Origin: Bordetella sp. H567 | GTDB lineage: Bacteria; Pseudomonadota; Gammaproteobacteria; Burkholderiales; Burkholderiaceae_B | NCBI RefSeq assembly: GCF_001704295.1 | Contig: NZ_CP012334.1 | Location: forward strand, 1,128,084-1,192,083 | Length of the DNA stretch: 64,000 bases | Reading direction: 5' to 3' | Part shown: piece by piece, positions 1 to 64,000 of the stretch | How the letters are laid out: each line of letters opens with the position of its first letter | Numbering within the stretch: position 1 is the first letter of the stretch | Translations under genes and position numbers: made by a program | Notes under the pieces: model-generated | Database searches by the model: none | The model's input: the letters and a program-made list of their open reading frames with translations, nothing else | Told to the model about the DNA's origin: nothing

Positions 1-1179
1 GAGTCCTGGCCGGAATCGAAGATGCCCGGCTATCCGGCGGACCGCTATGGCGCCGTGACGCTGGGTGGTATCGATCCGGAACAGGCGCAGGCCATCGCCC
101 GCGACTTGATCGCCGCTAGCTCGCCGATCGCCGTGACGGCCTACCTGGGCCGCAGCGCGCGCGCGGTCGCGGCCTTGACCCGGCTGGCGGACCGCTGCGG
201 CATGCGTGTCTACGAATTCATGCCCACGTACATGAACGTGCCGCGCGACGCGGCCTGTTTTGGCGGCTTCGATCCCAAGGCCGGCCTGGCCGGCGCGGAT
301 GTCGGCATGTTGCTGGACGTGGACGTGCCCTGGCTGCCCGCCTTCGCCAGCGAGAATCCGCGAACCGCGTGGACGCACATCGACGTGGACCCGGTCAAGC
401 GCGACTTCCCGATGTGGGGGTTTGCCACGCATCGCCGCCTGCAGGCCGATTGCGGCCGCGTGCTGGAGCAGGTGCTGGAAGCGGTCGAAGCCCTGGCCAC
501 GCCGGATTTCGACGCGCGGGCACGCCAGCGTCGCGAGGGCTGGACCGCGGACAACGAGCAGCGCCGCGCCACCCTGGCGCGGGCCGCCGCGCAGCCTGGC
601 GCGGCGCAGGCGCTGTCACCGCAATACGTGTGCGCCGCCGTGGGGCGCGCCATTTCCAGCGACGACGTGGTCGTCAACGAGGCGATCCGCAATTCGCCGG
701 CGGTGCTGGGGCAGATTCCGCGCAGCAAGCCGCTGACCCTGCTGGGATGTTCGGGCGGCGGCCTGGGCTATAGCGGCGGCATGGCCCTGGGCGTCAAGCT
801 GGCACGGCCCGATGCGCGGGTGGTGCAGTTCGTCGGCGACGGCGGCTTTCACTTCTCCACGCCGACCTCGGTCTACGCGGTCGCGCAGCAATACCAGCTG
901 CCCATATTCACCGTGGTGCTGGACAACGGCGGTTGGCAGGCCGTCAAGGAGGCGGTGCTGCGCGTGTATCCGGATGGCGAAGCGGCGGGGAGCGGCGACT
1001 TCCAGGCCAAGCTGGCGGGCCGGGGCGAGCGCCGCTTCGATCGCGTGGCGGCGTCCTTCGGCGCGCACGGTGAATACGTTGCCGAGCCCTCCGAGCTGGA
1101 AGCCGCGATCGCGCGCTGCCTGGCCGCCGTGGATGCCGGCCAGGCCGCCGTCATGCACGTGCGCATCGCGGCGCTGTAA
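1..1179 (+). CDS. Thiamine-diphosphate-dependent enzyme, 5'-truncated
   Basis: The frame is open from the first base, so the gene starts outside the window; about 392 residues remain. What is present is the central cofactor-type domain followed by the C-terminal TPP-binding domain, with the GDGG...DNGGW signature (nt ~838-936) that binds Mg-TPP. The N-terminal pyrimidine-binding domain, carrying the catalytic Glu, is missing. Family members (acetolactate synthase, benzoylformate decarboxylase and related 2-oxoacid enzymes) are about 550 residues. The in-frame ATG at 22 is internal to the domain. A ketopantoate-reductase-like gene follows after 9 nt, so the two are probably cotranscribed. The exact substrate cannot be decided from this fragment. 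Confidence 0.85.
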   Translation, partial: ESWPESKMPGYPADRYGAVTLGGIDPEQAQAIARDLIAASSPIAVTAYLGRSARAVAALTRLADRCGMRVYEFMPTYMNVPRDAACFGGFDPKAGLAGADVGMLLDVDVPWLPAFASENPRTAWTHIDVDPVKRDFPMWGFATHRRLQADCGRVLEQVLEAVEALATPDFDARARQRREGWTADNEQRRATLARAAAQPGAAQALSPQYVCAAVGRAISSDDVVVNEAIRNSPAVLGQIPRSKPLTLLGCSGGGLGYSGGMALGVKLARPDARVVQFVGDGGFHFSTPTSVYAVAQQYQLPIFTVVLDNGGWQAVKEAVLRVYPDGEAAGSGDFQAKLAGRGERRFDRVAASFGAHGEYVAEPSELEAAIARCLAAVDAGQAAVMHVRIAAL

Positions 1180-1188
1180 GGGCAGGCC

Positions 1189-2142
1189 ATGCGGCGCATA
1201 TTGATCGTGGGCTGCGGCGCCATGGGCGGCATCTTCGCCGCGCATCTGGCGGGCGTAGCGGACGTGACCGTGCTGGACGTCAATGCGGAACACATCGATG
1301 CCATCCGCCGCGACGGCCTGCGTGTCGAGGGGCCTGCGCCGCGCACGGTGCCACTTCGGGCCGTCACCGGCGCCCAGGCGGTCGCGGGCGATTCCTTCGA
1401 CGCGCTGATCTTCCTGACCAAGTCCGGGCAGACCGGCGCGGCCTGGGCCGCCCTGCGGCCGGTGCTGCGCAACACCCCGCTGCTGGTGACCCTGCAGAAC
1501 GGCATGGGCAACACCGAAACCCTGCTGGCCGGTGGGGCGGGGCCGGTCGCCCGCGGCGTCGCGCTGGATGCAGGGCGCTTTCTGGGTCCCGGCCGCGTCG
1601 AGCATCTGATCCACGGCAATACCACCTGGATCGGCCCGGCGCGCGGCACGGTGGACGATTGCGCCTGGCTGGCCCAACTGTTGTCCGATGCCGGAATGCC
1701 GGCCCAGGCCCTGGCCGATCCCATGGACGCGGTGTGGTCCAAGTTCGTGTTCAACGCCGTGATGAATCCGGTCGGCGCGCTGCTGCTGGGCGTGAACCGC
1801 GCGCGCTACGACGTGCCGGAAGTACGCGACCTGATCGACGACATGGCGCGCGAATGCATCGACGTCGTGACCGCCCTGGGCGGCCGGCTCGCATTCGATC
1901 CCCTGCACCTGGTCAAGCAAACGCGCGCGGGCGAACGTCCCATCACGCGGCATGCGGGCTCGATGGCCCTGGACATCGCGCGCGGCGCCGCCACCGAAAT
2001 CGATGAGCTGACCGGCTACATCGTGCGCGAGGGCGATCGCCTGGGCGTGGCGGTGACGGCATGCCGCACGGTCTACCGCCTGGTCAAAGGCCTGGAGCTC
2101 GCGCGTGCGGTTCAGCTCGAAGAAACCAGAATCGATCCCTGA
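1189..2142 (+). CDS. Ketopantoate reductase (ApbA/PanE family) oxidoreductase
   Basis: This 317-residue protein opens with a Rossmann dinucleotide motif, GCGAMGG, directly after the first beta strand. It has the family's central SKFVFNAVMNP segment, which carries the Lys-Asn region of the active site, and a C-terminal helical domain with a TEIDELTGY motif. The family reduces 2-dehydropantoate with NADPH, but many paralogues in catabolic operons act on other 2-oxo acids. It sits 9 nt after the TPP enzyme and 38 nt before a Bug receptor, which argues for a dedicated catabolic role rather than pantothenate biosynthesis. That role is inference. Confidence 0.85.
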   Translation: MRRILIVGCGAMGGIFAAHLAGVADVTVLDVNAEHIDAIRRDGLRVEGPAPRTVPLRAVTGAQAVAGDSFDALIFLTKSGQTGAAWAALRPVLRNTPLLVTLQNGMGNTETLLAGGAGPVARGVALDAGRFLGPGRVEHLIHGNTTWIGPARGTVDDCAWLAQLLSDAGMPAQALADPMDAVWSKFVFNAVMNPVGALLLGVNRARYDVPEVRDLIDDMARECIDVVTALGGRLAFDPLHLVKQTRAGERPITRHAGSMALDIARGAATEIDELTGYIVREGDRLGVAVTACRTVYRLVKGLELARAVQLEETRIDP

Positions 2143-2180
2143 TACGGCCTAGAGAAGCCGATACCCCCCTGGAGACTGCA

Positions 2181-3167
2181 ATGACCTTGACGCGTTCCCT
2201 CGCGTACCGGCTGGGCACGATGGCCCTGTCGGCCGGCACCGTGCTCGGCGCTTCATCCGTCCATGCCGAGGACGCCTATCCCTCCAAGCCCATCACCATC
2301 ATCGTGGGCTACAGCGCGGGTGGCGCCAACGATTTGCTGGCCCGCGTGGTGGGAGAAAAAATGTCCACGCTGTTGAAGCAGCCCGTGATCGTGGAAAACA
2401 AGCCGGGCGCCGGTTCCATCATCGCGGCGAATTTCGTCGCCAAGGCCAAGGCGGACGGCTACACCCTGCTGATGGGCGCCAGCGGGCCGATCTCGTTCAA
2501 TCCCTCGCTGTACAAGAAGCTGCCCTACGATCCGCAGAAAGACTTGACGCCGGTATCGCTGGTGGGGACTTTTCCGCTGGTACTGGTGACCCAGAAGTCC
2601 AACCCGGATACGGGATCGCTCCCCACGCTGATCGCATACGCCAAGGATCATCCAGGAAAATCGAACTACAGCGCCAGCTCGGCATCGTTCCAGCTCATCA
2701 CCGAGCTGTTCAAGCGGCGTACGCAAACGGCGTTCGAATACATCCCCTACAAGAGCAGCTATGAATCCGTGATGGCGGTCAGCACGGGCGATGCGACCAT
2801 GACGCTGGCGGATTCCAGTCCGGCCATGCAGGGCATATCCAGCGGTCGCGTGCGCGCGCTGGCGGTCACGTCGCCGCAACGCATCAGCTACATGGCCGAT
2901 ACGCCCACGCTAAAGGAACTGGGTATCGACATGACGGTGGAATTGTGGAGCGGCCTCTTCGTGCCGGCGGGTACGCCGCCGGCCGTGGTGGGCAAGCTGG
3001 AAGAGACGGTCAAGACCATCATGGACGATGGCGACGTCCGCAAGCGGGTGGAAGGCATGTCGATTACGCCGGCCAGCAGCACGTCGCGGGACTTTGCCCA
3101 GCGCATCGCGCAGGAAATTCCCTTCTGGAAGAAAATCGCGCAGGACGCTGGCATCCAGCCGAACTAG
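2181..3167 (+). CDS. Tripartite tricarboxylate transporter substrate-binding protein (Bug)
   Basis: The 328-residue Bug/TctC receptor begins at the ATG at 2181, preceded by GGAGA. A Sec signal peptide ends near SSVHA-ED, followed by the family block YPSKPITIIVGYSAGG and the ENKPGAGS loop that shapes the ligand pocket. The C-terminal half contains the usual PTLKELG and PAGTPPAVV segments. Bug proteins bind carboxylates in the periplasm and feed TctAB-type importers; no tctAB genes lie nearby. It follows the ketopantoate-reductase-like gene and may supply that operon's substrate. Confidence 0.95.
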   Translation: MTLTRSLAYRLGTMALSAGTVLGASSVHAEDAYPSKPITIIVGYSAGGANDLLARVVGEKMSTLLKQPVIVENKPGAGSIIAANFVAKAKADGYTLLMGASGPISFNPSLYKKLPYDPQKDLTPVSLVGTFPLVLVTQKSNPDTGSLPTLIAYAKDHPGKSNYSASSASFQLITELFKRRTQTAFEYIPYKSSYESVMAVSTGDATMTLADSSPAMQGISSGRVRALAVTSPQRISYMADTPTLKELGIDMTVELWSGLFVPAGTPPAVVGKLEETVKTIMDDGDVRKRVEGMSITPASSTSRDFAQRIAQEIPFWKKIAQDAGIQPN

Positions 3168-3275
3168 CCGGCCGCGGCAGGCGGTTTCATCGGGCGGGGA
3201 TTTGACATACGATAGGCCCCGCCGCGGGACGACGTCCGCGACGGCCCTGATCCGCCATCCTGGAATGATCCCCTC

Positions 3276-4283
3276 ATGAAGTTCGAACGCATGGTCAGCA
3301 CCGTGGAAACGCACACGGGCGGCGAGCCTTTCCGCATCGTGACCAGCGGCCTGCCGCGCTTTCGGGGGGCCTCCATCGTGCAGCGCCGCGCGTGGGTCAA
3401 GGAAAACCTGGACGACGTGCGGCGGGCCTTGATACTCGAACCGCGCGGCCACGCCGATATGTACGCGGGCTACCTGACCGATCCGGTATCGCCGGATGCC
3501 GATTTCGGCGTGATCTTCGTGCACAACGAAGGGTATAGCGATCATTGCGGACACGGTGTCATCGCGCTGGCAACGGCCGCCGTGGAGCTGGGGTGGGTGA
3601 CGCGCGGCCAGCCGGAAACGCGCGTGGGCATCGATGCGCCGTGCGGGTTCATCGAAGCCTTCGTCGAATGGGATGGCGAACGGGCCGGCGAGGTGCGCTT
3701 CGTCAACGTGCCATCCTTCCTGGTGGCCCGCGACGTGTCGGTGGACACCTCTACTTTTGGCCGCGTTACCGGCGACATCGCCTTCGGCGGCGCCTTCTAC
3801 TTCTATACCGATGCCGCCCCGCATGGCCTGGTGGTCGACGCATCCGATATCGAGCGCCTGGTCCGTTTCGGGGCGGAAGTCAAAACCGCCGCCAACGCGG
3901 CCTATCCGGTCGTGCACCCGTTCATCCCCGAACTGAACCACATCTACGGCACCATCGTGAACGGCCCGCCGCGCCATGCCGGCTCCACGCAGGCGAACTG
4001 CTGCATCTTCGCCGATCGCCAGGTCGACCGCTCGCCCACCGGTTCCGGCACCGCCGGCCGCATCGCGCAACTGGTCGCGCGGGGCCAACTGGCGCTGGAT
4101 CAGGATTTCCAGAACGAATCGGTGATCGGCACTCTCATGCGCGGGCGCGCGCTCAGCCGCACGAAGGTGGGGGATTACGACGCCGTGATTCCACAGGTAT
4201 CGGGCCGCGCCAGCATCCACGGCTTCGCCAACTGGGTGCTGGATGAACGCGATCCGCTGAAGAACGGCTTCCTGGTGCGATAG
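3276..4283 (+). CDS. Proline racemase family protein, probable trans-3-hydroxy-L-proline dehydratase
   Basis: The 335-residue protein has the two half-sites of the proline racemase fold. The first active-site Cys is present in SDHCGHG (C91). The second site reads DRSPTGSGT, with Thr255 where racemases and 4-hydroxyproline epimerases have Cys. In characterised family members this Cys/Thr pairing marks trans-3-hydroxy-L-proline dehydratases, which form delta1-pyrroline-2-carboxylate. The start at 3276 gives the full N-terminal strand before STVETHTGGEP. It is in the same direction as the Bug gene, 108 nt downstream. Reaction assignment rests on the Thr substitution and was not tested by alignment. 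Confidence 0.8.
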   Translation: MKFERMVSTVETHTGGEPFRIVTSGLPRFRGASIVQRRAWVKENLDDVRRALILEPRGHADMYAGYLTDPVSPDADFGVIFVHNEGYSDHCGHGVIALATAAVELGWVTRGQPETRVGIDAPCGFIEAFVEWDGERAGEVRFVNVPSFLVARDVSVDTSTFGRVTGDIAFGGAFYFYTDAAPHGLVVDASDIERLVRFGAEVKTAANAAYPVVHPFIPELNHIYGTIVNGPPRHAGSTQANCCIFADRQVDRSPTGSGTAGRIAQLVARGQLALDQDFQNESVIGTLMRGRALSRTKVGDYDAVIPQVSGRASIHGFANWVLDERDPLKNGFLVR

Positions 4284-4365
4284 ACGGGCGGCGGCCGCGT
4301 CGTGGCGCCGCTTCCTGCACCTGCTTCATGGTGCTCCGGTTCCGCGGGATGCCGGTCCGTAGCCG

Positions 4366-5481
4366 TCAAGGCAGGAATGCCATGAAAATGAAGGTCGCGA
4401 AAATCACCAGGTGCACGAACCCGTACAGCACATTGGTCCGCCCGCTGCCCAGTGTCACGATGCTGACCACCAGCGTCAGCAACATCAACACCGTGTCGCC
4501 CGGACCCAGGCCCAGGACCAGGGGCTTGTGCAAGGCAAGGCTGAGCGCCGACACGGCGGGAAAGGTCAGGCCGATGGTGGCCAGCGAAGAGCCCAGCGCC
4601 AGGTTCAGCGCCTTCTGCAGTTCGTCGCGGCGGGCGGACTGGTAGGCCGAGATGCCTTCGGGCAGCAGCACCAGGATGGCCACCATCAGGCCCGTCACGG
4701 CCGGCGGCGCGCCGATGGCCTCGCGGCCGAACTCCACCACGTTGGCGAATTGCTTGGACAACAGCACGACGGCGACCAGCGCGACCAGCAGCAGGACGAT
4801 GCTGAACGCGAGCGCGCGCCCGCCGATGTGGTGGTTCTCATCCGGCGCATGGTCGGATAGCGTGATGAAGTAGTCGCGGTGCCGGACGGTCTGGATATAC
4901 AGGAACGCGCCATACAGCAGCAGCGTCATCACCGCGACGAAAACCAGCTGCCTGTCGGAGTACGAGGGCCCTTGCATCTCCTGTACATAATTGGGCAGGA
5001 CCATGGTCAGCGTCGCCAGCACGATCAGCACCGTCAGGTAGGCGGAAGCGCCGGTGCTGCCGTACCGTTGCTCCCGGAACCGCAGGCTGCCGCCGAGGAT
5101 ACAAATGCCCGCCAAGCCCGTACACACGATCATTACCACGGAGAACACGGTGTCGCGCGCCAGTGCGGGACTGCCGTTTTCATCGAAGATCATGATGGAC
5201 ACGATCAACGCGACTTCGATCACGGTCACGGATGCGGTCAGTACCAGTGTCCCGTAGGGTTCTCCGGTGACGTGGGCGATGATTTCGGCGTGGTAGACGG
5301 CCGCGAAGATCGTACCGAACAGCACGACCATCATCAGCACCGCCACCGCCGCATTGCCCAGGCTGGCAACGAAGGGCGTCGCGAACCCGTAGGCGGCGGC
5401 CGCGAAGTAAAAGACCAGGGCCAGCAGGGGATAGACCCAGGTCGATCTGGGCATGGACACGGCATGGGTTTCTGACGGCAT
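4366..5481 (-). CDS. chaA: Ca2+/H+ (cation/proton) antiporter, ChaA type
   Basis: This is a 371-residue protein with about eleven hydrophobic segments. The two conserved alpha-repeat glutamates fall in the segments TASVTVIEVALI and LVLLPEGISA, as in CaCA-superfamily ChaA proteins. The ATG at 5481 is preceded by GGAG and gives the usual ChaA length; an upstream in-frame extension lacks membrane or domain character. The family exports Ca2+, and in some cases Na+ or K+, against protons across the inner membrane. It converges on the hydroxyproline dehydratase gene and is divergent from the hydrolase at 5762. Confidence 0.88.
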   Translation of the reverse strand: MPSETHAVSMPRSTWVYPLLALVFYFAAAAYGFATPFVASLGNAAVAVLMMVVLFGTIFAAVYHAEIIAHVTGEPYGTLVLTASVTVIEVALIVSIMIFDENGSPALARDTVFSVVMIVCTGLAGICILGGSLRFREQRYGSTGASAYLTVLIVLATLTMVLPNYVQEMQGPSYSDRQLVFVAVMTLLLYGAFLYIQTVRHRDYFITLSDHAPDENHHIGGRALAFSIVLLLVALVAVVLLSKQFANVVEFGREAIGAPPAVTGLMVAILVLLPEGISAYQSARRDELQKALNLALGSSLATIGLTFPAVSALSLALHKPLVLGLGPGDTVLMLLTLVVSIVTLGSGRTNVLYGFVHLVIFATFIFMAFLP

Positions 5482-5761
5482 GTTCACTCCGGGTTGGTGA
5501 AGCTTTGTCGCCCATACGGTGCAATGGCGCCTGCCTATCTTAGTCAAAGTCTTGCCGCGCGGGGAATGTATCGCACTGTATTCGCGGGACGTGGCCGGTA
5601 CATGGCGATACCGCCCGGGCCCGTGGCGAAGAAACGCCCGATACATCCGGCCGATGTAATGCCTGCACGCCGAAACCGGGAGGGGTAAGTATCCGGATGC
5701 GGCCGGATCGCCCACTGAGGACAGTCGGGCATCCCCATCAAACTGCATAGGAGAATCTCGC

Positions 5762-6832
5762 ATGTCCGACCAGATCAACAACCGTCGCCGCCGCTTCCTC
5801 GGTACAGCCGCTGCCGGCATCGGCGCCCTGGAGCTGGGATTGGCGGGGCTGGCCAAGGCCGAAACCGCGGCCCCGGGCAAGAATGGCGTCAAGCCGGCTA
5901 TCGGCAAGACAGGCGGCGCCCGTGCGTCGGCCGGCTCATTCGCGACGATCAAGCAGATCGACGCCGGCGCGCTGAACATCGGCTATGCGGAAACCGGCCC
6001 CAGCGACGGGCAGGTGGTCATCCTGCTGCATGGTTGGCCCTACGATATCCACAGCTACGTCGATGTGGCGCCCATGCTGGCGGCCAAGGGCTACCGGGTG
6101 ATCGTGCCGCACCTGCGCGGCTACGGCACGACGCGGTTCCTCTCCGACGACACGAAGCGCACCGCCCAGCAGTCCGCGGTGGCCGCGGACATCATCGCAC
6201 TGATGAACGCGCTGCAGATCCGGCGCGCCGTCATCGGCGGCTACGACTGGGGGGCGCGCACGGCGAACATCATCGCCGCCTTGTGGCCGGAACGGTGCAG
6301 GGCCATGGTTTCCGTCAGCGGCTATCTGATCGGTACCCAGGCGGCAAACAAGGCGCCGCTGCCCCCGGAGGCGGAACTGGCCTGGTGGTATCAGTTCTAC
6401 TTCGCCACGGAACGCGGCCGGCTGGGCTACGAAAAGAACTGGCATGACTTCGCCAAGCTGATCTGGAAGACCGCCTCGCCGAAATGGCAGTTCGACGATG
6501 CGACATTCGAACGCTCCGCCGCGTCGCTGGCGAATCCGGATCACGTGGCGATTACCATCCACAATTACCGCTGGCGGCTTGGCCTGGCGGAGGGCGAGCC
6601 GCAGTACGACGCGCTGGAAAAGCGCCTGGCCGAGCTCCCCACCATTGCGGTGCCGACCATCACCATGGAGGGCGAGGCCAACGGCGCGCCGCATCCGTCG
6701 CCGGCGGCGTATGCGAAGATGTTCACGGGCAGGTACAAGCACATCGATCTGCCCGGCGACGTGGGGCACAACCTGCCTCAGGAGGCGCCGCGCGCGTTCG
6801 CGGACGCCATCATCGAAGTGGCGGGATGGTAG
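5762..6832 (+). CDS. Tat-exported alpha/beta hydrolase (epoxide hydrolase/haloalkane dehalogenase-like)
   Basis: The 356-residue protein has an N-terminal twin-arginine leader (RRRRFLG followed by a hydrophobic stretch and AKA). The mature part has the HGWP oxyanion motif and the nucleophile elbow GGYDWGA. Asp rather than Ser is the likely nucleophile, as in epoxide hydrolases and dehalogenases. A C-terminal GHNLPQEAP supplies the catalytic His. A strong AGGAG site 7 nt upstream fixes the ATG. It would act in the periplasm. The substrate is unknown, and convergent placement with the MFS gene gives no clue. Confidence 0.87.
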   Translation: MSDQINNRRRRFLGTAAAGIGALELGLAGLAKAETAAPGKNGVKPAIGKTGGARASAGSFATIKQIDAGALNIGYAETGPSDGQVVILLHGWPYDIHSYVDVAPMLAAKGYRVIVPHLRGYGTTRFLSDDTKRTAQQSAVAADIIALMNALQIRRAVIGGYDWGARTANIIAALWPERCRAMVSVSGYLIGTQAANKAPLPPEAELAWWYQFYFATERGRLGYEKNWHDFAKLIWKTASPKWQFDDATFERSAASLANPDHVAITIHNYRWRLGLAEGEPQYDALEKRLAELPTIAVPTITMEGEANGAPHPSPAAYAKMFTGRYKHIDLPGDVGHNLPQEAPRAFADAIIEVAGW

Positions 6833-6910
6833 CCGGACAGCGTCGCGTAGTGGCGGGAAGGTGGGGCCCCGCGGAATCGCAATGTGGCCGTGTGGACAGC
6901 CCCGCGGGAT

Positions 6911-8437
6911 TCAGGCAGCCTTGCGTGACCGCCCGCGAGAGATCCCCGCGCCGGCCTCCGGCCGCAGCGCGGCATATCCGGGCGCGGACGCCAGCACCAC
7001 GGCGGCGATCGCGATGAACGACCACGCGAAATCCCAGTGCGCGGCATGGTCCCGGCCGGACAGCATCATCGATATCTGCATGACGCCCGCCGCCACGGCG
7101 ACGCCGGCCGCGCGCGGCAGATGCTGCGCCGTGCCGGAAAAGGACGTCGCCGCGGACAGCTTTTTTGGCGGAACGTCGGCGTAGGTCAGCGCGTTCATGC
7201 AGGCGAAGTTCAGCGAGCGCGCCAGGCCGCCGCATAACAGCAAGGCGAAAATGGCGGTTTCCGGCCAGTCCGCCGTCAGCGTCGCGCAGCCGAGCAAGGT
7301 GGCCGCGAAGGCATAGCAGCCGCCCAGCAGGATGGTGCGCACGCGATACCGCTGCAGGAAGAACTGCGCCATCGGCCGCATGCTGAAGGCGCCCACGGCG
7401 CTGGCCAGCGTCAGCATGCCGCTGCGCGAAGCCGATAGCCCGAAGCCCAGTTGCAAGGTCAGGGGCACCATGAAGGGCAGGGCGCCCGCGCCGGCGCGAA
7501 ACAGGCTGCCGGCGGCCGTGGCGGCCTTGAACGTCGGGATGGAGAGCAGCGAGAAATCGATGGCCGGGTTCGGCACGCGCTTGCAATGCCGCACCGTCAG
7601 GCCGAAGAACAGCAGTCCGAGCGCGATCGCCAGCCAGGGGAGTTCCGGCGCCACGATCCCGCGTCCCACGGTCTCCACGCCCACCATGAAGACGCTGATG
7701 GCAAGGCCCATCAAGGTCATGCCGCGGATGTCGAGCTTCGGCGGCCGCTCGGTCTCCGTATGCGGAATCAGGCGCCACACCAGGGCGAGCCCCAGGATGC
7801 CGATGGGCAGGTTGATCCAGAAGATGCTGCGCCACGAAAACGTGTCGGTCAGGAAGCCGCCCAGCGGCGGTCCGATGACCGGGCCCACCATGGCGGGCAT
7901 CGACAGCCACGTGGTGGCGGACAGCAGGTCTTCCCGACGCACGCCACGCAGCAGCACCAGGCGCCCCACCGGCACCATCATGGCCCCGCTGGCACCTTGC
8001 ACGATGCGGGCGATGACAAGCTGCCCCAATCCATTGGACAACGCGCAGGAACAGGACGCCGCGGTAAACAGGAAGATCGCGCACATGAAGATCCGCTTGG
8101 CGCCGAAGCGGTCCGCCACCCAGCCGCTGACGGGAATGAACACCGTCATGGCCACCAGGTAGGACGTGATGGCCGCGCTCAGGTGCACGGCGTTGACGTT
8201 CAAGTCCCGCGCCATCGCGGGCAGCGCCGTCGCGATGGCGGTGCTGTCGATGTTCTGCATGAAGAGCGTCGTGGCGACCACCACGGCGATGACGCGAAAG
8301 TTGCTGTGCGGGTTCACAGAAAGGGGCTGTATGGGGTGATGAGGCGATCGCGCGAGGGCCGGAAAAGCGCATCGGAATCCGGGGACGGGCGCGGAGACAG
8401 GCCCTGGATTCTCGGCCAGAGGCGTTGGCCTTGTCAA
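6911..8437 (-). CDS. MFS transporter, DHA2 (EmrB/QacA-like) family
   Basis: About fourteen hydrophobic helices are visible. The N-terminal helix reads NIDSTAIATALPAMARDL, the D-x-T-I-x-x-x-A-L-P signature of DHA2 drug:proton antiporters, and motif A appears as GWVADRFGAKR. The family exports hydrophobic drugs or dyes. The start is uncertain: the frame runs from ATG 8437, but the membrane domain begins about 45 residues later and a GTG near 8325 would also give a normal protein. No adjacent membrane-fusion (EmrA) gene is present. Confidence 0.88.
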   Translation of the reverse strand: MTRPTPLAENPGPVSAPVPGFRCAFPALARSPHHPIQPLSVNPHSNFRVIAVVVATTLFMQNIDSTAIATALPAMARDLNVNAVHLSAAITSYLVAMTVFIPVSGWVADRFGAKRIFMCAIFLFTAASCSCALSNGLGQLVIARIVQGASGAMMVPVGRLVLLRGVRREDLLSATTWLSMPAMVGPVIGPPLGGFLTDTFSWRSIFWINLPIGILGLALVWRLIPHTETERPPKLDIRGMTLMGLAISVFMVGVETVGRGIVAPELPWLAIALGLLFFGLTVRHCKRVPNPAIDFSLLSIPTFKAATAAGSLFRAGAGALPFMVPLTLQLGFGLSASRSGMLTLASAVGAFSMRPMAQFFLQRYRVRTILLGGCYAFAATLLGCATLTADWPETAIFALLLCGGLARSLNFACMNALTYADVPPKKLSAATSFSGTAQHLPRAAGVAVAAGVMQISMMLSGRDHAAHWDFAWSFIAIAAVVLASAPGYAALRPEAGAGISRGRSRKAA

Positions 8438-8677
8438 AACGGGGCGCCCGGCGCTTACGGATTCATGGTTTTGTCAGGACCGGCGGCCCGGCCGCGGTCG
8501 CGATGGCTGTCCGGCGACATGAACCTGCGGGCATACTTTGTCACCCAGGACCCGGCTACCACCCGCCGGCATGGAAGGTATCCCGGCCATGCGGGCCATC
8601 GGCTGCCCTCTGGTACGGTTTCACGGCGCCCCCCCGCGAAATCGCCCTCAAACTCGGTTGGAACACAAAAGTTCGGT

Positions 8678-9439
8678 ATGACGTTGACGCTCCTTATCGC
8701 CATTGTTGCCCTCGCCACGCTGTTTCTCCTGCTCAGGCGGCGGCGCGCCGGCACAGCCTTGTACGCGGTATCGCTGATCCTCGTTTTGGCGGTGGGCTGC
8801 GGTCCGGTACCGGCGTGGCTGCTGGGCGATCTGCAATCCCCTTACCTCGCCAGGCCCTCCGTTCAATGGGGCAGCCGTAATGCCATCCTGCTGCTCGGTG
8901 CCGGTACGGCGAAGATCCCCGGGTCGGGGCAGGTGGAGCCAGGGATCTTCTCGTATCCACGGCTGGTCGAAGCCGCAGGCCTTTATGTGGACTGCCGCAG
9001 GGCCCAGACGGATTGCAAGATCCTGGTCAGCGGGGGCGATGCGCTAGGCCAGGGCAGGGCCGAAGCATCGGTCTATCGGGACGTCCTTGTGGGGATAGGC
9101 ATTCCGTCCGCGGATATCCTGGTCGAATCCCGCAGCATGAACACGTGGCAGAACGCGCAATTCAGCAGCGCGATGCTAAAGGACTATGGCGCGAATCGGG
9201 TTTTGCTCGTTTCTTCAGGCATACATCTGCGGCGCGGCCTGATCTACTTCGCGCATTTCGGGGTGGACCCGACCCCGATGCGTGCGGACTATCTGCGCGC
9301 GGTATCGTCCTGGCTGCCGCTGGCGTACAACTTCGCGCTGGCCGATTTCGCGCTGCACGAATACATAGGTATCGCGCGCTACCACCTGTACAACGCGATG
9401 GGGTGGAACGCGGCAAGGACCTTGCCGGGCCAGGCTTGA
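8678..9439 (+). CDS. YdcF-like DUF218 membrane-anchored protein
   Basis: The ATG at 8678 gives 253 residues with two N-terminal hydrophobic segments separated by an RRRR turn. A DUF218/ElyC-SanA-YdcF domain follows. Its typical elements are NAILLLGAG at the start, ILVSGG in the middle, and SRSMNTWQNAQFS followed by VLLVSSGIHLRR near the end. Family members are linked to envelope processes such as polyprenyl-phosphate metabolism or peptidoglycan, with poorly defined chemistry. The open frame extends far upstream, but that part lies opposite the MFS gene and is not coding. Confidence 0.82.
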   Translation: MTLTLLIAIVALATLFLLLRRRRAGTALYAVSLILVLAVGCGPVPAWLLGDLQSPYLARPSVQWGSRNAILLLGAGTAKIPGSGQVEPGIFSYPRLVEAAGLYVDCRRAQTDCKILVSGGDALGQGRAEASVYRDVLVGIGIPSADILVESRSMNTWQNAQFSSAMLKDYGANRVLLVSSGIHLRRGLIYFAHFGVDPTPMRADYLRAVSSWLPLAYNFALADFALHEYIGIARYHLYNAMGWNAARTLPGQA

Positions 9440-9491
9440 TATCCCCATCGGTGAACGCCGCGGATCCGCCGCGCTCCAGCCGCCGCTTGCG

Positions 9492-10349
9492 TCAGGATCC
9501 GGCGTTTGGATCGTCGGCGCAGTGGGCGCATCCGGGTTGGGGGTCGGTGCCAGGTTTATCGCCTTTTTTCGCGCTTTCTTCCCGAAACGCCTTCTCTCCC
9601 GCATCCGAGACTTCCACCCATTTCTGGTCGGGCGGCGCGTCCGCGACGTAGCTGTCGTGCCAGTTCCACCACTTGTAGGTCGGGGTCTGCGGATAGCCTT
9701 CCGGTGAATCTTCCCAGACTTCCTGCCGGCCCAGCGGCGTGATGTCCAGGTAGTTCCACGTATTGCCCATCTGCTCGTCGCCGCGATTGTTCAGGAAGTA
9801 GGTGCGGTAGACGCGGTCGCCGTCGCGATAGAACACATTGGTGCCGTGCCACTCATGGACGCCGAAATCGGCGTCGAAGCTGTCGGTCAGCGTGAACCAG
9901 GGCATCTGCCAGCCCATCCGTTCCTTCAGCCTGGCGATATCCGGTTGCGATGCGCGGGATACGAAAACCAGCGTGGTGTCGCGGGCGTTCAGGTGCGCCA
10001 CGTGGGCGACCTGATCGGCCACCATGGAGCAACCGCGGCAGGCGTGGTCCGGCCAGCCGTACACGCCCGGCTCGAAGAAGGCGCGGTAGACGATCAACTG
10101 GCGCCGGCCGTCGAACAGATCCAGCAGGTTGATCCGGCCCGCAGGGCCGATGAAGGCATACGGCTTGTCCACGGCCATCCACGGCATGCGCCGGCGTTCC
10201 GCGGCCAATGCGTCGCGGGCGCGTGTCTGGGCCTTTTCCTTCACGAGCAGCCGTTGCCAGGCGGCCTCCCATTCCTGGGGCGACACGACGGGGGGTGTTT
10301 GCATGGCGGGGTGTCCGCCCTGGGCGGCTTGTGGCGTTGACGCGGTCAT
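9492..10349 (-). CDS. DUF899 family thioredoxin-like protein
   Basis: The 285-residue protein contains the DUF899 hallmarks: an N-terminal helix ending in ERRRMPW, the LFDGRRQLIVYRAFF strand, a CRGCS motif at the thioredoxin active-site position, and WHGTNVFYRDG plus WNYLDITPLGRQE in the second half. DUF899 proteins are predicted thiol-disulphide or peroxiredoxin-like enzymes, but no firm reaction is known. A Cys-containing tail, GCAHCADDP, ends the protein. It converges with the YdcF-like gene and has its own upstream region (10350-10536). Confidence 0.85.
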   Translation of the reverse strand: MTASTPQAAQGGHPAMQTPPVVSPQEWEAAWQRLLVKEKAQTRARDALAAERRRMPWMAVDKPYAFIGPAGRINLLDLFDGRRQLIVYRAFFEPGVYGWPDHACRGCSMVADQVAHVAHLNARDTTLVFVSRASQPDIARLKERMGWQMPWFTLTDSFDADFGVHEWHGTNVFYRDGDRVYRTYFLNNRGDEQMGNTWNYLDITPLGRQEVWEDSPEGYPQTPTYKWWNWHDSYVADAPPDQKWVEVSDAGEKAFREESAKKGDKPGTDPQPGCAHCADDPNAGS

Positions 10350-10536
10350 GGCTTACTCCTGGATGGGGCGATGCGAAATGCCAGGGGCTGCGCACCCCAC
10401 AGCAGCCTGCCACGCATCGTGCGATGGTTGCTGTGTGGCCATTTTCACACCTCGCACGGACCGGGGGGAGTGACAAACCTGTCGGCATTTTTTTCGTGTT
10501 GCCACTCCCCCTTCCGCTTCCCTCCCGCTATTGCTC

Positions 10537-11778
10537 CTATACAGGCGCGGCGGCCTGCACATCGCGCACGACACCCTCGTCCAGCAGGTACTGGATTTCC
10601 GCTTCGCTGTAGCCGTACTCGACCAGGATGGTGCGCGTATCCTCACCAGGCCGGGGCGCCGCCCGATGGTATTGCGCGGGCGTCGCCGAGAACTTCACCG
10701 GCATGCCGATCGTGGAAACCTCGCCGGCGTCCGGATGCTGCTGCCGCACCACCATATCGCGCGCCAGCGTCTGCGGATGCGACAGCGCCTCTCCGACCGA
10801 ATGCACCGGTCCCGCGGGCACGCCGGCCCGGTCGAAATCGGCCAGCCACTCGTCGGCCGAGCGTTCCCGCAGGATCTCCGAGATGGCCTGCGTCAATTCC
10901 GTGCGGTGACGCATGCGATCGCTATTCAGCGCGTACCGCGGGTCTTCCGTCCATTCCGGCCGGCCCAGCACCTGTGCAATGCGGGCCCAGTTCTTTTCGT
11001 TCGCACCGCCGATGATGATCCATGACGTCGCCGTCGGAAAGGCCTGGTACGGCGCGGTCAGTACATGCGCCGAACCGCTCGGCCCGGGCGATACCCCCGA
11101 TCCGAAATAGATGGCCGCGTGCCAATACAGCTGCTGCAGGCTGGCCTCCAGCAGCGAGGTCTCCACGCGCTGGCCTTCGCCCGTGCGCTGCTTGTGCTGG
11201 TAGGCCGCGAGTATGCCGAAGGCGGCGAGCAGGCCCGCATTGATGTCCGCCACCGAATTGCCCGTGCGCAGCGGCGGCCCGCCCGGTTCGCCGGTAATGC
11301 TCATCAAGCCGGAGAAGCCCTGCGCGATCAGGTCAAAGCCACCTTTGTCCGCGTACGGTCCGGTACTGCCGTAGCCGGACACGCTGCAATAGATCAGGCC
11401 AGGATTCTCGCGGCGCAGCTCTTCGTAGCCTAGCCCGAGTTTCTCCATGGTGCCCTTGCGGAAATTCTCCGTGATCACGTCCGCGCCGCGCAGCAGGCGC
11501 ATCAGCACCGCCTTGCCCTGTGGATGTTTCAGATCCAGCGAGATCGCCCGCTTGTTGCGATTCAGCATCAGGAACGGCATCGAAACGCCGTTCACTTGCG
11601 GGTCGCGATACTGCCGTGCGTCATCGCCGCCTTCCAGCTTTTCCACCTTGATGACGTCCGCGCCCAGGTCGGCCAGCATCATGCCGCAGGTGGGGCCGGC
11701 CATGATCTGGGACAGTTCGATCACGCGCATGCCCGCGAGCGCGCCGGTGCGCGGGGAGGGGTTCCGGGTTTCCTGCAT
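10537..11778 (-). CDS. Class III CoA transferase (CaiB/BaiF family)
   Basis: The 413-residue protein has the family opening LAGMRVIELSQIMAGP, ADLGADVIKVE, and the GGFDLIAQGFSGLMSITG segment that carries the catalytic Asp. Enzymes of this class move CoA between carboxylates, often oxalate, succinate or substrate acids. The ATG at 11778 is preceded by AGGAG with 5-nt spacing; a GTG two codons upstream overlaps that site and is less likely. It is the last gene of a three-gene minus-strand unit with an enoyl-CoA hydratase and a Bug receptor, suggesting uptake and CoA activation of a carboxylate. Confidence 0.93.
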   Translation of the reverse strand: MQETRNPSPRTGALAGMRVIELSQIMAGPTCGMMLADLGADVIKVEKLEGGDDARQYRDPQVNGVSMPFLMLNRNKRAISLDLKHPQGKAVLMRLLRGADVITENFRKGTMEKLGLGYEELRRENPGLIYCSVSGYGSTGPYADKGGFDLIAQGFSGLMSITGEPGGPPLRTGNSVADINAGLLAAFGILAAYQHKQRTGEGQRVETSLLEASLQQLYWHAAIYFGSGVSPGPSGSAHVLTAPYQAFPTATSWIIIGGANEKNWARIAQVLGRPEWTEDPRYALNSDRMRHRTELTQAISEILRERSADEWLADFDRAGVPAGPVHSVGEALSHPQTLARDMVVRQQHPDAGEVSTIGMPVKFSATPAQYHRAAPRPGEDTRTILVEYGYSEAEIQYLLDEGVVRDVQAAAPV

Positions 11779-11812
11779 GGTCACTCCTGCATCAGGTAAG
11801 CGGCTTGGGCAC

Positions 11813-12613
11813 TTAGCGGCCGGTGAAATCTGGCGTCTGCTTTGCCAGGAAGGCGCGGTAGCCCGTGCGGAAGTCCTCGGTGTCGAAACACTCGAACGCT
11901 TCGTCGCGCTCCGCGTCGTTCAAGGCGGCGCCGGTACCAAGCCGGCGCACGAACTTCTTGTGCCAGCGCGCCACCAGCGGCGCGCCCGCCGCGATGCGCT
12001 GCGCGGTGGCCTGGGCCTCCGCGGCGACCTGCTCGTCGTCCACCACGCGCGTCACCACCCCAAGGCGCAGCGCTTCGTCCGCGCCGAAAATCGTGCCTTC
12101 CAGCAGCATCGCGAGCGCGACGTCGGGGCCCACCAATCGCACCAGGGGCGCCAGCTCCGAATAGGACATCACCAGGCCAAGGTTCTTGATCGGCACGCCG
12201 AAGCGCGAGCTGGTCCCGCAGATGCGCACGTCCGCCAGGCCGGCGATTTCCATGCCGCCTCCCACGCAGATGCCGTGGATCTGCGCGACCACCGGATGGC
12301 GGCACTGCCCGATGGCCTCGATCGTGCGTCGCATGATCGCGCCGTACTCGCGCGCCTGCGCCGAATTGGAGCGGAAGGTCTCGAATTCCGAGATATCGTT
12401 GCCCGGCGAGAACGCCTTTTCGCCGGCGCCGCGCAGGACGATGCAGCGCACGCTATCGTCACGGGACAACGCCGTGAAGGTATCCCCCAGCAGCCGCCAG
12501 GCGTCGACGGTCAGGGCATTGAGCTTGGCGGGGCGGTTCAGGATCACGGTGGCGATGGGGCCATCGCGCTCACTCAGGATGAGCGCTTGTGGCGACGTCA
12601 CGGCTTCGGTCAT
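11813..12613 (-). CDS. Enoyl-CoA hydratase/isomerase family protein
   Basis: The 266-residue crotonase-fold protein has the oxyanion-hole segment AFSPGNDISEF and the HGICVGGGMEIAG motif with the first catalytic Glu. At the second Glu position (normally P-E-x-x-x-G) it reads FGVPIKNLG, so that residue is Ile/Lys-type and a classic syn-hydratase mechanism is doubtful; an isomerase, hydrolase or decarboxylase role is possible. It lies 34 nt upstream of the CoA transferase gene and 25 nt downstream of the Bug gene in one operon. Confidence 0.9.
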   Translation of the reverse strand: MTEAVTSPQALILSERDGPIATVILNRPAKLNALTVDAWRLLGDTFTALSRDDSVRCIVLRGAGEKAFSPGNDISEFETFRSNSAQAREYGAIMRRTIEAIGQCRHPVVAQIHGICVGGGMEIAGLADVRICGTSSRFGVPIKNLGLVMSYSELAPLVRLVGPDVALAMLLEGTIFGADEALRLGVVTRVVDDEQVAAEAQATAQRIAAGAPLVARWHKKFVRRLGTGAALNDAERDEAFECFDTEDFRTGYRAFLAKQTPDFTGR

Positions 12614-12638
12614 GCTGCGGCTCCGGTTCGGGATGGGT

Positions 12639-13625
12639 TCATTGCTTGGCCTGTTCCTTGGTCAGCCCCAGGCTGGAAGTCAGTTTCCCGTAGCGCACCC
12701 ACTCCTGTTCCAGGTAGGTATGGAAGGCGGCGGGTGTGTCGGGGCCGCCGCCCACATCCATGCCCTGGTCGGCAAGCTTCGCGCGTATACCGGGATCTTT
12801 CAGCGTCTGCGCCAAGGCCTGGTCCAGTTGCGCCAGGATGGGCGCCGGCAATTTGCCGGGCGCCAGGACGGCGTACCACTGCACGATGTCCACGCCCTTC
12901 ACGCCGGCTTCGGCCAGAGTCGGCACGTCTGGAAGCCGCGGCGTGCGCTCGGCACTGGTGACCGCGAGGGGCCGCAGCTTGCCCGCCTGGATCTGCCCGA
13001 TCACGCCGGGCAGGGTGTCGAAGTTCAGATCGACCTGGCCGCCCAACAGGTCAGCCACGGCCTGGCCGCTGCCCTTGTAGGGCACGTGGACCATTTCCAC
13101 TTTCTCGATCTGGGAAAACCGTGCCGCCGTCAGATGCTGCGGGCTGCCCAGTCCGGAGGACGCATACGTCAATCCGCCCGGCTTCTTGCGCGCGGCATCG
13201 ATCAGGTCCTGCACCGACTTGAAGTCGTGGCGGGTGGGGTTCACCACCAGGACGTTGGGGACGGCGCCGATATACCGCACGGGCGTGAAGTCCTTGATGG
13301 GATCGAAGGATGACGGCAGCACATAGGGCGCCGCCACCGTGGACTGCATGTTGGCAAGCAGCAGGGTATAGCCGTCCGGCTCGGCCTTGGCCACCATGTC
13401 CGCCGCGATCAGGCCGGAGGCACCGGGCTTGTTCTCGATGACGATCTGCTGCTTCAGCAGGCCGGAAAGGTGCTGGGCAACAATGCGGGCCGATACGTCC
13501 GTCCCCCCTCCGGGGACGAAACCGACGATCAGCCGGATGGGCTTGTCGGGATACACGGCGGCGGCGGGGCCAGCCTGGGTCAGGGCGAGCATGCTGCTGA
13601 TCGCTACGAGGGCTTTCTTCAACAT
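12639..13625 (-). CDS. Tripartite tricarboxylate transporter substrate-binding protein (Bug)
   Basis: This 328-residue receptor has a Sec signal (LKKALVAISSMLALTQ then AAAVYPDKP). The family motifs are IRLIVGFVPGGGTD, ENKPGASG, KAEPDGYTLLL and PYKGSGQAVADLLGGQVD. The GGAG site before the ATG at 13625 is clear. It is the first gene of the CoA transferase/hydratase operon and is divergent from a GntR regulator, so it is probably induced by its own ligand. No TctAB membrane partners are encoded nearby. Confidence 0.95.
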   Translation of the reverse strand: MLKKALVAISSMLALTQAGPAAAVYPDKPIRLIVGFVPGGGTDVSARIVAQHLSGLLKQQIVIENKPGASGLIAADMVAKAEPDGYTLLLANMQSTVAAPYVLPSSFDPIKDFTPVRYIGAVPNVLVVNPTRHDFKSVQDLIDAARKKPGGLTYASSGLGSPQHLTAARFSQIEKVEMVHVPYKGSGQAVADLLGGQVDLNFDTLPGVIGQIQAGKLRPLAVTSAERTPRLPDVPTLAEAGVKGVDIVQWYAVLAPGKLPAPILAQLDQALAQTLKDPGIRAKLADQGMDVGGGPDTPAAFHTYLEQEWVRYGKLTSSLGLTKEQAKQ

Positions 13626-13705
13626 CGGCGTCTCCTATGGCGGGGTGACCAGTGAGCTGGTCTATCATTCCCGTGTCCCGGTTGGTATTTTTCTGGGATT
13701 TGATG

Positions 13706-13719
13706 TCTGGTATACCAGA
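13706..13719. promoter_or_regulatory. Perfect palindrome, probable GntR operator
   Basis: TCTGGTATACCAGA is a 14-bp perfect inverted repeat between the divergent Bug operon (starts 13625) and the GntR gene (starts 13755). Its core TGGTATACCA matches the TGGT-x(n)-ACCA pattern bound by FadR/FCD-subfamily GntR proteins. That this regulator binds it is inference from position and pattern. Confidence 0.65.
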
Positions 13720-13754
13720 TACCACGTTATCCCGGATTTTTGCGGCGTACACCT

Positions 13755-14438
13755 ATGACAAACCCTCATCCCGCCCTGACGGACGATTTTCCTGGCGAAG
13801 GATTCGCCATCCACCACCCGACCTTGCCCGCCGTGGTGGCGGACCGGCTGCGCCAGCTTGTGGTGAACGGCACGCTGCGTCCAGGCACCTGGCTGAACGA
13901 GCGGGAATTATGCGATCGCCTGAAGGTGTCCCGCACGCCGCTGCGGGAGGCGTATCGGATCCTGGCCTCCGACGGGCTGCTGCACATCCAGCCCAAGCGC
14001 GGCGCCATGGTCATCGAACTCTCGCGCGAGGATGTGGAAAATACCTTCGACGTCCTCTGCGTGCTGGAGGGCCTGGCCGTCAGGCAGGCGGCGCAGCGCG
14101 CGACCGATGCGGAACTCGCACATATCGCCAGCCTGCATCGACGCATGCTGGAAGGCTACGCGGCGCGCGACATCGCAGCGTATTTCGAGGCCAGCATGGG
14201 CACGCATATCGCGATCAGCCGAGCCGCGCATAATCCCGCGCTGGTCACTTCCTATGACCGCTTGAACCTGCAGGTGCAGGCGCTGCGCTACAAATCGAAC
14301 CTGGACCCTGATGAATGGGCCGCCGGCGTCGCGGACCACGAGGCCTTCGTCAAGGCGCTGCTGGCGCGCGACGGCAAGCGCGCAGAGGAACTGATGCGCG
14401 CGCATTTGGATAGCAAGAAGAGCTTCAATATGCGGTGA
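13755..14438 (+). CDS. GntR family transcriptional regulator, FCD type
   Basis: The 227-residue protein has an N-terminal winged helix (LNERELCDRLKVSRTPLREAYRIL, quoted in parts: LCDRLKVSRTPLREAY is the recognition region). A C-terminal all-helical FCD ligand-binding domain includes the MGTHIAISRAAHNPAL metal-site helix. The ATG at 13755 is preferred; a TTG at 13740 would add five residues, and neither has a strong ribosome-binding site. It is divergent from the Bug/hydratase/CoA transferase operon with the palindrome at 13706-13719 between them, so it most likely represses that operon and itself. Confidence 0.9.
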   Translation: MTNPHPALTDDFPGEGFAIHHPTLPAVVADRLRQLVVNGTLRPGTWLNERELCDRLKVSRTPLREAYRILASDGLLHIQPKRGAMVIELSREDVENTFDVLCVLEGLAVRQAAQRATDAELAHIASLHRRMLEGYAARDIAAYFEASMGTHIAISRAAHNPALVTSYDRLNLQVQALRYKSNLDPDEWAAGVADHEAFVKALLARDGKRAEELMRAHLDSKKSFNMR

Positions 14439-14685
14439 GGGCGGGCGCCGGATGACGGCGCTTGCCGATCCTCGGTCCGCGCGCGCTGGGGTCGACATAC
14501 AGCAGTCGCAGCTTCGCCGTTGTTTCGTCGTGGCGCATCACGAAACCGACCCCACCATCCTGCCGTCCTTCTCGGCGATCCAGCAGCGCTCGCAGGTGAA
14601 TCAAGGTTCAGTATGGTGCGCGGCTTTTGCACGTAAAATCCCGCTGCCGCCGGGGACACATCGGCGCAGTGCCTACATATCCGGG

Positions 14686-15858
14686 ATGCACGTCGATCTC
14701 CTGACCCTCTACTTCCTTGCCATCGGAACGCTTCTGGCCAGCGCCGGGATGACGTTTTGGGAACATCGCGGCAATCCGAAGCGGGGCAAGGCCCTGCGGA
14801 TCCTGGCGATAGGGTACGTCACGCTCGCGATTGGCTGCGCCACCGTGCTATTTCGTGGCGCCCTGCCGCCGCCGGTCGGCTCCGCGATCAGCAATCTCGT
14901 CATGCTCTCCGGCTATCTTTTGATCCTTGGCGGCGTGGCCACGCTAAGCGGCAGGCATTATCGCGCCGCTTCAGTCTCTCTGCTGATCGGGATGGCCCTG
15001 GGCTGGGCGGCGGGCGGAGCGCGATGGCACGATGTCGTGTGGAACTACGTCAGCGCGGCGCCGATCGCGGCCGTAAGCGGACTGACGGCTTGGGAGATGC
15101 TGCGATGCGATGCAATGAAGTCGCTGGCATCGCGCCACATTGTTGTGGTTCTGGCGAGCTTGCATGCGTTCGTTTATGCTGCTCGCGCGATCGTCCTGCC
15201 TTTCCTGGTGAACGCATATGGGCAAGCGACGCAGGTCCTCGCCAGCCAGATCACCATGTTGGAGGGCGTCCTGTATTCGGTGATATTGCCGATGGCTTTG
15301 CTCAAGCTCGTCCGTGACGAAACCCATGGGCAACTTCTGCGTGAATCCCAAACGGACTACCTGACCCGGCTAGGCAATCGCCGATGGTTTTTCGAGGAAG
15401 GCGCGCGCGTGCTCGATGATGGGCGACCACACAGGGCCGTTGCCGTTCTCGCGTTCGACCTGGACCAGTTCAAGGCGATCAATGACGTCCATGGCCACCA
15501 TACCGGCGACAAGGTCCTGAAGTCGTTCGCTGAAATCGCGCGCGGCGCGCTGGGGCCGGAGACGATCTTTGCCCGTATCGGCGGGGAAGAATTCGCCGCG
15601 CTCCTGGTAGGGAAAGATGCGCTTCACGCCAAGGCGCTGGGCGAAGCCGTCGCCAATCGTTTCGCCGAAACCATCCTGGATGAAGTCCGGGGCCACGGGA
15701 TAGCCGCGACAGTCAGCATAGGACTCGCATATTTCGAAAACGAAATCCCGGCGCTGCCCGACGCGCTGGCCGCCGCGGACCGCGCCTTGTATCGGGCCAA
15801 ATCGCTCGGAGGCAATCGCCTCGAATTCGTGCAGGCCGCCGCTTCCGCGGCCGAGTGA
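14686..15858 (+). CDS. Membrane-bound diguanylate cyclase (GGDEF)
   Basis: The 390-residue protein has six or seven predicted transmembrane segments over residues ~1-205, then a GGDEF domain from about 215. Active-site blocks are visible: DYLTRLGNRRWF, the metal site FDLDQFKAINDVHGHHTGDK (19-20 residues), and RIGGEEFAAL with the intact GGEEF signature. It should make cyclic di-GMP from GTP at the membrane. The RxxD inhibitory site is not seen before GGEEF. The membrane part is not a recognised sensor by eye. The ATG at 14686 starts just before the first hydrophobic helix. Confidence 0.92.
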   Translation: MHVDLLTLYFLAIGTLLASAGMTFWEHRGNPKRGKALRILAIGYVTLAIGCATVLFRGALPPPVGSAISNLVMLSGYLLILGGVATLSGRHYRAASVSLLIGMALGWAAGGARWHDVVWNYVSAAPIAAVSGLTAWEMLRCDAMKSLASRHIVVVLASLHAFVYAARAIVLPFLVNAYGQATQVLASQITMLEGVLYSVILPMALLKLVRDETHGQLLRESQTDYLTRLGNRRWFFEEGARVLDDGRPHRAVAVLAFDLDQFKAINDVHGHHTGDKVLKSFAEIARGALGPETIFARIGGEEFAALLVGKDALHAKALGEAVANRFAETILDEVRGHGIAATVSIGLAYFENEIPALPDALAAADRALYRAKSLGGNRLEFVQAAASAAE

Positions 15859-16237
15859 CTTCACCGTTCCTTCCGCCTTGCGCGATCTGCGCTTACACGG
15901 TGGCGCTGCACGATCTGTCGATCCGCGGCAATTGCGCCGCGCCCCGCCGTGGGACGACTGTTGGCACGACGGGACCTTCCGCGTGACCAGGCAGGCTGAC
16001 GGCGTTAAAACGCCTGGAGGGTGCACGGGGCGAACGTCCCGATTCAACGGTCGTCAAACGCGCGAGCGCGGCGACGCGAGGTGCCGCGTGAATAAATCAA
16101 AAGTGGTCGGCCCCCTTTGGCCGTTGAATGGTGCGCCGAGCGTCCATGGTGGGATCCGTCTCGCAATATGTCTTCGCCTTTCGCTGAAATTAATGATTTA
16201 TGCTGGGCCCCATACCGATCCCCGGACATAGACACGT
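15859..16237. other. Intergenic region, 379 bp
   Basis: No gene is supported here. It contains a short self-complementary GCGTTAAAACGC and an AT-richer stretch near 16175-16205 that probably holds the promoter of the quinone oxidoreductase. No known riboswitch or RNA was recognised. Confidence 0.4.
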
Positions 16238-17230
16238 ATGAATCCCTCCGTAATGACCCGCCGCGTAATTCAACTGGACGCATTCGGTGGCGCGGATGTT
16301 CTCCAACTCCGTGAAGAGCCGATCGCGCCGCCCGCCGAAGGCGAAGTGCAGCTTCGCCAAGTCGCGATGGGGTTCAACTACATCGATATTTATCAGCGCT
16401 CGGGCAAGTACCCGCTTCCTTTGCCGACAGGCCTAGGGCACGAAGCTGCGGGGGTAGTGGAAAGCGTTGGCCACGGCGTCACTGACTTTCAAGTCGGTGA
16501 CCGCGTCATCTACATGAATGCCGGTGTTGGCGCTTACGCCGATCGCCGCAATGTCGACGCGACGAAGCTGGCGCGTATTCCCGACGGCATCGACGAAATC
16601 ATGGCAGTGGCCGTTTTCTTCAAGGCCATGACGGCCGAGTATCTGCTGCACAGGACCTATCCGGTGAAGGCGGGCGATATCGTCCTGGTCCATGCCGCGG
16701 CGGGTGGCGTGGGGCAGATACTCAGTCGATGGGCCAAGGGCCTGGGCGCTTGCGTCATCGGCACGGCCGGCTCGGATGAAAAATGCCGGATTGCGCGGGA
16801 AGCCGGCTGCGACCACGCCATCAACTACAGTCAGGAAGGATGGGTCGAGCGCGTGATCGCGGCTAGCGAAGGCCGCAAGGCGCATGTGGTCTATGACTCT
16901 GTCGGGCGGCATACCTTCCTGGGTTCCTTGGACTGTGCGAGGAAATTCGGCACGGTCGTGGTCTTTGGCGCGGCGTCCGGTCCGGCACCGTCCATCGACC
17001 CGGAGTTGCTGAATAAAAAAGGATGCCTGTTCCTGACGCGCCCGTCCGTGTTTCCGCATAACGCCGACGCCGCTGCGTTTCGCGCGAACGCAGACGCCGT
17101 CTTCCAGGCGCTGCGCAAGGGCTGGATCAAGCCCTCGGTATCCGCCCGCTTCCCGCTCGACAAGGTGGCGGACGCACATGCGATGGCGGAACGGCGGCAG
17201 AACGCGGGGTCTATCGTCATCCTGCCGTAG
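16238..17230 (+). CDS. qor: NADPH:quinone oxidoreductase (zinc-free MDR family)
   Basis: The 330-residue protein has the GroES-like N-terminal domain (GFNYIDIYQRSGKYPLPLP, GHEAAGVVESVG) and a Rossmann domain with VHAAAGGVGQILSRWAK, typical of Qor enzymes that reduce quinones with NADPH. No zinc-binding Cys cluster is present. A second in-frame ATG lies five codons downstream. The last 90 nt (17141-17230) recur in diverged form at 26539-26628, downstream of the ABC operon, where only that piece of the gene exists. Confidence 0.92.
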   Translation: MNPSVMTRRVIQLDAFGGADVLQLREEPIAPPAEGEVQLRQVAMGFNYIDIYQRSGKYPLPLPTGLGHEAAGVVESVGHGVTDFQVGDRVIYMNAGVGAYADRRNVDATKLARIPDGIDEIMAVAVFFKAMTAEYLLHRTYPVKAGDIVLVHAAAGGVGQILSRWAKGLGACVIGTAGSDEKCRIAREAGCDHAINYSQEGWVERVIAASEGRKAHVVYDSVGRHTFLGSLDCARKFGTVVVFGAASGPAPSIDPELLNKKGCLFLTRPSVFPHNADAAAFRANADAVFQALRKGWIKPSVSARFPLDKVADAHAMAERRQNAGSIVILP

Positions 17231-17384
17231 GGGACCTTCCCTTATGACGTTCAGGGCCGGCCGGCCAGCTTCAAGGTGGCCCAGCACGTGCTGCGACCGC
17301 ATGATGCAGGCTCCTGCGCCGAGCCGCCCGATTGCGCGCGGCCTGGCCGGCCCCGGCTTGTTGGGCTAGATTTCGGAAGAAAAT

Positions 17385-18464
17385 TCAAATAGCGGCCGAA
17401 AGCCGCCACCCGAGCATGCCGGCCGTGACCATGGCAGCGATAGCACCGCCGATGGCCACAACAAACCAGGTGACGATGTTGGACTTGGGGGCGTCCATGC
17501 CGTGGGCCCGCAATACCAGGCGCAAACCGCAAGCCAAATGGGCGATCAGGAGAAACACGCCCAGCGAATAGTGGGGTAATAGGCGTATGTTCCATGGGTC
17601 GGCAAGCACGCCGACGGGCGCACCTACGGCCCAGGCGTAATCCGTCTCGGTTCCGAAATATCGGGCCAGCGTGAAAACCGAATTCACGTGCGTTGGGATG
17701 AACATGGCCAGGTACGCGCCAGAGGTGACTTGCAGCGTACCCAGCAGATCCAAGTATCCGGAGCCTTTTCGGTTGAATAGAACCAGGCCGCTTAGTATCT
17801 GGAACAGCATGGCCGCCAGTATTGCCGGCTCTACGATAGGCGATCTGTAAAAGGTCCGCAGGGCTTTCATGACGCTTCGATGGACGTCGGTGCCAAACAC
17901 ACCTAGTAGGTGATTGAAGATATGCGGGCCAAGGAAGGCCAGCAGCAGCAGCAGCGCTGTGACGCCATGCAGGGTTCGCAGGACAGGGATGCGCCGGGGG
18001 GCCTCGCCTGGGCTCGATCGGCCAGGGCGCGCGGTGGATGCTGTCATCAGGCCGAACATCGCGATCGACAGCCAAAGCGTCGTCCATACTGCTATGTCGG
18101 GCAGTTCAATCTTCATCAGGTACAGCAGTACGCCGACCAAGGTATAAGCTGGCGGGGCGGCGAAAGCCAAACAGCACAGGCGGCGGGCGAGCACTATACG
18201 CGCGGTTGGCACGGCGACGGTTCCAACCTTGTAGGCGCAGAAAAACGCGAAGGCCGGGACGGCATAGGCCGTCATGAGCCAAGCGACTACGACCGTCGGG
18301 CCGTTTCCATTCGTGTAGGCGCGATTGGCAAGGGAAAGTGCCCACGGGTAATACAGCACGCAGGCCAACGGCAAGATCCATACCCATTCCAGGGTAGAAG
18401 CCGTATGCCGTACGGCCTCTTGGTGTCGAACTGCCTCGGAAACGGAATCGTGGGAAATCGACAT
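17385..18464 (-). CDS. Polytopic membrane protein, possible b-type cytochrome, unknown function
   Basis: I do not recognise the family. The 359-residue reading from ATG 18464 has about eight hydrophobic segments. Several histidines lie in or next to helices, in TLHGVTALLLL, GPHIFNHLL, IPTHVNSVF, LLPHYSLGVF and LIAHLACGLRL. This arrangement resembles SdhC-like haem-binding membrane anchors, so a quinone- or haem-linked role is possible but unproven. An upstream ATG at 18569 would add 35 non-hydrophobic residues and is less likely. It stands alone between qor and non-coding DNA. Confidence 0.6.
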   Translation of the reverse strand: MSISHDSVSEAVRHQEAVRHTASTLEWVWILPLACVLYYPWALSLANRAYTNGNGPTVVVAWLMTAYAVPAFAFFCAYKVGTVAVPTARIVLARRLCCLAFAAPPAYTLVGVLLYLMKIELPDIAVWTTLWLSIAMFGLMTASTARPGRSSPGEAPRRIPVLRTLHGVTALLLLLAFLGPHIFNHLLGVFGTDVHRSVMKALRTFYRSPIVEPAILAAMLFQILSGLVLFNRKGSGYLDLLGTLQVTSGAYLAMFIPTHVNSVFTLARYFGTETDYAWAVGAPVGVLADPWNIRLLPHYSLGVFLLIAHLACGLRLVLRAHGMDAPKSNIVTWFVVAIGGAIAAMVTAGMLGWRLSAAI

Positions 18465-19271
18465 GACAAAGATCGGTGGGCAACGTGAAATTCGACGACG
18501 CGCGGCAGTGAGATCATCCCGTGGGTATTGGTGCTTCCGGTCGGGATGGCTTGGTGAATGGCCCGGCACCGAATGCTAGGAGCCGAACGGCGTGACGGTA
18601 AGGGCCATAAAGCGACATCTCGACTAGGCCATGTGAATGCGGGGTTATGGCATATTCGGCTCGCCTGCTCATGGTCTTTTCGATCGAGCCAAGGCCACGC
18701 AACATCACGCTACCGGAACTCTTGTGTCGGAATGGCAAGACCGAATGAGATGGGCAAACCCTCGGTAGAGACGGCTTACGCATGGCGGTGCCACGCATGC
18801 CATGCTCACTCGCATTGATATTCATGACACCCGTAGGTGCAATGAATGAGTTGTCGCCAGTTCCATTTTTTTATGGGTCGCATTCGCGGTGATGCTTATC
18901 TTGGAATGGAGCACTATGGTCGCACCTAACGAAGGTTACTGGAGGCTGGGTTGGGTCCACATAAATGACCAGATCGTGGAAGGTGATTTATAACGACGCG
19001 ACCGCTCGTTATGGCGAAAATCTCTAGGTCCGCTATCGGCTGTGCATTCAACCGGTCGTTCCCCCCACTTGTTCGCGAGTGGCCGTTCGGGGATAAAAGG
19101 AGCACACCAGCGGCCAAAGAGTTGGAACGATTCTTTCCACTATGCTGGCATGGGGTTCCATGAGTTATCTCCGAGTGGTTTTGTAGTACTTCTTCAACGT
19201 CGCGATGGTTGGGCGAAGATTGACGGGAAGAGGGCCGACCACAACCAACCGTGGGATACTTATCTCCACAT
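18465..19271. other. Long intergenic region, about 800 bp
   Basis: No open frame in this stretch has a recognisable product. By eye the base composition is distinctly less GC-rich than the flanking operons, especially around 18830-19270, which includes a T7 run. It may be decayed or imported DNA linked to the NERD-S1 gene. Confidence 0.4.
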
Positions 19272-20516
19272 TCAAGCCAATCGCGGATCGAGGATCTCAA
19301 TCGAAATGAGCTTCCTGTCCTCGAGGAGGCGGGTGACGCGTGCAAGAACCCGCTGGCCGATAGCCAGGGCGCCTGGCTTAGCCGGGCTGGCACGGGCGTC
19401 GCGCGGCTTACCCGCCGATTCCCGGTAACCAATATCGATGAACACGCCTTTATCATTGATGGAGGTGACGCGGCCAACCACGGTCATCCCGACGCGGAAA
19501 TCCTCATAGCTATACGTGGTCTTTGGCTTGACCTGGTAGCCAAACTGGATCGACCGCATATTCCGGAGCTCATAGACGCTCGGTGTTTTATCCCCCGCGC
19601 GGTGAAAGGTCAGTTCCGCGGCGGTCGGGACTCTCCACGTCGTAGTGGAAGCATCCCGGCCCGTTCCCGTTGCCAGGGCGTCAAGATCGGGGGCGCGGAA
19701 GAGCGACCTCACGATGCCTCGGTCCACGTCGAATGCCACGTGAGACAGTCGTGCGCGATCGAAATTGCCACGCTCGATGTCATCGGGCCGCTTGCCGATA
19801 ATGCTCACGATGTCTCCGCAAAGGGTCAGGCCGCCATTTAGTACGATCACATCCCAACCGCCCAGCTCCGCCAGCGACTGGCGAAATGCGACGATCTCGG
19901 GTGAAGGCACGGGGGCCTTCGCTGTTTCGAGCTTGAACCCGAAGAAACCCATCAGCGCATGAAGTAGTCGAAGGAGAAACGGCTCCGATCCGTTTGGCAT
20001 GCGGTTGCGCAATTCGTCGAAGCGAAGCACGTCCGCGCGGCCGGCGATTTCATCATGCAGGCAGAGGTTGCCATAGGGATCGTAGAAGACGACAAAATGC
20101 CTCATCTTTACGGGCACCCGCGCTTTGCTCATATGATGGAGTCGGAGGATCTCCGCGCGCTCAGCGACGTCCTCAAACAATTTACCGCCGTTGACTACTT
20201 CTCCCTTGCGGTTGACCTGGACGACATCACCACTTTCGTCCAAGCTGACCTCACCGGTCCAGTTCTTCAGCTCCACGATAATTGCTTCAGTGGGGCTGGT
20301 GAAAACGAAGTCTAGCTCCCTGCGGCGTCGCGCAGTCGGGTCTGGTACCCGAACACCGTTGACCAACTCCCATCCGGTCCCAATCAATCGAGGCGCCAGG
20401 ATATTACACACTTCATGTTCGGCTTCATGCCCGCGAAGTGATGTGTCGCTCGAATCGTGGCGATACGCCTTGGCGTTCTTGCTCGCTTCCTTGATGCGTT
20501 TGAACAGGTCGAACAT
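19272..20516 (-). CDS. NERD nuclease domain-S1 RNA-binding domain fusion protein
   Basis: The 414-residue protein begins at ATG 20516. Residues ~25-130 form a NERD domain: GHEAEHEV helix, then RRRELDFVF and IIVELKNWTG, giving D69, E82 and K84 of the restriction-endonuclease-like D-ExK active site. The middle (~135-335) is unrecognised. Residues ~340-410 match an S1 OB-fold: FRVGMTVVGRVTSINDKGVF, then IGQRVLARVTRLLEDRKL. The protein should be cytosolic and bind RNA or structured nucleic acid. It is flanked by gene-free, lower-GC DNA and has no operon partner. A role in defence or RNA turnover is speculation. Confidence 0.8.
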   Translation of the reverse strand: MFDLFKRIKEASKNAKAYRHDSSDTSLRGHEAEHEVCNILAPRLIGTGWELVNGVRVPDPTARRRRELDFVFTSPTEAIIVELKNWTGEVSLDESGDVVQVNRKGEVVNGGKLFEDVAERAEILRLHHMSKARVPVKMRHFVVFYDPYGNLCLHDEIAGRADVLRFDELRNRMPNGSEPFLLRLLHALMGFFGFKLETAKAPVPSPEIVAFRQSLAELGGWDVIVLNGGLTLCGDIVSIIGKRPDDIERGNFDRARLSHVAFDVDRGIVRSLFRAPDLDALATGTGRDASTTTWRVPTAAELTFHRAGDKTPSVYELRNMRSIQFGYQVKPKTTYSYEDFRVGMTVVGRVTSINDKGVFIDIGYRESAGKPRDARASPAKPGALAIGQRVLARVTRLLEDRKLISIEILDPRLA

Positions 20517-21007
20517 AGAAGGTTGACTGATGAGAAGAAGCCAAATCGTAGCATTGAGCGGCACCTACGGATCGCTGTGGACGGGGCGCATATTGGGTGA
20601 TCTGCCTCCAAAACGAGTAGCCTACTGGCAGGCGAGAGATGTCACCATGAGGGCCTGACTTCCGTGTCAGGGCCACCAAAGCGGTCTTAGCAGGACGGTC
20701 CTCGAACGGCTGAAAGGGGGTCGGAAGCGGATGCAGGAGAGCTACCCGCTGGATCGCGCGTCCATGGCACTTGTCTCCGGGCGTACGGTTCACGTTGAAT
20801 CACGCAGGTGTATCTTGCGCCCGCGTTTCGCCAAACCAAAGCCCGTCCATGCCGCCATTCGTAAAGGCGAACGATGGATTACAGGCGGGGAGCGCCTAGG
20901 GGCGAAAGGACGCACGCTCTGCACGCTTTAGCTTGAGTTGCCCGCTGGCGTCTGCCGTTGGCCCATCGCTTCAAACGAAGAAAGGTACGTGACGACGTCT
21001 GCGAGCG
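20517..21007. other. Intergenic region, about 490 bp
   Basis: No gene is supported. An imperfect stem (GGGCCTGAC...GTCAGGGCC, 20652-20676) is present without a T-run. The region should contain the promoter of the NERD-S1 gene on the minus strand and the end of the LysR transcript. Confidence 0.35.
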
Positions 21008-21943
21008 TCAGCTTGCCGCCGTTAACTGCAATTTGTCCCAGTACAAGTCATGGCGGAAGCGCTCGGCGAAGTAGTCGACGCACGCGCGTATCTTTGGGGA
21101 TACGAAGGGTCCTGCGACATAGTGAAGCCATACATGCGATCCGAACGTGCCGAGCGCTTCGTACTCAGTGAGTAGCACACGCATCGTGCCGTCCTCGACA
21201 TCGGGGCCGATGGCGAAGGTGGGCATCAGGCCCACGCCCATGCCGGCGCGAGTGGCGCGGTATACGGCTTCGCTGTCGTTGACTAGGTATCGGCCTCGCA
21301 CGGAGATGGCGAATTCCGCTGTGTCGCGGCGAAAGCGCCATACCTCTCCCGACGTGACCGAGGAACGATAGAACACGCAGTTGTGGCGTTCCAGGTCGGC
21401 CGGGGTACGGGGTGTGCCGTGACGTGCAAGGTATTCCTCGGCGGCGCATACGACCCACCGCACATCGGCCAGCTTGCGCGCGACCAGGTTTGCGCCGGGG
21501 ATCACATCGGCGCCGATGGCCAGATCGAACCGCTCCTTCACGAAATCCGCCAGGCGATCGCTCATGGTCAGTTCGATGGACAGGTGCGGATGCAGGCGCA
21601 GGAATTCTGGAATGGCAGGAGCGACGTACAGGCGGCCGAAGGCCGATGCCGCGCCGATGCGAAGTAGCCCACGTGCCTCCGCGGCGAATTGGCCCGCGAC
21701 CATCTCGCCGGCTTCGGCCTCGCGGGACATGCTGGCGCAGTGCGCGAATACCGCTTCGCCAACTTCGGTCAGGCTGAGGCGCCGCGTGGTGCGATTCAGC
21801 AGGCGAACACCTAGCGACTGTTCCAGCCTGGAGACGTGCTTGCTGACCGCCGAGGCGGACATCTGCAGGTGAAGAGCAGCGGCGGAAAAGCTTTCGTGTT
21901 CCACCACCTTGGCGAACACGATCATGTCGATAGGGTTGTGCAT
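21008..21943 (-). CDS. LysR family transcriptional regulator
   Basis: The 311-residue protein has the N-terminal LysR winged helix (SFSAAALHLQMSASAVSKHV, then LEQSLGVRLLNRTTRRLSLT). A periplasmic-binding-like effector domain includes LRIGAASAFGRLYVAPAIPEFL and the VAGPFVSPKIRACVDYFAERF tail. It resembles the DsdC/AaeR-like one-component activators widespread in betaproteobacteria. It is divergent from ridA and the ABC importer genes across a 402-bp region, so these are its likely targets. The ligand is unknown. Confidence 0.93.
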   Translation of the reverse strand: MHNPIDMIVFAKVVEHESFSAAALHLQMSASAVSKHVSRLEQSLGVRLLNRTTRRLSLTEVGEAVFAHCASMSREAEAGEMVAGQFAAEARGLLRIGAASAFGRLYVAPAIPEFLRLHPHLSIELTMSDRLADFVKERFDLAIGADVIPGANLVARKLADVRWVVCAAEEYLARHGTPRTPADLERHNCVFYRSSVTSGEVWRFRRDTAEFAISVRGRYLVNDSEAVYRATRAGMGVGLMPTFAIGPDVEDGTMRVLLTEYEALGTFGSHVWLHYVAGPFVSPKIRACVDYFAERFRHDLYWDKLQLTAAS

Positions 21944-22345
21944 GAGGCGATTCGCAGGTTCATGGCCGCCGCTGGCAAGGCTGGCAACGGGCCAAATTAC
22001 CGAAGGGTAGGAGATCGTTCGGGCATCGGGCGTCGCTGGGCCGCCCCAAGCTTACGAATGGCGTGCCGATTCGTCAACGGATGGAAAAAGACAAATTCCA
22101 TCCGGACGGCTTATCGCGGCGGCCGTGCTTACCTAGAATTTGCGGGTTGATCGAGGCCATGCCGCTTTTGATGCCATGCCGCTTTTTCTACTGACTCGCA
22201 CCAATTACGACCACCGACCACCGATGCTGGTGACCGGTCACCGGTCACCGGTCACCCCGGCCACCGCCCATCGGCTATCGGTCATCAGCCATCGGTCCGC
22301 GCGCTGCACTGCATCAGTGCGACGCGCACCAACACGGAGATTCAT
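21944..22345. other. Divergent LysR/ridA intergenic region
   Basis: This 402-bp region has no gene. It holds the heptad repeat array at 22209-22300. Promoters for the LysR gene and ridA must lie here, but no convincing -35/-10 pair or LysR T-N11-A box was singled out. Confidence 0.4.
22209..22300. repeat. Degenerate 7-bp tandem repeat array
   Basis: About thirteen 7-bp units run in phase: GACCACC twice, GATGCTG, GTGACCG, GTCACCG twice, GTCACCC, one extra C, then GGCCACC, GCCCATC, GGCTATC, GGTCATC, AGCCATC and GGTCCGC. The array ends about 45 bp before the ridA start codon. Confidence 0.75.
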
Positions 22346-22765
22346 ATGCGCGCCAATGTGTTCCCGGACGGCTTGTCCAAACGCATCGTAGGAGGGAGGA
22401 CGCTTTATTCCCCGGTCGTCTCGTTCGATCTGGGCAGCCACAAGTTGGTGTTCGTTTCCGGCCTGCTGGCGCGCAATGCCGCCGGTGACATTGTGGGCGC
22501 GGGGGATATGGCCGCCCAGATACATCAGGTTGGTGCGAACCTGAAGGAAGCGCTGTCGTCGGTGGGCGCTACCTTGGATGACCTGGTGCGGACCTCCACC
22601 TACACGACCCGTATCGATGAGTTCTTCCGGCACGTGGACGCGCGCCATGAGTACCTCGGGAAAAGCCTGCCCACCAGCACCACCGTGGAGGTGACGCGTT
22701 TGTCGCATCCCGACTTCATGGTCGAGATAGAAGCCATGGCGATCCTGGAGTCGACGCCCGGCTAG
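22346..22765 (+). CDS. RidA family (YjgF/UK114) protein
   Basis: The 139-residue single-domain protein matches the RidA fold, with LVFVSGLLARNAAGDIVGAG, the VGANLKEALSSVGATLDDLV helix and TTVEVTRLSHPDFMVEIEAMA. RidA proteins hydrolyse reactive 2-aminoacrylate and related imines/enamines; many operon-specific paralogues act on catabolic intermediates. The conserved catalytic Arg of archetypal RidA cannot be assigned confidently by eye. It lies about 108 nt before the ABC substrate-binding gene in the same direction, so its substrate may be what the transporter imports. Confidence 0.9.
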   Translation: MRANVFPDGLSKRIVGGRTLYSPVVSFDLGSHKLVFVSGLLARNAAGDIVGAGDMAAQIHQVGANLKEALSSVGATLDDLVRTSTYTTRIDEFFRHVDARHEYLGKSLPTSTTVEVTRLSHPDFMVEIEAMAILESTPG

Positions 22766-22873
22766 TCTGGGATGATGGAGCCGTCATGGCGATCATGCGG
22801 GCCGTCGGATGACAGGGAAAACCCTGGGCGAGCAGGGATGCACGCCACAAAACACCACACAAGGGAAACAGCG

Positions 22874-23935
22874 ATGAGCGGAAACAGCGGCGGAATCATG
22901 CGGTCTCGGCGCGCCCTGGTACAAGCGGGCGCGGCGGCTTTCGCGGGGGCGATGCTGGGGATGCCGACCTTGTCGGCGGCGCAGTCCAAGCCCGTGAAGA
23001 TACGGTACGCCACGGGCGGCGGCATCGGTCCCAATGAAATGGAGACCGTGATCTTCCTGGACTGGATGCAGAAGAACGTCCTGCAGCAGTACGGCAAGGC
23101 GTATGTGGTCGATATGACATACACGCGCGGTACGCCGGAAGCCGCGACCTTGCTGGCAGCGGATCAAGCGGACATGGCCACGCTGTCGTTCTCGGTGTTC
23201 GCGACGCTGATGATGAAAGGCGCGATCCCGGACGGCCTGGCCATCGTTGCCGACAATTATCAAGACGCCAAGCCGGGCTATGCCGCGAATACTTTCTTCG
23301 TCCTCGACGGCTCGCCGATCCAGAAAATCGAAGACCTGCGCGGCAAGCGCATCGGCGTAAACGCCTATGGCTCGGCGGTGGATCTAGGCCTACGCGTGCG
23401 CCTGAAGAAAAGCGGCCTGGATGCGCGCAAGGACGTCGAAATCGTCGAGATCGCCTTCCCCAATATCGGCCCGGCGCTGCGCGAGAAGCGCATCGACTGC
23501 GGCGTGCTGGTGATTCCCTTCATGATTGGCGAAACCGCCAAGGGCGGCTTGCGCCCGCTGTTCAATGGCGGCGATGCCTTCGGCACCTACGCGCCGATTT
23601 TCCAGGTGGCGACGCGCGGCTTCATCAAGTCCCAGCGTGCGGCGGTGTCCGCGTTCCTGGCCGACTACGTGCGCGGCCTTCAGTGGTTCTACGATCCTGC
23701 GAACCGGAAGCAGGCCATCGCGTTGACGGCGGGTTTCACCAAGTCTCCCCCCGAGCTGCTGGATTCGTATTTCCTGACGAACAAGGACTATTACCGCGAC
23801 CGCAATGCCTGCGTCGACGCCGCCCTTATCCAGCGACCGGTCGATGCGATGGTGGAGCAGGGCTTGATTGCCAAGCCCTTGAAGATCACCGATTATCTCG
23901 ATGCCAGCCTGTTGCCGGGAACCTGCGCGTCATGA
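22874..23935 (+). CDS. ABC transporter substrate-binding protein (SsuA/NMT1-like)
   Basis: The 353-residue protein from ATG 22874 has a signal sequence with a Tat-like RSRRALVQAG start and cleavage near LSAAQS. The binding domain has VKIRYATGGGIG, DLRGKRIGVNAYGS and a C-terminal helical lobe, as in the nitrate/sulfonate/taurine/thiamine-precursor group. It is the first gene of a four-gene importer; its stop codon overlaps the ATPase start (ATGA). A ligand cannot be assigned. RidA upstream suggests an amine or N-heterocycle. Confidence 0.87.
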   Translation: MSGNSGGIMRSRRALVQAGAAAFAGAMLGMPTLSAAQSKPVKIRYATGGGIGPNEMETVIFLDWMQKNVLQQYGKAYVVDMTYTRGTPEAATLLAADQADMATLSFSVFATLMMKGAIPDGLAIVADNYQDAKPGYAANTFFVLDGSPIQKIEDLRGKRIGVNAYGSAVDLGLRVRLKKSGLDARKDVEIVEIAFPNIGPALREKRIDCGVLVIPFMIGETAKGGLRPLFNGGDAFGTYAPIFQVATRGFIKSQRAAVSAFLADYVRGLQWFYDPANRKQAIALTAGFTKSPPELLDSYFLTNKDYYRDRNACVDAALIQRPVDAMVEQGLIAKPLKITDYLDASLLPGTCAS

Positions 23936-24711
23936 GCTTCATCACGGTCAGCGATCTCTCCAAGCGTTATGGCTCACGCCATGGCGACGTCATGGCCTTG
24001 CAGGATGTGAATCTGTCGATACGCGAGGGGGAATTCCTCTCCGTCGTCGGGCCTTCGGGCTGTGGCAAGAGCACCTTGCTGTATCTGATCGGCGGCTTCC
24101 TGCAACCGGACCGGGGTGCCATCCATGCCAACGGCAGGCGAGTGACGGGCCCGGGCGTGGACCGCGGCGTGGTGTTCCAGGAGTACGCACTGTTCCCGTG
24201 GTTGACCGTGGCCGGCAACATCGAATATGGCCTGAAGGAAGCCGGCAAGCCGGCGGCGGAACGCGCTCGGATCGTGCGGCATTATGTGGACCTGATCGGC
24301 CTTACCGGTTTCGAGAACCGTTATCCCAAGGAACTGTCTGGCGGCATGAAGCAGCGCGTCGCTATTGCGCGCACCCTGGCGTGCGGGCCGCGCATCCTCT
24401 TGCTGGACGAGCCGCTGGGCGCGCTGGACGCGCAGACTCGCGAAGGCATGCAAGACGAGCTGCTGCGCATCTGGCAAGCCACGTCGACGACCGTGGTGAT
24501 GATCACGCACGATGTGACCGAAGCGGTATACCTGTCCAGCCGTATCGTCGTCATGAGCCGCCGGCCGGGCACGGTCGTCGAGGAATTCCCCGTCGACCTG
24601 GATCGTACGCAGGGCCGCGAGGCGCTGATGCTGTCCGATCCCTTCAACGCCTTGCGCAACAAGGTCTGGCTGTCGGTGCGCCGCCAGGCGGCGGAGCAGG
24701 AGCACGCATGA
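23932..24711 (+). CDS. ABC transporter ATP-binding protein (SsuB/TauB-like)
   Basis: The 259-residue ATPase has Walker A (GPSGCGKST), Q-loop (VFQEYALFPWLTV), signature (LSGGMKQRVAIARTLA), Walker B (ILLLDEPLGALDA) and the switch His (ITHDVTEA). It couples ATP hydrolysis to import through the two permeases that follow. Start and stop overlap the neighbouring genes by ATGA at both ends, showing translational coupling. Confidence 0.96.
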   Translation: MSFITVSDLSKRYGSRHGDVMALQDVNLSIREGEFLSVVGPSGCGKSTLLYLIGGFLQPDRGAIHANGRRVTGPGVDRGVVFQEYALFPWLTVAGNIEYGLKEAGKPAAERARIVRHYVDLIGLTGFENRYPKELSGGMKQRVAIARTLACGPRILLLDEPLGALDAQTREGMQDELLRIWQATSTTVVMITHDVTEAVYLSSRIVVMSRRPGTVVEEFPVDLDRTQGREALMLSDPFNALRNKVWLSVRRQAAEQEHA

Positions 24712-25646
24712 GCGCCGCCGCGCGGCCGCCCGGAGGCGGCGCTCCCTCCCTCGGGGAGGATGTCGCGCAGCGACAGGAGGGTACACCAGTAAGCGCCGCC
24801 GCGCGGCCGCCCGAAGGCGGCGCTCCCTCCCGTGGGGAGGATGTCGCGCAGCGACAGGAGGGCACACCAGTGACCGCAGCGGCTTTACACCTGCGCCGCG
24901 CGCTTCCCTTGCTGGCGCTGCTTGGCCTTTGGGAGGTGGCGGTCGTATCGGGCGCGGTCAACCCAGCCTTTCTGCCGCCGGCACATCAGGTGGCGGCGGC
25001 TTTCTGGCAATTGGTGGTTGAAGGGGATATCTGGGGCGATCTGCTGATCTCCGCCTATCGGGCGCTGGGCGGATTGGTGCTGGGCGCGGCGGCCGGTGTG
25101 GCGCTGGGCCTGCTCATGGCCACGTCGCGCCGCGCCAACGGCTTCTTCGGCCCCTTGGTTGCTGCCACCTATTCGCTGCCCAAGGCGGCCTTGGTGCCGC
25201 TGTTCATCCTGTGGTTCGGGATCGGCGATGCCACCAATATGCTTACGGTTTTCCTGTCCAGCCTGCTTCCCGTTGTGGTCAATACCTACCATGGCGTGAA
25301 GGCGGTTCCGCATACGCTGGTGTGGAGCGCCCGTGCATTCGGCGCGCCCTTCCATCGCATCCTGATCCATGTGCTGTTGCCGGCCAGCGCTCCGCAGATC
25401 CTGACGGGCGTGCGTATCGCGTTGGGCTTTTCCTGGGTGCTGACCCTGTCCGCGGAGATGATCGCCGCCAAGTCGGGCATAGGAAAGCTGGTATTCCAGT
25501 ACGGGGAGAACGGCTCGTATGCGTTCATGTTCGCCGGCATCCTCGCTATCGTGATCCTTGCCTATGCGATGGACCGGCTCATGGTGTTCATAACGGGCCG
25601 CCTGCTGCAATGGCACGATTCATCGCAAGCGCGGGAGGACGCATGA
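24708..25646 (+). CDS. ABC transporter permease (SsuC-like), N-terminus carrying tandem repeat
   Basis: From ATG 24708, overlapping the ATPase stop, the protein is 312 residues. The first 54 after Met are two copies of a 27-residue Ala/Pro/Gly/Gln-rich segment encoded by the 81-bp repeat. The permease proper starts near ALHLRRALPLLALLGLWEV and has six hydrophobic segments with the EAA loop WSARAFGAPFHRILIHVLLP. An alternative GTG at 24870, at the end of the second repeat, has AGGAGGG eight nt upstream and would give a normal 258-residue permease. I favour that internal start for the functional protein, but both are possible. Confidence 0.85.
   Translation: MSAAARPPGGGAPSLGEDVAQRQEGTPVSAAARPPEGGAPSRGEDVAQRQEGTPVTAAALHLRRALPLLALLGLWEVAVVSGAVNPAFLPPAHQVAAAFWQLVVEGDIWGDLLISAYRALGGLVLGAAAGVALGLLMATSRRANGFFGPLVAATYSLPKAALVPLFILWFGIGDATNMLTVFLSSLLPVVVNTYHGVKAVPHTLVWSARAFGAPFHRILIHVLLPASAPQILTGVRIALGFSWVLTLSAEMIAAKSGIGKLVFQYGENGSYAFMFAGILAIVILAYAMDRLMVFITGRLLQWHDSSQAREDA
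24711..24791 (+). repeat. 81-bp repeat, copy 1
   Basis: First of two adjacent 81-bp copies. Each contains three consecutive stem-loops: GCCGCC/GGCGGC, CCTCCC/GGGAGG with a 3-nt loop, and TGTCGC/GCGACA with a GCA loop. An AGGAGGG motif and a final GTR triplet follow. This copy ends in GTA, so it offers no start codon. Confidence 0.9.
24792..24872 (+). repeat. 81-bp repeat, copy 2
   Basis: Second copy, differing from the first at about 5 of 81 positions. Two of the changes lie in the loop of the second hairpin (TCG to GTG), leaving its stem intact. It ends in GTG with AGGAGGG at proper spacing, forming a plausible start site for the permease. Confidence 0.9.
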
Positions 25647-26500
25647 GCACCGGGCCGGATTCTTCGGCAACGGCGAACCGGGCCGTGGATGCCGTCTCCG
25701 CCGCTGCCCGGCCACCTGCCCGCGGCGGCGTCCTGTGGCGGGGCGGCTGGCGCGCGCTGCTGGGGCTATATCCTTTCGTGTTGCTGATCGCGGCGTGGTA
25801 CGCCATGACCGAATGGGGTGGGATGCGCCCGATGTTCCTGCCGTCGCCCCAGGCGGTGGCGCGGCAGTTCATCGCGCTGGTGTCGTCCAACGAGGTTCTT
25901 CAACCTGTACTGTTGAGCCTGTACCGTGCATTCGTGGGGCTGGCGTTGGCGGTGGCGGCGGGCATCGCGTTGGGGGTGGGCATGGCCCGCAGCGCCTGGA
26001 TCAGGCGCATGGTGGACCCGCTGGTGGCGGTGGCCTTTCCGGCGCCCAAGATCGCCTTCATGCCGATCTTCATCCTTTGGTTTGGCATCGATAGCCTGTC
26101 GAAGGTGCTGCTGGTGGCATTCACCTGCGTGTTCCCCATGATCATCGCGACGTATGAGGGCGCCATCTCGGTGCCGCCCACCATGCTGTGGTCGGCGCGC
26201 GCCATGGGCACGACGCCAAGGCGCATCGTGCGCCGCATTGTCCTGCCCGCGGCCGTGCCCGCCATCTTCAGCGGCATACGCGTGACCGTGCCGGTGGCGC
26301 TGATCACCGCCTACACGGCGGAAATGGTCGCCGGCGGGGGCGGGTTGGGTGCGGTCTTGATGTACGCGCAGCGCTTCTTCGAAACGCCGACGGTATTCGT
26401 TTGCATCGTGCTGATGCTGTTGTCCGGCGTGGCGCTGGACCGCCTGTTGGTGGCCTTGCGCGGGCGCTTCATTCCTTGGCAGGACGAACACGAGGACTAG
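25643..26500 (+). CDS. ABC transporter permease, second subunit
   Basis: The 285-residue protein starts at ATG 25643, overlapping the previous stop by ATGA. It has six hydrophobic segments and the EAA loop WSARAMGTTPRRIVRRIVLP. It is a diverged paralogue of the preceding permease (shared PLFILWFGI/PIFILWFGI block), so the importer is probably a heterodimer. Its N-terminal leader includes SAAARPPARGG, reminiscent of the repeat peptide in the first permease and possibly a decayed copy. Confidence 0.92.
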   Translation: MSTGPDSSATANRAVDAVSAAARPPARGGVLWRGGWRALLGLYPFVLLIAAWYAMTEWGGMRPMFLPSPQAVARQFIALVSSNEVLQPVLLSLYRAFVGLALAVAAGIALGVGMARSAWIRRMVDPLVAVAFPAPKIAFMPIFILWFGIDSLSKVLLVAFTCVFPMIIATYEGAISVPPTMLWSARAMGTTPRRIVRRIVLPAAVPAIFSGIRVTVPVALITAYTAEMVAGGGGLGAVLMYAQRFFETPTVFVCIVLMLLSGVALDRLLVALRGRFIPWQDEHED

Positions 26501-26506
26501 GCAACG

Positions 26507-26536
26507 TGGGCACGGGCGCCCGCATCGCGCTGGCCC
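26507..26536 (+). repeat. 30-nt match to the molybdenum dehydrogenase gene
   Basis: Positions 26507-26536 match 28578-28607, inside the IorB-like gene (residues reading LGTGARTALAQ), at 29 of 30 bases and in the same orientation. It lies directly 5' of the qor remnant. Confidence 0.6.
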
Positions 26537-26538
26537 CG

Positions 26539-26628
26539 TCTGCCTGGTTCGGGCTCGACAAGGTGGCGGATGCACACGCGATGGCGGAACGGCGGCAGAA
26601 TGCGAAGGCTATCGACATCCTGCCGTAA
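26539..26628 (+). pseudogene. Remnant of quinone oxidoreductase 3' end
   Basis: The 90 nt ending in TAA correspond codon by codon to the last 90 nt of qor (17141-17230), with DKVADAHAMAERRQNA preserved and a few residue changes on either side. No other part of a qor gene precedes it; the ABC permease stop is only 38 nt upstream. It is a gene fragment, either from a lost paralogue or from a duplication of the qor end. Confidence 0.8.
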
Positions 26629-26676
26629 AGCGGAGCCACGCTAGAGGTGGACACCGCGAGGGCGGTGCACAGACGT

Positions 26677-27192
26677 TTATTTCTGTGCGGCGGCGTTTGC
26701 TGCCGCTTTGATGGACGTGTGATCGCAATGGCCAGGCATTGCGGCGAGGTTGACGTCGGGTTTGGAGATTACGCGTTTGCCTTCGTCTTCCGGCACGGAC
26801 TCCAGGCCGGCGCCTCCGACGAATACACCCATCTTTATGAATTGCCGCACGAAATAATTTTTGCCCGCATTGACGTCGAGCTTCAGGTCGTTGGGCGAGA
26901 ACTCGGACTCCGTGGACAGCTGATAGGTGTGATCGCCGTCAACCTGCGTGTAGAAGAACACCTTGTCGGCGGTTTCGCCGACGCAATTGCCATCAAGGTA
27001 AACGTCCTTCTTCAACGCCTTCCCGACGAAACTGTCTCGGTATACGTATAGGCCGGATTTGCCCTGGTCAGGGGTCGGAAATGATTTGGCCTTCAGATTC
27101 TTGTCAGCGGATTCCATCGGTACGCTGGCACAGCCCGTGACGAGGATCAAACAACCTATAGACAGCAGGGTCTTGACGGAAGTCGGACGCAT
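26677..27192 (-). CDS. Outer-membrane-type lipoprotein, DUF2846 family
   Basis: The 171-residue protein has a lipoprotein signal with lipobox VTGC (Cys21). The mature part has the DUF2846 pattern: GLYVYRDSF, VYLDGNCVGETADKVFFYTQV and GKNYFVRQFIKMGVFVGG. The function of the family is unknown; members are small periplasm-facing lipoproteins. It has its own AT-rich promoter region (27228-27256) and an AGGA site before the ATG. It is isolated from its neighbours. Confidence 0.85.
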   Translation of the reverse strand: MRPTSVKTLLSIGCLILVTGCASVPMESADKNLKAKSFPTPDQGKSGLYVYRDSFVGKALKKDVYLDGNCVGETADKVFFYTQVDGDHTYQLSTESEFSPNDLKLDVNAGKNYFVRQFIKMGVFVGGAGLESVPEDEGKRVISKPDVNLAAMPGHCDHTSIKAAANAAAQK

Positions 27193-27908
27193 GGGAATCC
27201 TAATTAATCTGGTGATAAAGTGTGGATAGTGTATCTATATGTATATTTATTGTCTAGAAGGATCACTCTGGGTTGGATGAAGGCAGGCGACTTGAGGTTT
27301 GCACGGCGGGCCTGACTATCCTGTCGCTGATAGTCAGCATTCCTGCCGGGTGCCCACGCGGGAAAGAGCCGGTATAGACATACGCTCAAGATCGATGTGG
27401 AGGCACACGCCTTCGGGTTGGACCAGCCCGTGATCGATATCACTGGTGCGTCAGAACAGCGACAGAAGCAATGCCGCTGTTGACCCCTTACCCTCTAGCT
27501 TGGGATAGGCATCGCCTGCGTGGCTTCATGACCCAATTCGGAAGTCACGCATGATGGCCTAGGCAATCGGACGGTCCGCCTTGTTATTGCGCCGGTGTGC
27601 GCTTCGATGTAAGGTCAGCGACCACAACCCCAGAAGAAAAATCGGCGTGCCCACCGGGTACCGCCCTGGAGGAGACACGTGGCACTTCCGCGCTTAGCAG
27701 GGCTGGTTTCCGACCGCCTTGTGCGAGGATACGCTGGCATTCCTGGCCCGAGCAGGCCGGGACGTCCCGACACGCCGGCCGGCCACAGGCCCAGTCACGC
27801 GTGCTTTTGCCGACGCACCGTGCATCCCATCAATTCGTCTCCATGTTCGCTGCTTCATTGGCCAGCGCGCGTTGATGCGCGCGCGGCCGCATCACAGAGG
27901 GAAGACAA
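27193..27908. other. Long intergenic region, about 716 bp
   Basis: Apart from the lipoprotein promoter at 27228-27256, no gene or known RNA is recognised. The downstream part must contain the promoter of the IorAB-like operon; an AGAGGGAAG ribosome-binding site precedes the ATG at 27909. Confidence 0.4.
27228..27256 (-). promoter_or_regulatory. Putative sigma-70 promoter of the lipoprotein gene
   Basis: Read on the minus strand: TAGACA at 27256-27251, 17-bp spacer, TACACT at 27233-27228, followed by a leader of about 30 nt to the ATG at 27192. The stretch is strikingly AT-rich for this genome. Confidence 0.5.
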
Positions 27909-28385
27909 ATGGCGAAGTACCAATTGAACGTGAATGGAAAGGACATAAGCGTAGACGTGGACAGCGATACGCCGCTGCTCTATGTGCTGCGCGACGACCT
28001 GGGCCTGCACGGGCCGAAGTTCGGCTGCGGCCTGGGTCAGTGCGGCGCCTGTACGGTGCACATGGATGGCGCGGCGGTGCGGTCATGCATCACGCCGGTG
28101 TCGTCGGTGAACCAGGCGAAGATCGTCACGCTGGAAGGCCTGGGCACCAGCGAGCACCCCCATCCCGTTCAGGAAGCGTTCATCCACGAGCAGGCGGCAC
28201 AGTGCGGCTACTGCATCAACGGCATGGTGATGCAAGCCGCGGCATTCCTGGACAAGACGCCGAACCCCAGCGAAAGCCAGATACGCGAGGCGCTGGATGC
28301 CAACCTGTGCCGCTGCGGAACGCATACGCGCATCATCAAGGCCGTGCAGCGCGCGGCGTCCCCCTCCACCGCCAAGGGAGCCTGA
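27909..28385 (+). CDS. (2Fe-2S) subunit of molybdenum aldehyde dehydrogenase (IorA-like)
   Basis: The 158-residue protein has a plant-type ferredoxin domain, CGLGQCGACTVHMDG, and the second [2Fe-2S] helical domain with CGYCINGMVM and LCRCGTHTRI. This is the small electron-transfer subunit of the xanthine oxidase family, of the kind paired with IorB-like large subunits that lack a FAD subunit. The large subunit gene begins 2 nt after its stop codon. Confidence 0.93.
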   Translation: MAKYQLNVNGKDISVDVDSDTPLLYVLRDDLGLHGPKFGCGLGQCGACTVHMDGAAVRSCITPVSSVNQAKIVTLEGLGTSEHPHPVQEAFIHEQAAQCGYCINGMVMQAAAFLDKTPNPSESQIREALDANLCRCGTHTRIIKAVQRAASPSTAKGA

Positions 28386-28387
28386 TC

Positions 28388-30697
28388 ATGCAGCGTCGCG
28401 AATTTCTCAAGGCGGGCGGCGGGCTCGTCGTGGCTTTTACCCTGCCCACGCTGCCGCTCGCGGCCCTCGCGGAGGACGCTCCGCCCACCGGCAAGGACAT
28501 GCGTCCGGACGAGGTCGATACCTGGCTGGTCGTCGGGAACGACGGCAAGGTCACCGTCTACAGCGGCAAGGTGGACCTGGGCACGGGCGCCCGCACCGCG
28601 CTGGCCCAATTGGTCGCCGAGGAACTGGACGTCGATTTTGGCGCGGTGCGCCTGATCATGGGCGATACCGGCCTGACGGTGGACCAGGGGCAGACCGCCG
28701 GCAGCCAGACGATATCCAATGGCGGCGCCAAGCTGCGCCAGGCGGCCGCCAGCGCGCGCCAGGCGCTGCTCGCCGAGGCGGCGCAGCGCTTGTCGGTGGA
28801 GCAGACACGGCTGACGGTGGCCAAGGGCGTGGTGACCGCCGGCGAAGCAGGACCGACCATCACCTATGCGGCGCTGGTGAGCGACAAGCCCTTGAACGTG
28901 AAACTGGATCCCAAGGTCAAGCTGAAGGACCCGGGCGCCTACACGATCATCGGGAAATCGATCCAACGCGTCGATATTCCAGGGAAGGTGACTGGCGAGT
29001 TCACCTATATGCATGATTTCAAGCTGCCGGGCATGCTGCACGCCCGCGTGGTGCGCCCGCCGTCGATCGGCGCGACGCTGGTGGACGTGGACGAGACGTC
29101 GGTGCGGGACATCAATGGCTTTGTTTCGGTGGTGCGCAAGGACAACTTCGTGGCCGTCCTGGGCAAGACGGAGTGGTCCGCGATCAAGGCCGCGCGTGCG
29201 CTGAAGACCAACTGGAACGAGCGCGACCAGTTTCCCGACCAGGCTCAACTGTTCGAGTATTGGCGTGGCTTGCCGCGCGGCAAGGACGATCCCGTCGTGC
29301 AGTCCGGCGATGCGGACGGCGCGCTTGCGTCCGCGGCCAAGCACGTGAAGGCGACCTATGATTTTCCGGTGCACACCCATGGGTCGATCGGGCCGTCGTG
29401 CGCGGTGGCGGATTTTCGCGACGGCCACTGCACGATCTGGTCGCCGTCTCAATCCACGCATTCGCTGCAAGGCGAGATCGCCCGCACGCTGGATATCGAC
29501 AAGGCGGCGGTACGCCTGGTCTATCTGGACGGGTCGGGCTGCTACGGACGCAATGGACACGAGGACTGCTCCGCGGATGCCGCGCTGATATCGCAATTGG
29601 CCAAGGCGCCGGTGCGGGTCCAATGGATGCGCGCCGACGAACACGGCTGGGATCCCAAGAGCCCGCCGACGCTCGTGGACTTGCAGGCGGGGCTGGACGA
29701 CACCGGCGCCCTGATGGCCTGGAAATCGGAGTTCTTCATCGCGCAGGCACGCGGCACGATGGATGAATTCCCGCTGCTGGCGGCGGTCCTGTCGGGTAAG
29801 CCCAGGCCGACGTACCTGACGGGCAATATCTCCAAGAACTCCGATGTCATGTACGAGTTCCCGCACGTGAAGACCGAAGTGCATCGCATGGCCGACAAGG
29901 CCTTCCGCACCGCGCATCTGCGCACGCCGGGACGCATGCAGAACACCTTCGCCAACGAGGCGTTTTTCGACGAGGTGGCGGCGGCGGCAAACGCGGACCC
30001 GCTGCAGTGGCGTCTCAAATATCTGAAGGACCCGCGTTCGCGCGCGGTGCTGGAAGATGTGGCGAAGATGTCTGGATGGCAGTCGCGGCCGTCGCCCGCC
30101 GGGCAGGGCGCCGAGGCCATGAAAGGTGGCGATGCGAAGGGCGGCGACGTCGCCAAGGCCGGCGATACGGCCGGTGCGCACGCCGTGAAGACGGGCGATG
30201 CCGCGCAAGGGGGCGACGTCTTGAAAGGCCGCGGCGTGGCCTTCGTGCGCTATGACAACGAGCGTACCTATGTGGCGGTGGTCGTGCAGGTGGAGGTGGA
30301 CAAGCGCAACGGCGGCATCCGCGTCACCGACGTGTGGTGCAGCCACGATTGCGGCCAGGTGGTGAATCCCGATGGGGTGCGCAACCAGGTCGAGGGAGGC
30401 ATCGTGCAGACCATCAGCCGTACGCTGATGGAGCAGATCACCTTCGATCGCCAGAAGGTGACCAGCCTGGATTGGAGCAGCTATCCCATCCTGCGTTTCA
30501 CGCAGGTGCCGGCCATTCACGTCCATCTGATCGACCGTCCGGAGAAGCCGGCATGGGGCGCGGGCGAGATGGCGCCCACCGTGATTCCCGCCGCGATCTC
30601 CAACGCCGTGTTCGATGCCACCGGAGTGCGGCTGCGCTCGGTCCCGTTCCTGCCCGATAAGGTGTTGGCCGCGCTGAAGGCGCCGGCGGCGGCGTGA
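28388..30697 (+). CDS. Molybdopterin-binding aldehyde dehydrogenase large subunit (IorB-like)
   Basis: From ATG 28388 the protein is 769 residues, with a Tat leader (RREFLKAGGG) showing export after cofactor insertion. The molybdenum cofactor domains carry GQTAGSQTISNGG, GSIGPSCAVADF and the catalytic Glu (E727) in WGAGEMAPTVIP. The family oxidises aldehydes or N-heterocycles, passing electrons through the FeS subunit, often to a membrane cytochrome c that is absent here. Residues ~570-612 form an unusual Gly/Asp/Lys-rich insert with repeated GGD. Its position upstream of the furoate operon suggests furfural or HMF as a substrate, which is inference. Confidence 0.9.
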   Translation: MQRREFLKAGGGLVVAFTLPTLPLAALAEDAPPTGKDMRPDEVDTWLVVGNDGKVTVYSGKVDLGTGARTALAQLVAEELDVDFGAVRLIMGDTGLTVDQGQTAGSQTISNGGAKLRQAAASARQALLAEAAQRLSVEQTRLTVAKGVVTAGEAGPTITYAALVSDKPLNVKLDPKVKLKDPGAYTIIGKSIQRVDIPGKVTGEFTYMHDFKLPGMLHARVVRPPSIGATLVDVDETSVRDINGFVSVVRKDNFVAVLGKTEWSAIKAARALKTNWNERDQFPDQAQLFEYWRGLPRGKDDPVVQSGDADGALASAAKHVKATYDFPVHTHGSIGPSCAVADFRDGHCTIWSPSQSTHSLQGEIARTLDIDKAAVRLVYLDGSGCYGRNGHEDCSADAALISQLAKAPVRVQWMRADEHGWDPKSPPTLVDLQAGLDDTGALMAWKSEFFIAQARGTMDEFPLLAAVLSGKPRPTYLTGNISKNSDVMYEFPHVKTEVHRMADKAFRTAHLRTPGRMQNTFANEAFFDEVAAAANADPLQWRLKYLKDPRSRAVLEDVAKMSGWQSRPSPAGQGAEAMKGGDAKGGDVAKAGDTAGAHAVKTGDAAQGGDVLKGRGVAFVRYDNERTYVAVVVQVEVDKRNGGIRVTDVWCSHDCGQVVNPDGVRNQVEGGIVQTISRTLMEQITFDRQKVTSLDWSSYPILRFTQVPAIHVHLIDRPEKPAWGAGEMAPTVIPAAISNAVFDATGVRLRSVPFLPDKVLAALKAPAAA

Positions 30698-30732
30698 CGA
30701 TCGCCTGGGCGTTACGGAACGTCGGTACGCAG

Positions 30733-30758
30733 GGCCCTCCGTTAGGAGGGCCTTTTTT
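30733..30758 (+). terminator. Rho-independent terminator
   Basis: The stem GGCCCTCC/GGAGGGCC has 8 perfect pairs and a GTTA loop, followed by T6. It lies 36 nt after the IorB-like stop codon and separates that operon from the hmf operon. Confidence 0.93.
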
Positions 30759-31098
30759 ATGTCGGCTTGGGCAGGCACGTGTCGACGGGGATACAGTTGC
30801 GGGGATATCACGAAGACTTATGCACGGGCATGGCCAGTTTTGCTGCGCTACCGCTGGGGATCGGCCCCCGCCGACCCGTTACCGCCAAAGCCCTTGCGAG
30901 AGGGATACGTCGGGCTGATAAACCTGGTCTCGCTACGCCGGTACACCGGTGAGTCCACATCAGGCGTGACGATTCCATCATTTTTAGTGATTCATTCGAT
31001 CATTAAAGATTAATTGACCTGATATATCCCCCCTCCCTAGACTTTCCTCCCACGACCCACCGGCAAACGGCAGGGCGCGAGAACGAAGGAATGGGAGC
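30759..31098. other. hmf operon upstream region
   Basis: No gene is seen in these 340 bp. The last 130 bp turn markedly AT-rich (around 30965-31025) and hold the likely operon promoter. Confidence 0.4.
31014..31043 (+). promoter_or_regulatory. Putative promoter of the hmf operon
   Basis: TTGACC (31014-31019), an 18-bp spacer and TAGACT (31038-31043) give a fair sigma-70 match about 55 nt before the first gene. The AT-rich DNA just upstream would be a natural activator site. Confidence 0.4.
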
Positions 31099-34000
31099 GT
31101 GGCATTGGACGCCAGGGCGGAAACGGACAACACCCGCACGATGGCCGAGGCCGCGGCGCGCGGCCACGTGGGATCGCCGCGCGTCCGCGTCGAGGACCAG
31201 GCCATCCTGAGCGGACGCGGCCAGTACGGCGACGACGCCGCCACCCGGCCGGGAACCTTGCATGCGGCCATCGTGCGCTCGCCGCATGCCCATGCCCGGG
31301 TGGTCCGCGTCGACGCCAGCCGCGCGACGGCGGCGCCCGGCGTGCGTGCCGTGCTGACGCCCCAGGATGTCGCCGCCTGGTCGCGTCCCTTCGTGGTGGG
31401 CGTGAAGCAGCCCATGGAACAGTGGGCGCTGGCGATGGACAAGGTGCGCTATGTCGGCGAACCGGTCGCGGTGGTGATCGCCGAATCGCGCTATGCGGCC
31501 GAGGACGGCGCGGACCTGGTGGACATCGGGTACGAGCCGCTGGCCGCCGTGGTCTCCATCGAGGACGCGATTGCCGCCGCCGCGCCGGTGCTGCACGAGA
31601 AGGTCGGCAGCAATATCGTGAGCGACCGGACGTTTCGCTATGGCGATCCGGAATCCGCATTCGCCAAGGCCGAGCACCGCATCGGGCTGACCGTCCACTA
31701 CCCGCGCAACTCCTGCACGCCCATCGAATGCGCGGTCGTCATCGCGGAATACCTGTCCGCGCAGGATGGCTACGAGGTGAGTTCCAACTTCATGGGACCG
31801 TTCTCGCTGCATACCGTCATGGCGCTGGCGCTGAAGGTACCGGGCAACCGCTTGCGTCATCGCACCTTTGCCGATTCGGGCGGCAGTTTCGGCGTGAAGC
31901 AGGCGGTGTTTCCCTACGCCGTCCTGATGTGCATGGCCGCGCGCAAGGCGGGCGCGCCCGTGAAGTGGGTGGAGGACCGGCTGGAGCACCTGGCCGGCGC
32001 GACGTCGGCCACCGGCAGGCTATGCCGCATCGAAGCGGCGGTGGCCGCGGATGGCCGCATCCAGGCGCTGTCGTATGACCAGTACGACGATTGCGGCGGC
32101 TATCTTCGCGCGCCCGAACCGGCCACCTTCTATCGCATGCATGGCTGCCTGACGGGGGCGTACGACATTCCGAACCTGGCGGTGCACAACCGCGTGGTGC
32201 TGACCAACAAGACCCCAGCTGGCCTGGTGCGCGGCTTCGGCGGCCCGCAGGTGTATTTCGCGCTGGAGCGGCTGATGCAGCAGATTGCGCGCGAACTGCA
32301 GCTGGACCCTCTGGCGCTGTACCGGCGCAACTTCATCGGCCGGGATGCCTTTCCCTATCGCGCGGCGGCGGGTGCGCTGATCGATTCCGGCGACTATCAA
32401 GGCGCGCTGGAACTCGCGTGGCGCGGCGGTGGCCTGGAAGAGCTTCACGCGCGGCGCGAGCAAGTGCGCGCGCGCGGTGGCCTGTATGGCATCGGCTATG
32501 CCGCCATCGTCGAGCCGTCGATTTCCAACATGGGCTATATCACGACGGTCATGCCGCGCGAGGCGCGCGACAAGGCCGGGCCCAAGAACGGCGGCATCGC
32601 GGCCGCGACCGTTTCCGTGGATCCGCTGGGCGGGGTCAGCGTCGTGGTGGCGTCCGCGCCCGCGGGGCAGGGGCATCGCACCGTCTGCGCGCAGGTCGTC
32701 GCCGACGTGCTGGGCCTGGATCCCGATGCCATCGTGGTCAGCATCGATTTCGATACGCGCAAGGATGCGTGGTCGGTGGCGGCGGGCAACTACTCCAGCC
32801 GTTTCGCGGGCGCCGTGGCGGGCACCGTGCATCTGGCCGCCTGCCGCCTGCGCGACAAGCTGGCCGCCATCGCGGCCGCGCAGATGGACTGCACGGCGGC
32901 CGATATCGTGTTTCGTGACGGCACGATCGGGCCGGGCCATGCGCCGCAAGCCGCGGTGCCCTTCACCCGCCTGGCCGCGAATCCGCATTGGGCGCCTGGC
33001 CTGCTGCCCAAGGGCATCGAGCCGGGGCTGCGCGAGACCGTGTTTTGGTCGCCCGAATCCCTGACGCCACCGGATGGACAGGACCGCATCAATACGTCGG
33101 CGGCCTATGGCTTCGCCTTCGACGTCTGCGCGGTGGAAGTCGACCGCGACACGGGCCGCGTGCGCATCGACCGCTATGTGACCACCCACGATGCCGGCCG
33201 CATCCTGAACCCGGCGCTGGCCGACGGCCAGATCCGCGGCGCCTTCGCGCAGGGGCTTGGCGCGGCCCTGATGGAAGAGTTCCGCTATGGCGCGGACGGC
33301 AGCTTCCTGTCCGGCACCTTCGCCGACTATCTGGTGCCCACGACCTGTGAGGTGCCCGAGCCGGTCATCCTGCACATGGAAACGCCCAGCCCCTTCACGC
33401 CCTTGGGTGCCAAGGGGCTGGGGGAGGGCAACAACATGAGCACACCCGTATGCATCGCCAACGCGGTTGCCGACGCGCTGGGGGTGGACGATGTGAGCCT
33501 GCCCTTGACGCCGGCGCGCGTGATGGCCTTGACCGGCGTGCAGGACCCGCCGCCGTCCAGCGGCCATGTGCCGGCCCGCCAGGGGCGGGAAGCGGGCGAG
33601 CGCGCCGGCCGTTCCCTGTCCGCGCAAGGCGAAGTGCGCTTGCCCGCGACGCCGGAGAAGGTCTTTGCCGTGCTGCTGGATCCGCAGGCCCTGGCCAAGG
33701 TCATCCCCGGCTGCTATGCCTTGACGCCGATCGGGACGAACCGCTATCGCGCCGATGTCACCGTGGGTGTAGGCATGATCAAGGCACGGTATGCGGCGGA
33801 GATTTCGCTGTCCGACCTGGATCCGCCGCGCGGCTTGCGGCTGGCCGGCACGGGTATTTCCAGCGTGGGTACCGCGCAGGGCAGCGGCCTCGTGACGTTG
33901 CATGCGGACGGCACGGGCACCCGGCTGACGTACGACTACGACGCCCAGGTCTCCGGCAAGGTCGCCGCGGTGGGAAGCCGGATGCTCGAAGGCGCCGCGC

Positions 34001-34107
34001 GCGTCGTACTGCGGCAGCTGTTCGAACAACTGGGCCGGCAGGCGGGCGGCGCCCGGCGGCCTTCATGGTGGCGGCGGCTGCTGGGCCTCGGGGAGTCGCG
34101 GCAATGA
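31099..34107 (+). CDS. hmfA: 2-furoyl-CoA dehydrogenase large subunit fused to CoxG-like domain
   Basis: This is a 1002-residue protein. Residues ~20-805 are a CoxL/XdhB-type molybdenum subunit with GSPRVRVEDQAILSGRGQY at the start, VRGFGGPQVYFALERLM, and the catalytic Glu776 in AKGLGEGNN. A linker follows, and then residues ~837-985 match CoxG/SRPBCC (GEVRLPATPEKVFAVLLDP, VIPGCYALTPIG). In the Hmf pathway this enzyme hydroxylates 2-furoyl-CoA at C5. The assignment rests on the complete gene set around it. The start is uncertain: GTG 31099 has GGGAG too close, TTG 31105 is better spaced, and ATG 31141 is possible. Confidence 0.82.
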   Translation: MALDARAETDNTRTMAEAAARGHVGSPRVRVEDQAILSGRGQYGDDAATRPGTLHAAIVRSPHAHARVVRVDASRATAAPGVRAVLTPQDVAAWSRPFVVGVKQPMEQWALAMDKVRYVGEPVAVVIAESRYAAEDGADLVDIGYEPLAAVVSIEDAIAAAAPVLHEKVGSNIVSDRTFRYGDPESAFAKAEHRIGLTVHYPRNSCTPIECAVVIAEYLSAQDGYEVSSNFMGPFSLHTVMALALKVPGNRLRHRTFADSGGSFGVKQAVFPYAVLMCMAARKAGAPVKWVEDRLEHLAGATSATGRLCRIEAAVAADGRIQALSYDQYDDCGGYLRAPEPATFYRMHGCLTGAYDIPNLAVHNRVVLTNKTPAGLVRGFGGPQVYFALERLMQQIARELQLDPLALYRRNFIGRDAFPYRAAAGALIDSGDYQGALELAWRGGGLEELHARREQVRARGGLYGIGYAAIVEPSISNMGYITTVMPREARDKAGPKNGGIAAATVSVDPLGGVSVVVASAPAGQGHRTVCAQVVADVLGLDPDAIVVSIDFDTRKDAWSVAAGNYSSRFAGAVAGTVHLAACRLRDKLAAIAAAQMDCTAADIVFRDGTIGPGHAPQAAVPFTRLAANPHWAPGLLPKGIEPGLRETVFWSPESLTPPDGQDRINTSAAYGFAFDVCAVEVDRDTGRVRIDRYVTTHDAGRILNPALADGQIRGAFAQGLGAALMEEFRYGADGSFLSGTFADYLVPTTCEVPEPVILHMETPSPFTPLGAKGLGEGNNMSTPVCIANAVADALGVDDVSLPLTPARVMALTGVQDPPPSSGHVPARQGREAGERAGRSLSAQGEVRLPATPEKVFAVLLDPQALAKVIPGCYALTPIGTNRYRADVTVGVGMIKARYAAEISLSDLDPPRGLRLAGTGISSVGTAQGSGLVTLHADGTGTRLTYDYDAQVSGKVAAVGSRMLEGAARVVLRQLFEQLGRQAGGARRPSWWRRLLGLGESRQ

Positions 34108-34922
34108 AGCCACAGGCCTTCGACTATATCCGCGCCGAATCGGCGCAGGAGGCCCTCGACGCCCTGGCCGGGCTGGGCAGCGACGGCCGCATCCTGGCCG
34201 GCGGGCAGTCGCTGATGGCGGTGCTGAACATGCGGCTGGCGCAGCCGGCGGCCCTGATCGACATTTCCCGCGCGGCCGACCTGGACTATGTGCGCGAACA
34301 GGACGGCTGCCTGGCGGTGGGCGCGGCGGCCACGCAGGCCAGCGTGGAGTGGCGCGCGGGCCTGGCCGACGCCGTGCCGCTGCTGGCGCAGGCCTTTCCC
34401 TTCATCTCGCATTTCCAGATCCGCAATCGCGGCACGGTATGCGGATCGGTGGCGCACGCCGATCCCAGTGCCGAACTGCCGCTGGTGCTGTCCGCGCTGG
34501 ACGGCCAGGTGGTGCTGCGCGAGAAGCGCCGCCGCCGCGTTTTGCCGGCCGCCGAGTTCTTCCAAGGCATGTTGATGACGGCGCGCGGCGCCGACGAGCT
34601 GGTGGAGGAAGTGCGGTTTCCCCTGGCCCGGTCCGGCACGCGCTACGCCTTCGACGAGTTCTCGGCGCGCCACGGCGATTTCGCGCTGGTGGCCGTGGCC
34701 GCGATGGCCGATGCGCGCGAGCTCACGCTGGCGGTCGGCGGCGTGGCGGATCGTCCGACGGTGCGGCGCTGGCCCCACATGCCGGACAAGGACCTGGAAA
34801 CGGCGGTCAACGATTTCGCGTGGGACCTGGGCGCGCAGGACGATCCCCACGTCAGCGCGGCTTTCCGCCGCCAATTGGTGCGGCGGCTGGGCGTCGGCGT
34901 CCTGCGTAAGGTGATGGCATGA
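34104..34922 (+). CDS. hmfB: 2-furoyl-CoA dehydrogenase FAD-binding subunit
   Basis: The 272-residue CoxM-type protein starts at ATG 34104, overlapping the previous stop by ATGA. It has the FAD signatures ILAGGQSLMAVLNMRL and IRNRGTVCGSVAHADPSAEL. It would pass electrons from the iron-sulfur subunit to FAD and on to the acceptor. It lacks the extra iron-sulfur loop expected for 4-hydroxybenzoyl-CoA reductase, which helps exclude that enzyme. Confidence 0.82.
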   Translation: MKPQAFDYIRAESAQEALDALAGLGSDGRILAGGQSLMAVLNMRLAQPAALIDISRAADLDYVREQDGCLAVGAAATQASVEWRAGLADAVPLLAQAFPFISHFQIRNRGTVCGSVAHADPSAELPLVLSALDGQVVLREKRRRRVLPAAEFFQGMLMTARGADELVEEVRFPLARSGTRYAFDEFSARHGDFALVAVAAMADARELTLAVGGVADRPTVRRWPHMPDKDLETAVNDFAWDLGAQDDPHVSAAFRRQLVRRLGVGVLRKVMA

Positions 34923-35443
34923 AGAAACTCGAACGCGACCGCGAGCACGCGATCCACCTGATGTTAAACGGCACGGCGCGCCGGGGCGCCTGCGAGCCCC
35001 GGATGCTGCTGTCCGATTTCCTGCGGCATGAACTGGGCGCGACCGGCACGCACGTCGGATGCGAGCACGGCGTGTGCGGCGCCTGCACCGTGTTGATCGA
35101 CGGTGTCGCCTCGCGCGCCTGCCTGACGCTGGCGGTGCAGGTGCAAGGCCGCCAGGTCGATACGGTGGAAGGGCTGGGCGATGCCGACGGCATGCTCAAC
35201 GACCTGCAGCAGGCCTTTCGCCGCAACCACGCCCTGCAGTGCGGCTTCTGCACGGCGGGCATCCTGATGTCCTGCCAGGACTATCTGCGCCGTCATCCCG
35301 ATCCGGACGAGCAGGATATCCGCGACATGTTGTCCGGCCATCTGTGCCGCTGCACCGGCTACACCAACATCGTCAACGCGGTCATGGAGACCGCCGCCGC
35401 GCGGCGCGCGGCGGTAGCGCTGGAACCGCCCCAGGGGGAATAA
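34919..35443 (+). CDS. hmfC: 2-furoyl-CoA dehydrogenase (2Fe-2S) subunit
   Basis: The 174-residue CoxS-type protein has CEHGVCGACTVLIDG for the first cluster, and CGFCTAGILM plus HLCRCTGYTNI for the second. It overlaps the FAD subunit stop by ATGA and carries no signal peptide, so this trimeric enzyme is cytosolic, as expected for a CoA-thioester substrate. Confidence 0.85.
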   Translation: MKKLERDREHAIHLMLNGTARRGACEPRMLLSDFLRHELGATGTHVGCEHGVCGACTVLIDGVASRACLTLAVQVQGRQVDTVEGLGDADGMLNDLQQAFRRNHALQCGFCTAGILMSCQDYLRRHPDPDEQDIRDMLSGHLCRCTGYTNIVNAVMETAAARRAAVALEPPQGE

Positions 35444-35446
35444 CAC

Positions 35447-37090
35447 ATGCTGGACCTCGGCAGAACCTTTCTGCAAAGCGTGGAGCGCAGCCCCGACGCG
35501 CCGGCCATCGCCGATGGTGCGCGGCAGCTCAGCTATGGGCAATGGCACGCCGACATCGCGGCCTTGGGCGCGGCCCTGGACGCCCTGGGCCTGCGGCGTG
35601 GCGACCGGCTGCTGGCCGTCCTGCAGAACCGCTTCGAGATGGCCACCCTGCACTGGGCTTGCCAGTTCAAGGGCATCGTCATCACGCCGCTAAACTGGCG
35701 CGCCAAGCCCGACGAGGTCGAATACTGTGCGCGCGACGCGCAGGCGCGCGCGGTGTTCTACGAGCCGGTCAGCGCCGATGCGGTGCTGGGCAGCGCGGCG
35801 GCCGCCGGCCTGCCCAAGATCGCGGCCGGCGGCGCTGCGGGCGGCCTGGCCACCTTCGACGCGCTGCTGGACGCGCATGCGGGCGCGGCGCTGGCCCCGC
35901 TGGCGCAGGCCGACGATTTTTCCTTGATGCTGTACACGTCCGGTACGACGGGCAAGCCCAAGGGCGTGCCGCGGCGCCATCGCCACGAGCGCGCCGCGGC
36001 GCTGGCGCATGTCGCGCAGAACCTGTACCGGCGCGGCGAGCGCACGCTGGGCGTGATGCCGCTGTACCACACCATGGGCGTGCGCTCGCTGCTGTCCATG
36101 GCGCTGGTCGACGGGCTGTTCGCCTGCCTGCCGAAGTTCGACCCCGCGGTGGCACTGGCCGCGATCGCCGAACACCGGCTGACCTGCCTGTATCTGGTGC
36201 CCACCCTGTATCACGACATGCTGGCGCACCGCGAACGGCATGGCGGCGATCTGTCGTCGGTGACGAAGCTGGGTTTTGCCGGCGCGCCCATGCATGACGC
36301 GCTGCTGCAGCGCCTGACGGCTGCCTTCCAGCCGGAGTTGTTCGTCAACCACTATGGCTCGTCGGAGGTCTACACCTGCGCCACCGAGCCCGACGCGGCA
36401 CGCAAGCCGGGCAGCGCGGGCAGGGCGGGCATCAATACGCGCATCCGCGTCGTGCGGCTGGGCGCGACGTCGCCCGACGCCATCGCGCCGCCGGGCGAGG
36501 AAGGCGAAATCATTGCCGACCTGGCGGGCGACGAGGCCTTCGAAGGCTATTGGAACCGGCCGGATGCCGATGCCAAGTCCATGCTGGCGGGCTGGTATCG
36601 CACCGGCGACACCGGCTACATCGACCCGGACGGCGATCTCTTCGTCACCGGCCGCGTCGACGACATGATCATCAGCGGCGGCGAAAACATATCCCCGGTG
36701 GACATCGAGTCCGTGCTGTCCCTGCATCCCGCGGTGGATGAAGTGGCCGTCGCCGGGCTGCCGGACGAGCGCTGGGGGCAGCGCGTGGTCGCCTTCGTGA
36801 AGCGGCAGGCCCCGGTGGACGGCGAGGCGCTGGACGCCCATTGCCGCCAGTCCGACCTGCTGAACTTCAAGCGGCCGCGCGAATACGTCTTCGTGCGGGC
36901 GATTCCGAAGTCGCCGGTGGGCAAGGTGCTGCGGCGCAAGCTGGTCGCCGGCGAGTACGACGCGGAGTTCGCGGCGGCGGTCGCGCCAGCTGGGACATCC
37001 GGGCCATCCGGACCGGCCGGGGCATCCGCATCGTCGGGGGCATCCGAGGCGACAAGGGCGCCCGCCGGTTCCGGCGCCAAGCCGGTCTGA
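35447..37090 (+). CDS. hmfD: AMP-binding acyl-CoA synthetase, probable 2-furoate-CoA ligase
   Basis: The 547-residue adenylate-forming enzyme has the P-loop YTSGTTGKPKGVPRRH, the A5-type NHYGSSEVYTCA, the hinge GWYRTGDTGYIDPDGDLFVT and the C-terminal catalytic Lys in PKSPVGKVLRRKL. It lies 3 nt after the FeS subunit. In this setting it should activate 2-furoate to 2-furoyl-CoA; sequence alone only shows an aromatic/fatty acid:CoA ligase. A low-complexity Ala/Gly/Ser/Pro tail of about 40 residues follows the enzyme domain. Confidence 0.82.
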   Translation: MLDLGRTFLQSVERSPDAPAIADGARQLSYGQWHADIAALGAALDALGLRRGDRLLAVLQNRFEMATLHWACQFKGIVITPLNWRAKPDEVEYCARDAQARAVFYEPVSADAVLGSAAAAGLPKIAAGGAAGGLATFDALLDAHAGAALAPLAQADDFSLMLYTSGTTGKPKGVPRRHRHERAAALAHVAQNLYRRGERTLGVMPLYHTMGVRSLLSMALVDGLFACLPKFDPAVALAAIAEHRLTCLYLVPTLYHDMLAHRERHGGDLSSVTKLGFAGAPMHDALLQRLTAAFQPELFVNHYGSSEVYTCATEPDAARKPGSAGRAGINTRIRVVRLGATSPDAIAPPGEEGEIIADLAGDEAFEGYWNRPDADAKSMLAGWYRTGDTGYIDPDGDLFVTGRVDDMIISGGENISPVDIESVLSLHPAVDEVAVAGLPDERWGQRVVAFVKRQAPVDGEALDAHCRQSDLLNFKRPREYVFVRAIPKSPVGKVLRRKLVAGEYDAEFAAAVAPAGTSGPSGPAGASASSGASEATRAPAGSGAKPV

Positions 37091-37134
37091 ACTGACGCTA
37101 TTACCGAACCTTTTTTTGTCCGGAGCTGCTTTCC

Positions 37135-38583
37135 ATGACAACCCCAACCCAGATGCCGCGCTACACCGACCTGCGCACGTGGCTGGATCACCTGGCCGCC
37201 ACCGACCGCGTGGCCGTCATCCGCGATGGCGCCGCGCTGGAGCACCAGGTCGCCGCGATCGCCAAAAGGCTGGACGGCCGCCAGGCCGCCTATTTCACGC
37301 GGCCGGGCGGCCATGGCATGCCGGTGGTCTCCGGATTCATGTCGCGCCGCGCATGGATCGCCGAAGCCATGGGCGTGCCGGAATCGGGCCTGCTGGCTGC
37401 GTACCGCCGGGCCGCGGAGGCGCCCTTGTCCTGCGAGGAAGTGCCGGCGGGACAGGCGGCGTGTCAGCAGGTGGTGCATCGCGATCCGGACGTGCGCGCC
37501 TTGCTGCCCGTGCCCACGCACAGCGAACACGACAACGGGCCCTACATCACGGCCGGCATGGTCATCGCGCGCAACCCCGTCACCGGCGTGCAGAACGTGT
37601 CGATCAACCGCATCCAGGTGCATGCGGCCAACCGCATGGCCGTCCTGCTGCTGCCGCGCCACTTGTATTCCTTCTACAAAGAGGCGGAAAAGCGCGGACA
37701 GGACTTGCCGGTGGCCATCGTCATCGGCGCGGACCCGCTGACCTTGCTGGCCTCGCAGGCCATCATGCCGATCGACCATGACGAACTGGAAATCGCCGGC
37801 GCGCTGCATGGCAGGCCTTTGCCGGTCGCACGGTGCCTGACCAGCGACATCCACGTCCCAGCGTCGGCGGAAATCGTCATCGAAGGGCGCCTGCTGCACG
37901 ACGTGCGCGAGCCCGAAGGGCCCTTCGGCGAATTTCCCCGCTACTACAGCGCGCGGGAGCATCGCGAGGTGATCGCCGTCGACGTGGTCACGCATCGCCG
38001 CGATCCCATCTACCACACCATCGTACCCGCCGAAATGGAGCACCTGCTGCTGGGCTCCATCCCGCGCGAGGCGACCCTGCTGGCGCACCTGCAGCGCAGT
38101 TTCCCGGGCGTGACGGACGTACATCTGTCGATCGGCGGGGTGGGGCGCTATCACCTGTTCGTGCGCCTGCGCAAAACGCATGAAGGCCAGCCCAAGAACG
38201 TCATCCTGTGCGCCTTCGGCGCGCATTACGACATCAAGCAGGTCGTGGTGGTGGACGAAGACGTGGAAGTGCACGATCCGCGGCAGGTGGAGTGGGCCAT
38301 CGCCACGCGCTTCCAGGCGGACCGCGACCTGATGGTGATCAGCGGCGCCCAGGGCTCGGTGCTGGATCCGTCGACCACGGTGAGCGCCGGCGCGGGCGCG
38401 GAGACGGTGCCCGCGCATCTGCAGGGCATCAGCGCCAAGATGGGCCTGGACGCGACGCGCCCGGTGTCCTATCACGAACACGTGTTCACCAAGGTGCGGA
38501 TCCCGGGCGAGGAAGATGTCGACCTGTCGTCCTGGATCGATGCGGGCGCCCGCATGGACTTCGGCGCGGTGCCACGGCAATGA
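37135..38583 (+). CDS. hmfF: UbiD-family decarboxylase, probable 2,5-furandicarboxylate decarboxylase
   Basis: The 482-residue protein is a UbiD-type prenylated-FMN decarboxylase: NVSINRIQVHAANRMAV in the prFMN/metal site and the acidic active-site block REPEGPFGEFPRYYSAREH. HmfF of furan-degrading bacteria converts 2,5-furandicarboxylate to 2-furoate, feeding the CoA ligase encoded upstream. A dedicated UbiX homologue overlaps its stop codon, supplying prFMN. The substrate assignment comes from operon content. Confidence 0.83.
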   Translation: MTTPTQMPRYTDLRTWLDHLAATDRVAVIRDGAALEHQVAAIAKRLDGRQAAYFTRPGGHGMPVVSGFMSRRAWIAEAMGVPESGLLAAYRRAAEAPLSCEEVPAGQAACQQVVHRDPDVRALLPVPTHSEHDNGPYITAGMVIARNPVTGVQNVSINRIQVHAANRMAVLLLPRHLYSFYKEAEKRGQDLPVAIVIGADPLTLLASQAIMPIDHDELEIAGALHGRPLPVARCLTSDIHVPASAEIVIEGRLLHDVREPEGPFGEFPRYYSAREHREVIAVDVVTHRRDPIYHTIVPAEMEHLLLGSIPREATLLAHLQRSFPGVTDVHLSIGGVGRYHLFVRLRKTHEGQPKNVILCAFGAHYDIKQVVVVDEDVEVHDPRQVEWAIATRFQADRDLMVISGAQGSVLDPSTTVSAGAGAETVPAHLQGISAKMGLDATRPVSYHEHVFTKVRIPGEEDVDLSSWIDAGARMDFGAVPRQ

Positions 38584-39218
38584 ACACGCCGCGTCCCAAA
38601 CGGCTGGTCGTCGCGATCACGGGCGCCAGCGGTGCCATTTACGGCGTGCGCATCCTGCAGTACCTGCGCCGCTGTCCGGAATGGGAGAGCCACCTGGTGC
38701 TGTCCCACTCCGGCGCCTTGACCGCCGCGCAGGAGCTTGCGCTCAAGCGCAGCGATATCGAGGACCTGGCCGATGTCGTGCACAACGTCAAGGACATCGG
38801 CGCCTCGGTGGCCAGCGGCTCGTTTCCGACCGAAGGCACGGTCGTCGCGCCGTGCTCGATGAAGACGCTGGCCGCCATCGCGCTGGGCCTGGCGGACAAC
38901 CTGGTCAGTCGCGCCGCCGACGTCGCGTTCAAAGAGCGGCGGCGCGTGGTGCTGCTGGCGCGCGAAACGCCGCTGAACCTGGCGCACCTGCGCAACATGA
39001 CCAGCGTCACGGAAATGGGCGGCATCGTCTTCCCACCCGTGCCGGCGTTCTACAACCAGCCCGCCACCCTAGACGATGTGGTCAACCATACCGTGGGGCG
39101 CGTGCTGGACTTGTTCGGCATCGCCCATGACGACCTGCTGGCGCGCTGGGAGGGGCTGCGCAAGCCCGCCGCCGCGCCGGCATCCGAATTCACCTCTTCC
39201 GAAGGAGTACATCCGTGA
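38580..39218 (+). CDS. hmfG: UbiX-like flavin prenyltransferase
   Basis: The 212-residue protein starts at ATG 38580, overlapping the decarboxylase stop. It has VAITGASGAIYGVRILQYL, the PCSMKTLAAIALGLADNLVS flavin/dimethylallyl-phosphate segment and RRRVVLLARETPLNLAHLRN. UbiX enzymes attach dimethylallyl phosphate to FMN to make the cofactor of UbiD enzymes. Pairing with the UbiD gene is the classic hmfFG arrangement. The C-terminal 20 residues are a non-conserved extension. Confidence 0.87.
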   Translation: MNTPRPKRLVVAITGASGAIYGVRILQYLRRCPEWESHLVLSHSGALTAAQELALKRSDIEDLADVVHNVKDIGASVASGSFPTEGTVVAPCSMKTLAAIALGLADNLVSRAADVAFKERRRVVLLARETPLNLAHLRNMTSVTEMGGIVFPPVPAFYNQPATLDDVVNHTVGRVLDLFGIAHDDLLARWEGLRKPAAAPASEFTSSEGVHP

Positions 39219-40021
39219 CGACTCTCAAGCATCCCGCCCATGCCCTGCCCGCCGAACTGGACGGGTTCCGCGTCGACGTGGACGTCGAACGCCAGCGCGC
39301 CGATATCGTGCTGGCCCGTCCGCCGTTCAATATCGTATCCATGCCGCAACGCGACCAGCTGCGCTTGGTGTTCGAGGCGCTGGACGAGGACGAGCGCGTG
39401 CGCGTGATCGTGCTGCGCGCCGAAGGAGAGCATTTCTCCAGCGGCGGCGACATCAAGGGCTTCTTGCAGGCCTCGCCGGAACGCGTCTCCAAGCTGGCGT
39501 GGAACATCGCGGCGCCGGCACGCTGCGCCAAGCCCGTCATCGCCGCGGCGCGCGGCTACTGCTTCGGCGTAGGCTTCGAAATCTCCCTGGCCTGCGACTT
39601 CCGCCTCGTCAGCGAAACCGCGCAATACGCGCTGCCGGAGCAGAAGCTGGGCCAGATTCCCGGGTCCGGCGGCTCTGCCCGGTTGCAGAAAATGGTAGGC
39701 ATCACGCGAACCAAGGACATCGTCATGCGTTCGCGGCGGATCAGCGCTCAACAAGCCTACGACTGGGGCGTCGCCACGGAAATCGTGCCTGACGGGGAAC
39801 TGGAAGCGGCCACCGATCGCCTGGTCGCCGAGCTGCTGGCTTTCTCGCCGCTGGCGCAGCGTACCGCCAAGAAGCTGCTGAACGACACGGAGGACGCGTC
39901 CCTGTCGGCCTCGATCGAGCTGGAAGGGCACTGCTACAGCCGCCTGCGCAGCAGCGACGATTTCCGTGAAGGGGTGGAAGCCTTCCATGGCAAGCGCGCG
40001 CCCGTGTTCCGCGGCAGCTAG
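39215..40021 (+). CDS. hmfE: Enoyl-CoA hydratase family protein, probable 2-oxoglutaroyl-CoA hydrolase
   Basis: The 268-residue crotonase protein starts at GTG 39215 inside the UbiX stop, with GAAGGAG upstream. The oxyanion-hole strand HFSSGGDIKGF and both glutamate positions (GVGFEISLACDF and LPEQKLGQIPGSGG) are present. In the Hmf pathway an enzyme of this family opens or hydrolyses the 5-hydroxyfuroyl-CoA tautomer to 2-oxoglutarate and CoA. It is the last gene of the operon. Confidence 0.8.
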   Translation: MTTLKHPAHALPAELDGFRVDVDVERQRADIVLARPPFNIVSMPQRDQLRLVFEALDEDERVRVIVLRAEGEHFSSGGDIKGFLQASPERVSKLAWNIAAPARCAKPVIAAARGYCFGVGFEISLACDFRLVSETAQYALPEQKLGQIPGSGGSARLQKMVGITRTKDIVMRSRRISAQQAYDWGVATEIVPDGELEAATDRLVAELLAFSPLAQRTAKKLLNDTEDASLSASIELEGHCYSRLRSSDDFREGVEAFHGKRAPVFRGS

Positions 40022-40187
40022 CCCGGCGTGCCCGCGCCTGGTACCGCGTTGCGGGCCAACGCCGCGTAGCGCTGGCGGACATCAAAGTGCCATATACTCG
40101 CGACCGCATCTTGTGATGGGGTGCCGGCACACCGGCACCTGTCGGGATACGGCCTGTATCCCGGGAAAAATCAAAAGCGGAGGTCGG

Positions 40188-40586
40188 ATGGACTCTTATT
40201 ACGGCGTCGCCATCGTTACCCTTTTGTCCGGGCTGCTTTGCTTCGGCATGGCCTTCGCCAGCGCGCGCGCGCATCTCAAGACCGGCATCCTGGCGCCGGC
40301 GATGAGCGGCGATCCGGTGCTGGACCGCACCGTACGGGCCCATGTGAACACGCTCGAATGGATGCCGATTTTCCTGCCGGCCTTGTGGTTGTTCGCCGTC
40401 TATGCAAGCCCGCTGTGGGCGACCGTCCTGGGCGTGGTGTGGATCGTGGGCCGCATCGTCTACTTCATCGGCTACGTGGCGGCTGCTGAAAAACGCCGCG
40501 TGGGCTTCGGCATCCAGGCGCTGGCGGCCACTGTGCTGGTGCTGGGTGCGCTGGGCAGCATCATCCATTTGATGCTGACGAAGTAG
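40188..40586 (+). CDS. MAPEG family membrane protein
   Basis: The 132-residue protein from ATG 40188 (CGGAGG upstream) has four hydrophobic segments. MAPEG hallmarks are RTVRAHVNTLEWMPIFLPAL after helix 1 and GRIVYFIGYVAAAEKR. The family includes microsomal glutathione S-transferases and leukotriene synthases; bacterial members are poorly characterised. A separate 166-bp upstream region suggests its own promoter, so it is probably not part of the hmf operon. Confidence 0.87.
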   Translation: MDSYYGVAIVTLLSGLLCFGMAFASARAHLKTGILAPAMSGDPVLDRTVRAHVNTLEWMPIFLPALWLFAVYASPLWATVLGVVWIVGRIVYFIGYVAAAEKRRVGFGIQALAATVLVLGALGSIIHLMLTK

Positions 40587-40788
40587 CGCACGCCTGCGCG
40601 GGGCGGTGGCCGCCACCTGCCTGCGGTTGCGGGCATCGCCGCTCCGGCCTTGATCAGCTTCCCGTCCCGGCCTTCGGATGCGGGACAAGGGGGGCCGCGG
40701 CCGGCCGGGATCCTCCGGGCGCTTCTTGTGGTTTTGATAAATTCGTGGCTTCATGGCGCGGTTTTACAGGCCAGGTACAGGAGCAGCG

Positions 40789-41595
40789 ATGCCGGAAGGC
40801 AAAACAATAGCGGCGGGAAAGACCGCCACTGGGGTCAAGGCCAAGCGCATGTCGGCGAAACTGCGTGCCGAAGGCAACGCGGCCAATAGTCTTTCGGCCG
40901 TGGCCGCCACGCTGCGCCGTCTGCTGTCGCTCGATTCCCAGCATGATTCGCTGGTGGTTTCCATGGCGTACGAGTTGGGGCTCGACATCATCGAAGGCCG
41001 ACTGCAGGCCGGCGATGACCTGAATTCCGTCGATCTCGCCCAGCGGTTTTCCACCAGCCGTACGCCCGTGCGAGAGGCGCTTGCGTTGCTGGAGCGGCAG
41101 GGCATGGTGGAAATCCCGCCGCGTCGCCGTCCGCGCGTGCGCATGGCCAGCATGGAAGAGATCCGCAATATCTACGAAGTGCGCGCCGCCATGCATGCGC
41201 TGGTTTGCGAGCTGGTCGCGCAGCGGGCCACCGAGGACGATATCGCCCTGCTGCGGGACCGTTTCGAGGCCATGCGCACGGCCGCCGAAGAGGGCAACGT
41301 CCATGATTACTTCCTGGCCAATATGCAATTTCACGACATCACCCTGCAGGCGTGCCGTAATCCGCTGCTCCAGCGGACGCTGGATTCCCTGGGCCTGACG
41401 ACGTTCAACCTGCGCTACCAGACACTGTCGCAGCCGGGCCGCATCCCGCAGTCGCTTGAAGATCATTCCCTGTTGATGCGCGCGTTCGAGGATCGCAATC
41501 CCGTATTGGCGGCGTCCGTCATCCGCAACAATATCCAGGCCGCGCTGAAGGTCCTGCAGGAAAAGATCGAGTTGCACGACGAGACCCGGTCCTAA
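40789..41595 (+). CDS. GntR family transcriptional regulator, FCD type
   Basis: The 268-residue protein begins at ATG 40789, supported by AGGAG five nt upstream. A basic N-terminal extension of about 60 residues precedes the winged helix (VDLAQRFSTSRTPVREALAL), followed by an FCD effector domain with MQFHDITLQACRNPLLQ. It is the first gene before a long catabolic array in the same direction. TGTCGACA palindromes ahead of the hydratase gene (41672) and CoA transferase gene (43831, 43892) are candidate operators for it. Confidence 0.9.
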   Translation: MPEGKTIAAGKTATGVKAKRMSAKLRAEGNAANSLSAVAATLRRLLSLDSQHDSLVVSMAYELGLDIIEGRLQAGDDLNSVDLAQRFSTSRTPVREALALLERQGMVEIPPRRRPRVRMASMEEIRNIYEVRAAMHALVCELVAQRATEDDIALLRDRFEAMRTAAEEGNVHDYFLANMQFHDITLQACRNPLLQRTLDSLGLTTFNLRYQTLSQPGRIPQSLEDHSLLMRAFEDRNPVLAASVIRNNIQAALKVLQEKIELHDETRS

Positions 41596-41671
41596 TCTCC
41601 GCGGGCGCCTGGGCGCCGGCTCGGCCGCGCTTGCGCGGCTTCCCCATACGGTCTACCGCACATTCGCTAAT

Positions 41672-41679
41672 GTCGACAG
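41672..41679. promoter_or_regulatory. TGTCGACA palindrome, site 1
   Basis: Perfect 8-bp palindrome followed by GTTTAGGT, in the 220-bp region before the hydratase gene at 41816. The flank resembles that of site 3. Confidence 0.45.
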
Positions 41680-41815
41680 TTTAGGTCGGCATTTGTCTGA
41701 ATGGCCATTATCTGTGGTAAAAGTTCAGGCAACTGTCCACAGAATGTGCCAGCAAGGCCAGCGCCACCACGGCGGGCGGGCACCTTCGTCAACCCGAAAC
41801 CTAGCCGGACGCGCG

Positions 41816-42604
41816 ATGAAAAAATACGAGACGCTGTTGCTGGAGCAGGACGAACATGTACTGACGGTCGTGCTGAACCGGCCCGAGGCCGGCAACGCGC
41901 TCAATACGCTGATGTTGACCGAAGTGGTGGATCTGCTGGCCACGCTGTACGTGGATCCGCAAGGCGTGCGCTGCGTCGTGCTCACCGGCGCCGGCGACCG
42001 TATCTTCTGCGCGGGCGGTGACCTGAAGGAACGCAAGGGCATGACGGACGAGGCATGGCGCCGCCAGCATGCCCTGACCGAACAGATGATGCGGCATTTC
42101 CAGGAGCTGCCCATCCCCGTCATCGCCGCGGTCAACGGCGCGGCCTACGGCGGCGGCTGCGAGCTGGCGGTGGCCGTGGATTTCGCCTATGCCGCCGATA
42201 CCGCCCGCTTCGCGCTGACCGAGGTAACGCTGGGCATCATCCCCGGCGCGGGAGGCACGCAGAACCTGCCCAGGGCCTGCGGTGTGCGCCGCGCCAAGGA
42301 AATCATCCTGACCGGCCTGCCTTTTTCAGCCCAGGATGCCTTGGAATGGGGCGTGGTGAACAAGGTATGTTCGCCGGCCGGGTTGCTGCCGGAGGCGCAG
42401 GCGACCGCGCGCCGCATCGCCGGCAATGCGCCGGTCGCGGTGCAGCAGGCCAGGAAGTCCATCACCATGGCCACGCAATCGGACCTTGCCACCGGATACC
42501 GGTTCGAACTGGAAGCCTATTACCGCACCATCCCGACCCAGGATCGCCTGGAAGGCGTGCTGGCGTTCAACGAGAAAAGAAAGCCCGTGTTCCAGGGACG
42601 GTAA
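41816..42604 (+). CDS. Enoyl-CoA hydratase
   Basis: The 262-residue protein from ATG 41816 is a typical crotonase: RIFCAGGDLKERKG oxyanion strand, AYGGGCELAVAVDFAYA with the first catalytic Glu, and LTEVTLGIIPGAGGTQNLPR with the second. Both residues for hydration of enoyl-CoA are present. It heads the catabolic array downstream of the FCD regulator and has a TGTCGACA element upstream. Its natural substrate is unknown; methylglutaconyl-CoA-type hydratases are among the similar enzymes. Confidence 0.92.
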   Translation: MKKYETLLLEQDEHVLTVVLNRPEAGNALNTLMLTEVVDLLATLYVDPQGVRCVVLTGAGDRIFCAGGDLKERKGMTDEAWRRQHALTEQMMRHFQELPIPVIAAVNGAAYGGGCELAVAVDFAYAADTARFALTEVTLGIIPGAGGTQNLPRACGVRRAKEIILTGLPFSAQDALEWGVVNKVCSPAGLLPEAQATARRIAGNAPVAVQQARKSITMATQSDLATGYRFELEAYYRTIPTQDRLEGVLAFNEKRKPVFQGR

Positions 42605-42677
42605 AGGCGTCATCCCACAGCGGGCAGGGGCCGCGTACCGATACGCCGCCATTACGGGAGCCGTCACGAGGGACATC

Positions 42678-43754
42678 ATGGCAGAGCGGGCCGCAAGCGA
42701 AGACAGCGAAGTCGAAAGCCGGCAAACGCCGCGCCGATCCCATCTGCCGGTACGGCCGCAATGGCTGGCGCGCCGCGCGGAGCCCGTGCTGGAGCCGGGC
42801 CTTCCCATCATCGATCCCCATCATCATTTGTGGGACCATCCTGGCAACCGTTATCTGCTGCAGGACTTCCTGGCCGATGCCGGCAGCGGCCACGACATTC
42901 GCGCCACCGTGTTCATCGAATGCGGCTCCATGTACCGGCCGGATGGCGATCCCTTGCTTCGTCCCATAGGCGAAACGGAATTCGCCAATGGCGCGGCCGC
43001 CATGGCCGCCAGCGGTTTATATGGAAGGTGTCGCGTGGCCGCGGGCCTGGTGGCCTATGCGGATCTGCTGGCGGGCGACCGCGCCGGCGCGGTGCTCGAG
43101 GCGCAGATCGCCGCCGGCAACGGCCGTGTCCGCGGCATCAGGAATATTTCGGCATGGCACAAGGACCCGGCGGCTCGCGGTTCCCTCGCGGACCCGCCGC
43201 CGGGCATGCTGCTGGACGCCTCGTTCCAGCGAGGCTTTTCGCATTTGCGGCGGCTGGGCCTGGCCTTCGACGCCTGGATGTATCACACGCAGTTATCCGA
43301 GCTCTGTGTGCTGGCCGCGCGGTTTCCGGATACGACCATCGTGCTGAACCACGTGGGCGGCCCGATCGGTATCGGTCCCTACGCGAACCAGCGCGACCAG
43401 GTCTTCCAAGCCTGGCGTGCGTCGATAGGCGCGTTGGCCGCATATCCGAACGTACACCTGAAGGTGGGTGGATTCGGCATGCGCCTGTTCGGCTTCGGCT
43501 TCCAGGATCACGAGCTGCCGCCCTTGTCCGAGGCGCTGGCGCCCGCCTGGCGCCCTTATGTCGACACCGCGGTCCAGGCTTTCGGCACGGACCGGTGCAT
43601 GTTCGAAAGCAATTTCCCCGTGGACAAGGCCGTGTGTTCCTACGCTTCCGTCTGGAACACCTTCAAGCGGCTGACCGCGGGCTGGTCGGCCAGCGAACGC
43701 GCCGACGTCTTCAGCGGCACGGCCTGCCGCGTCTACCGGCTGGCGCTGGACTGA
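42678..43754 (+). CDS. Amidohydrolase family 2 (PDC lactonase/TIM-barrel hydrolase-like)
   Basis: The 358-residue protein has the amidohydrolase-2 start IIDPHHHLWD, NHVGGPIGIGPYA in mid-barrel and FGTDRCMFESNFPVDKA near the end. This group includes 2-pyrone-4,6-dicarboxylate lactonase, L-fucono-lactonase and related lactone hydrolases, and some decarboxylases. The ATG at 42678 adds about 40 charged residues before the barrel; other starts are possible. It follows the hydratase by 73 nt and suggests a lactone or ring-derived intermediate in this pathway. Confidence 0.87.
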   Translation: MAERAASEDSEVESRQTPRRSHLPVRPQWLARRAEPVLEPGLPIIDPHHHLWDHPGNRYLLQDFLADAGSGHDIRATVFIECGSMYRPDGDPLLRPIGETEFANGAAAMAASGLYGRCRVAAGLVAYADLLAGDRAGAVLEAQIAAGNGRVRGIRNISAWHKDPAARGSLADPPPGMLLDASFQRGFSHLRRLGLAFDAWMYHTQLSELCVLAARFPDTTIVLNHVGGPIGIGPYANQRDQVFQAWRASIGALAAYPNVHLKVGGFGMRLFGFGFQDHELPPLSEALAPAWRPYVDTAVQAFGTDRCMFESNFPVDKAVCSYASVWNTFKRLTAGWSASERADVFSGTACRVYRLALD

Positions 43755-43830
43755 TCCCTTGGGCGTGGTGCGACGCCCGCCGGGCGGGCATGGGATCGTC
43801 TTTTCGCCTTCGTCCAAAATATCCCTGAAG

Positions 43831-43838
43831 TGTCGACA
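43831..43838. promoter_or_regulatory. TGTCGACA palindrome, site 2
   Basis: Perfect 8-bp palindrome in the AT-richer 177-bp region between the amidohydrolase and the CoA transferase gene; 61 bp upstream of site 3. Confidence 0.45.
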
Positions 43839-43891
43839 AATTAATTGACATTGGCCGGATTGCTCGTAGAATTTGTCTCATAACCTGAATC

Positions 43892-43899
43892 TGTCGACA
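43892..43899. promoter_or_regulatory. TGTCGACA palindrome, site 3
   Basis: Perfect 8-bp palindrome followed by CTTAGGT, matching the flank of site 1 (GTTTAGGT), and 33 bp before the CoA transferase ATG at 43932. Confidence 0.45.
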
Positions 43900-43931
43900 C
43901 TTAGGTGGAATGACGTGCGGATGGATTCTCC

Positions 43932-45209
43932 ATGAAACGGCCAGGGATGCCGCTGTCCCAGGCCTTGATAAAGAGACAAATGGGCATTCCATCCGCCACC
44001 TCTTCCCTCGATCGCGACGCGCTGCCGTCCCTGAGCGGCGTGCGCGTCATCGATCTGTCCATGTTCCTGGCCGGGCCATACTGCACGCAGCAGCTCGCCG
44101 ACCTTGGCGCCGAGATCATCAAGATCGAACCCAAGGACGGCGACTCCACGCGCGCGTTGCCGCCGCATTTCCACGAGGGCGAGAGCCTGTATTTCCTGGG
44201 CACCAACCGCTCCAAGAAGGGCATGGTGCTGGATCTCGCGCAGGCGGAAGGCCGGGCAGTCGTGCACCGGCTGGCCGCCACCGCGGACGTGGTCATCGAC
44301 AATTTCCGTCCCGGCGTGACGGCCAAGCTGGAAGTGGATTTCGCCACGCTCTCCAGAATCAATCCGCGCATCATCTGTTGCTCGATATCCGGATATGGCC
44401 AGGATGGCCCGTATGCCAGGCGGCCCGCCTACGACATGATCGTGCAGGCCCTGTCCGGTGGCATGAGCCTGACCGGCGAGCCGGGCGCGCGCGCCGTGCG
44501 CGCGGGCGTGCCCATAGGCGACATCTGCGCCGGCCTGCACGCGGTCATCGGCGTGCTGGCCGCGCTGCGCGAACGCGAGCAATCCGGCCTGGGCCAGTTC
44601 GTCGATATCTCCATGCTGGACGTGCAAGTGGCCATGCTCTCGTACCAGGGCGTGTATCACCTGTACTCCGGCGAAGTGCCGGGCCGGCAGGGGCGTGGCC
44701 ATGCCTCCATACCGACGTATGCCTCCTTCCAGGCGGCCGACGAACAGGACGTGCTTATCTGCGCCAACACCGAGAAGATGTGGGTGGCCCTGTGCGAGGT
44801 GCTGGAGCTGCCGGACTTGCCGGGCGACAGCCGCTTCCTGACCAATGAATTGCGCCATGCGCACCGTGCCGAACTGGAGCCCTTGCTCACGCAGGCGTTT
44901 GCCCGGCACGGCCGCGACGAATGGCTGGCGCGCCTGACGGCGCGCGGCGTGCCGTGCGCCCCCGTCAATTCGGTGGCCGATGCGTTGGCCGACGAGCAGG
45001 TGCGCCATCGCGGCATGGTGTGCACCATCGAACACACGCTGGGCGGCGAAATCGGCGTCCTGGGCAACCCGGTGAAGATGTCGCGTTCGCCCTCGGCGCC
45101 GTTCCGCAGTCCACCGCTGCTGGGGCAGCACACCGAAGAAATCCTGCGTGAACTGGAATACCCGCCCGAGCAGATCGGGGCCCTGCGCGCGCGCGGCGTC
45201 GTGGCCTAG
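43932..45209 (+). CDS. Class III CoA transferase (CaiB/BaiF family)
   Basis: The 425-residue reading has LSGVRVIDLSMFLAGPYC, ADLGAEIIKIEP and the catalytic-Asp block RPAYDMIVQALSGGMSLTG. An ATG at 43980 preceded by AAAGAG would remove 16 residues and is an alternative start. It should transfer CoA to or from a carboxylic acid of this pathway. It begins a tight run with the DUF35 and thiolase-like genes. Confidence 0.93.
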   Translation: MKRPGMPLSQALIKRQMGIPSATSSLDRDALPSLSGVRVIDLSMFLAGPYCTQQLADLGAEIIKIEPKDGDSTRALPPHFHEGESLYFLGTNRSKKGMVLDLAQAEGRAVVHRLAATADVVIDNFRPGVTAKLEVDFATLSRINPRIICCSISGYGQDGPYARRPAYDMIVQALSGGMSLTGEPGARAVRAGVPIGDICAGLHAVIGVLAALREREQSGLGQFVDISMLDVQVAMLSYQGVYHLYSGEVPGRQGRGHASIPTYASFQAADEQDVLICANTEKMWVALCEVLELPDLPGDSRFLTNELRHAHRAELEPLLTQAFARHGRDEWLARLTARGVPCAPVNSVADALADEQVRHRGMVCTIEHTLGGEIGVLGNPVKMSRSPSAPFRSPPLLGQHTEEILRELEYPPEQIGALRARGVVA

Positions 45210-45241
45210 CGTGTGCGCTTTCTCCTTCGAAAGGAAAGGTC

Positions 45242-45670
45242 ATGACATTCGACACCCCTCTCATTCCCAGCGCGAACCCGCGCTTGTCGGCGGACCACGT
45301 CCGTACGGCGGGCACGGGCATCCGGTTGGTCGGGCAGACGTGCAAGGACTGCGGCAAGTCGCTGTTCCCGCGAACGGGCGTGTGCCCCGCCTGCCAGTCC
45401 GTCAACCTGGCCGACAGTGAGATGCCGGACGAGGGCGTGCTGTACAGCTGGTCGGTGGTGCATGTCGCGCCCAAGCCCTGGACCACACCCTATGTGATCG
45501 GCTACGTGGACCTGCCCAACCAGGTGCGCGTGTTCTCCCATATCGGCGGCGCGCCCGACAGCCTGCGGGTCGATATGCCGGTGCGCCTGGAAGCTGTCGC
45601 CGCCGCCCATGGCGAGACGGCGGGACAGCCGCCTTTCCGTTTCAGTCCCGTCCAGAAGGGAGTCCTCTAA
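45242..45670 (+). CDS. DUF35/OB-fold acyl-CoA-associated zinc-ribbon protein
   Basis: The 142-residue protein has a rubredoxin-like zinc ribbon (CKDCGKSLFPRTGVCPAC) followed by the OB-fold block VLYSWSVVHVAPKPWTTPYV. Such proteins form complexes with non-decarboxylating thiolase-like enzymes and help bind acyl-CoA. The next gene, a thiolase-like protein, starts on the last base of its stop codon (TAATG), the classic arrangement. Confidence 0.9.
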   Translation: MTFDTPLIPSANPRLSADHVRTAGTGIRLVGQTCKDCGKSLFPRTGVCPACQSVNLADSEMPDEGVLYSWSVVHVAPKPWTTPYVIGYVDLPNQVRVFSHIGGAPDSLRVDMPVRLEAVAAAHGETAGQPPFRFSPVQKGVL

Positions 45671-46809
45671 TGCGCAAAGTCTCTGTCATCGGCACGGGAA
45701 TGATCAAGTTCGGCAAATATCCCGATGTCAGCCTCGCCGACCTGGGGTGGCCCGCGGTCAAGCAGGCCATTGCCGACGCCGGCATCGAGCCGCGCGACAT
45801 CGATGCGCTGTTCTGCGGCACCGGCCTGGGCGGCCCCATGCCGGGGCAGCGCATCTTTGGCCGGCTGGGGCTGGCGGGGCTGCCCATCATCAACGTCGAG
45901 AACGCCTGCTCCAGCGGCTCTTCCGCGCTCAGCCTCGGCTACACCGCAATCGCCAGCGGCCGATACGACATCGTGATGGCCATGGGCGTGGAGAAGCTGA
46001 CCAAGTTCAACGGCGGCACTATCCCCCTGGAACGGGAGGACTGGGAAGTGGCCAACGGTCTGGTCATGCCGGCGCTGTACGCCATGCGGGCGCGGCGCTA
46101 CATGCATGACTACGGCCTGACCCGCGAGCAATTGGCCAGCGTGGTGGTGAAGTCGCGCCGCCACGCCGCGTTGAACCACGATGCGCAGCTGCGCAAGGAA
46201 ACCACGGTGGAAGAGGTACTGGCCTCGCGCATGATCGCCGACCCTTTCACGCTGTACCAGTGCTGCCCCACCGGCGACGGCGCTGCCGTCGTCATCCTGT
46301 GCGCGGAGGAGCTGGCTCCCAAATACTGCAGCCGGCCCGTCAAGGTGGTGGCCTCGCACGTGGCGTCGGGCGTATTCGAAAGCGGGCCGCGCGATATGAC
46401 GAATCCCGAGATCACCGTGCGCTGCGCGCGGGAGACCTACGAGGAAGCGGGCCTCGGCCCCGAGGACATCGACGTCGCCGAAGTGCATGACGCCTTCACC
46501 AGCGCGGAGCTGATGTACTACGAAGCCTTCGGCTTCTGCGAACGCGGCGAGGCGGCGCAGTTGCTGGAAAGCGGCGCCACGTCCCTGGGCGGCCGGATAC
46601 CGGTCAATCCCAGCGGCGGCCTGTTGTCCAAGGGGCACCCCGTGGCCGCGACCGGGGCCGCGCAGGTGGTCGAGGTGGTGCGCCAGCTGCAGGGCCGCTG
46701 CGGCAGCCGGCAGGTGGAAGGGGCGAAGGTGGGACTGACGCACGCCACGGGCGGGGGCATCAGCGGCTTCGATCATGGCGTCTGCGCGATCCACGTGTTC
46801 GCGGTCTAG
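45670..46809 (+). CDS. Thiolase family protein (SCP-x/acetyl-CoA acetyltransferase-like)
   Basis: The 379-residue protein has the thiolase nucleophile region NVENACSSGSSALSLGYTAI, the HDAFTSAELMYYEAFGF block and NPSGGLLSKGHPVAATG with the active-site His. The acidic HDAFT motif rather than NEAF places it with SCP-x-like and DUF35-associated enzymes. It probably carries out thiolytic or retro-aldol/Claisen cleavage on a pathway acyl-CoA in complex with the DUF35 protein. Confidence 0.9.
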   Translation: MRKVSVIGTGMIKFGKYPDVSLADLGWPAVKQAIADAGIEPRDIDALFCGTGLGGPMPGQRIFGRLGLAGLPIINVENACSSGSSALSLGYTAIASGRYDIVMAMGVEKLTKFNGGTIPLEREDWEVANGLVMPALYAMRARRYMHDYGLTREQLASVVVKSRRHAALNHDAQLRKETTVEEVLASRMIADPFTLYQCCPTGDGAAVVILCAEELAPKYCSRPVKVVASHVASGVFESGPRDMTNPEITVRCARETYEEAGLGPEDIDVAEVHDAFTSAELMYYEAFGFCERGEAAQLLESGATSLGGRIPVNPSGGLLSKGHPVAATGAAQVVEVVRQLQGRCGSRQVEGAKVGLTHATGGGISGFDHGVCAIHVFAV

Positions 46810-46866
46810 GCGCGCCGCACACCGGAGGGAAGCTCCCATGCGTACGCAAACAGACGGGACCCGGCC

Positions 46867-47685
46867 ATGAGCCGTCCGATCGCGGAACTGCATTGCCGTG
46901 TGCAGGGTACCGGCCCGGCCGTTGTCCTGCTGCATCCGGCCGGCTTGGACCACACCGCCATGGCGGGCGTGGCCGCCGCGCTGGCCGCATCGCCGGTGAA
47001 GCGGCGCGTGGTCTCGGTGGACCTGCGTGGCCATGGCTTGTCGCCCGATGCGGCGGCCGGCACATCGATGGCGGATCACGCCGACGATGTGAACGCGCTC
47101 ATTGGGCGCCATTGCGAGGGCGCGGCCGTCGTACTGGGCGTGTCGTTCGGCGGCATGGTGGCCCAGGAGCTGGCATTGCGGCATCCCGCTTCGGTGGCCG
47201 GCCTGCTCCTGTGCGGCTGCGGCGCCACCTTCGCGGACGAATTCCGCCCCGCGTTGCGGCAACGCGGACTGGACGCCGAGCGCAATGGCATGGCCGCCGT
47301 CGTCGACACCACGCTGGACCGCTGGTTCACGCCCGCGGCGCGGTCCGGTCCGCTGGCGGATGCCGTGCGCGACCGGCTGCTGCGCGACAAGCCAGCGAAC
47401 TGGTCCGCGACCTGGCAGACGATAGCCACACACGATGCGCTGCCGCGGCTCGGGGCGGTCCGGGTTCCCACCGCGGTCGTCGCGGGCGAGCACGATGCCG
47501 CCACGCCGGCCGCCGCCAGCAGGCAATTGGCCGCGGCCATATCGGCCGCCCGGTGGATATGCATTCCCGGCGCGCCGCATATGATGCAGTTGGAATGCGG
47601 CGATGCCTTCAATGCCCAGGTGCTGGCATTCCTGGCGTCGCGGGCAGCCGGCGCCGGCCGTGGCGCCGCGGGAGTGGCGCCTTGA
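46867..47685 (+). CDS. Alpha/beta hydrolase (enol-lactonase-like)
   Basis: The 272-residue protein has the HPAG oxyanion motif, DLRGHGLSP, the nucleophile elbow GVSFGG with Ser93, an Asp in VVAGEHDAATP and the His in PGAPHMMQLE. It resembles 3-oxoadipate enol-lactonase-type hydrolases that open lactones. Its stop codon overlaps the start of a second, related hydrolase, suggesting that the pair arose by duplication. Confidence 0.88.
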   Translation: MSRPIAELHCRVQGTGPAVVLLHPAGLDHTAMAGVAAALAASPVKRRVVSVDLRGHGLSPDAAAGTSMADHADDVNALIGRHCEGAAVVLGVSFGGMVAQELALRHPASVAGLLLCGCGATFADEFRPALRQRGLDAERNGMAAVVDTTLDRWFTPAARSGPLADAVRDRLLRDKPANWSATWQTIATHDALPRLGAVRVPTAVVAGEHDAATPAAASRQLAAAISAARWICIPGAPHMMQLECGDAFNAQVLAFLASRAAGAGRGAAGVAP

Positions 47686-48482
47686 ACACACCGAGCGATA
47701 CCGGCACGCAAGGCTTGAATCACGTCCTGTACGCGGACGCCGCGACGGACGTCACGCTGCTGCTCGTGCATCCATTGGGCGCGGACCAGGCGTTCTGGGA
47801 CGACTGCGTGCGGCATTGGGCCCCGGTGGTGTCCTGCCTGGCCTGCGACCTGAGGTCGGCGGGGCGATCGCCGCGTTCGGCCGGGCCGGCTTACATCGGG
47901 CGGCACGTCGCCGACCTGGAAGCGCTGCGCGTGCAACTGGGCCTGCGGCAGGTCGTTCCGGTCGGGTGCGCCATCGGTTCCATGATCGCGGCCGCCTATG
48001 CGGCCAGCCACGCGGACAGCGTGGCCGCCGTCGTGCTGTCGAACCCCACTTTGCGCACCTCGCCGAAAGCCGCCGAGGCGCTGCGGGTGCGCGCCGCCGC
48101 CGTGCTGGCCGGCGGCATGTCGGCCATCCTTCCCGCGGCGGTGGACACGCCTTTCCTGAACCAGCCCATGGACGAACGGCGCGACCGCTATGTCCGGCGC
48201 TTCGCGAGCCAGGATGCCCAGGCCTACGCCGATTCCATCCTGGGCATCGTCGATGCCGACGTCAGCGCCGAGATCGCGGCCTTGCGTTGCCCGGCGCTGG
48301 TGGTCGCCGGGGCGCACGACACGCTGCTGCCGCCCGAGCAGGCGCTGCAGGTGCACCAGGCGCTGGCCGATTCGCGATTCCTGCAATTCGAGAACGCCGC
48401 CCACTTCCTGCCGTACCAGCAGCCGGCCGAGTTCGCGCGGCAAGTCCTGCAATTCCTTGCCCGGACCGGCAACCTTCATTGA
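47682..48482 (+). CDS. Alpha/beta hydrolase with Cys at the nucleophile position
   Basis: The 266-residue reading starts at TTG 47682, which overlaps the preceding stop (TTGA) and has GGAG upstream. It parallels the preceding hydrolase (LLLVHPLGADQAFWDD, CDLRSAGRSP) but its elbow is GCAIGS, placing Cys96 where Ser is normal. The Asp (VVAGAHDTLLPP) and His (FENAAHFLPYQ) are kept, so it may be a cysteine hydrolase, as in dienelactone hydrolase, or an inactive partner. Confidence 0.85.
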   Translation: MNTPSDTGTQGLNHVLYADAATDVTLLLVHPLGADQAFWDDCVRHWAPVVSCLACDLRSAGRSPRSAGPAYIGRHVADLEALRVQLGLRQVVPVGCAIGSMIAAAYAASHADSVAAVVLSNPTLRTSPKAAEALRVRAAAVLAGGMSAILPAAVDTPFLNQPMDERRDRYVRRFASQDAQAYADSILGIVDADVSAEIAALRCPALVVAGAHDTLLPPEQALQVHQALADSRFLQFENAAHFLPYQQPAEFARQVLQFLARTGNLH

Positions 48483-48504
48483 CCCGACGGGTGGAGACCT
48501 GACC

Positions 48505-49089
48505 ATGAAGCAAAAGGGATTTTTGATCGTGCACGCGCAGCCGGCGCCGGTATTCGAGGAAGAGTTCAATGCCTGGTACGACACCGAGCATTTGCCCGAG
48601 CGCCTGGCGGTGCCGGGCTTCGAAACCGCCCTGCGCTACGTGGCGACGGCGGGATCGCGCGGCTACCTGGCCGTCTACGACACGGTGGACGCCGGCGTGT
48701 TCGATACCCCGGCGTACCTGAAGGTCTCCTTCGACAATTCCAGTCCCTGGACCAAACGGGTCACCGGCCGCGCGCGCATCTACCGTTCGGCGGGCGCGCA
48801 GGTCTACCCCGGCGATGCATTGACGATGCCCTCGGCGCGCCTGCTGCTGCTGCGCTTTCGCGGCCTGCCCGCCGACGCGCAAGACACCATCGTGGCCGGA
48901 GTGCGGGCGAATTTCGAGCAGCGCCCGGAAACCCTGCAGGTACGGGTATTCGCCTACCCGGCTGACGGCGGCGTGGACTTCCTGGGCATGGTCGAAGCCC
49001 GGGCGCCCCTAAACGAGTCCTTCGACCTGAAGCCCTTCGGCCGCTACGCCGACGCGATCGACATGGTCAACACCTACGTGCCGTACTGA
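48505..49089 (+). CDS. Ferredoxin-like-fold protein, EthD/DUF-type, unknown function
   Basis: The 194-residue protein seems to contain two dimeric alpha/beta-barrel repeats. The first begins KGFLIVHAQPAPVFEEEFN with WYDTEHLPERLAVPGF, a pattern seen in EthD-related proteins; the second begins ARLLLLRFRG. Members of this superfamily often act as isomerases, decarboxylases or monooxygenases of small ring compounds. It lies 22 nt after the hydrolases in the same direction. The specific role is not known. Confidence 0.75.
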   Translation: MKQKGFLIVHAQPAPVFEEEFNAWYDTEHLPERLAVPGFETALRYVATAGSRGYLAVYDTVDAGVFDTPAYLKVSFDNSSPWTKRVTGRARIYRSAGAQVYPGDALTMPSARLLLLRFRGLPADAQDTIVAGVRANFEQRPETLQVRVFAYPADGGVDFLGMVEARAPLNESFDLKPFGRYADAIDMVNTYVPY

Positions 49090-49154
49090 CCCGCGGCCTG
49101 CAATGTGAACGCGCCCGTCAGTGGCGCGGATATTAGACGGAGACAAATCGTCCC

Positions 49155-50387
49155 ATGGATGCAAGACATGAGGATGGCGGTGCCGCACGCCCGTACGGCC
49201 GGCCGCTGGATGGAATACGCGTCGTGACGCTGGAGCACGCGCTGGCCGCACCGCTATGCACGCGTCACCTGGCCGACCTGGGCGCCGACGTCATCAAGGT
49301 GGAGCGGCCGCGGGAAGGCGATTTCTCGCGCGGCTACGACGCCTTCGTGCAGGGTCAGTCCACCTACTTCGTGTGGCTGAACCGCGGCAAGAGAAGCCTG
49401 GCGATCGATATCAAGACGCCCGAGGGGCGGACGGTGATGCACCGGCTTGCCGCGTCGGCGGATGTGCTGGTGCAAAACCTGGCGCCCGGCGCCGCCCGCC
49501 GCGCGGGCTTGGATTACGAAACGCTGCGCGAGGTGAACCCGCGGTTGATCGTTGCCGATATCTCCGGCTATGGCGAGGGCGGCCCCTTCTCGCACAAGAA
49601 GGCGTACGACATGCTGATCCAGGCGGAGTCCGGGCTGATCAGCATCAATGGCACGTCGGACACGCCGGCGCGTGTCGGTATCTCCGTCGCCGACCTGGCG
49701 ACAGGCATGTACACCCAGAACGCGATATTGGCCGCGCTGCTGCAACGGGGGCGTACCGGCCTGGGCATGAACGTGAAAGTGGCGATGCTGGACGCGCTGG
49801 CGGAATGGATGCACTACCCCATGTACCGGCACGCCTACAGCGGCAGCGTGGTGCCACGGATGGCGATGAACAACCCGTCGATCGCGCCCTATGGCGCGCA
49901 TGCGGCGAAGGACGGCGCCGTCGTTTTCAGCGTGCAGAACGAGCGCGAATGGCGCGCGTTCTGCGACGTCGTGCTGGATATGCCCGAACTGGCGGGGTCG
50001 CCCGAATACGGGACCAACAGCCAGCGCATCCGCAATGTGGCCACGCTGACGGCGCTGATCGAAGACGCATTCCGCGACAAGACCGCGCTGGAAGTGGTGG
50101 CGCTTCTGGACAAGGCCGGTATCGCCAACGGACGCCTGAACGGCGCCGGGGACTTGTGGGAGCACCCGCAGCTGGCCGAACGCGACCGCTGGCGCGAGGT
50201 CGATATCCCGGGCGGCACCCGGATCCGTGCCTTGCTGCCGCCCGCCACCTTCAATGATTTCGAAGCGGCGATGGGCCCGGTCCCGGATCTGGGCGAACAC
50301 ACGGCGCAGATCCTGGCCGCGCTCGATTTCAGTCCCGCCGAAATCGACGCGCTATGCGCGGCAAGGATCGCCGAACGGCGTCCCTGA
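49155..50387 (+). CDS. Class III CoA transferase (CaiB/BaiF family)
   Basis: The 410-residue protein has LDGIRVVTLEHALAAPLCTR, ADLGADVIKVERP and the catalytic block KKAYDMLIQAESGLISINGT. It is the second CoA transferase of the array and is followed by a MaoC-type hydratase, as in itaconate or mesaconate pathways. The GGAGA site lies about 12 nt before the ATG. Specificity for a dicarboxylate is inference from context. Confidence 0.93.
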   Translation: MDARHEDGGAARPYGRPLDGIRVVTLEHALAAPLCTRHLADLGADVIKVERPREGDFSRGYDAFVQGQSTYFVWLNRGKRSLAIDIKTPEGRTVMHRLAASADVLVQNLAPGAARRAGLDYETLREVNPRLIVADISGYGEGGPFSHKKAYDMLIQAESGLISINGTSDTPARVGISVADLATGMYTQNAILAALLQRGRTGLGMNVKVAMLDALAEWMHYPMYRHAYSGSVVPRMAMNNPSIAPYGAHAAKDGAVVFSVQNEREWRAFCDVVLDMPELAGSPEYGTNSQRIRNVATLTALIEDAFRDKTALEVVALLDKAGIANGRLNGAGDLWEHPQLAERDRWREVDIPGGTRIRALLPPATFNDFEAAMGPVPDLGEHTAQILAALDFSPAEIDALCAARIAERRP

Positions 50388-50462
50388 TCTTATTCAACCC
50401 GGCCACGGCCGGATTCATGCGTGCGTCCCGCCGTCTGGATGGGACATGAAAGGAGGATTCCA

Positions 50463-50963
50463 ATGAGCAAGAAAGAAGGATGGTCGGGCCGCTTCTACGA
50501 GGATTTCGAGGTCGGCGATGTCTACCATCATCCCCTGGGCCGCACCGTGCTGTCGGCCGACAACACATGGTTCACGCTGTTGACGCAGGCGCCCGCGCCC
50601 ATCCACTTCGATCACCACTATGCCGGCCAGACCGAGTGGAAAAAGGTGATCGTCAATTCCACCTTCATCCTGGCGCTGGTCACCGGCCAGAGCGTGACCG
50701 ACCTTTCCCAGAACGTTTTCGCCAACCTGGGCTGGGACCAGGTTCGGCTGCCCAAGCCGGTGTTCGAGGGCGACACCATCTACTCCCAATCCAAGGTCCT
50801 GGAGCTGCGCGATTCGAAGTCGCGCCCCGACGTCGGCATCGTGAAGGTATCGACCGTTGGCTACAACCAGGAAGGAACGGTGGTGATCAGCTTCCTGCGC
50901 ACCATGATGATCTTTCGCCGGGGCCGCAATCCCGGCATTCCGCGGCCTCGCATCGAGGACTAG
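50463..50963 (+). CDS. MaoC-like (hot-dog) dehydratase
   Basis: The 166-residue hot-dog protein starts at ATG 50463 after a strong AAAGGAGG site. It has YEDFEVGDVYHHPLGRTVLS, NTWFTLLTQAPAPIHFDHHY with the D-x4-H-like hydratase dyad region, and DTIYSQSKVLELRDSKSRPD. This is the pattern of mesaconyl/itaconyl-CoA hydratase relatives. It should add or remove water on an acyl-CoA made by the CoA transferase encoded just upstream. Confidence 0.9.
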   Translation: MSKKEGWSGRFYEDFEVGDVYHHPLGRTVLSADNTWFTLLTQAPAPIHFDHHYAGQTEWKKVIVNSTFILALVTGQSVTDLSQNVFANLGWDQVRLPKPVFEGDTIYSQSKVLELRDSKSRPDVGIVKVSTVGYNQEGTVVISFLRTMMIFRRGRNPGIPRPRIED

Positions 50964-51073
50964 GCGCGCGGCGCCAGCAGTGCGGCAGTACCCGGCCGGC
51001 AAGGCGCCGTCCGGGGTGGGACACGAGAACATTCATACGGACGACAACCCGACCAAGGGTGCAGGAGACAGAA

Positions 51074-52045
51074 ATGTTCAAGTTCATCAAGGGCGCGACA
51101 GTCGCGCTTGCTGTCCTCGGGACAGCGCATGCCATGGCGGCCGACGATTACCCGAACCGCCCGATCAAGATGTGGATCGCCAATGCGCCGGGCGGCGGCA
51201 CCGACATCACCGGGCGCATCATCGCCGACAAGCTCAGCCGCATCCTGGGCCAGCCGGTGGTGGTGGAAAACCACGCGGGAGCCGGCGGCATCATCGGCGT
51301 GGGCATGGCGGCCAAGGCGCCGGCCGACGGCTACAACGTACTTTACGATTCGGCATCGTTCACGGTGAATCCGGCCATCCGGGAGCTGAGCTACGACCCG
51401 GTGAAGGACTTCATTCCCTTGTCGCTTTCGGTCAGCCAGCCCAACGTGCTGGTGGTGGCGGCGGATTCGCCGATCAAGACGCTGAAGGACTACATACAGG
51501 CGGCCAAGGACCATCCGGGGGCCATCACCTTCGGATCGGCCGGCGTGGGAACGGGCCAGCACATGACCGGCGAATACTTCCGCAAGGTGGCGCACGTCAA
51601 CATCATGCACGTGCCCTACAAGGCCGGCGCGGCGGTGTACGTGGACATCATGGGCGGTCAGATCACGTCTTACTTCGGCAACCTGGGATCGGCGATGGGC
51701 TTCATCTCGGGCGGCAAGGTGCGCCCGCTGGCCGTGACCTCGGCGCAGCGCAATCCGCGCCTGCCCGACGTACCGACCATGCAGGAGGAAGGCTTTCCCG
51801 GCTTCGTGATAACGGAATGGGCCGGCGCCTACGTGCCGGCGGGCACGCCGCCCGCCATCGTGAAAAGGCTGTCGCAGGCCTTCCAGGATGCGGTGAAGGA
51901 CCCGCAGGTGAAGGCGGCACTGGAGAAGGCCGGCGTGGACGTCATCGGCAGCTCGCAGGCCGACTTCCAGAAATTCCTGAAGCCGGAATTCGCGCGCTGG
52001 GCGCAACTGGCCAAGGAGAACAATATCCGTGCGGCATCCCGTTAA
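51074..52045 (+). CDS. Tripartite tricarboxylate transporter substrate-binding protein (Bug)
   Basis: The 323-residue receptor from ATG 51074 (GGAGA upstream) has a signal peptide cleaved near HAMA-ADDYPNRP. The family blocks are IKMWIANAPGGGTDITG, ENHAGAGGIIG, PYKAGAAVYVDIMGGQI and PAGTPPAIV. It probably captures the acid that the surrounding CoA transferase, hydratase and lyase genes degrade. No TctAB genes are present. Confidence 0.95.
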   Translation: MFKFIKGATVALAVLGTAHAMAADDYPNRPIKMWIANAPGGGTDITGRIIADKLSRILGQPVVVENHAGAGGIIGVGMAAKAPADGYNVLYDSASFTVNPAIRELSYDPVKDFIPLSLSVSQPNVLVVAADSPIKTLKDYIQAAKDHPGAITFGSAGVGTGQHMTGEYFRKVAHVNIMHVPYKAGAAVYVDIMGGQITSYFGNLGSAMGFISGGKVRPLAVTSAQRNPRLPDVPTMQEEGFPGFVITEWAGAYVPAGTPPAIVKRLSQAFQDAVKDPQVKAALEKAGVDVIGSSQADFQKFLKPEFARWAQLAKENNIRAASR

Positions 52046-52126
52046 GATCGCGGGGCGTTGCGCGTCGGTCGAGGCGCCCCGCGGCCGGGGCGGCCGTTAT
52101 TGTCCAAGCGCCGGAAGGGGATCCAC

Positions 52127-53065
52127 ATGGCAGACGATCACGCAGAAAATTATGTAAAGGTGTGCGAAGTCGGACCGCGCGATGGCCTGCAGATGGCGCC
52201 TTCCATTATGCCGACGCCGGCCAAGATCGCATGGCTGAAGAAAATACTCGAGGCTGGCGTGCCCGAGATCGAGGCGGGCAGTTTCGTTCCGCCCCGCCTG
52301 GTGCCGCAGATGGCGGATACGGGCGACGTCATACGGGCCATGTCGCTGTGCTCCGATCATGGAATATGCGCGCTTGTGCCCAATCTGAAGGGCGCGCAGC
52401 TGGCCTACGATGCCGGCGCCCACGCCGTCATCGTGCCGGTATCGGTCAGTGAAAAGCACAGCCTGTCGAATACGCGCAAGGGCACGTTCGAGCAGGTCGC
52501 CGAAGTCCAGTCCATTGTGCAATGGGTGCGCGCGCAGCCTCGGGCCATGCGGGTGGACGTGGGCTGCGCCACCGCGTTCGGGTGTTCGATGGAAGGCGTG
52601 ATCGCGCTGGACCGCGTGGTGGCCGTCGCGTCGGCCCTGGCGCGCGCCGGGGCGGACCAGGTGGTGCTGGCCGATACGGTGGGCTATGGCAATCCGGCGC
52701 AGATACGCGCCGTGGTGCGCGCGGTGCGGGCCGAGATAGGTCCCGTGCTGGGGAGGCTGCACCTGCACGACACCATGGGACTGGGACTGGCGAACGTGTT
52801 GGCCGGCCTGGATGCAGGCATCCGCGAGTTCGATTCCTCGATGGGCGGCCTGGGCGGATGCCCATTCGCGCCGGGCGCATCGGGCAATATCGTGACCGAA
52901 GACCTGGTCTTCATGCTGGAGAGCATGGGCCTGCGCACGGGAATCGACCTGGGCGCGCTGATGCAGGCGCGCGTGCTGCTGCAGCAGGGATTGCCCGGCG
53001 AGCCCTTGCGCGGGAATATTGCCTTGGCGGGCATTCCGCGCACTTATCGTGAAAGGGCGGCATAG
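52127..53065 (+). CDS. HMG-CoA lyase-like (DRE-TIM) enzyme
   Basis: The 312-residue protein has the start motif VCEVGPRDGLQ, the metal-binding HLHDTMGLGLANVL and the C-terminal glycine loop GGLGGCPFAPGASGN with the catalytic Cys. These are hallmarks of hydroxymethylglutaryl-CoA lyase, which splits 3-hydroxy-3-methylglutaryl-CoA into acetoacetate and acetyl-CoA; relatives cleave other 3-hydroxy-acyl-CoAs such as citramalyl-CoA-type substrates. Its place after the Bug, MaoC and CoA transferase genes suggests the final cleavage step of that route. Confidence 0.92.
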   Translation: MADDHAENYVKVCEVGPRDGLQMAPSIMPTPAKIAWLKKILEAGVPEIEAGSFVPPRLVPQMADTGDVIRAMSLCSDHGICALVPNLKGAQLAYDAGAHAVIVPVSVSEKHSLSNTRKGTFEQVAEVQSIVQWVRAQPRAMRVDVGCATAFGCSMEGVIALDRVVAVASALARAGADQVVLADTVGYGNPAQIRAVVRAVRAEIGPVLGRLHLHDTMGLGLANVLAGLDAGIREFDSSMGGLGGCPFAPGASGNIVTEDLVFMLESMGLRTGIDLGALMQARVLLQQGLPGEPLRGNIALAGIPRTYRERAA

Positions 53066-53071
53066 AGCGAT

Positions 53072-54466
53072 ATGGACGACGTGTCCGGCGACACAACCCT
53101 CGGTTCCGACGTCACGTTGCGCCGGGCCGTGCCGCTTACGCATTTATTGGTGGAGAAAGCGCTCGCTATACGCCATGGCATTCTTCCCGTAGCCGTGCGC
53201 ATGGTCGCGCGGGATTGCCTGGTCGACTGGCTGGCATGCGGCTTCGCCGGTGTGCGGGAACCGGTCAGCGGCATCGTGGCCGCCATGGCGCGCGAGGAGG
53301 GCGGCAATGCGCAGGCCACCCTGCTGGCGCTTCCCTGGCGCGGCACCGTGTCGCAAGCCGCGCTGGTCAACGGCACCCTTGCGCACGCGCTGGACTATGA
53401 CGATGTGAACCTGGCTGTTCCCGGGCACCTGTCTTCAGCCATCCTGCCGGCGCTGCTGGCCTTGGCCGAATATCGCGCCTGCACCCCCAAGGCCGTGATC
53501 GCGGCCTTCGTGGCCGGTTACGAGCTGGCCTGCTCGGTCGGGGCTTTGGTGGAGCCGGCGCACTACAACAACGGCTTTCACGCGACGGCCACCTTGGGTT
53601 GCCTGGGGGCGGCCATGGCGTGCGCGCATCTCCTCGCCTTGCGGACGGACGAGGCATGCCACGCGGTCGGCCTGGCGGCTACTCAGGCCGCGGGGCTGAA
53701 GGCGATGTTCGGCAGCATGGCCAAGCCCCTGCATGCCGGACTGGCCTCGCAAGCCGGCCTGCGAGCGGCGATGCTGGCGGAAAAAGGCTGCCTGGGCCGC
53801 CCGGACATCCTCGAGTGCGAGCAGGGATTTGCACGCGTCCATGGCGACGATTTCCATGTGGCACGCGCCTTGGCGGCGCCGAGCGGGGGCTTTCACATCC
53901 TGAACAATCTGTTCAAGTATCACGCCGCCTGCTACAGCACGCATTCGGCCATCGAAGCGGTAGCCACGCTGCGGCAACGGCACGCGATCGCGCCGGCCTC
54001 CGTCGTCCGCATCGAGGTAGTCGCGGGGGAGGGATGTTCGGTCTGCAACGTCCAGGATCCCGGCACCGCTACGGAGGCCAGGTTCAGCCTGCGCGCGGCG
54101 GCCGCCTTCGCCATGCTGGGAATGGACACCGGCAGCTTGCAGACCTGGACCCGGGTCACCGAGCCGCTTGTCGCCGCCATGCTCGGACGCGTGCGCGTCG
54201 AACTGGTGCCCGGCTTGGGCCTGAGCGAAGCCACCATAACGATCGTCCAGGACGACGGGATACGCTACACGCTAGCGTGCGATTCCGGCTTGCCTGTCGC
54301 CGACAAGGCGGCACAGTCGGCGAAGGTATTCGTGAAGTTCCGCGCGATATCGAAGCCCGCGATCGGCGATGCGCTTGCCGAACAGATACTATCCCTGCTC
54401 GAGTGTTTCGAAGACCAGACAGCGGTCCGACCATTGATGCGTTTGTGTGGCGGTCCGTCCGCGTGA
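53072..54466 (+). CDS. MmgE/PrpD family protein
   Basis: The 464-residue protein has the helical MmgE/PrpD N-terminal domain (ALVNGTLAHALDYDDVNLAV, ELACSVGALVEP) and a C-terminal alpha/beta domain with KYHAACYSTHSAIEA. The family contains 2-methylcitrate dehydratase, cis-aconitate decarboxylase and iminodisuccinate epimerase, so function is not fixed by membership. It begins 6 nt after the HMG-CoA-lyase-like gene and ends the plus-strand array, convergent with a Bug gene 5 nt away. Confidence 0.9.
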   Translation: MDDVSGDTTLGSDVTLRRAVPLTHLLVEKALAIRHGILPVAVRMVARDCLVDWLACGFAGVREPVSGIVAAMAREEGGNAQATLLALPWRGTVSQAALVNGTLAHALDYDDVNLAVPGHLSSAILPALLALAEYRACTPKAVIAAFVAGYELACSVGALVEPAHYNNGFHATATLGCLGAAMACAHLLALRTDEACHAVGLAATQAAGLKAMFGSMAKPLHAGLASQAGLRAAMLAEKGCLGRPDILECEQGFARVHGDDFHVARALAAPSGGFHILNNLFKYHAACYSTHSAIEAVATLRQRHAIAPASVVRIEVVAGEGCSVCNVQDPGTATEARFSLRAAAAFAMLGMDTGSLQTWTRVTEPLVAAMLGRVRVELVPGLGLSEATITIVQDDGIRYTLACDSGLPVADKAAQSAKVFVKFRAISKPAIGDALAEQILSLLECFEDQTAVRPLMRLCGGPSA

Positions 54467-54471
54467 GACCC

Positions 54472-55449
54472 TCATTCCTGGCCGGTCATCTTCGCGGCGG
54501 CAACGACCTTCTTCAACCGCTCCCGTTCAGCCTTCATGGCCTGGGAAAATTGCGCGCGGCTCTGGAGCATGGGCTCGGCACCGTTGGAAGCAAAGGCCTC
54601 CTTGACCTCCGCTGACGCCAACGCCCGCTGGATGACTTGGTTCAGGTGGTCCAGAATGCCCGGGGGCACGCCGGATGGCGCCCAGATTCCCACGAAGTGA
54701 GCCATCTGCATTTCGCCTAGACCCTGCTCCTTCGTGGTCGGCACGTCGGGCAGCAAGGACGAGCGAACGGGCAAGGTGACCGCGACCGCCTTGATGCGGC
54801 CCGCCTGCACCAGCGGCGTCACGACCGCGACAGATTCGGATGCGATCGGCACCTGGCCGCCGGCCACGGCGAGCAGCGTATCCAGTCCGCTCTTGTACTG
54901 GATGGGCTCGATATCCAGGCCCGAGGCAAGCTTGAATACGCCCGCCACGAAATGGGGCGTGCTCCCGACACCTGCTGTGGCGAATGCCACCTTCTTGACG
55001 TGCTGCGCCTTTTGGGCGTCGACGAACTCGCGCAAGGTCTTGTAGGGCGAATTGGCGGCGATGACGGTGACCGAAGGAGACTGCGCAAGTGGCGCGACCG
55101 GCGTCAGCTCGTCGTCCTTGTAGGGTTGGTCGCTGCGCATCAGTGTATTGGTGACAACGCCATTGCCACCGACCAGGAACGTGTAGCCATCGGGCTTGGA
55201 GCGCGCGACATAGGCGGCGCCCAACATGCCGCCGGCACCGGGCTTGTTGTCGATGATGAGGGCCTGGCCCAGCTCCTTGGCCACCGCCTTCGCGACGATG
55301 CGTGCGACGATGTCGAAATTGCCACCGGCACCGAACGGCACCACCCACGTGATCGGCCGACTGGGCCAATCCGCCGCCCGGGCCAAGGGGGCGGTCAACG
55401 CCACGGCGAGCGCTGCGGCAAAGAGATAACGTCTGCGACCTTGTCTCAC
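54472..55449 (-). CDS. Tripartite tricarboxylate transporter substrate-binding protein (Bug)
   Basis: The 325-residue receptor has a Sec signal (RRRYLFAAALAVALTAPLAR then AADWPSRP) and the blocks ITWVVPFGAGGNFD, DNKPGAGGMLG and SKPDGYTFLVG. It is transcribed alone from an AT-rich promoter flanked by two TAGTAGTAAT-type sites, shared with the TrmB-like regulator region, and so probably belongs to the ComA/TcuA regulon. Confidence 0.95.
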   Translation of the reverse strand: MRQGRRRYLFAAALAVALTAPLARAADWPSRPITWVVPFGAGGNFDIVARIVAKAVAKELGQALIIDNKPGAGGMLGAAYVARSKPDGYTFLVGGNGVVTNTLMRSDQPYKDDELTPVAPLAQSPSVTVIAANSPYKTLREFVDAQKAQHVKKVAFATAGVGSTPHFVAGVFKLASGLDIEPIQYKSGLDTLLAVAGGQVPIASESVAVVTPLVQAGRIKAVAVTLPVRSSLLPDVPTTKEQGLGEMQMAHFVGIWAPSGVPPGILDHLNQVIQRALASAEVKEAFASNGAEPMLQSRAQFSQAMKAERERLKKVVAAAKMTGQE

Positions 55450-55502
55450 GATGTCTCACTCCTGTGGATATGCGCCTGCCGTACGGATCGCCGACCGGTT
55501 CG

Positions 55503-55510
55503 GTAGTAAT
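55503..55510 (+). promoter_or_regulatory. GTAGTAAT operator-like site A
   Basis: GTAGTAAT overlaps the predicted -10 element of the Bug promoter. It is in inverted orientation to site B. Confidence 0.5.
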
Positions 55511-55537
55511 TATTGGCATAACTACATTTAGTGATAA
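55509..55537 (-). promoter_or_regulatory. Putative promoter of the Bug gene at 54472-55449
   Basis: On the minus strand, TTATCA (55537-55532), a 17-bp spacer and AATAAT (55514-55509) lie about 60 nt before the ATG. The element is enclosed by sites A and B, an arrangement suited to repression. Confidence 0.5.
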
Positions 55538-55542
55538 TCCAT

Positions 55543-55552
55543 ATTACTACTA
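55543..55552 (-). promoter_or_regulatory. TAGTAGTAAT operator-like site B
   Basis: ATTACTACTA on the plus strand, i.e. TAGTAGTAAT on the minus strand, immediately upstream of the -35 element of the Bug promoter. Confidence 0.5.
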
Positions 55553-55630
55553 CGATTTTCGGGCAGGCAAGGACTATCAGGCATTACCGCGCGCGGCAGT
55601 GCCTGGCCTAGGTGGCATGGAGGAGAGGCG

Positions 55631-56500
55631 CTAGGGGGAGACGCGTTGCAGGCGGCGCTCCAGGGCCTTGGCCTGGTCGGCGGGCAGGTATTTCTTGCGC
55701 AATTTCACCAGGGCGGGGCCGAAGTGCCTGGTGAGCTCGGGCCCCAGCTTGTTGAAGATCTCGGCCAGGTAGACCTCATGGCGGATCAGGCTGTCGGCCA
55801 TATTGACGACGGGATTGCTCCTTGTGAAGGCCCCCGATTCGTCGCGGACATTGAAGATAAGGGTTTCCTCGAAATCCACCGTCAATGTGATCAGGTGCCT
55901 GGCCATGCCGACGATCGTGCCGTCGCCTTCATGGGCATAGACGATGGCGTTGGGAAGAGACCGAAGTTCGTCGAGTTCGGCCGGGTCGCCAAACAGGATC
56001 AATAGCACCGACACACCGCGCTCGGCCGCTTCGCGCAGTGCCGCGGCGTGATTGGCCAGCACCGCATGATGGGCCTTGATCCAGACATGGCGGCGGGCCC
56101 CCGCCACCAAGGCCTGTATCTTCGAGCGCGCTTCCGCAAGACTGTCCAAGGTCCAGACGTAGTGCGTCTCGTCGGTGCTCTTCAGCGTTTCCAGCCGGGT
56201 CTGCAGGCTGGAGCAGCGGTCCGCCATGGTGCGGGAAATCCGCTCCAGAAGTACTTTCGGGTCTACCGGCACCAGCCGCACCGGCTCGCTGCTGACGCGT
56301 TGCACGGCGCCTTTTTTCTCCAGGCTTTCGAGAGAGCTATAGACGCTGGGCCTGGGTAGCGCGTTCTGCTTGCTGATTTCGTAGGCGGTCGCCGGGGAAC
56401 AATACAGAAGCGCGATGTAGACCTTCGCCTCGTACTCCGTAAAACCGATGTCCTGGAGATCTCGCGTCAGGCTCGCGGTGTCCTTTGCATCGTTGCTCAT
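55631..56500 (-). CDS. TrmB-like HTH transcriptional regulator
   Basis: The 289-residue protein has an N-terminal winged helix of the TrmB type (GFTEYEAKVYIALLYCSPAT, LPRPSVYSSLESLEKKGAV), a short coiled coil, and a PLD-like/TrmB C-terminal domain (HVWIKAHHAVLANHAAALRE). Such regulators usually bind sugars or small metabolites. It is divergent from the ComA-family gene and upstream of the Bug gene. The TAGTAGTAAT sites at 55503, 55543 and 56588 lie in front of all of these and are its probable operators. Confidence 0.85.
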   Translation of the reverse strand: MSNDAKDTASLTRDLQDIGFTEYEAKVYIALLYCSPATAYEISKQNALPRPSVYSSLESLEKKGAVQRVSSEPVRLVPVDPKVLLERISRTMADRCSSLQTRLETLKSTDETHYVWTLDSLAEARSKIQALVAGARRHVWIKAHHAVLANHAAALREAAERGVSVLLILFGDPAELDELRSLPNAIVYAHEGDGTIVGMARHLITLTVDFEETLIFNVRDESGAFTRSNPVVNMADSLIRHEVYLAEIFNKLGPELTRHFGPALVKLRKKYLPADQAKALERRLQRVSP

Positions 56501-56587
56501 GTCCGTTCGGCATCCATAGTGTCCTGGCTCGGGCGATTGTAAGCGGGAACGTGTTCGCGCTATTCCTCGCTTGCCGTCGAAAGTCCA

Positions 56588-56597
56588 TAGTAGTAAT
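56588..56597 (+). promoter_or_regulatory. TAGTAGTAAT operator-like site C
   Basis: TAGTAGTAAT in the 249-bp divergent region between the TrmB-like gene and the ComA-family gene, next to a TACAAT that could be a -10 element for the rightward transcript. Confidence 0.5.
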
Positions 56598-56749
56598 CTA
56601 CAATACGACTATCGATAAGGCCACTCATCGATGCGGCGACGCCCTTCGTCTTCGTGTATGCGCGCAGGAGTGCGGTTCAAGCCTTGGTGCGCGCGATAGG
56701 CCCGGGGCGGGCAGGCGTTCCCTACGGAGAAGATCATGGAGACAGCAGC

Positions 56750-57562
56750 ATGAACCGGACGTCCCAGGAAGCCGTATTGGAATACCCGGCAGCCCTGCGC
56801 CTGCCGCCCAAGCCAGCGAAGCCGCGCAAGCGGGGCCTGACGTCGATCATCGACTATGGCCCGGACAACATGGGATGGACCGGCCCCCGGGGCATCGCCG
56901 ATCTGTTGGACTGCGCCGCCGACTACATCGACTTCGCGAAGATCTATGCCATGAACGCGCTGCTGATGCCGCCGCCCACACTGCGGAACATCATCGGGCT
57001 ATACCATGATGCCAATGTGCAATGCTATTCCGGCGGCATATTGTTCGAGCATGCGCACCGCCGCGGCGAGGTCCCCTTGCTGCTGGATTACCTGGGCGGG
57101 CTCGGGTTCCGCGCGATGGAAATCTCCGAGAACTATGTGACCCTGGCGAACGACGAGCGGCTGCGCTATTTCGACGCGTGCCGCAAGGCCGGCATCACCG
57201 TGATCTATGAATTCGGCCGCAAGAACCCCGATCAGGCGATACGCCTGGACAAGCTTGGCGCTCTCATCAACGAGGTGCTGGAGGCCGGCGTCGGCCACAT
57301 CATCATCGAGCAGTCCGAGATCACCATGACCGTGAGGCAGGATCCGGATGTCCTGAAGGAGCTGGGCAAGCAGCCGTGGTTCGAGCACGTGCTCATCGAA
57401 GCCGACACCTTCGACTTTCCCAGGCACCACCTTCAGCTCATGGAGGACTTTGGCCGTGACGTGAATCTGGCCAATGTGGCACCGGGACAGGCGCTGCGTC
57501 TGGAAGGGTTGCGTTCAGGTATCGGCCGAGCCGTGGATTACTCACTGTTCAAGTCCGCCTAG
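56750..57562 (+). CDS. ComA family (phosphosulfolactate synthase-like) TIM-barrel protein
   Basis: The 270-residue protein starts at ATG 56750 with GGAGA upstream. It matches the ComA fold: LTSIIDYGPDNMGW, DYIDFAKIYAMNALLM, GFRAMEISENYVTL and VIYEFGRKNPDQAI. ComA adds sulfite to phosphoenolpyruvate in coenzyme M synthesis, and bacterial homologues without that pathway are of unclear function. Here it stands before a TcuA-like flavoprotein and is regulated with a Bug receptor, which makes a carbon-catabolic role more likely than coenzyme M synthesis. Confidence 0.82.
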   Translation: MNRTSQEAVLEYPAALRLPPKPAKPRKRGLTSIIDYGPDNMGWTGPRGIADLLDCAADYIDFAKIYAMNALLMPPPTLRNIIGLYHDANVQCYSGGILFEHAHRRGEVPLLLDYLGGLGFRAMEISENYVTLANDERLRYFDACRKAGITVIYEFGRKNPDQAIRLDKLGALINEVLEAGVGHIIIEQSEITMTVRQDPDVLKELGKQPWFEHVLIEADTFDFPRHHLQLMEDFGRDVNLANVAPGQALRLEGLRSGIGRAVDYSLFKSA

Positions 57563-57623
57563 CGTTGGCGCGCATCCCGCTTCCGAATGCCGCTTCTCTT
57601 GTTCCTGAGTTGGGGAGTACAAC

Positions 57624-59123
57624 ATGGACGATACTTTTGGCACGCCGGACGTCGTGGTAGTGGGCGCTGGAAACGCCGCCGCATGCGCGGCGCTTGCCGC
57701 ACGTGAACAAGGGGCCACCGTAATCATGCTCGAGGCCGCACCCCACGACGATTGCGGCGGCAACAGCCGCTACACCGCCGGCGCGATGCGGGTCATGTTC
57801 AATGGGGTGGATGATTTGCTCAGGCTGGTGCCGGACCTGACGCCCGATGAAGTGGCGAATTCCGATTTCGGCACGTATACGGCGGAGCAGTACCTGGACG
57901 ATATGGGCCGCCTTACCCAATACCGCACCGACCCGGATCTGGCCGAAATCCTCGTCACCCGCAGCCTCGACACGTTGGAGTGGATGCGCGGGAAAGGCGT
58001 CAAGTTCCAGGCCAGTTTCGGACGTCAGGCTATCCGCGAAAATGGCCGGTTCAGGTTCTGGGGCGGCCTGGCCGTCGAGACCTGGGGTGGCGGCGAAGGG
58101 CTGGTGGAACTGGAGCACAAGGCCTGCGCGCGCGAAGACGTACGCATCTTCTACGAGACGGCCGCGACGGAATTGCTGCTGGACGAAGGCGTGGTTTCCG
58201 GCGTGCGGGTGCGCGCGGGCGAGCGCGTCCACGACATCCGGTGCAAGGCCGTGGTGCTGGCTTGCGGTGGATTCGAGTCCAACGCGGAGATGCGCGCCCG
58301 CTACCTGGGGACGAACTGGGATCTGGCCAAGGTGCGCGGTACCCGGTACAACACCGGCGCCGGATTGCGGATGGCGCTGGACGCCGGCGCGCTGCCGTAT
58401 GGACATTGGTCCGGTTGCCACGCGGTGGGCTGGGACCAGAACGCACCGCCCTTTGGCGATCTGGTGGTAGGGGACAACTACCAGAAGCACAGTTATCCGA
58501 TGGGCATCATGGTCAATGCGCGCGGGGAACGCTTCGTGGACGAAGGCGCCGACTTCCGCAACTTCACCTATGCGAAATACGGGCGTGCCGTCCTCGAACA
58601 GCCTGACATGTTCGCGTGGCAGGTCTTCGACGCCAAGGTCATTCCCAAGCTGCGCGACGAGTACAGGATCCGGCAGGTGACGAAAGTGCGTGTCGAGACG
58701 CTGGAAGAGTTGGCACATAAGCTGGAAGGCGTCGATCCGGAAGGCTTCTTGCGCAACGTCCGCGCCTATAACGAAGCGGTGATGACGGAGGTGCCGTACA
58801 ACCCGGCCATCAAGGACGGTCGTGGCACACGCGGACTGGCCATTCCCAAATCGAATTGGGCGAACACCATAGACCAAGGCCCGTTCGAGGCCTACGCCGT
58901 GACGTGCGGCGTTACTTTCACGTTTGGCGGAGTGAAGATCAGCCTGCATGGCCAGGTCGAGGACACCGGCGGGAAACCGATCCGCGGGCTCTATGCCGCA
59001 GGCGAAATGGTGGGTGGGCTTTTCTACCACAACTACCCCGGGGGTACCGGGCTGACCTCGGGAGCCGTGTTCGGCAGGATCGCCGGTACGTCGGCGGGCA
59101 AGGCCGCGATCGCGACGAAATAG
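57624..59123 (+). CDS. tcuA: FAD-dependent tricarballylate dehydrogenase-like flavoprotein
   Basis: The 499-residue protein has the FAD-binding VVVGAGNAAACAALAAREQG and GGNSRYTAGAMR motifs. It also has the C-terminal YAAGEMVGGLFYHNYPGGTG block of the fumarate reductase/KsdD superfamily, closest by eye to TcuA. TcuA oxidises tricarballylate to cis-aconitate and needs a TcuB partner, not seen here. GGGGAG precedes the ATG, 61 nt after the ComA-family gene. The substrate may differ from tricarballylate. Confidence 0.75.
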   Translation: MDDTFGTPDVVVVGAGNAAACAALAAREQGATVIMLEAAPHDDCGGNSRYTAGAMRVMFNGVDDLLRLVPDLTPDEVANSDFGTYTAEQYLDDMGRLTQYRTDPDLAEILVTRSLDTLEWMRGKGVKFQASFGRQAIRENGRFRFWGGLAVETWGGGEGLVELEHKACAREDVRIFYETAATELLLDEGVVSGVRVRAGERVHDIRCKAVVLACGGFESNAEMRARYLGTNWDLAKVRGTRYNTGAGLRMALDAGALPYGHWSGCHAVGWDQNAPPFGDLVVGDNYQKHSYPMGIMVNARGERFVDEGADFRNFTYAKYGRAVLEQPDMFAWQVFDAKVIPKLRDEYRIRQVTKVRVETLEELAHKLEGVDPEGFLRNVRAYNEAVMTEVPYNPAIKDGRGTRGLAIPKSNWANTIDQGPFEAYAVTCGVTFTFGGVKISLHGQVEDTGGKPIRGLYAAGEMVGGLFYHNYPGGTGLTSGAVFGRIAGTSAGKAAIATK

Positions 59124-59200
59124 CGCGCGTGTTCCCGTCCAGCGGCGGTTATCCGTATCTGCCGACGCATCGCAGTGGCGGGGCGGGTGACGGCGGGGAA

Positions 59201-59815
59201 TCAACCGCGCGGCAATCGCCGCGCGCTCGATCCCCGCTTCTCTTGCGTCGACTGACCATGCTGCTGCGTTTCCTGTTTCCCCCCGGGGATCATTGATAAA
59301 AGCACGCCGTCGCGCAGATGGAAATGGTGCAGGAGCGCCGCGGCTGCATGCGCGCCGGCTGCCCAGAGCAGGGCGTTGCCCAGTACGGTGTGTACGCCCA
59401 CGATCAGCTGTCCCAGTCGATGCGCCGGCGCGATCCGGGGCGCGATGTCGAACCCGAGCAAGGTGAGTGGAATGCCCTCGAGCCAGGTACCGAGCACCGC
59501 CGTGGCGGGAATCGAGACGAGCAGGGCGTAAAGAGAAATCTGGCCCAGCTTCGCTGCCGCGGCCATCCATCGCGGCATCGGCCGCTTCGCGGGCGTGGCG
59601 CGGAACAGGCCCCATAGCAAGCGCAGTACGACGATGCCGAAGACCAGCATCCCAAGCGTCTCGTGGATCCTGCGCAGCCCGTCCGCCTCCGCGGAATAGA
59701 GCGAATAGCTGTCGCCCTTGCTGAGCACATAGGCGGACAGGACCAGCATGACGGTCAGCCAATGGAAAGCCTGGACGCCAGGCCCATGGCGAACGCAGCT
59801 GCCGGTCAAAGCCAT
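59201..59815 (-). CDS. Cytochrome b561 family protein
   Basis: The 204-residue protein has four hydrophobic segments and the b561 histidines in VQAFHWLTVMLVLSAY, LRRIHETLGMLVFG, PAHRLGQLIVGVH and LHHFHLRDGVL. It would carry two haem b groups in the membrane and accept or donate quinol electrons. It is the last gene of the cbb3 cluster; its start overlaps the end of the preceding membrane-protein gene by 10 nt. The tail is hydrophilic and Gln-rich. Confidence 0.88.
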   Translation of the reverse strand: MALTGSCVRHGPGVQAFHWLTVMLVLSAYVLSKGDSYSLYSAEADGLRRIHETLGMLVFGIVVLRLLWGLFRATPAKRPMPRWMAAAAKLGQISLYALLVSIPATAVLGTWLEGIPLTLLGFDIAPRIAPAHRLGQLIVGVHTVLGNALLWAAGAHAAAALLHHFHLRDGVLLSMIPGGKQETQQHGQSTQEKRGSSARRLPRG

Positions 59816-60393
59816 TGGCCGCCTCCTGTCCCACGCACCAGGCGCGCCAGCCATAGCGCGCCGAGCCCAGCGGCCAGCCAGGTCAGTCCCTGCCCCACCC
59901 ATTGCTGTTCGTCCAGCCGATAGGCATTGCATAGGCGCAGGGGGGCATCGACGTACAGGGACCCAGCGACCGCCATCATCGGCAACACATTGCCTAGGAA
60001 GAAGAACTGCACGACGACGCCCGCCTGCTGCCATGACCACCGCAGCGCCATGCCGCACAGGACGAGCACCGCGCATTTCGCGATTTCAACGCGAATGTCG
60101 ACCAGGGCGAGGTCCAGCAGGCGCGGCACCATGCCCAGCGCGGCGGCGATGGCGACAAAGGCCAGTCCCGTGATGCCATGTGCATTCCACCTCGACATGC
60201 GGGCCGATTGCGCGGGCGGCAGCTGGCCGGCCAGCAGCATGCCAGCCAGCACCAGTATCGGAAACTGCAGCAGCATGTGCGATGCCATGCCCTGTTCCAG
60301 GGCGGGTCGCATGGGTGGCAGCAGCACGGCCAGTGCGAGCAGCGCGGCCGCGCATTGCTGCCCATACCGTGCGATGGCGCAGCTTGCCTTCAT
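59806..60393 (-). CDS. Small polytopic membrane protein, possible oxidase assembly factor (CtaG-like)
   Basis: The 195-residue protein has five or six hydrophobic segments. The stretch ASHMLLQFPILVLAGMLLAG resembles the H-M-x-x-H-type helix of caa3-oxidase CtaG proteins, but the match is weak and the protein short. It overlaps the SCO gene stop by 4 nt and the cytochrome b561 start by 10 nt, so it is coexpressed with the oxidase genes and probably helps assembly or electron transfer. Confidence 0.6.
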   Translation of the reverse strand: MKASCAIARYGQQCAAALLALAVLLPPMRPALEQGMASHMLLQFPILVLAGMLLAGQLPPAQSARMSRWNAHGITGLAFVAIAAALGMVPRLLDLALVDIRVEIAKCAVLVLCGMALRWSWQQAGVVVQFFFLGNVLPMMAVAGSLYVDAPLRLCNAYRLDEQQWVGQGLTWLAAGLGALWLARLVRGTGGGQWL

Positions 60394-61019
60394 TCCTGAG
60401 CCGCGAGGTAACGCGCCAGCGCCAGCGCATCGCGGCCCTGGTCTTGGTCGTAGATATGCACCAGGCGCCCGTTGCCGTCGAGCACCAGCAGCGCCGCGTT
60501 GTGCTCGTAGCCTCCCAGGCCATTCGGAATGACGACCACGCCGTAGCGCCGCAGCAGGGCCTGGACATCCGCGGCCCGTGCCGGGGTGGCGAAGCGCCAT
60601 AGCGATGCATCGGCTCGAAAGCGCCGGCCGTAGGCCGCGAGCGCGTCGGGCGTGTCGTGGCTGGGATCGAAGCTGATCGACAGCAGCCGGACCGCGGGCC
60701 TAGCCGCGTCGCGGTCCGTGCGTAGGGCATCCTGCAACTGCTGGAAGGCGCCGCCCAGCGCCGAACATACCGTCACGCACCCGGTGTATATGAAATCGAC
60801 GATGGTGGCCGTGCCGCGGGCATGGAGCATCGCCGGCAATGGCAGCGTCTCCGCATCGGGCCCGCGCATTTCCACGGCCGGCGCCTCCACCGGCGAGCGC
60901 AGCACAGCCAGCCTGCGCGCGCCTTCGGCCGTCCATACCTGGAAGTCCATCGTCAGCCACGCGCCGCTTGCGTAGGCCAGCGCGGCCAGAAGCAGCGTAG
61001 CGGCGGTGGTGCGCCACAT
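60390..61019 (-). CDS. SCO1/SenC family copper chaperone
   Basis: The 209-residue protein starts with a membrane anchor (TTAATLLLAALAYASGAWL). Its thioredoxin-like domain has the copper site CVTVC and the third ligand His in GGYEHNAALLVLDG. SCO proteins deliver copper to oxidases; for cbb3 enzymes this serves CuB. The start shares one base with the cytochrome c stop (TGATG). An upstream open extension is opposite/inside the cytochrome c gene and is not coding. Confidence 0.92.
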   Translation of the reverse strand: MWRTTAATLLLAALAYASGAWLTMDFQVWTAEGARRLAVLRSPVEAPAVEMRGPDAETLPLPAMLHARGTATIVDFIYTGCVTVCSALGGAFQQLQDALRTDRDAARPAVRLLSISFDPSHDTPDALAAYGRRFRADASLWRFATPARAADVQALLRRYGVVVIPNGLGGYEHNAALLVLDGNGRLVHIYDQDQGRDALALARYLAAQE

Positions 61020-61630
61020 CAGGGCTTGCCGGTCAACGCCTGGAGCTCGGCGCCGCCCGCGAACGGCGTCGTGCGCGTCACCGCCTTGCGCTCGGCCGCC
61101 ACTTGCCCGGCGGTGACGGCATCGGCGGAGTTGGACCACTGCGAGCGGATGTATGTCGCGACGGCCGCCACTTCGTTGTCGGAAAACTTGCCGCCGAACG
61201 ACGGCATGCTGCCGTTGTACACAGTGTCCTTCACCTTGATCTCGCCCTGGAGGCCGTGCAGCAGGATATTGATGGCGACGCGGCTGTCCGCCTTCACCCA
61301 TTCCGAACCGTCCAGCGGCGGAAATACGCCCGGAACGCCGGTGCCCGCGGCCTGGTGGCAGGCGGCACAGTTGGCGGTGAACAACGCCTTGCCGTCGGCC
61401 GCGGCGGGCGCGCCGGCCGCCTCTGCACGCGGTATGAGGTCGGCGACCGTACGGCGGTCGCCCAGTTGGGGATTGCCGAACGGATCCGAAAAGAGCACAT
61501 ACGCCACGCCGGCGACGACGACCCCCAGTGTGACCGCTGCCGCCAGCCGCGGTATGGGCCGCACGCGCTCGGAAGGATCGGCATGTTCGCGCGTCTGCGA
61601 TGCGGATGAAGGCTTGGAATCAGGACTCAT
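61019..61630 (-). CDS. Membrane-anchored monohaem cytochrome c
   Basis: The 203-residue protein has one N-terminal hydrophobic anchor (RLAAAVTLGVVVAGVAYVLF) and one haem c motif, NCAACHQ, with a Met ligand likely in GSMPSFGGKFSD. It resembles CcoP-type C-terminal domains or oxidase-donor cytochromes. It sits where CcoP would be expected after CcoO but has only one haem site and no CcoP/FixP architecture, so it may replace CcoP as electron donor. Confidence 0.9.
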   Translation of the reverse strand: MSPDSKPSSASQTREHADPSERVRPIPRLAAAVTLGVVVAGVAYVLFSDPFGNPQLGDRRTVADLIPRAEAAGAPAAADGKALFTANCAACHQAAGTGVPGVFPPLDGSEWVKADSRVAINILLHGLQGEIKVKDTVYNGSMPSFGGKFSDNEVAAVATYIRSQWSNSADAVTAGQVAAERKAVTRTTPFAGGAELQALTGKP

Positions 61631-61650
61631 CTTTATTTTCTCGGTCGGGG

Positions 61651-62250
61651 TCAGGGTGCTGCAGGTGCCGCGGGCGCCGGCAGCGCGGGGTAGGTGTGAT
61701 CGAGGCCCATCAGGTAGGCGACCAGGTCCAGGGCATCCTGACTGGCCACCACCACCTTGCCGGGCGGTGCGTAGGCCGGCGGCAGGTTCACCACCACGTC
61801 ACCGCCTTCCGCCGTGTTCTTGACGCGGAACAGGAAGGGATAGGCGGGCATGATGGATGCCCAGGCATACGCGCGCGGCTGGTACAGGTGGCCAAGGTGC
61901 CAGTCCTTGCTGGGCTGGCGCGCGCCGATGTTGAATAGGTCGGGACCCGTGCGCATGGTGCCCAGCAGATGCGGCTTGTCGTAGACGTAGTCGCCCGGTA
62001 CCGACGGCCGGCCCCAACCACGCGCGGCGTCGGGTCCCAGGTTGCGGTCGCGTGGCTGCTGGCTGTGGCAATAGACGCAGCCGTTGGAAATATAGATATT
62101 GCGGCCGCGCAGTTGTTGTTCGGTATAGGGCTTGAGCCCCGGCGGCGGCTGGATGTCGCGCACCTGCACGTAGGGCAGCACGACCAGGGCCGCGGTGGCG
62201 ACGGCCAGCGCGACCATGGCGCCGGCGGCAAGCTTGACTTCATTTTCCAT
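61651..62250 (-). CDS. ccoO: cbb3-type cytochrome c oxidase subunit II
   Basis: The 199-residue protein from ATG 62250 has one transmembrane helix and the CcoO haem motif YISNGCVYCHSQQ, followed by RDRNLGPDAARGWGRPSVP and the Met region LLGTMRTGPDLFNIG. Its start overlaps the CcoN stop by 11 nt. It passes electrons to the CcoN haems. The tail is Pro/Ala rich. Confidence 0.95.
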   Translation of the reverse strand: MENEVKLAAGAMVALAVATAALVVLPYVQVRDIQPPPGLKPYTEQQLRGRNIYISNGCVYCHSQQPRDRNLGPDAARGWGRPSVPGDYVYDKPHLLGTMRTGPDLFNIGARQPSKDWHLGHLYQPRAYAWASIMPAYPFLFRVKNTAEGGDVVVNLPPAYAPPGKVVVASQDALDLVAYLMGLDHTYPALPAPAAPAAP

Positions 62251-63880
62251 GAGCGGCCTCCCGTGGCTGCCAGAACAGGGCGGCGCCCGTGCGATGCGGC
62301 CCGAAGCGCAAGGCCATGGCAAAGAAATGGCCCACGAACACCAGGTGACCCAGCGTCATCAGCGCGCCGCCGATGCTGCGCGACTTCAGCCAGGGGAGGG
62401 TGACCAGGATCGAGTCATTGAAACTGCGCGAGGCGTCGAGCATGGCCATGCCCTGTTGCCAGCCGCCGATCGACAGGCCGATCACATAGACGAGGACGCC
62501 CAGGCCCACCAGCCAGAAATGCAGCTGGATCAGCCACGGATACGGCCACTCCCACGCCAGGACGCGCGGCATCATGAAATAAATGGCGCCGAACATGACC
62601 ATCGACACGAAGGCATACATGCCCAGGTGTGCATGCGCCACGGTGAAATGGGTGAAATGCGTTACCGCATTGACGCTGCGCAGGGCCTCGACGGACCCCT
62701 CCAGCGACGAAGCCAGGTACATCAGTCCGCCGAACATCATGAAGCGAAGCGTGGGGGAATAGGCCGCCAGGTACATCTGGCCCTTCAGCGTGCGCTTCAT
62801 GTTGACGGTAAAGGCGACGACCGGGATGATCATCATGATGCTCTGCACGATGGACAGCGTGGTCAGCCAGCCCGGCACCGGTCCGCCGATAAGGTGGTGT
62901 CCGCCGACCTGTCCGTAAAAGAAGGCCAGGGTCCAGAAGCCCAGCAGCGACAGGTTGTACGACACCACCGGCCGTCCGATGATTTTCGGCAGGAAATAAT
63001 AGATGGCCCCCACGCTGACCGGGGTAAACCAAAGGCCCAGCGCGTTGTGGCCGTACCACCAGTTGGTGGTCGCCTGCTGCACGCCCGTGTGCACGCCGGG
63101 CAGGTTGGCGACGGCGAACAACACCGCGATCCACAGCAGCGCCGCCACCATGTACCAGACGCTGACGTACAGGTGGTCGACGCGCCGGTTGACCAGCGTG
63201 AACAGGACCGGCAGGATCACCAACGCGAATCCCGCGAAGATGAAGATGTCGATTTGCCATGGAATTTCAAGAAACTCCATGCCGTCGGTCCAGCCGGCCG
63301 CGACCGCACCCACGCCGGCCGCGATACCGGCGTTAAGGAAGGCGCTACCCAGCATGGCCCACGCCGCTCCGTGCAAGCGCGTGCGCAGCAGGCGCGGCAG
63401 CACCCACAGGATGACGCCCAGCGCCGCGTTGGACGACCAGCCGTAGATGACGGCATTCAGGTGCACCGTACGCAAGCGCCCGAACGACAGCCACGCCTGC
63501 TGGTCCAGCCAGTCGGGCGCGTGCAGCTTGATGGACGAAACCAGTCCTGCGGCCGAACCCACCAGCAGCCACAGGCAGGCGAACGCGACGAACATGAACA
63601 CCGTGCACGCGCTGGAGCGATCGGCCTCGATATGGGCGTCGACCTCGCTCTGTCCCGCCACGCCGCACGCACGCGCATCCGCGGCGGCCGCAAGGGCCTG
63701 GCGTCCGTGGCGGTCCAGCGTGGGGTCGTCCACCTTGCCGGCCTCTCCGGACGCGAAGATGACAGAGGCCGCGGCCGGATTCTCCACCAATAGCCCTTTG
63801 CGCAAGGACCAGATGAATGCAAACAGGCCGATAAGCGACAGCAGGAACGCGCCCAGGAGGCTGAGAACGGCGCTATCCAT
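62240..63880 (-). CDS. ccoN: cbb3-type cytochrome c oxidase subunit I with N-terminal CcoS-like domain
   Basis: The 546-residue protein contains the CcoN core with haem and CuB histidines (RTVHLNAVIYGWSS, WWYGHNALGLWF, GGHHLIGGPVPGW, TVAHAHLGMYAF). Residues 1-50 form a separate helix followed by FIWSLRKGLLVENPAAASVI, which resembles the small assembly protein CcoS. A charged linker of about 35 residues joins the two. CcoN reduces oxygen at the haem b3-CuB site. It is the first gene of the minus-strand oxidase cluster. Confidence 0.94.
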   Translation of the reverse strand: MDSAVLSLLGAFLLSLIGLFAFIWSLRKGLLVENPAAASVIFASGEAGKVDDPTLDRHGRQALAAAADARACGVAGQSEVDAHIEADRSSACTVFMFVAFACLWLLVGSAAGLVSSIKLHAPDWLDQQAWLSFGRLRTVHLNAVIYGWSSNAALGVILWVLPRLLRTRLHGAAWAMLGSAFLNAGIAAGVGAVAAGWTDGMEFLEIPWQIDIFIFAGFALVILPVLFTLVNRRVDHLYVSVWYMVAALLWIAVLFAVANLPGVHTGVQQATTNWWYGHNALGLWFTPVSVGAIYYFLPKIIGRPVVSYNLSLLGFWTLAFFYGQVGGHHLIGGPVPGWLTTLSIVQSIMMIIPVVAFTVNMKRTLKGQMYLAAYSPTLRFMMFGGLMYLASSLEGSVEALRSVNAVTHFTHFTVAHAHLGMYAFVSMVMFGAIYFMMPRVLAWEWPYPWLIQLHFWLVGLGVLVYVIGLSIGGWQQGMAMLDASRSFNDSILVTLPWLKSRSIGGALMTLGHLVFVGHFFAMALRFGPHRTGAALFWQPREAAHGK

Positions 63881-63950
63881 GTCGCCTCCCGGCCGGTCGA
63901 TGGCTGTCTATGCTCGAAATATGGGCTTCCATTTCCCTTCCCCGTTTCTT

Positions 63951-63972
63951 GCAAGGCGGCAGCGCGCCTTGC
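63951..63972. other. Perfect 8-bp stem-loop upstream of ccoN
   Basis: GCAAGGCG and CGCCTTGC are separated by a 6-nt loop, about 70 bp before the ccoN start. No T-run follows on either strand, so it is not a standard terminator. No FNR-type TTGAT-N4-ATCAA box was found in this 120-bp end region. Confidence 0.45.
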
Positions 63973-64000
63973 TTATGCGTTCTGGAGCGTCCCGTGCCGC

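Follow-up and report, generated by a model that had tools for sequence, protein, structure and literature searches.

The window analysed here, a stretch of 64,000 nucleotides from the genome of Bordetella sp. H567, contains seven tightly packed open reading frames on the + strand between positions 31099 and 40021, which follow one another in the order hmfA-B-C-D-F-G-E (table 1). The junctions A/B, B/C, F/G, and G/E are overlaps of 4 bases, while C/D and D/F are gaps of 3 and 44 bases, respectively; given these overlaps, a single transcript for hmfABCDFGE is likely. The initial annotation had described seven overlapping or closely spaced genes belonging to the families of table 1, a description that is borne out by the open reading frames and by the Pfam domains of all seven products. 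A codon-usage gene caller also called all seven genes, but these same genes had served to train its first round, and consequently its agreement is not an independent check. Downstream of hmfE there is a MAPEG gene, followed by another gene row.

Table 1. Features of the hmf locus of Bordetella sp. H567, in positions of the window
Feature	Position	Strand	Basis or remark
2Fe-2S/Mo gene pair upstream of the operon	27909-30697		
Terminator-like hairpin and T run, after the 2Fe-2S/Mo gene pair	30731..30754	+	consensus match only
Predicted LysR-type site, TGAT-N7-ATCA dyad	30988..31002	+	layout conserved in hmf loci
Conserved operator-promoter core ATTAAAGATTAATTGACCTGATATA	31002..31026	+	identical to distant lysR-tctC intergenic region
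Predicted promoter: -35 TTGACC (31014-31019), 18-nt spacer, -10 TAGACT (31038-31043)	31014..31043	+	position conserved in relatives
hmfA, furoyl-CoA dehydrogenase molybdenum subunit with CoxG domain	31099..34107	+	1002 aa, GTG start; Pfam
hmfB, FAD subunit	34104..34922	+	ORF, Pfam
hmfC, [2Fe-2S] subunit	34919..35443	+	ORF, Pfam
hmfD, 2-furoyl-CoA synthetase (AMP-binding acyl-CoA ligase)	35447..37090	+	Pfam; substrate inferred from context
hmfF, UbiD-type furandicarboxylate decarboxylase	37135..38583	+	Pfam, solved-structure match, invariant residues
hmfG, UbiX-type flavin prenyltransferase for prFMN cofactor	38580..39218	+	NCBIfam, Pfam
hmfE, crotonase-fold 2-oxoglutaroyl-CoA hydrolase	39215..40021	+	Pfam; substrate inferred from context

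In many Betaproteobacteria this hmfF has the other six hmf genes as its neighbours, and the identical seven-gene order is present in other genera, so that the operon is not a chance assembly. The D-FG-E arrangement, which had been singled out at first as distinctive, is real but not rare: the contiguous ABCD-F-G-E order is found in 14 of the 80 named loci (the best 80 of 145 confirmed relatives), and the FG-ABCDE order, also in one row, in 38 of the same 80. The latter kind of arrangement is seen in Burkholderia, Paraburkholderia, and Caballeronia (e.g., loci L034 and L097), where all seven genes likewise form one row but, unlike in H567, FG comes first and a LysR gene is divergent from hmfF. 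Bordetella sp. LUAb4, Achromobacter sp. HZ34, and Bordetella genomosp. 4 (loci L037, L038, and L041) have instead the very order of H567, with identities to its proteins of 82-83% for HmfA, 76-78% for HmfB, 77-79% for HmfF, 81-83% for HmfG, and 86-87% for HmfE. In these three loci the operon is flanked by lysR and tctC upstream and by hmfH and hmfT downstream, whereas H567 has the MAPEG gene downstream instead. In a tree obtained with a quick method without bootstrap, from which L118 was removed as a copy of L046, the H567 locus forms a group (support of 97 by that method) together with four loci of Bordetella/Achromobacter type that share its gene order. A single origin of the ABCD-FG-E order is not established by the tree, which implies several changes in gene order.

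A scan for promoters and terminators returned sites in numbers no higher than for shuffled sequence (promoters, 1 vs. 1.0; terminators, 2 vs. 4.9), and for this reason our claim of a promoter before hmfA rests on conservation and not on the scan. In the comparison of the operator-promoter core with the distant lysR-tctC region, 21 bases were scored as identical, and all 25 are so on reading both rows. Genome-wide, the 18-bp core of this shared element has two exact copies, one in the hmfA promoter and the other in the distant tctC promoter, with none for the reversed control. The layout with the TGAT-N7-ATCA dyad recurs at 22 additional positions within hmf loci, the distant tctC promoter of H567 being one of them; L037 and L038 have the operator-promoter layout upstream of hmfA, all of L037, L038, and L041 have it upstream of tctC, and L041 has it upstream of adh as well. 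The strict form of the operator pattern occurs in 8 of the 14 loci with a contiguous ABCD-FG-E order, as against 0 of 41 FG-ABCDE loci, the pattern having been derived from the very sites being counted.

How, then, would the operon be controlled? In Bordetella sp. H567 the LysR gene lies 2.78 Mb from hmfF, beside a TctC (Bug/TctC) uptake gene, and its product is 81% identical to the LysR encoded divergently from hmfA in L037. Because a 21-bp element is exactly the same in both promoters, and its 18-bp core has only the two exact copies, we predict a split regulon, in which the distant LysR would control both the hmf operon and tctC. What is unusual here is that the likely control gene is far off, while the predicted switch sequence by the operon matches that beside the distant gene. 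Among 268 genomes, 17 have both HmfF and this LysR, 5 have HmfF only, 1 has LysR only, and 245 have neither, a co-occurrence whose p-value is inflated by kinship among the genomes. The identity cuts were 69% for HmfF, leaving out G254 (68%, a fragment at the end of a contig) as well as G189 and G190 (54-56%), and 59% for LysR, leaving out seven genomes at 41-53%. At the cut used, LysR is thus missing in 5 of the 22 genomes with HmfF, and in the 16 other genomes of the family counted with both it lies at most 14 kb from hmfF.

Alternatively, a neighbouring regulator, either the GntR/FCD gene at 40789 or the LysR gene at 21008, could control the operon, the distant LysR serving the TctC gene only. 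Both candidates are indeed nearer, but we consider this possibility unlikely in view of the resemblance of the distant LysR to that of L037 and of the element common to both promoters; moreover, neither neighbour is a best match (of at least 90 bits) in L037, L038, L041, or L117, weaker overlapping matches having been suppressed in that comparison. In those parts of the open-licence PMC literature that were available, a LysR gene is named as regulator of the upper pathway and no hmf operator was found, and print beyond that library may differ. For some of the Betaproteobacteria, a candidate regulator of the hmf genes is available in the distant LysR, and a candidate operator in the element common to the two promoters.

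Regarding the enzymes, the solved UbiD protein closest to HmfF is 6h6v (404 bits, with the alignment spanning HmfF residues 12-468), deposited as a single protein, which we take to be the HmfF of Pelotomaculum thermopropionicum even if its listing names only a UbiD-type decarboxylase; the next molecule, AnInD (7p9q), follows at 196 bits. Residues R159, E261, E266, H303, and R311 are invariant in 99 of 99 HmfF proteins, and presumably have catalytic or substrate roles, that of the histidine being discussed in PMC7976604. HmfG fits the models of the UbiX subfamily with 277.4 bits (cut-off 188) and 230.2 bits (cut-off 108.9). HmfD, an acyl-CoA ligase, and HmfE, a crotonase-family hydrolase, are encoded in the same row and can be placed at the family level only, both families being broad. 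The best solved matches are CoxL (8uem, 405 bits) for HmfA and a 4-chlorobenzoate-CoA ligase for HmfD; since no molecule named Hmf or furoyl is among the solved matches listed for these two proteins, neither result supports or refutes the assignment to the Hmf pathway.

The breadth of the HmfD and HmfE families, together with the failure to find in the H567 genome an HmfH or HmfT orthologue that would supply furandicarboxylate, might favour the view that furandicarboxylate is not the natural substrate of the operon, and that the same chemistry serves instead to break down some other five-membered heteroaromatic acid, such as a pyrrole- or thiophene-carboxylate. This appears improbable, given that the UbiD protein is nearest to 6h6v and that the sister loci have HmfH in the same row. 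It is opposed also by H303, which lies at or next to the histidine described, in the part of PMC7976604 available, as key for furan-type substrates and replaced by asparagine in the pyrrole enzyme; we infer the equivalence of the two residues, because the paper numbers its histidine H297, while position 296 of 6h6v is histidine and position 297 is leucine.

The initial annotation had also called the operon complete, and this applies only from furandicarboxylate or furoate onward; no HmfH or HmfT orthologue was detected in the genome for the part before that point, and for the opening of the lactone there is no gene that can be named. The best GMC protein of H567 shows 43-46% identity over about 300 residues, compared with at least 58% to L037 for the hmfH products encoded next to hmf genes in the loci retrieved. 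No HmfH, HmfT, or lldD-tpp partner adjoins the operon. The peripheral lldD-tpp genes were considered as hidden parts of the system and rejected, the best tpp match in the genome being only 54%; nor does the genome encode anything close to the aldehyde dehydrogenase of L041 (best, 49%). To judge from the portions available of these papers, hmfH is not universal, as a functional cluster has no homologue of it (PMC12064950), while the lactone-opening step has no gene assigned in PMC6678421 and a putative gene, hyd, in PMC12064950.

By domains and alignment, HmfABC is a hydroxylase trimer of the Mo/FAD/2Fe-2S type, and HmfA possesses the glutamate of the G-L/V-GEG motif, which we take to be the active-site glutamate. 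This glutamate and the motif RGFGGPQ are invariant in all 70 uncut HmfA proteins, another 6 of the 76 matches having been left out because each is cut by the end of the fetched stretch. That the trimer is a CO dehydrogenase, as its closest solved match and the presence of a CoxG domain could indicate, is barely credible, because its scores lie under half of the NCBIfam cut-offs (440.8 of 950 and 407.1 of 991.15), because RGFGGPQ occupies in 70 of 70 proteins the place where the CoxL loop is expected, which presumably corresponds to the copper-binding cysteine motif of form I CoxL, and because the trimer is accompanied by the ligase gene in the loci read wherever the stretch reaches that far.

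The CoxG domain itself did not appear in the first description of the locus. In H567, the molybdenum subunit proper covers residues 24-812 or thereabouts and is followed by the CoxG domain (about 839-981; PF06240, 84 bits in a Pfam search) and by a short cationic tail; the solved relatives of this domain are 2pcs (97.8 bits) and 8uds (35.2 bits). The same PF06240 domain is encoded by a separate gene in CO dehydrogenase clusters, whereas in HmfA it is fused to the catalytic subunit. Its fusion in all 70 uncut HmfA proteins suggests that furoyl-CoA oxidation may be linked to the membrane. A test for amphipathic tails gave a weak signal, with 42 of 55 distinct HmfA tails scoring above the average for their shuffled versions (mean z, 0.75); the tail of Bordetella sp. 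H567 scores below its shuffled versions. The more ambitious reading, namely that furoyl-CoA dehydrogenase is a respiratory-chain enzyme docked to the membrane by CoxG and cationic tail, passing electrons to quinone, within a split regulon where operon and uptake gene are both under a displaced LysR acting via an unchanged operator core, is advanced only tentatively, and we doubt it somewhat more than we credit it. If the fused CoxG were such a device for docking to membrane and quinone, it would hint at where the electrons of furoyl-CoA dehydrogenase go, which matters for strains used in furan bioconversion. In the available text of open-licence PMC papers, CoxG and furoyl are mentioned only apart and no paper linking them was found; print beyond that library may differ.

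We estimate at about 85% the probability that the locus is an ordinary Hmf operon, leading from furandicarboxylate and furoate to 2-oxoglutarate under the distant LysR. The Hmf families and this flow had already been proposed in the initial annotation, and find support in the product families, the match to 6h6v, and the recurring neighbours. HmfG would make the prenylated FMN with which HmfF would convert 2,5-furandicarboxylate to 2-furoate; HmfD would then form 2-furoyl-CoA, and HmfABC would hydroxylate its C5 at the molybdenum site to give 5-hydroxyfuroyl-CoA, with electrons travelling via the 2Fe-2S clusters and FAD and with the quinone pool as their probable destination. The hydroxylation product would tautomerise, its lactone would open, and HmfE would release 2-oxoglutarate. 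Expression would be controlled by the LysR encoded beside the Bug/TctC gene, through an operator-promoter with an identical core at both places. The H567 operon is a standard gene set for the utilisation of furan acids, in an arrangement common to a number of relatives, and extends the likely diet of a Bordetella-like genome to furandicarboxylate and furoate. As described in the available parts of the publications, Cupriavidus basilensis HMF14 has the same enzyme set in hmfABCDE and hmfFGH, leading from furandicarboxylate to 2-oxoglutarate (PMC6604932, PMC6678421; Hmf protein accessions ADE20399-ADE20403 in PMC6678421); in comparison, H567 has a single row with FG between D and E, lacks hmfH, and has its likely regulator at a distance. 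The nearest stand-ins for HMF14, plasmids of C. necator and C. oxalaticus, encode HmfA proteins 73% identical to that of H567.

Two features of the hmf operon merit follow-up: the apparent displacement of its LysR gene with retention of an operator core, and the fusion of a CoxG domain in HmfA. In the hmf loci of Bordetella sp. LUAb4 (L037), Achromobacter sp. HZ34 (L038) and Bordetella genomosp. 4 (L041), lysR and tctC lie 5' of hmfA, while hmfH and hmfT lie directly 3' of hmfE. The source genome carries a LysR with 81% identity to that of LUAb4. Its gene diverges from a TctC/Bug gene that shares 70% identity with one in B. genomosp. 4, and the pair lies between a mechanosensitive-channel gene and, at its other end, a transglycosylase and an aconitase B gene. 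This LysR lies 2.78 Mb from HmfF, versus 2.1-13.6 kb in the 16 other genomes carrying both. Among 268 family genomes, HmfF (identity of at least 69%) is present in 22 and LysR (at least 59%) in 18: both occur in 17, HmfF only in five, LysR only in one (G189, where HmfF matches reach 56% at most) and neither in 245 (Fisher p 1.5e-21, for genomes that are related, hence not independent, and cut-offs picked after the lists were seen).

Upstream of hmfA lies the sequence ATTAAAGATTAATTGACCTGA, identical at 21/21 bases to one in the distant lysR-tctC intergenic region; it is oriented toward hmfA in the window and toward tctC at the distant site, with TAGACT 18 bases 3' of TTGACC at both, and the same 21 bases are found between lysR and hmfA in L038. 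Exact copies of the 18-base core ATTAATTGACCTGATATA are confined genome-wide to these two places, with two more at 3 mismatches; the genome scan with its reversed control gave no occurrences, and the shuffled window held 0.00 on average. A strict layout (dyad, core and -10), searched in 100 sequences (L033-L130, L153 and the window, one duplicate included), occurs at 23 places: before tctC in 13, hmfA in seven, adh in two and hmfF in one. Mononucleotide shuffling, in 20 rounds, gave 0 occurrences of this layout, but these very sites had served to define the pattern. Eight of the 14 contiguous ABCD-FG-E loci have this layout, some of the others ending short of their regulator, and 0 of 41 FG-ABCDE sequences have it; a looser core gives one match each in L033 and L104, outside this layout. 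We interpret these data as a regulon in which the regulator gene has parted from the operon and the predicted site was retained.

Features of the window and of related hmf loci
Feature	Coordinates	Content
Window	G000:C1:1128084-1192083, + strand	source genome of one contig, 5.53 Mb; window G+C 65%
hmf operon	31099-40021 (+)	seven same-strand genes; four 4-base overlaps, gaps of 3 and 44 bases
hmfA		Pfam MoCoBD_1/2 + COXG
hmfB		Pfam FAD_binding_5
hmfC		Pfam Fer2/Fer2_2
hmfD		Pfam AMP-binding
hmfF		Pfam UbiD
hmfG		Pfam Flavoprotein; NCBIfam UbiX-family prenyltransferase
hmfE		Pfam ECH_1
Dyad	30988-31002	TGAT-N7-ATCA; predicted LysR-type site
Core	31002-31026	
-35/-10	31014-31043	TTGACC/TAGACT; predicted promoter
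Distant LysR	C1:3943955	
LysR	21008-21943	divergent from the RidA-like and transporter genes
RidA-like and transporter genes	21008-26500	range includes the LysR gene; ABC transporter of SsuABC type with a binding protein, an ATPase and two permeases
Mo/2Fe-2S pair	27909-30697	
GntR-headed row	40789-50387	
Contiguous A-B-C-D-F-G-E loci		L037, L038, L041, L043-L046, L048, L050-L052, L056, L061, L062
lldD-like + TPP-enzyme genes	L041:16067-18988	also L117, L119, L044, L046, L051, L052, L121-L125
Sterol desaturase family gene	L034:24110-24814	also L033, L043, L045, L053, L056, more

Unlike these three sister loci, the window has 3' of hmfE a MAPEG gene and then a GntR-headed catabolic row. An hmfH match lies inside the fetched stretch in 9/14 contiguous loci. 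In the source genome, the best GMC protein reaches 43-46% over ~300 residues and eight HmfT-like matches 26-35%, so the search revealed no HmfH or HmfT orthologue. The row, predicted from its genes to be another CoA-dependent catabolic one, comprises a GntR/FCD regulator, an enoyl-CoA hydratase, an amidohydrolase, two CaiB-type CoA transferases, a ChsH2-like OB protein, a thiolase and two alpha/beta hydrolases. On the 5' side, a 2Fe-2S and molybdenum-subunit gene pair (best solved match 8gy3, aldehyde dehydrogenase large subunit, 212 bits), with no adjoining FAD subunit gene called, could have aldehyde oxidation as a candidate role.

The assignment of the operon to furoate/furandicarboxylate degradation in the initial annotation stands, on the Pfam domains, the nearest UbiD structure and conserved residues. 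Among solved structures, HmfF of the window matches 6h6v (404 bits, residues 12-468) ahead of AnInD 7p9q (196 bits); 6h6v, which we take to be HmfF, is titled in the database just polyprenyl-hydroxybenzoate decarboxylase and related. R159, E261, E266, H303 and R311 are invariant in 99/99 HmfF proteins of the fetched loci, and H303 aligns to histidine 296 of the 6h6v chain. This is taken to be the H297 that PMC7976604 names as a key residue for furan substrates, with the numbering off by one. In HmfA, RGFGGPQ and the GEG-loop glutamate are conserved in 70/70 proteins. Since the best solved matches of HmfA (CoxL, 8uem), HmfD (4-chlorobenzoate-CoA ligase) and HmfE (enoyl-CoA hydratases) are other systems, their substrate is assigned from context. 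For the pathway steps we follow PMC6604932 and PMC6678421; the latter assigns lactone opening to no gene, and PMC12064950 lists a putative hyd for this step and psfD for molybdenum cofactor insertion. Elsewhere in the source genome, an XdhC-type maturation gene has 55% identity to one adjoining the hmf row of L034, an FG-ABCDE cluster.

The D-FG-E order, which had been singled out as differing from separate blocks, is real in the window but not special: among the named loci compared (the best 80 of 145 confirmed relatives), 14 have contiguous A-B-C-D-F-G-E and 38 F-G-A-B-C-D-E in one row. Two further loci (L067, L068) have E ~8 kb off A-B-C-D-F-G, and the contig-limited L040 and L060 are compatible with the window's order. 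Three of four plasmid records place FG ahead of ABCDE, two of these with intervening genes; the fourth has G on the opposite strand. From these counts, single rows with FG next to or within ABCDE are common, and the order in the window is, judged by these loci, not new. It occurs in genera of the Alcaligenaceae, Comamonadaceae and Oxalobacteraceae. In a quick tree the window clusters with four same-order loci (support 97*), its HmfF grouping with those of LUAb4, HZ34, B. genomosp. 4 and G103; this tree gives no demonstration of a single origin of the order.

HmfA combines the molybdenum subunit with a CoxG domain in 70/70 uncut proteins (69 distinct; six others, each cut by a stretch end, were left out), as assigned by Pfam for the window and by alignment for the rest. 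Mean identity to the window protein is 74% in both the CoxG and catalytic parts and 27% in the linker. In all 70 tails the final 20 residues include an aromatic one and the final 15 carry a net charge of +2 or more; amphipathicity is a weak test, which the window's own tail fails. In the literature, CoxG has a proposed part in bringing CO dehydrogenase to the membrane (PMC4240915); it serves as the anchor of a glycerol-3-phosphate dehydrogenase in PMC11962113 and is termed menaquinone-binding in PMC13240472. Against a quinone role, quinone reduction in the PMC11962113 system reportedly did not require CoxG, and PMC8941161 notes a CO oxidiser without coxG. The source genome has five further CoxG domains, and the domain is therefore not unique to HmfA.

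Other genes recur in related loci. The sterol desaturase family gene that recurs next to hmf clusters has no match of at least 90 bits in the window. The fetched stretches of L055, L065, L077, L080, L088 and L120-L125 show no UbiX match of at least 90 bits near hmfF, and their HmfF may be served by UbiX from elsewhere in the genome. An lldD-like FMN-dependent 2-hydroxyacid dehydrogenase and a TPP-dependent enzyme (PRK08199 subfamily, 906 bits) recur near hmfF, often with an aldehyde dehydrogenase, including in the L121-L125 stretches, where no hmfABCDE match was found, and in some loci where hmfH was not found; together, these genes resemble a mandelate-type side route, which could yield furan aldehydes and acids.
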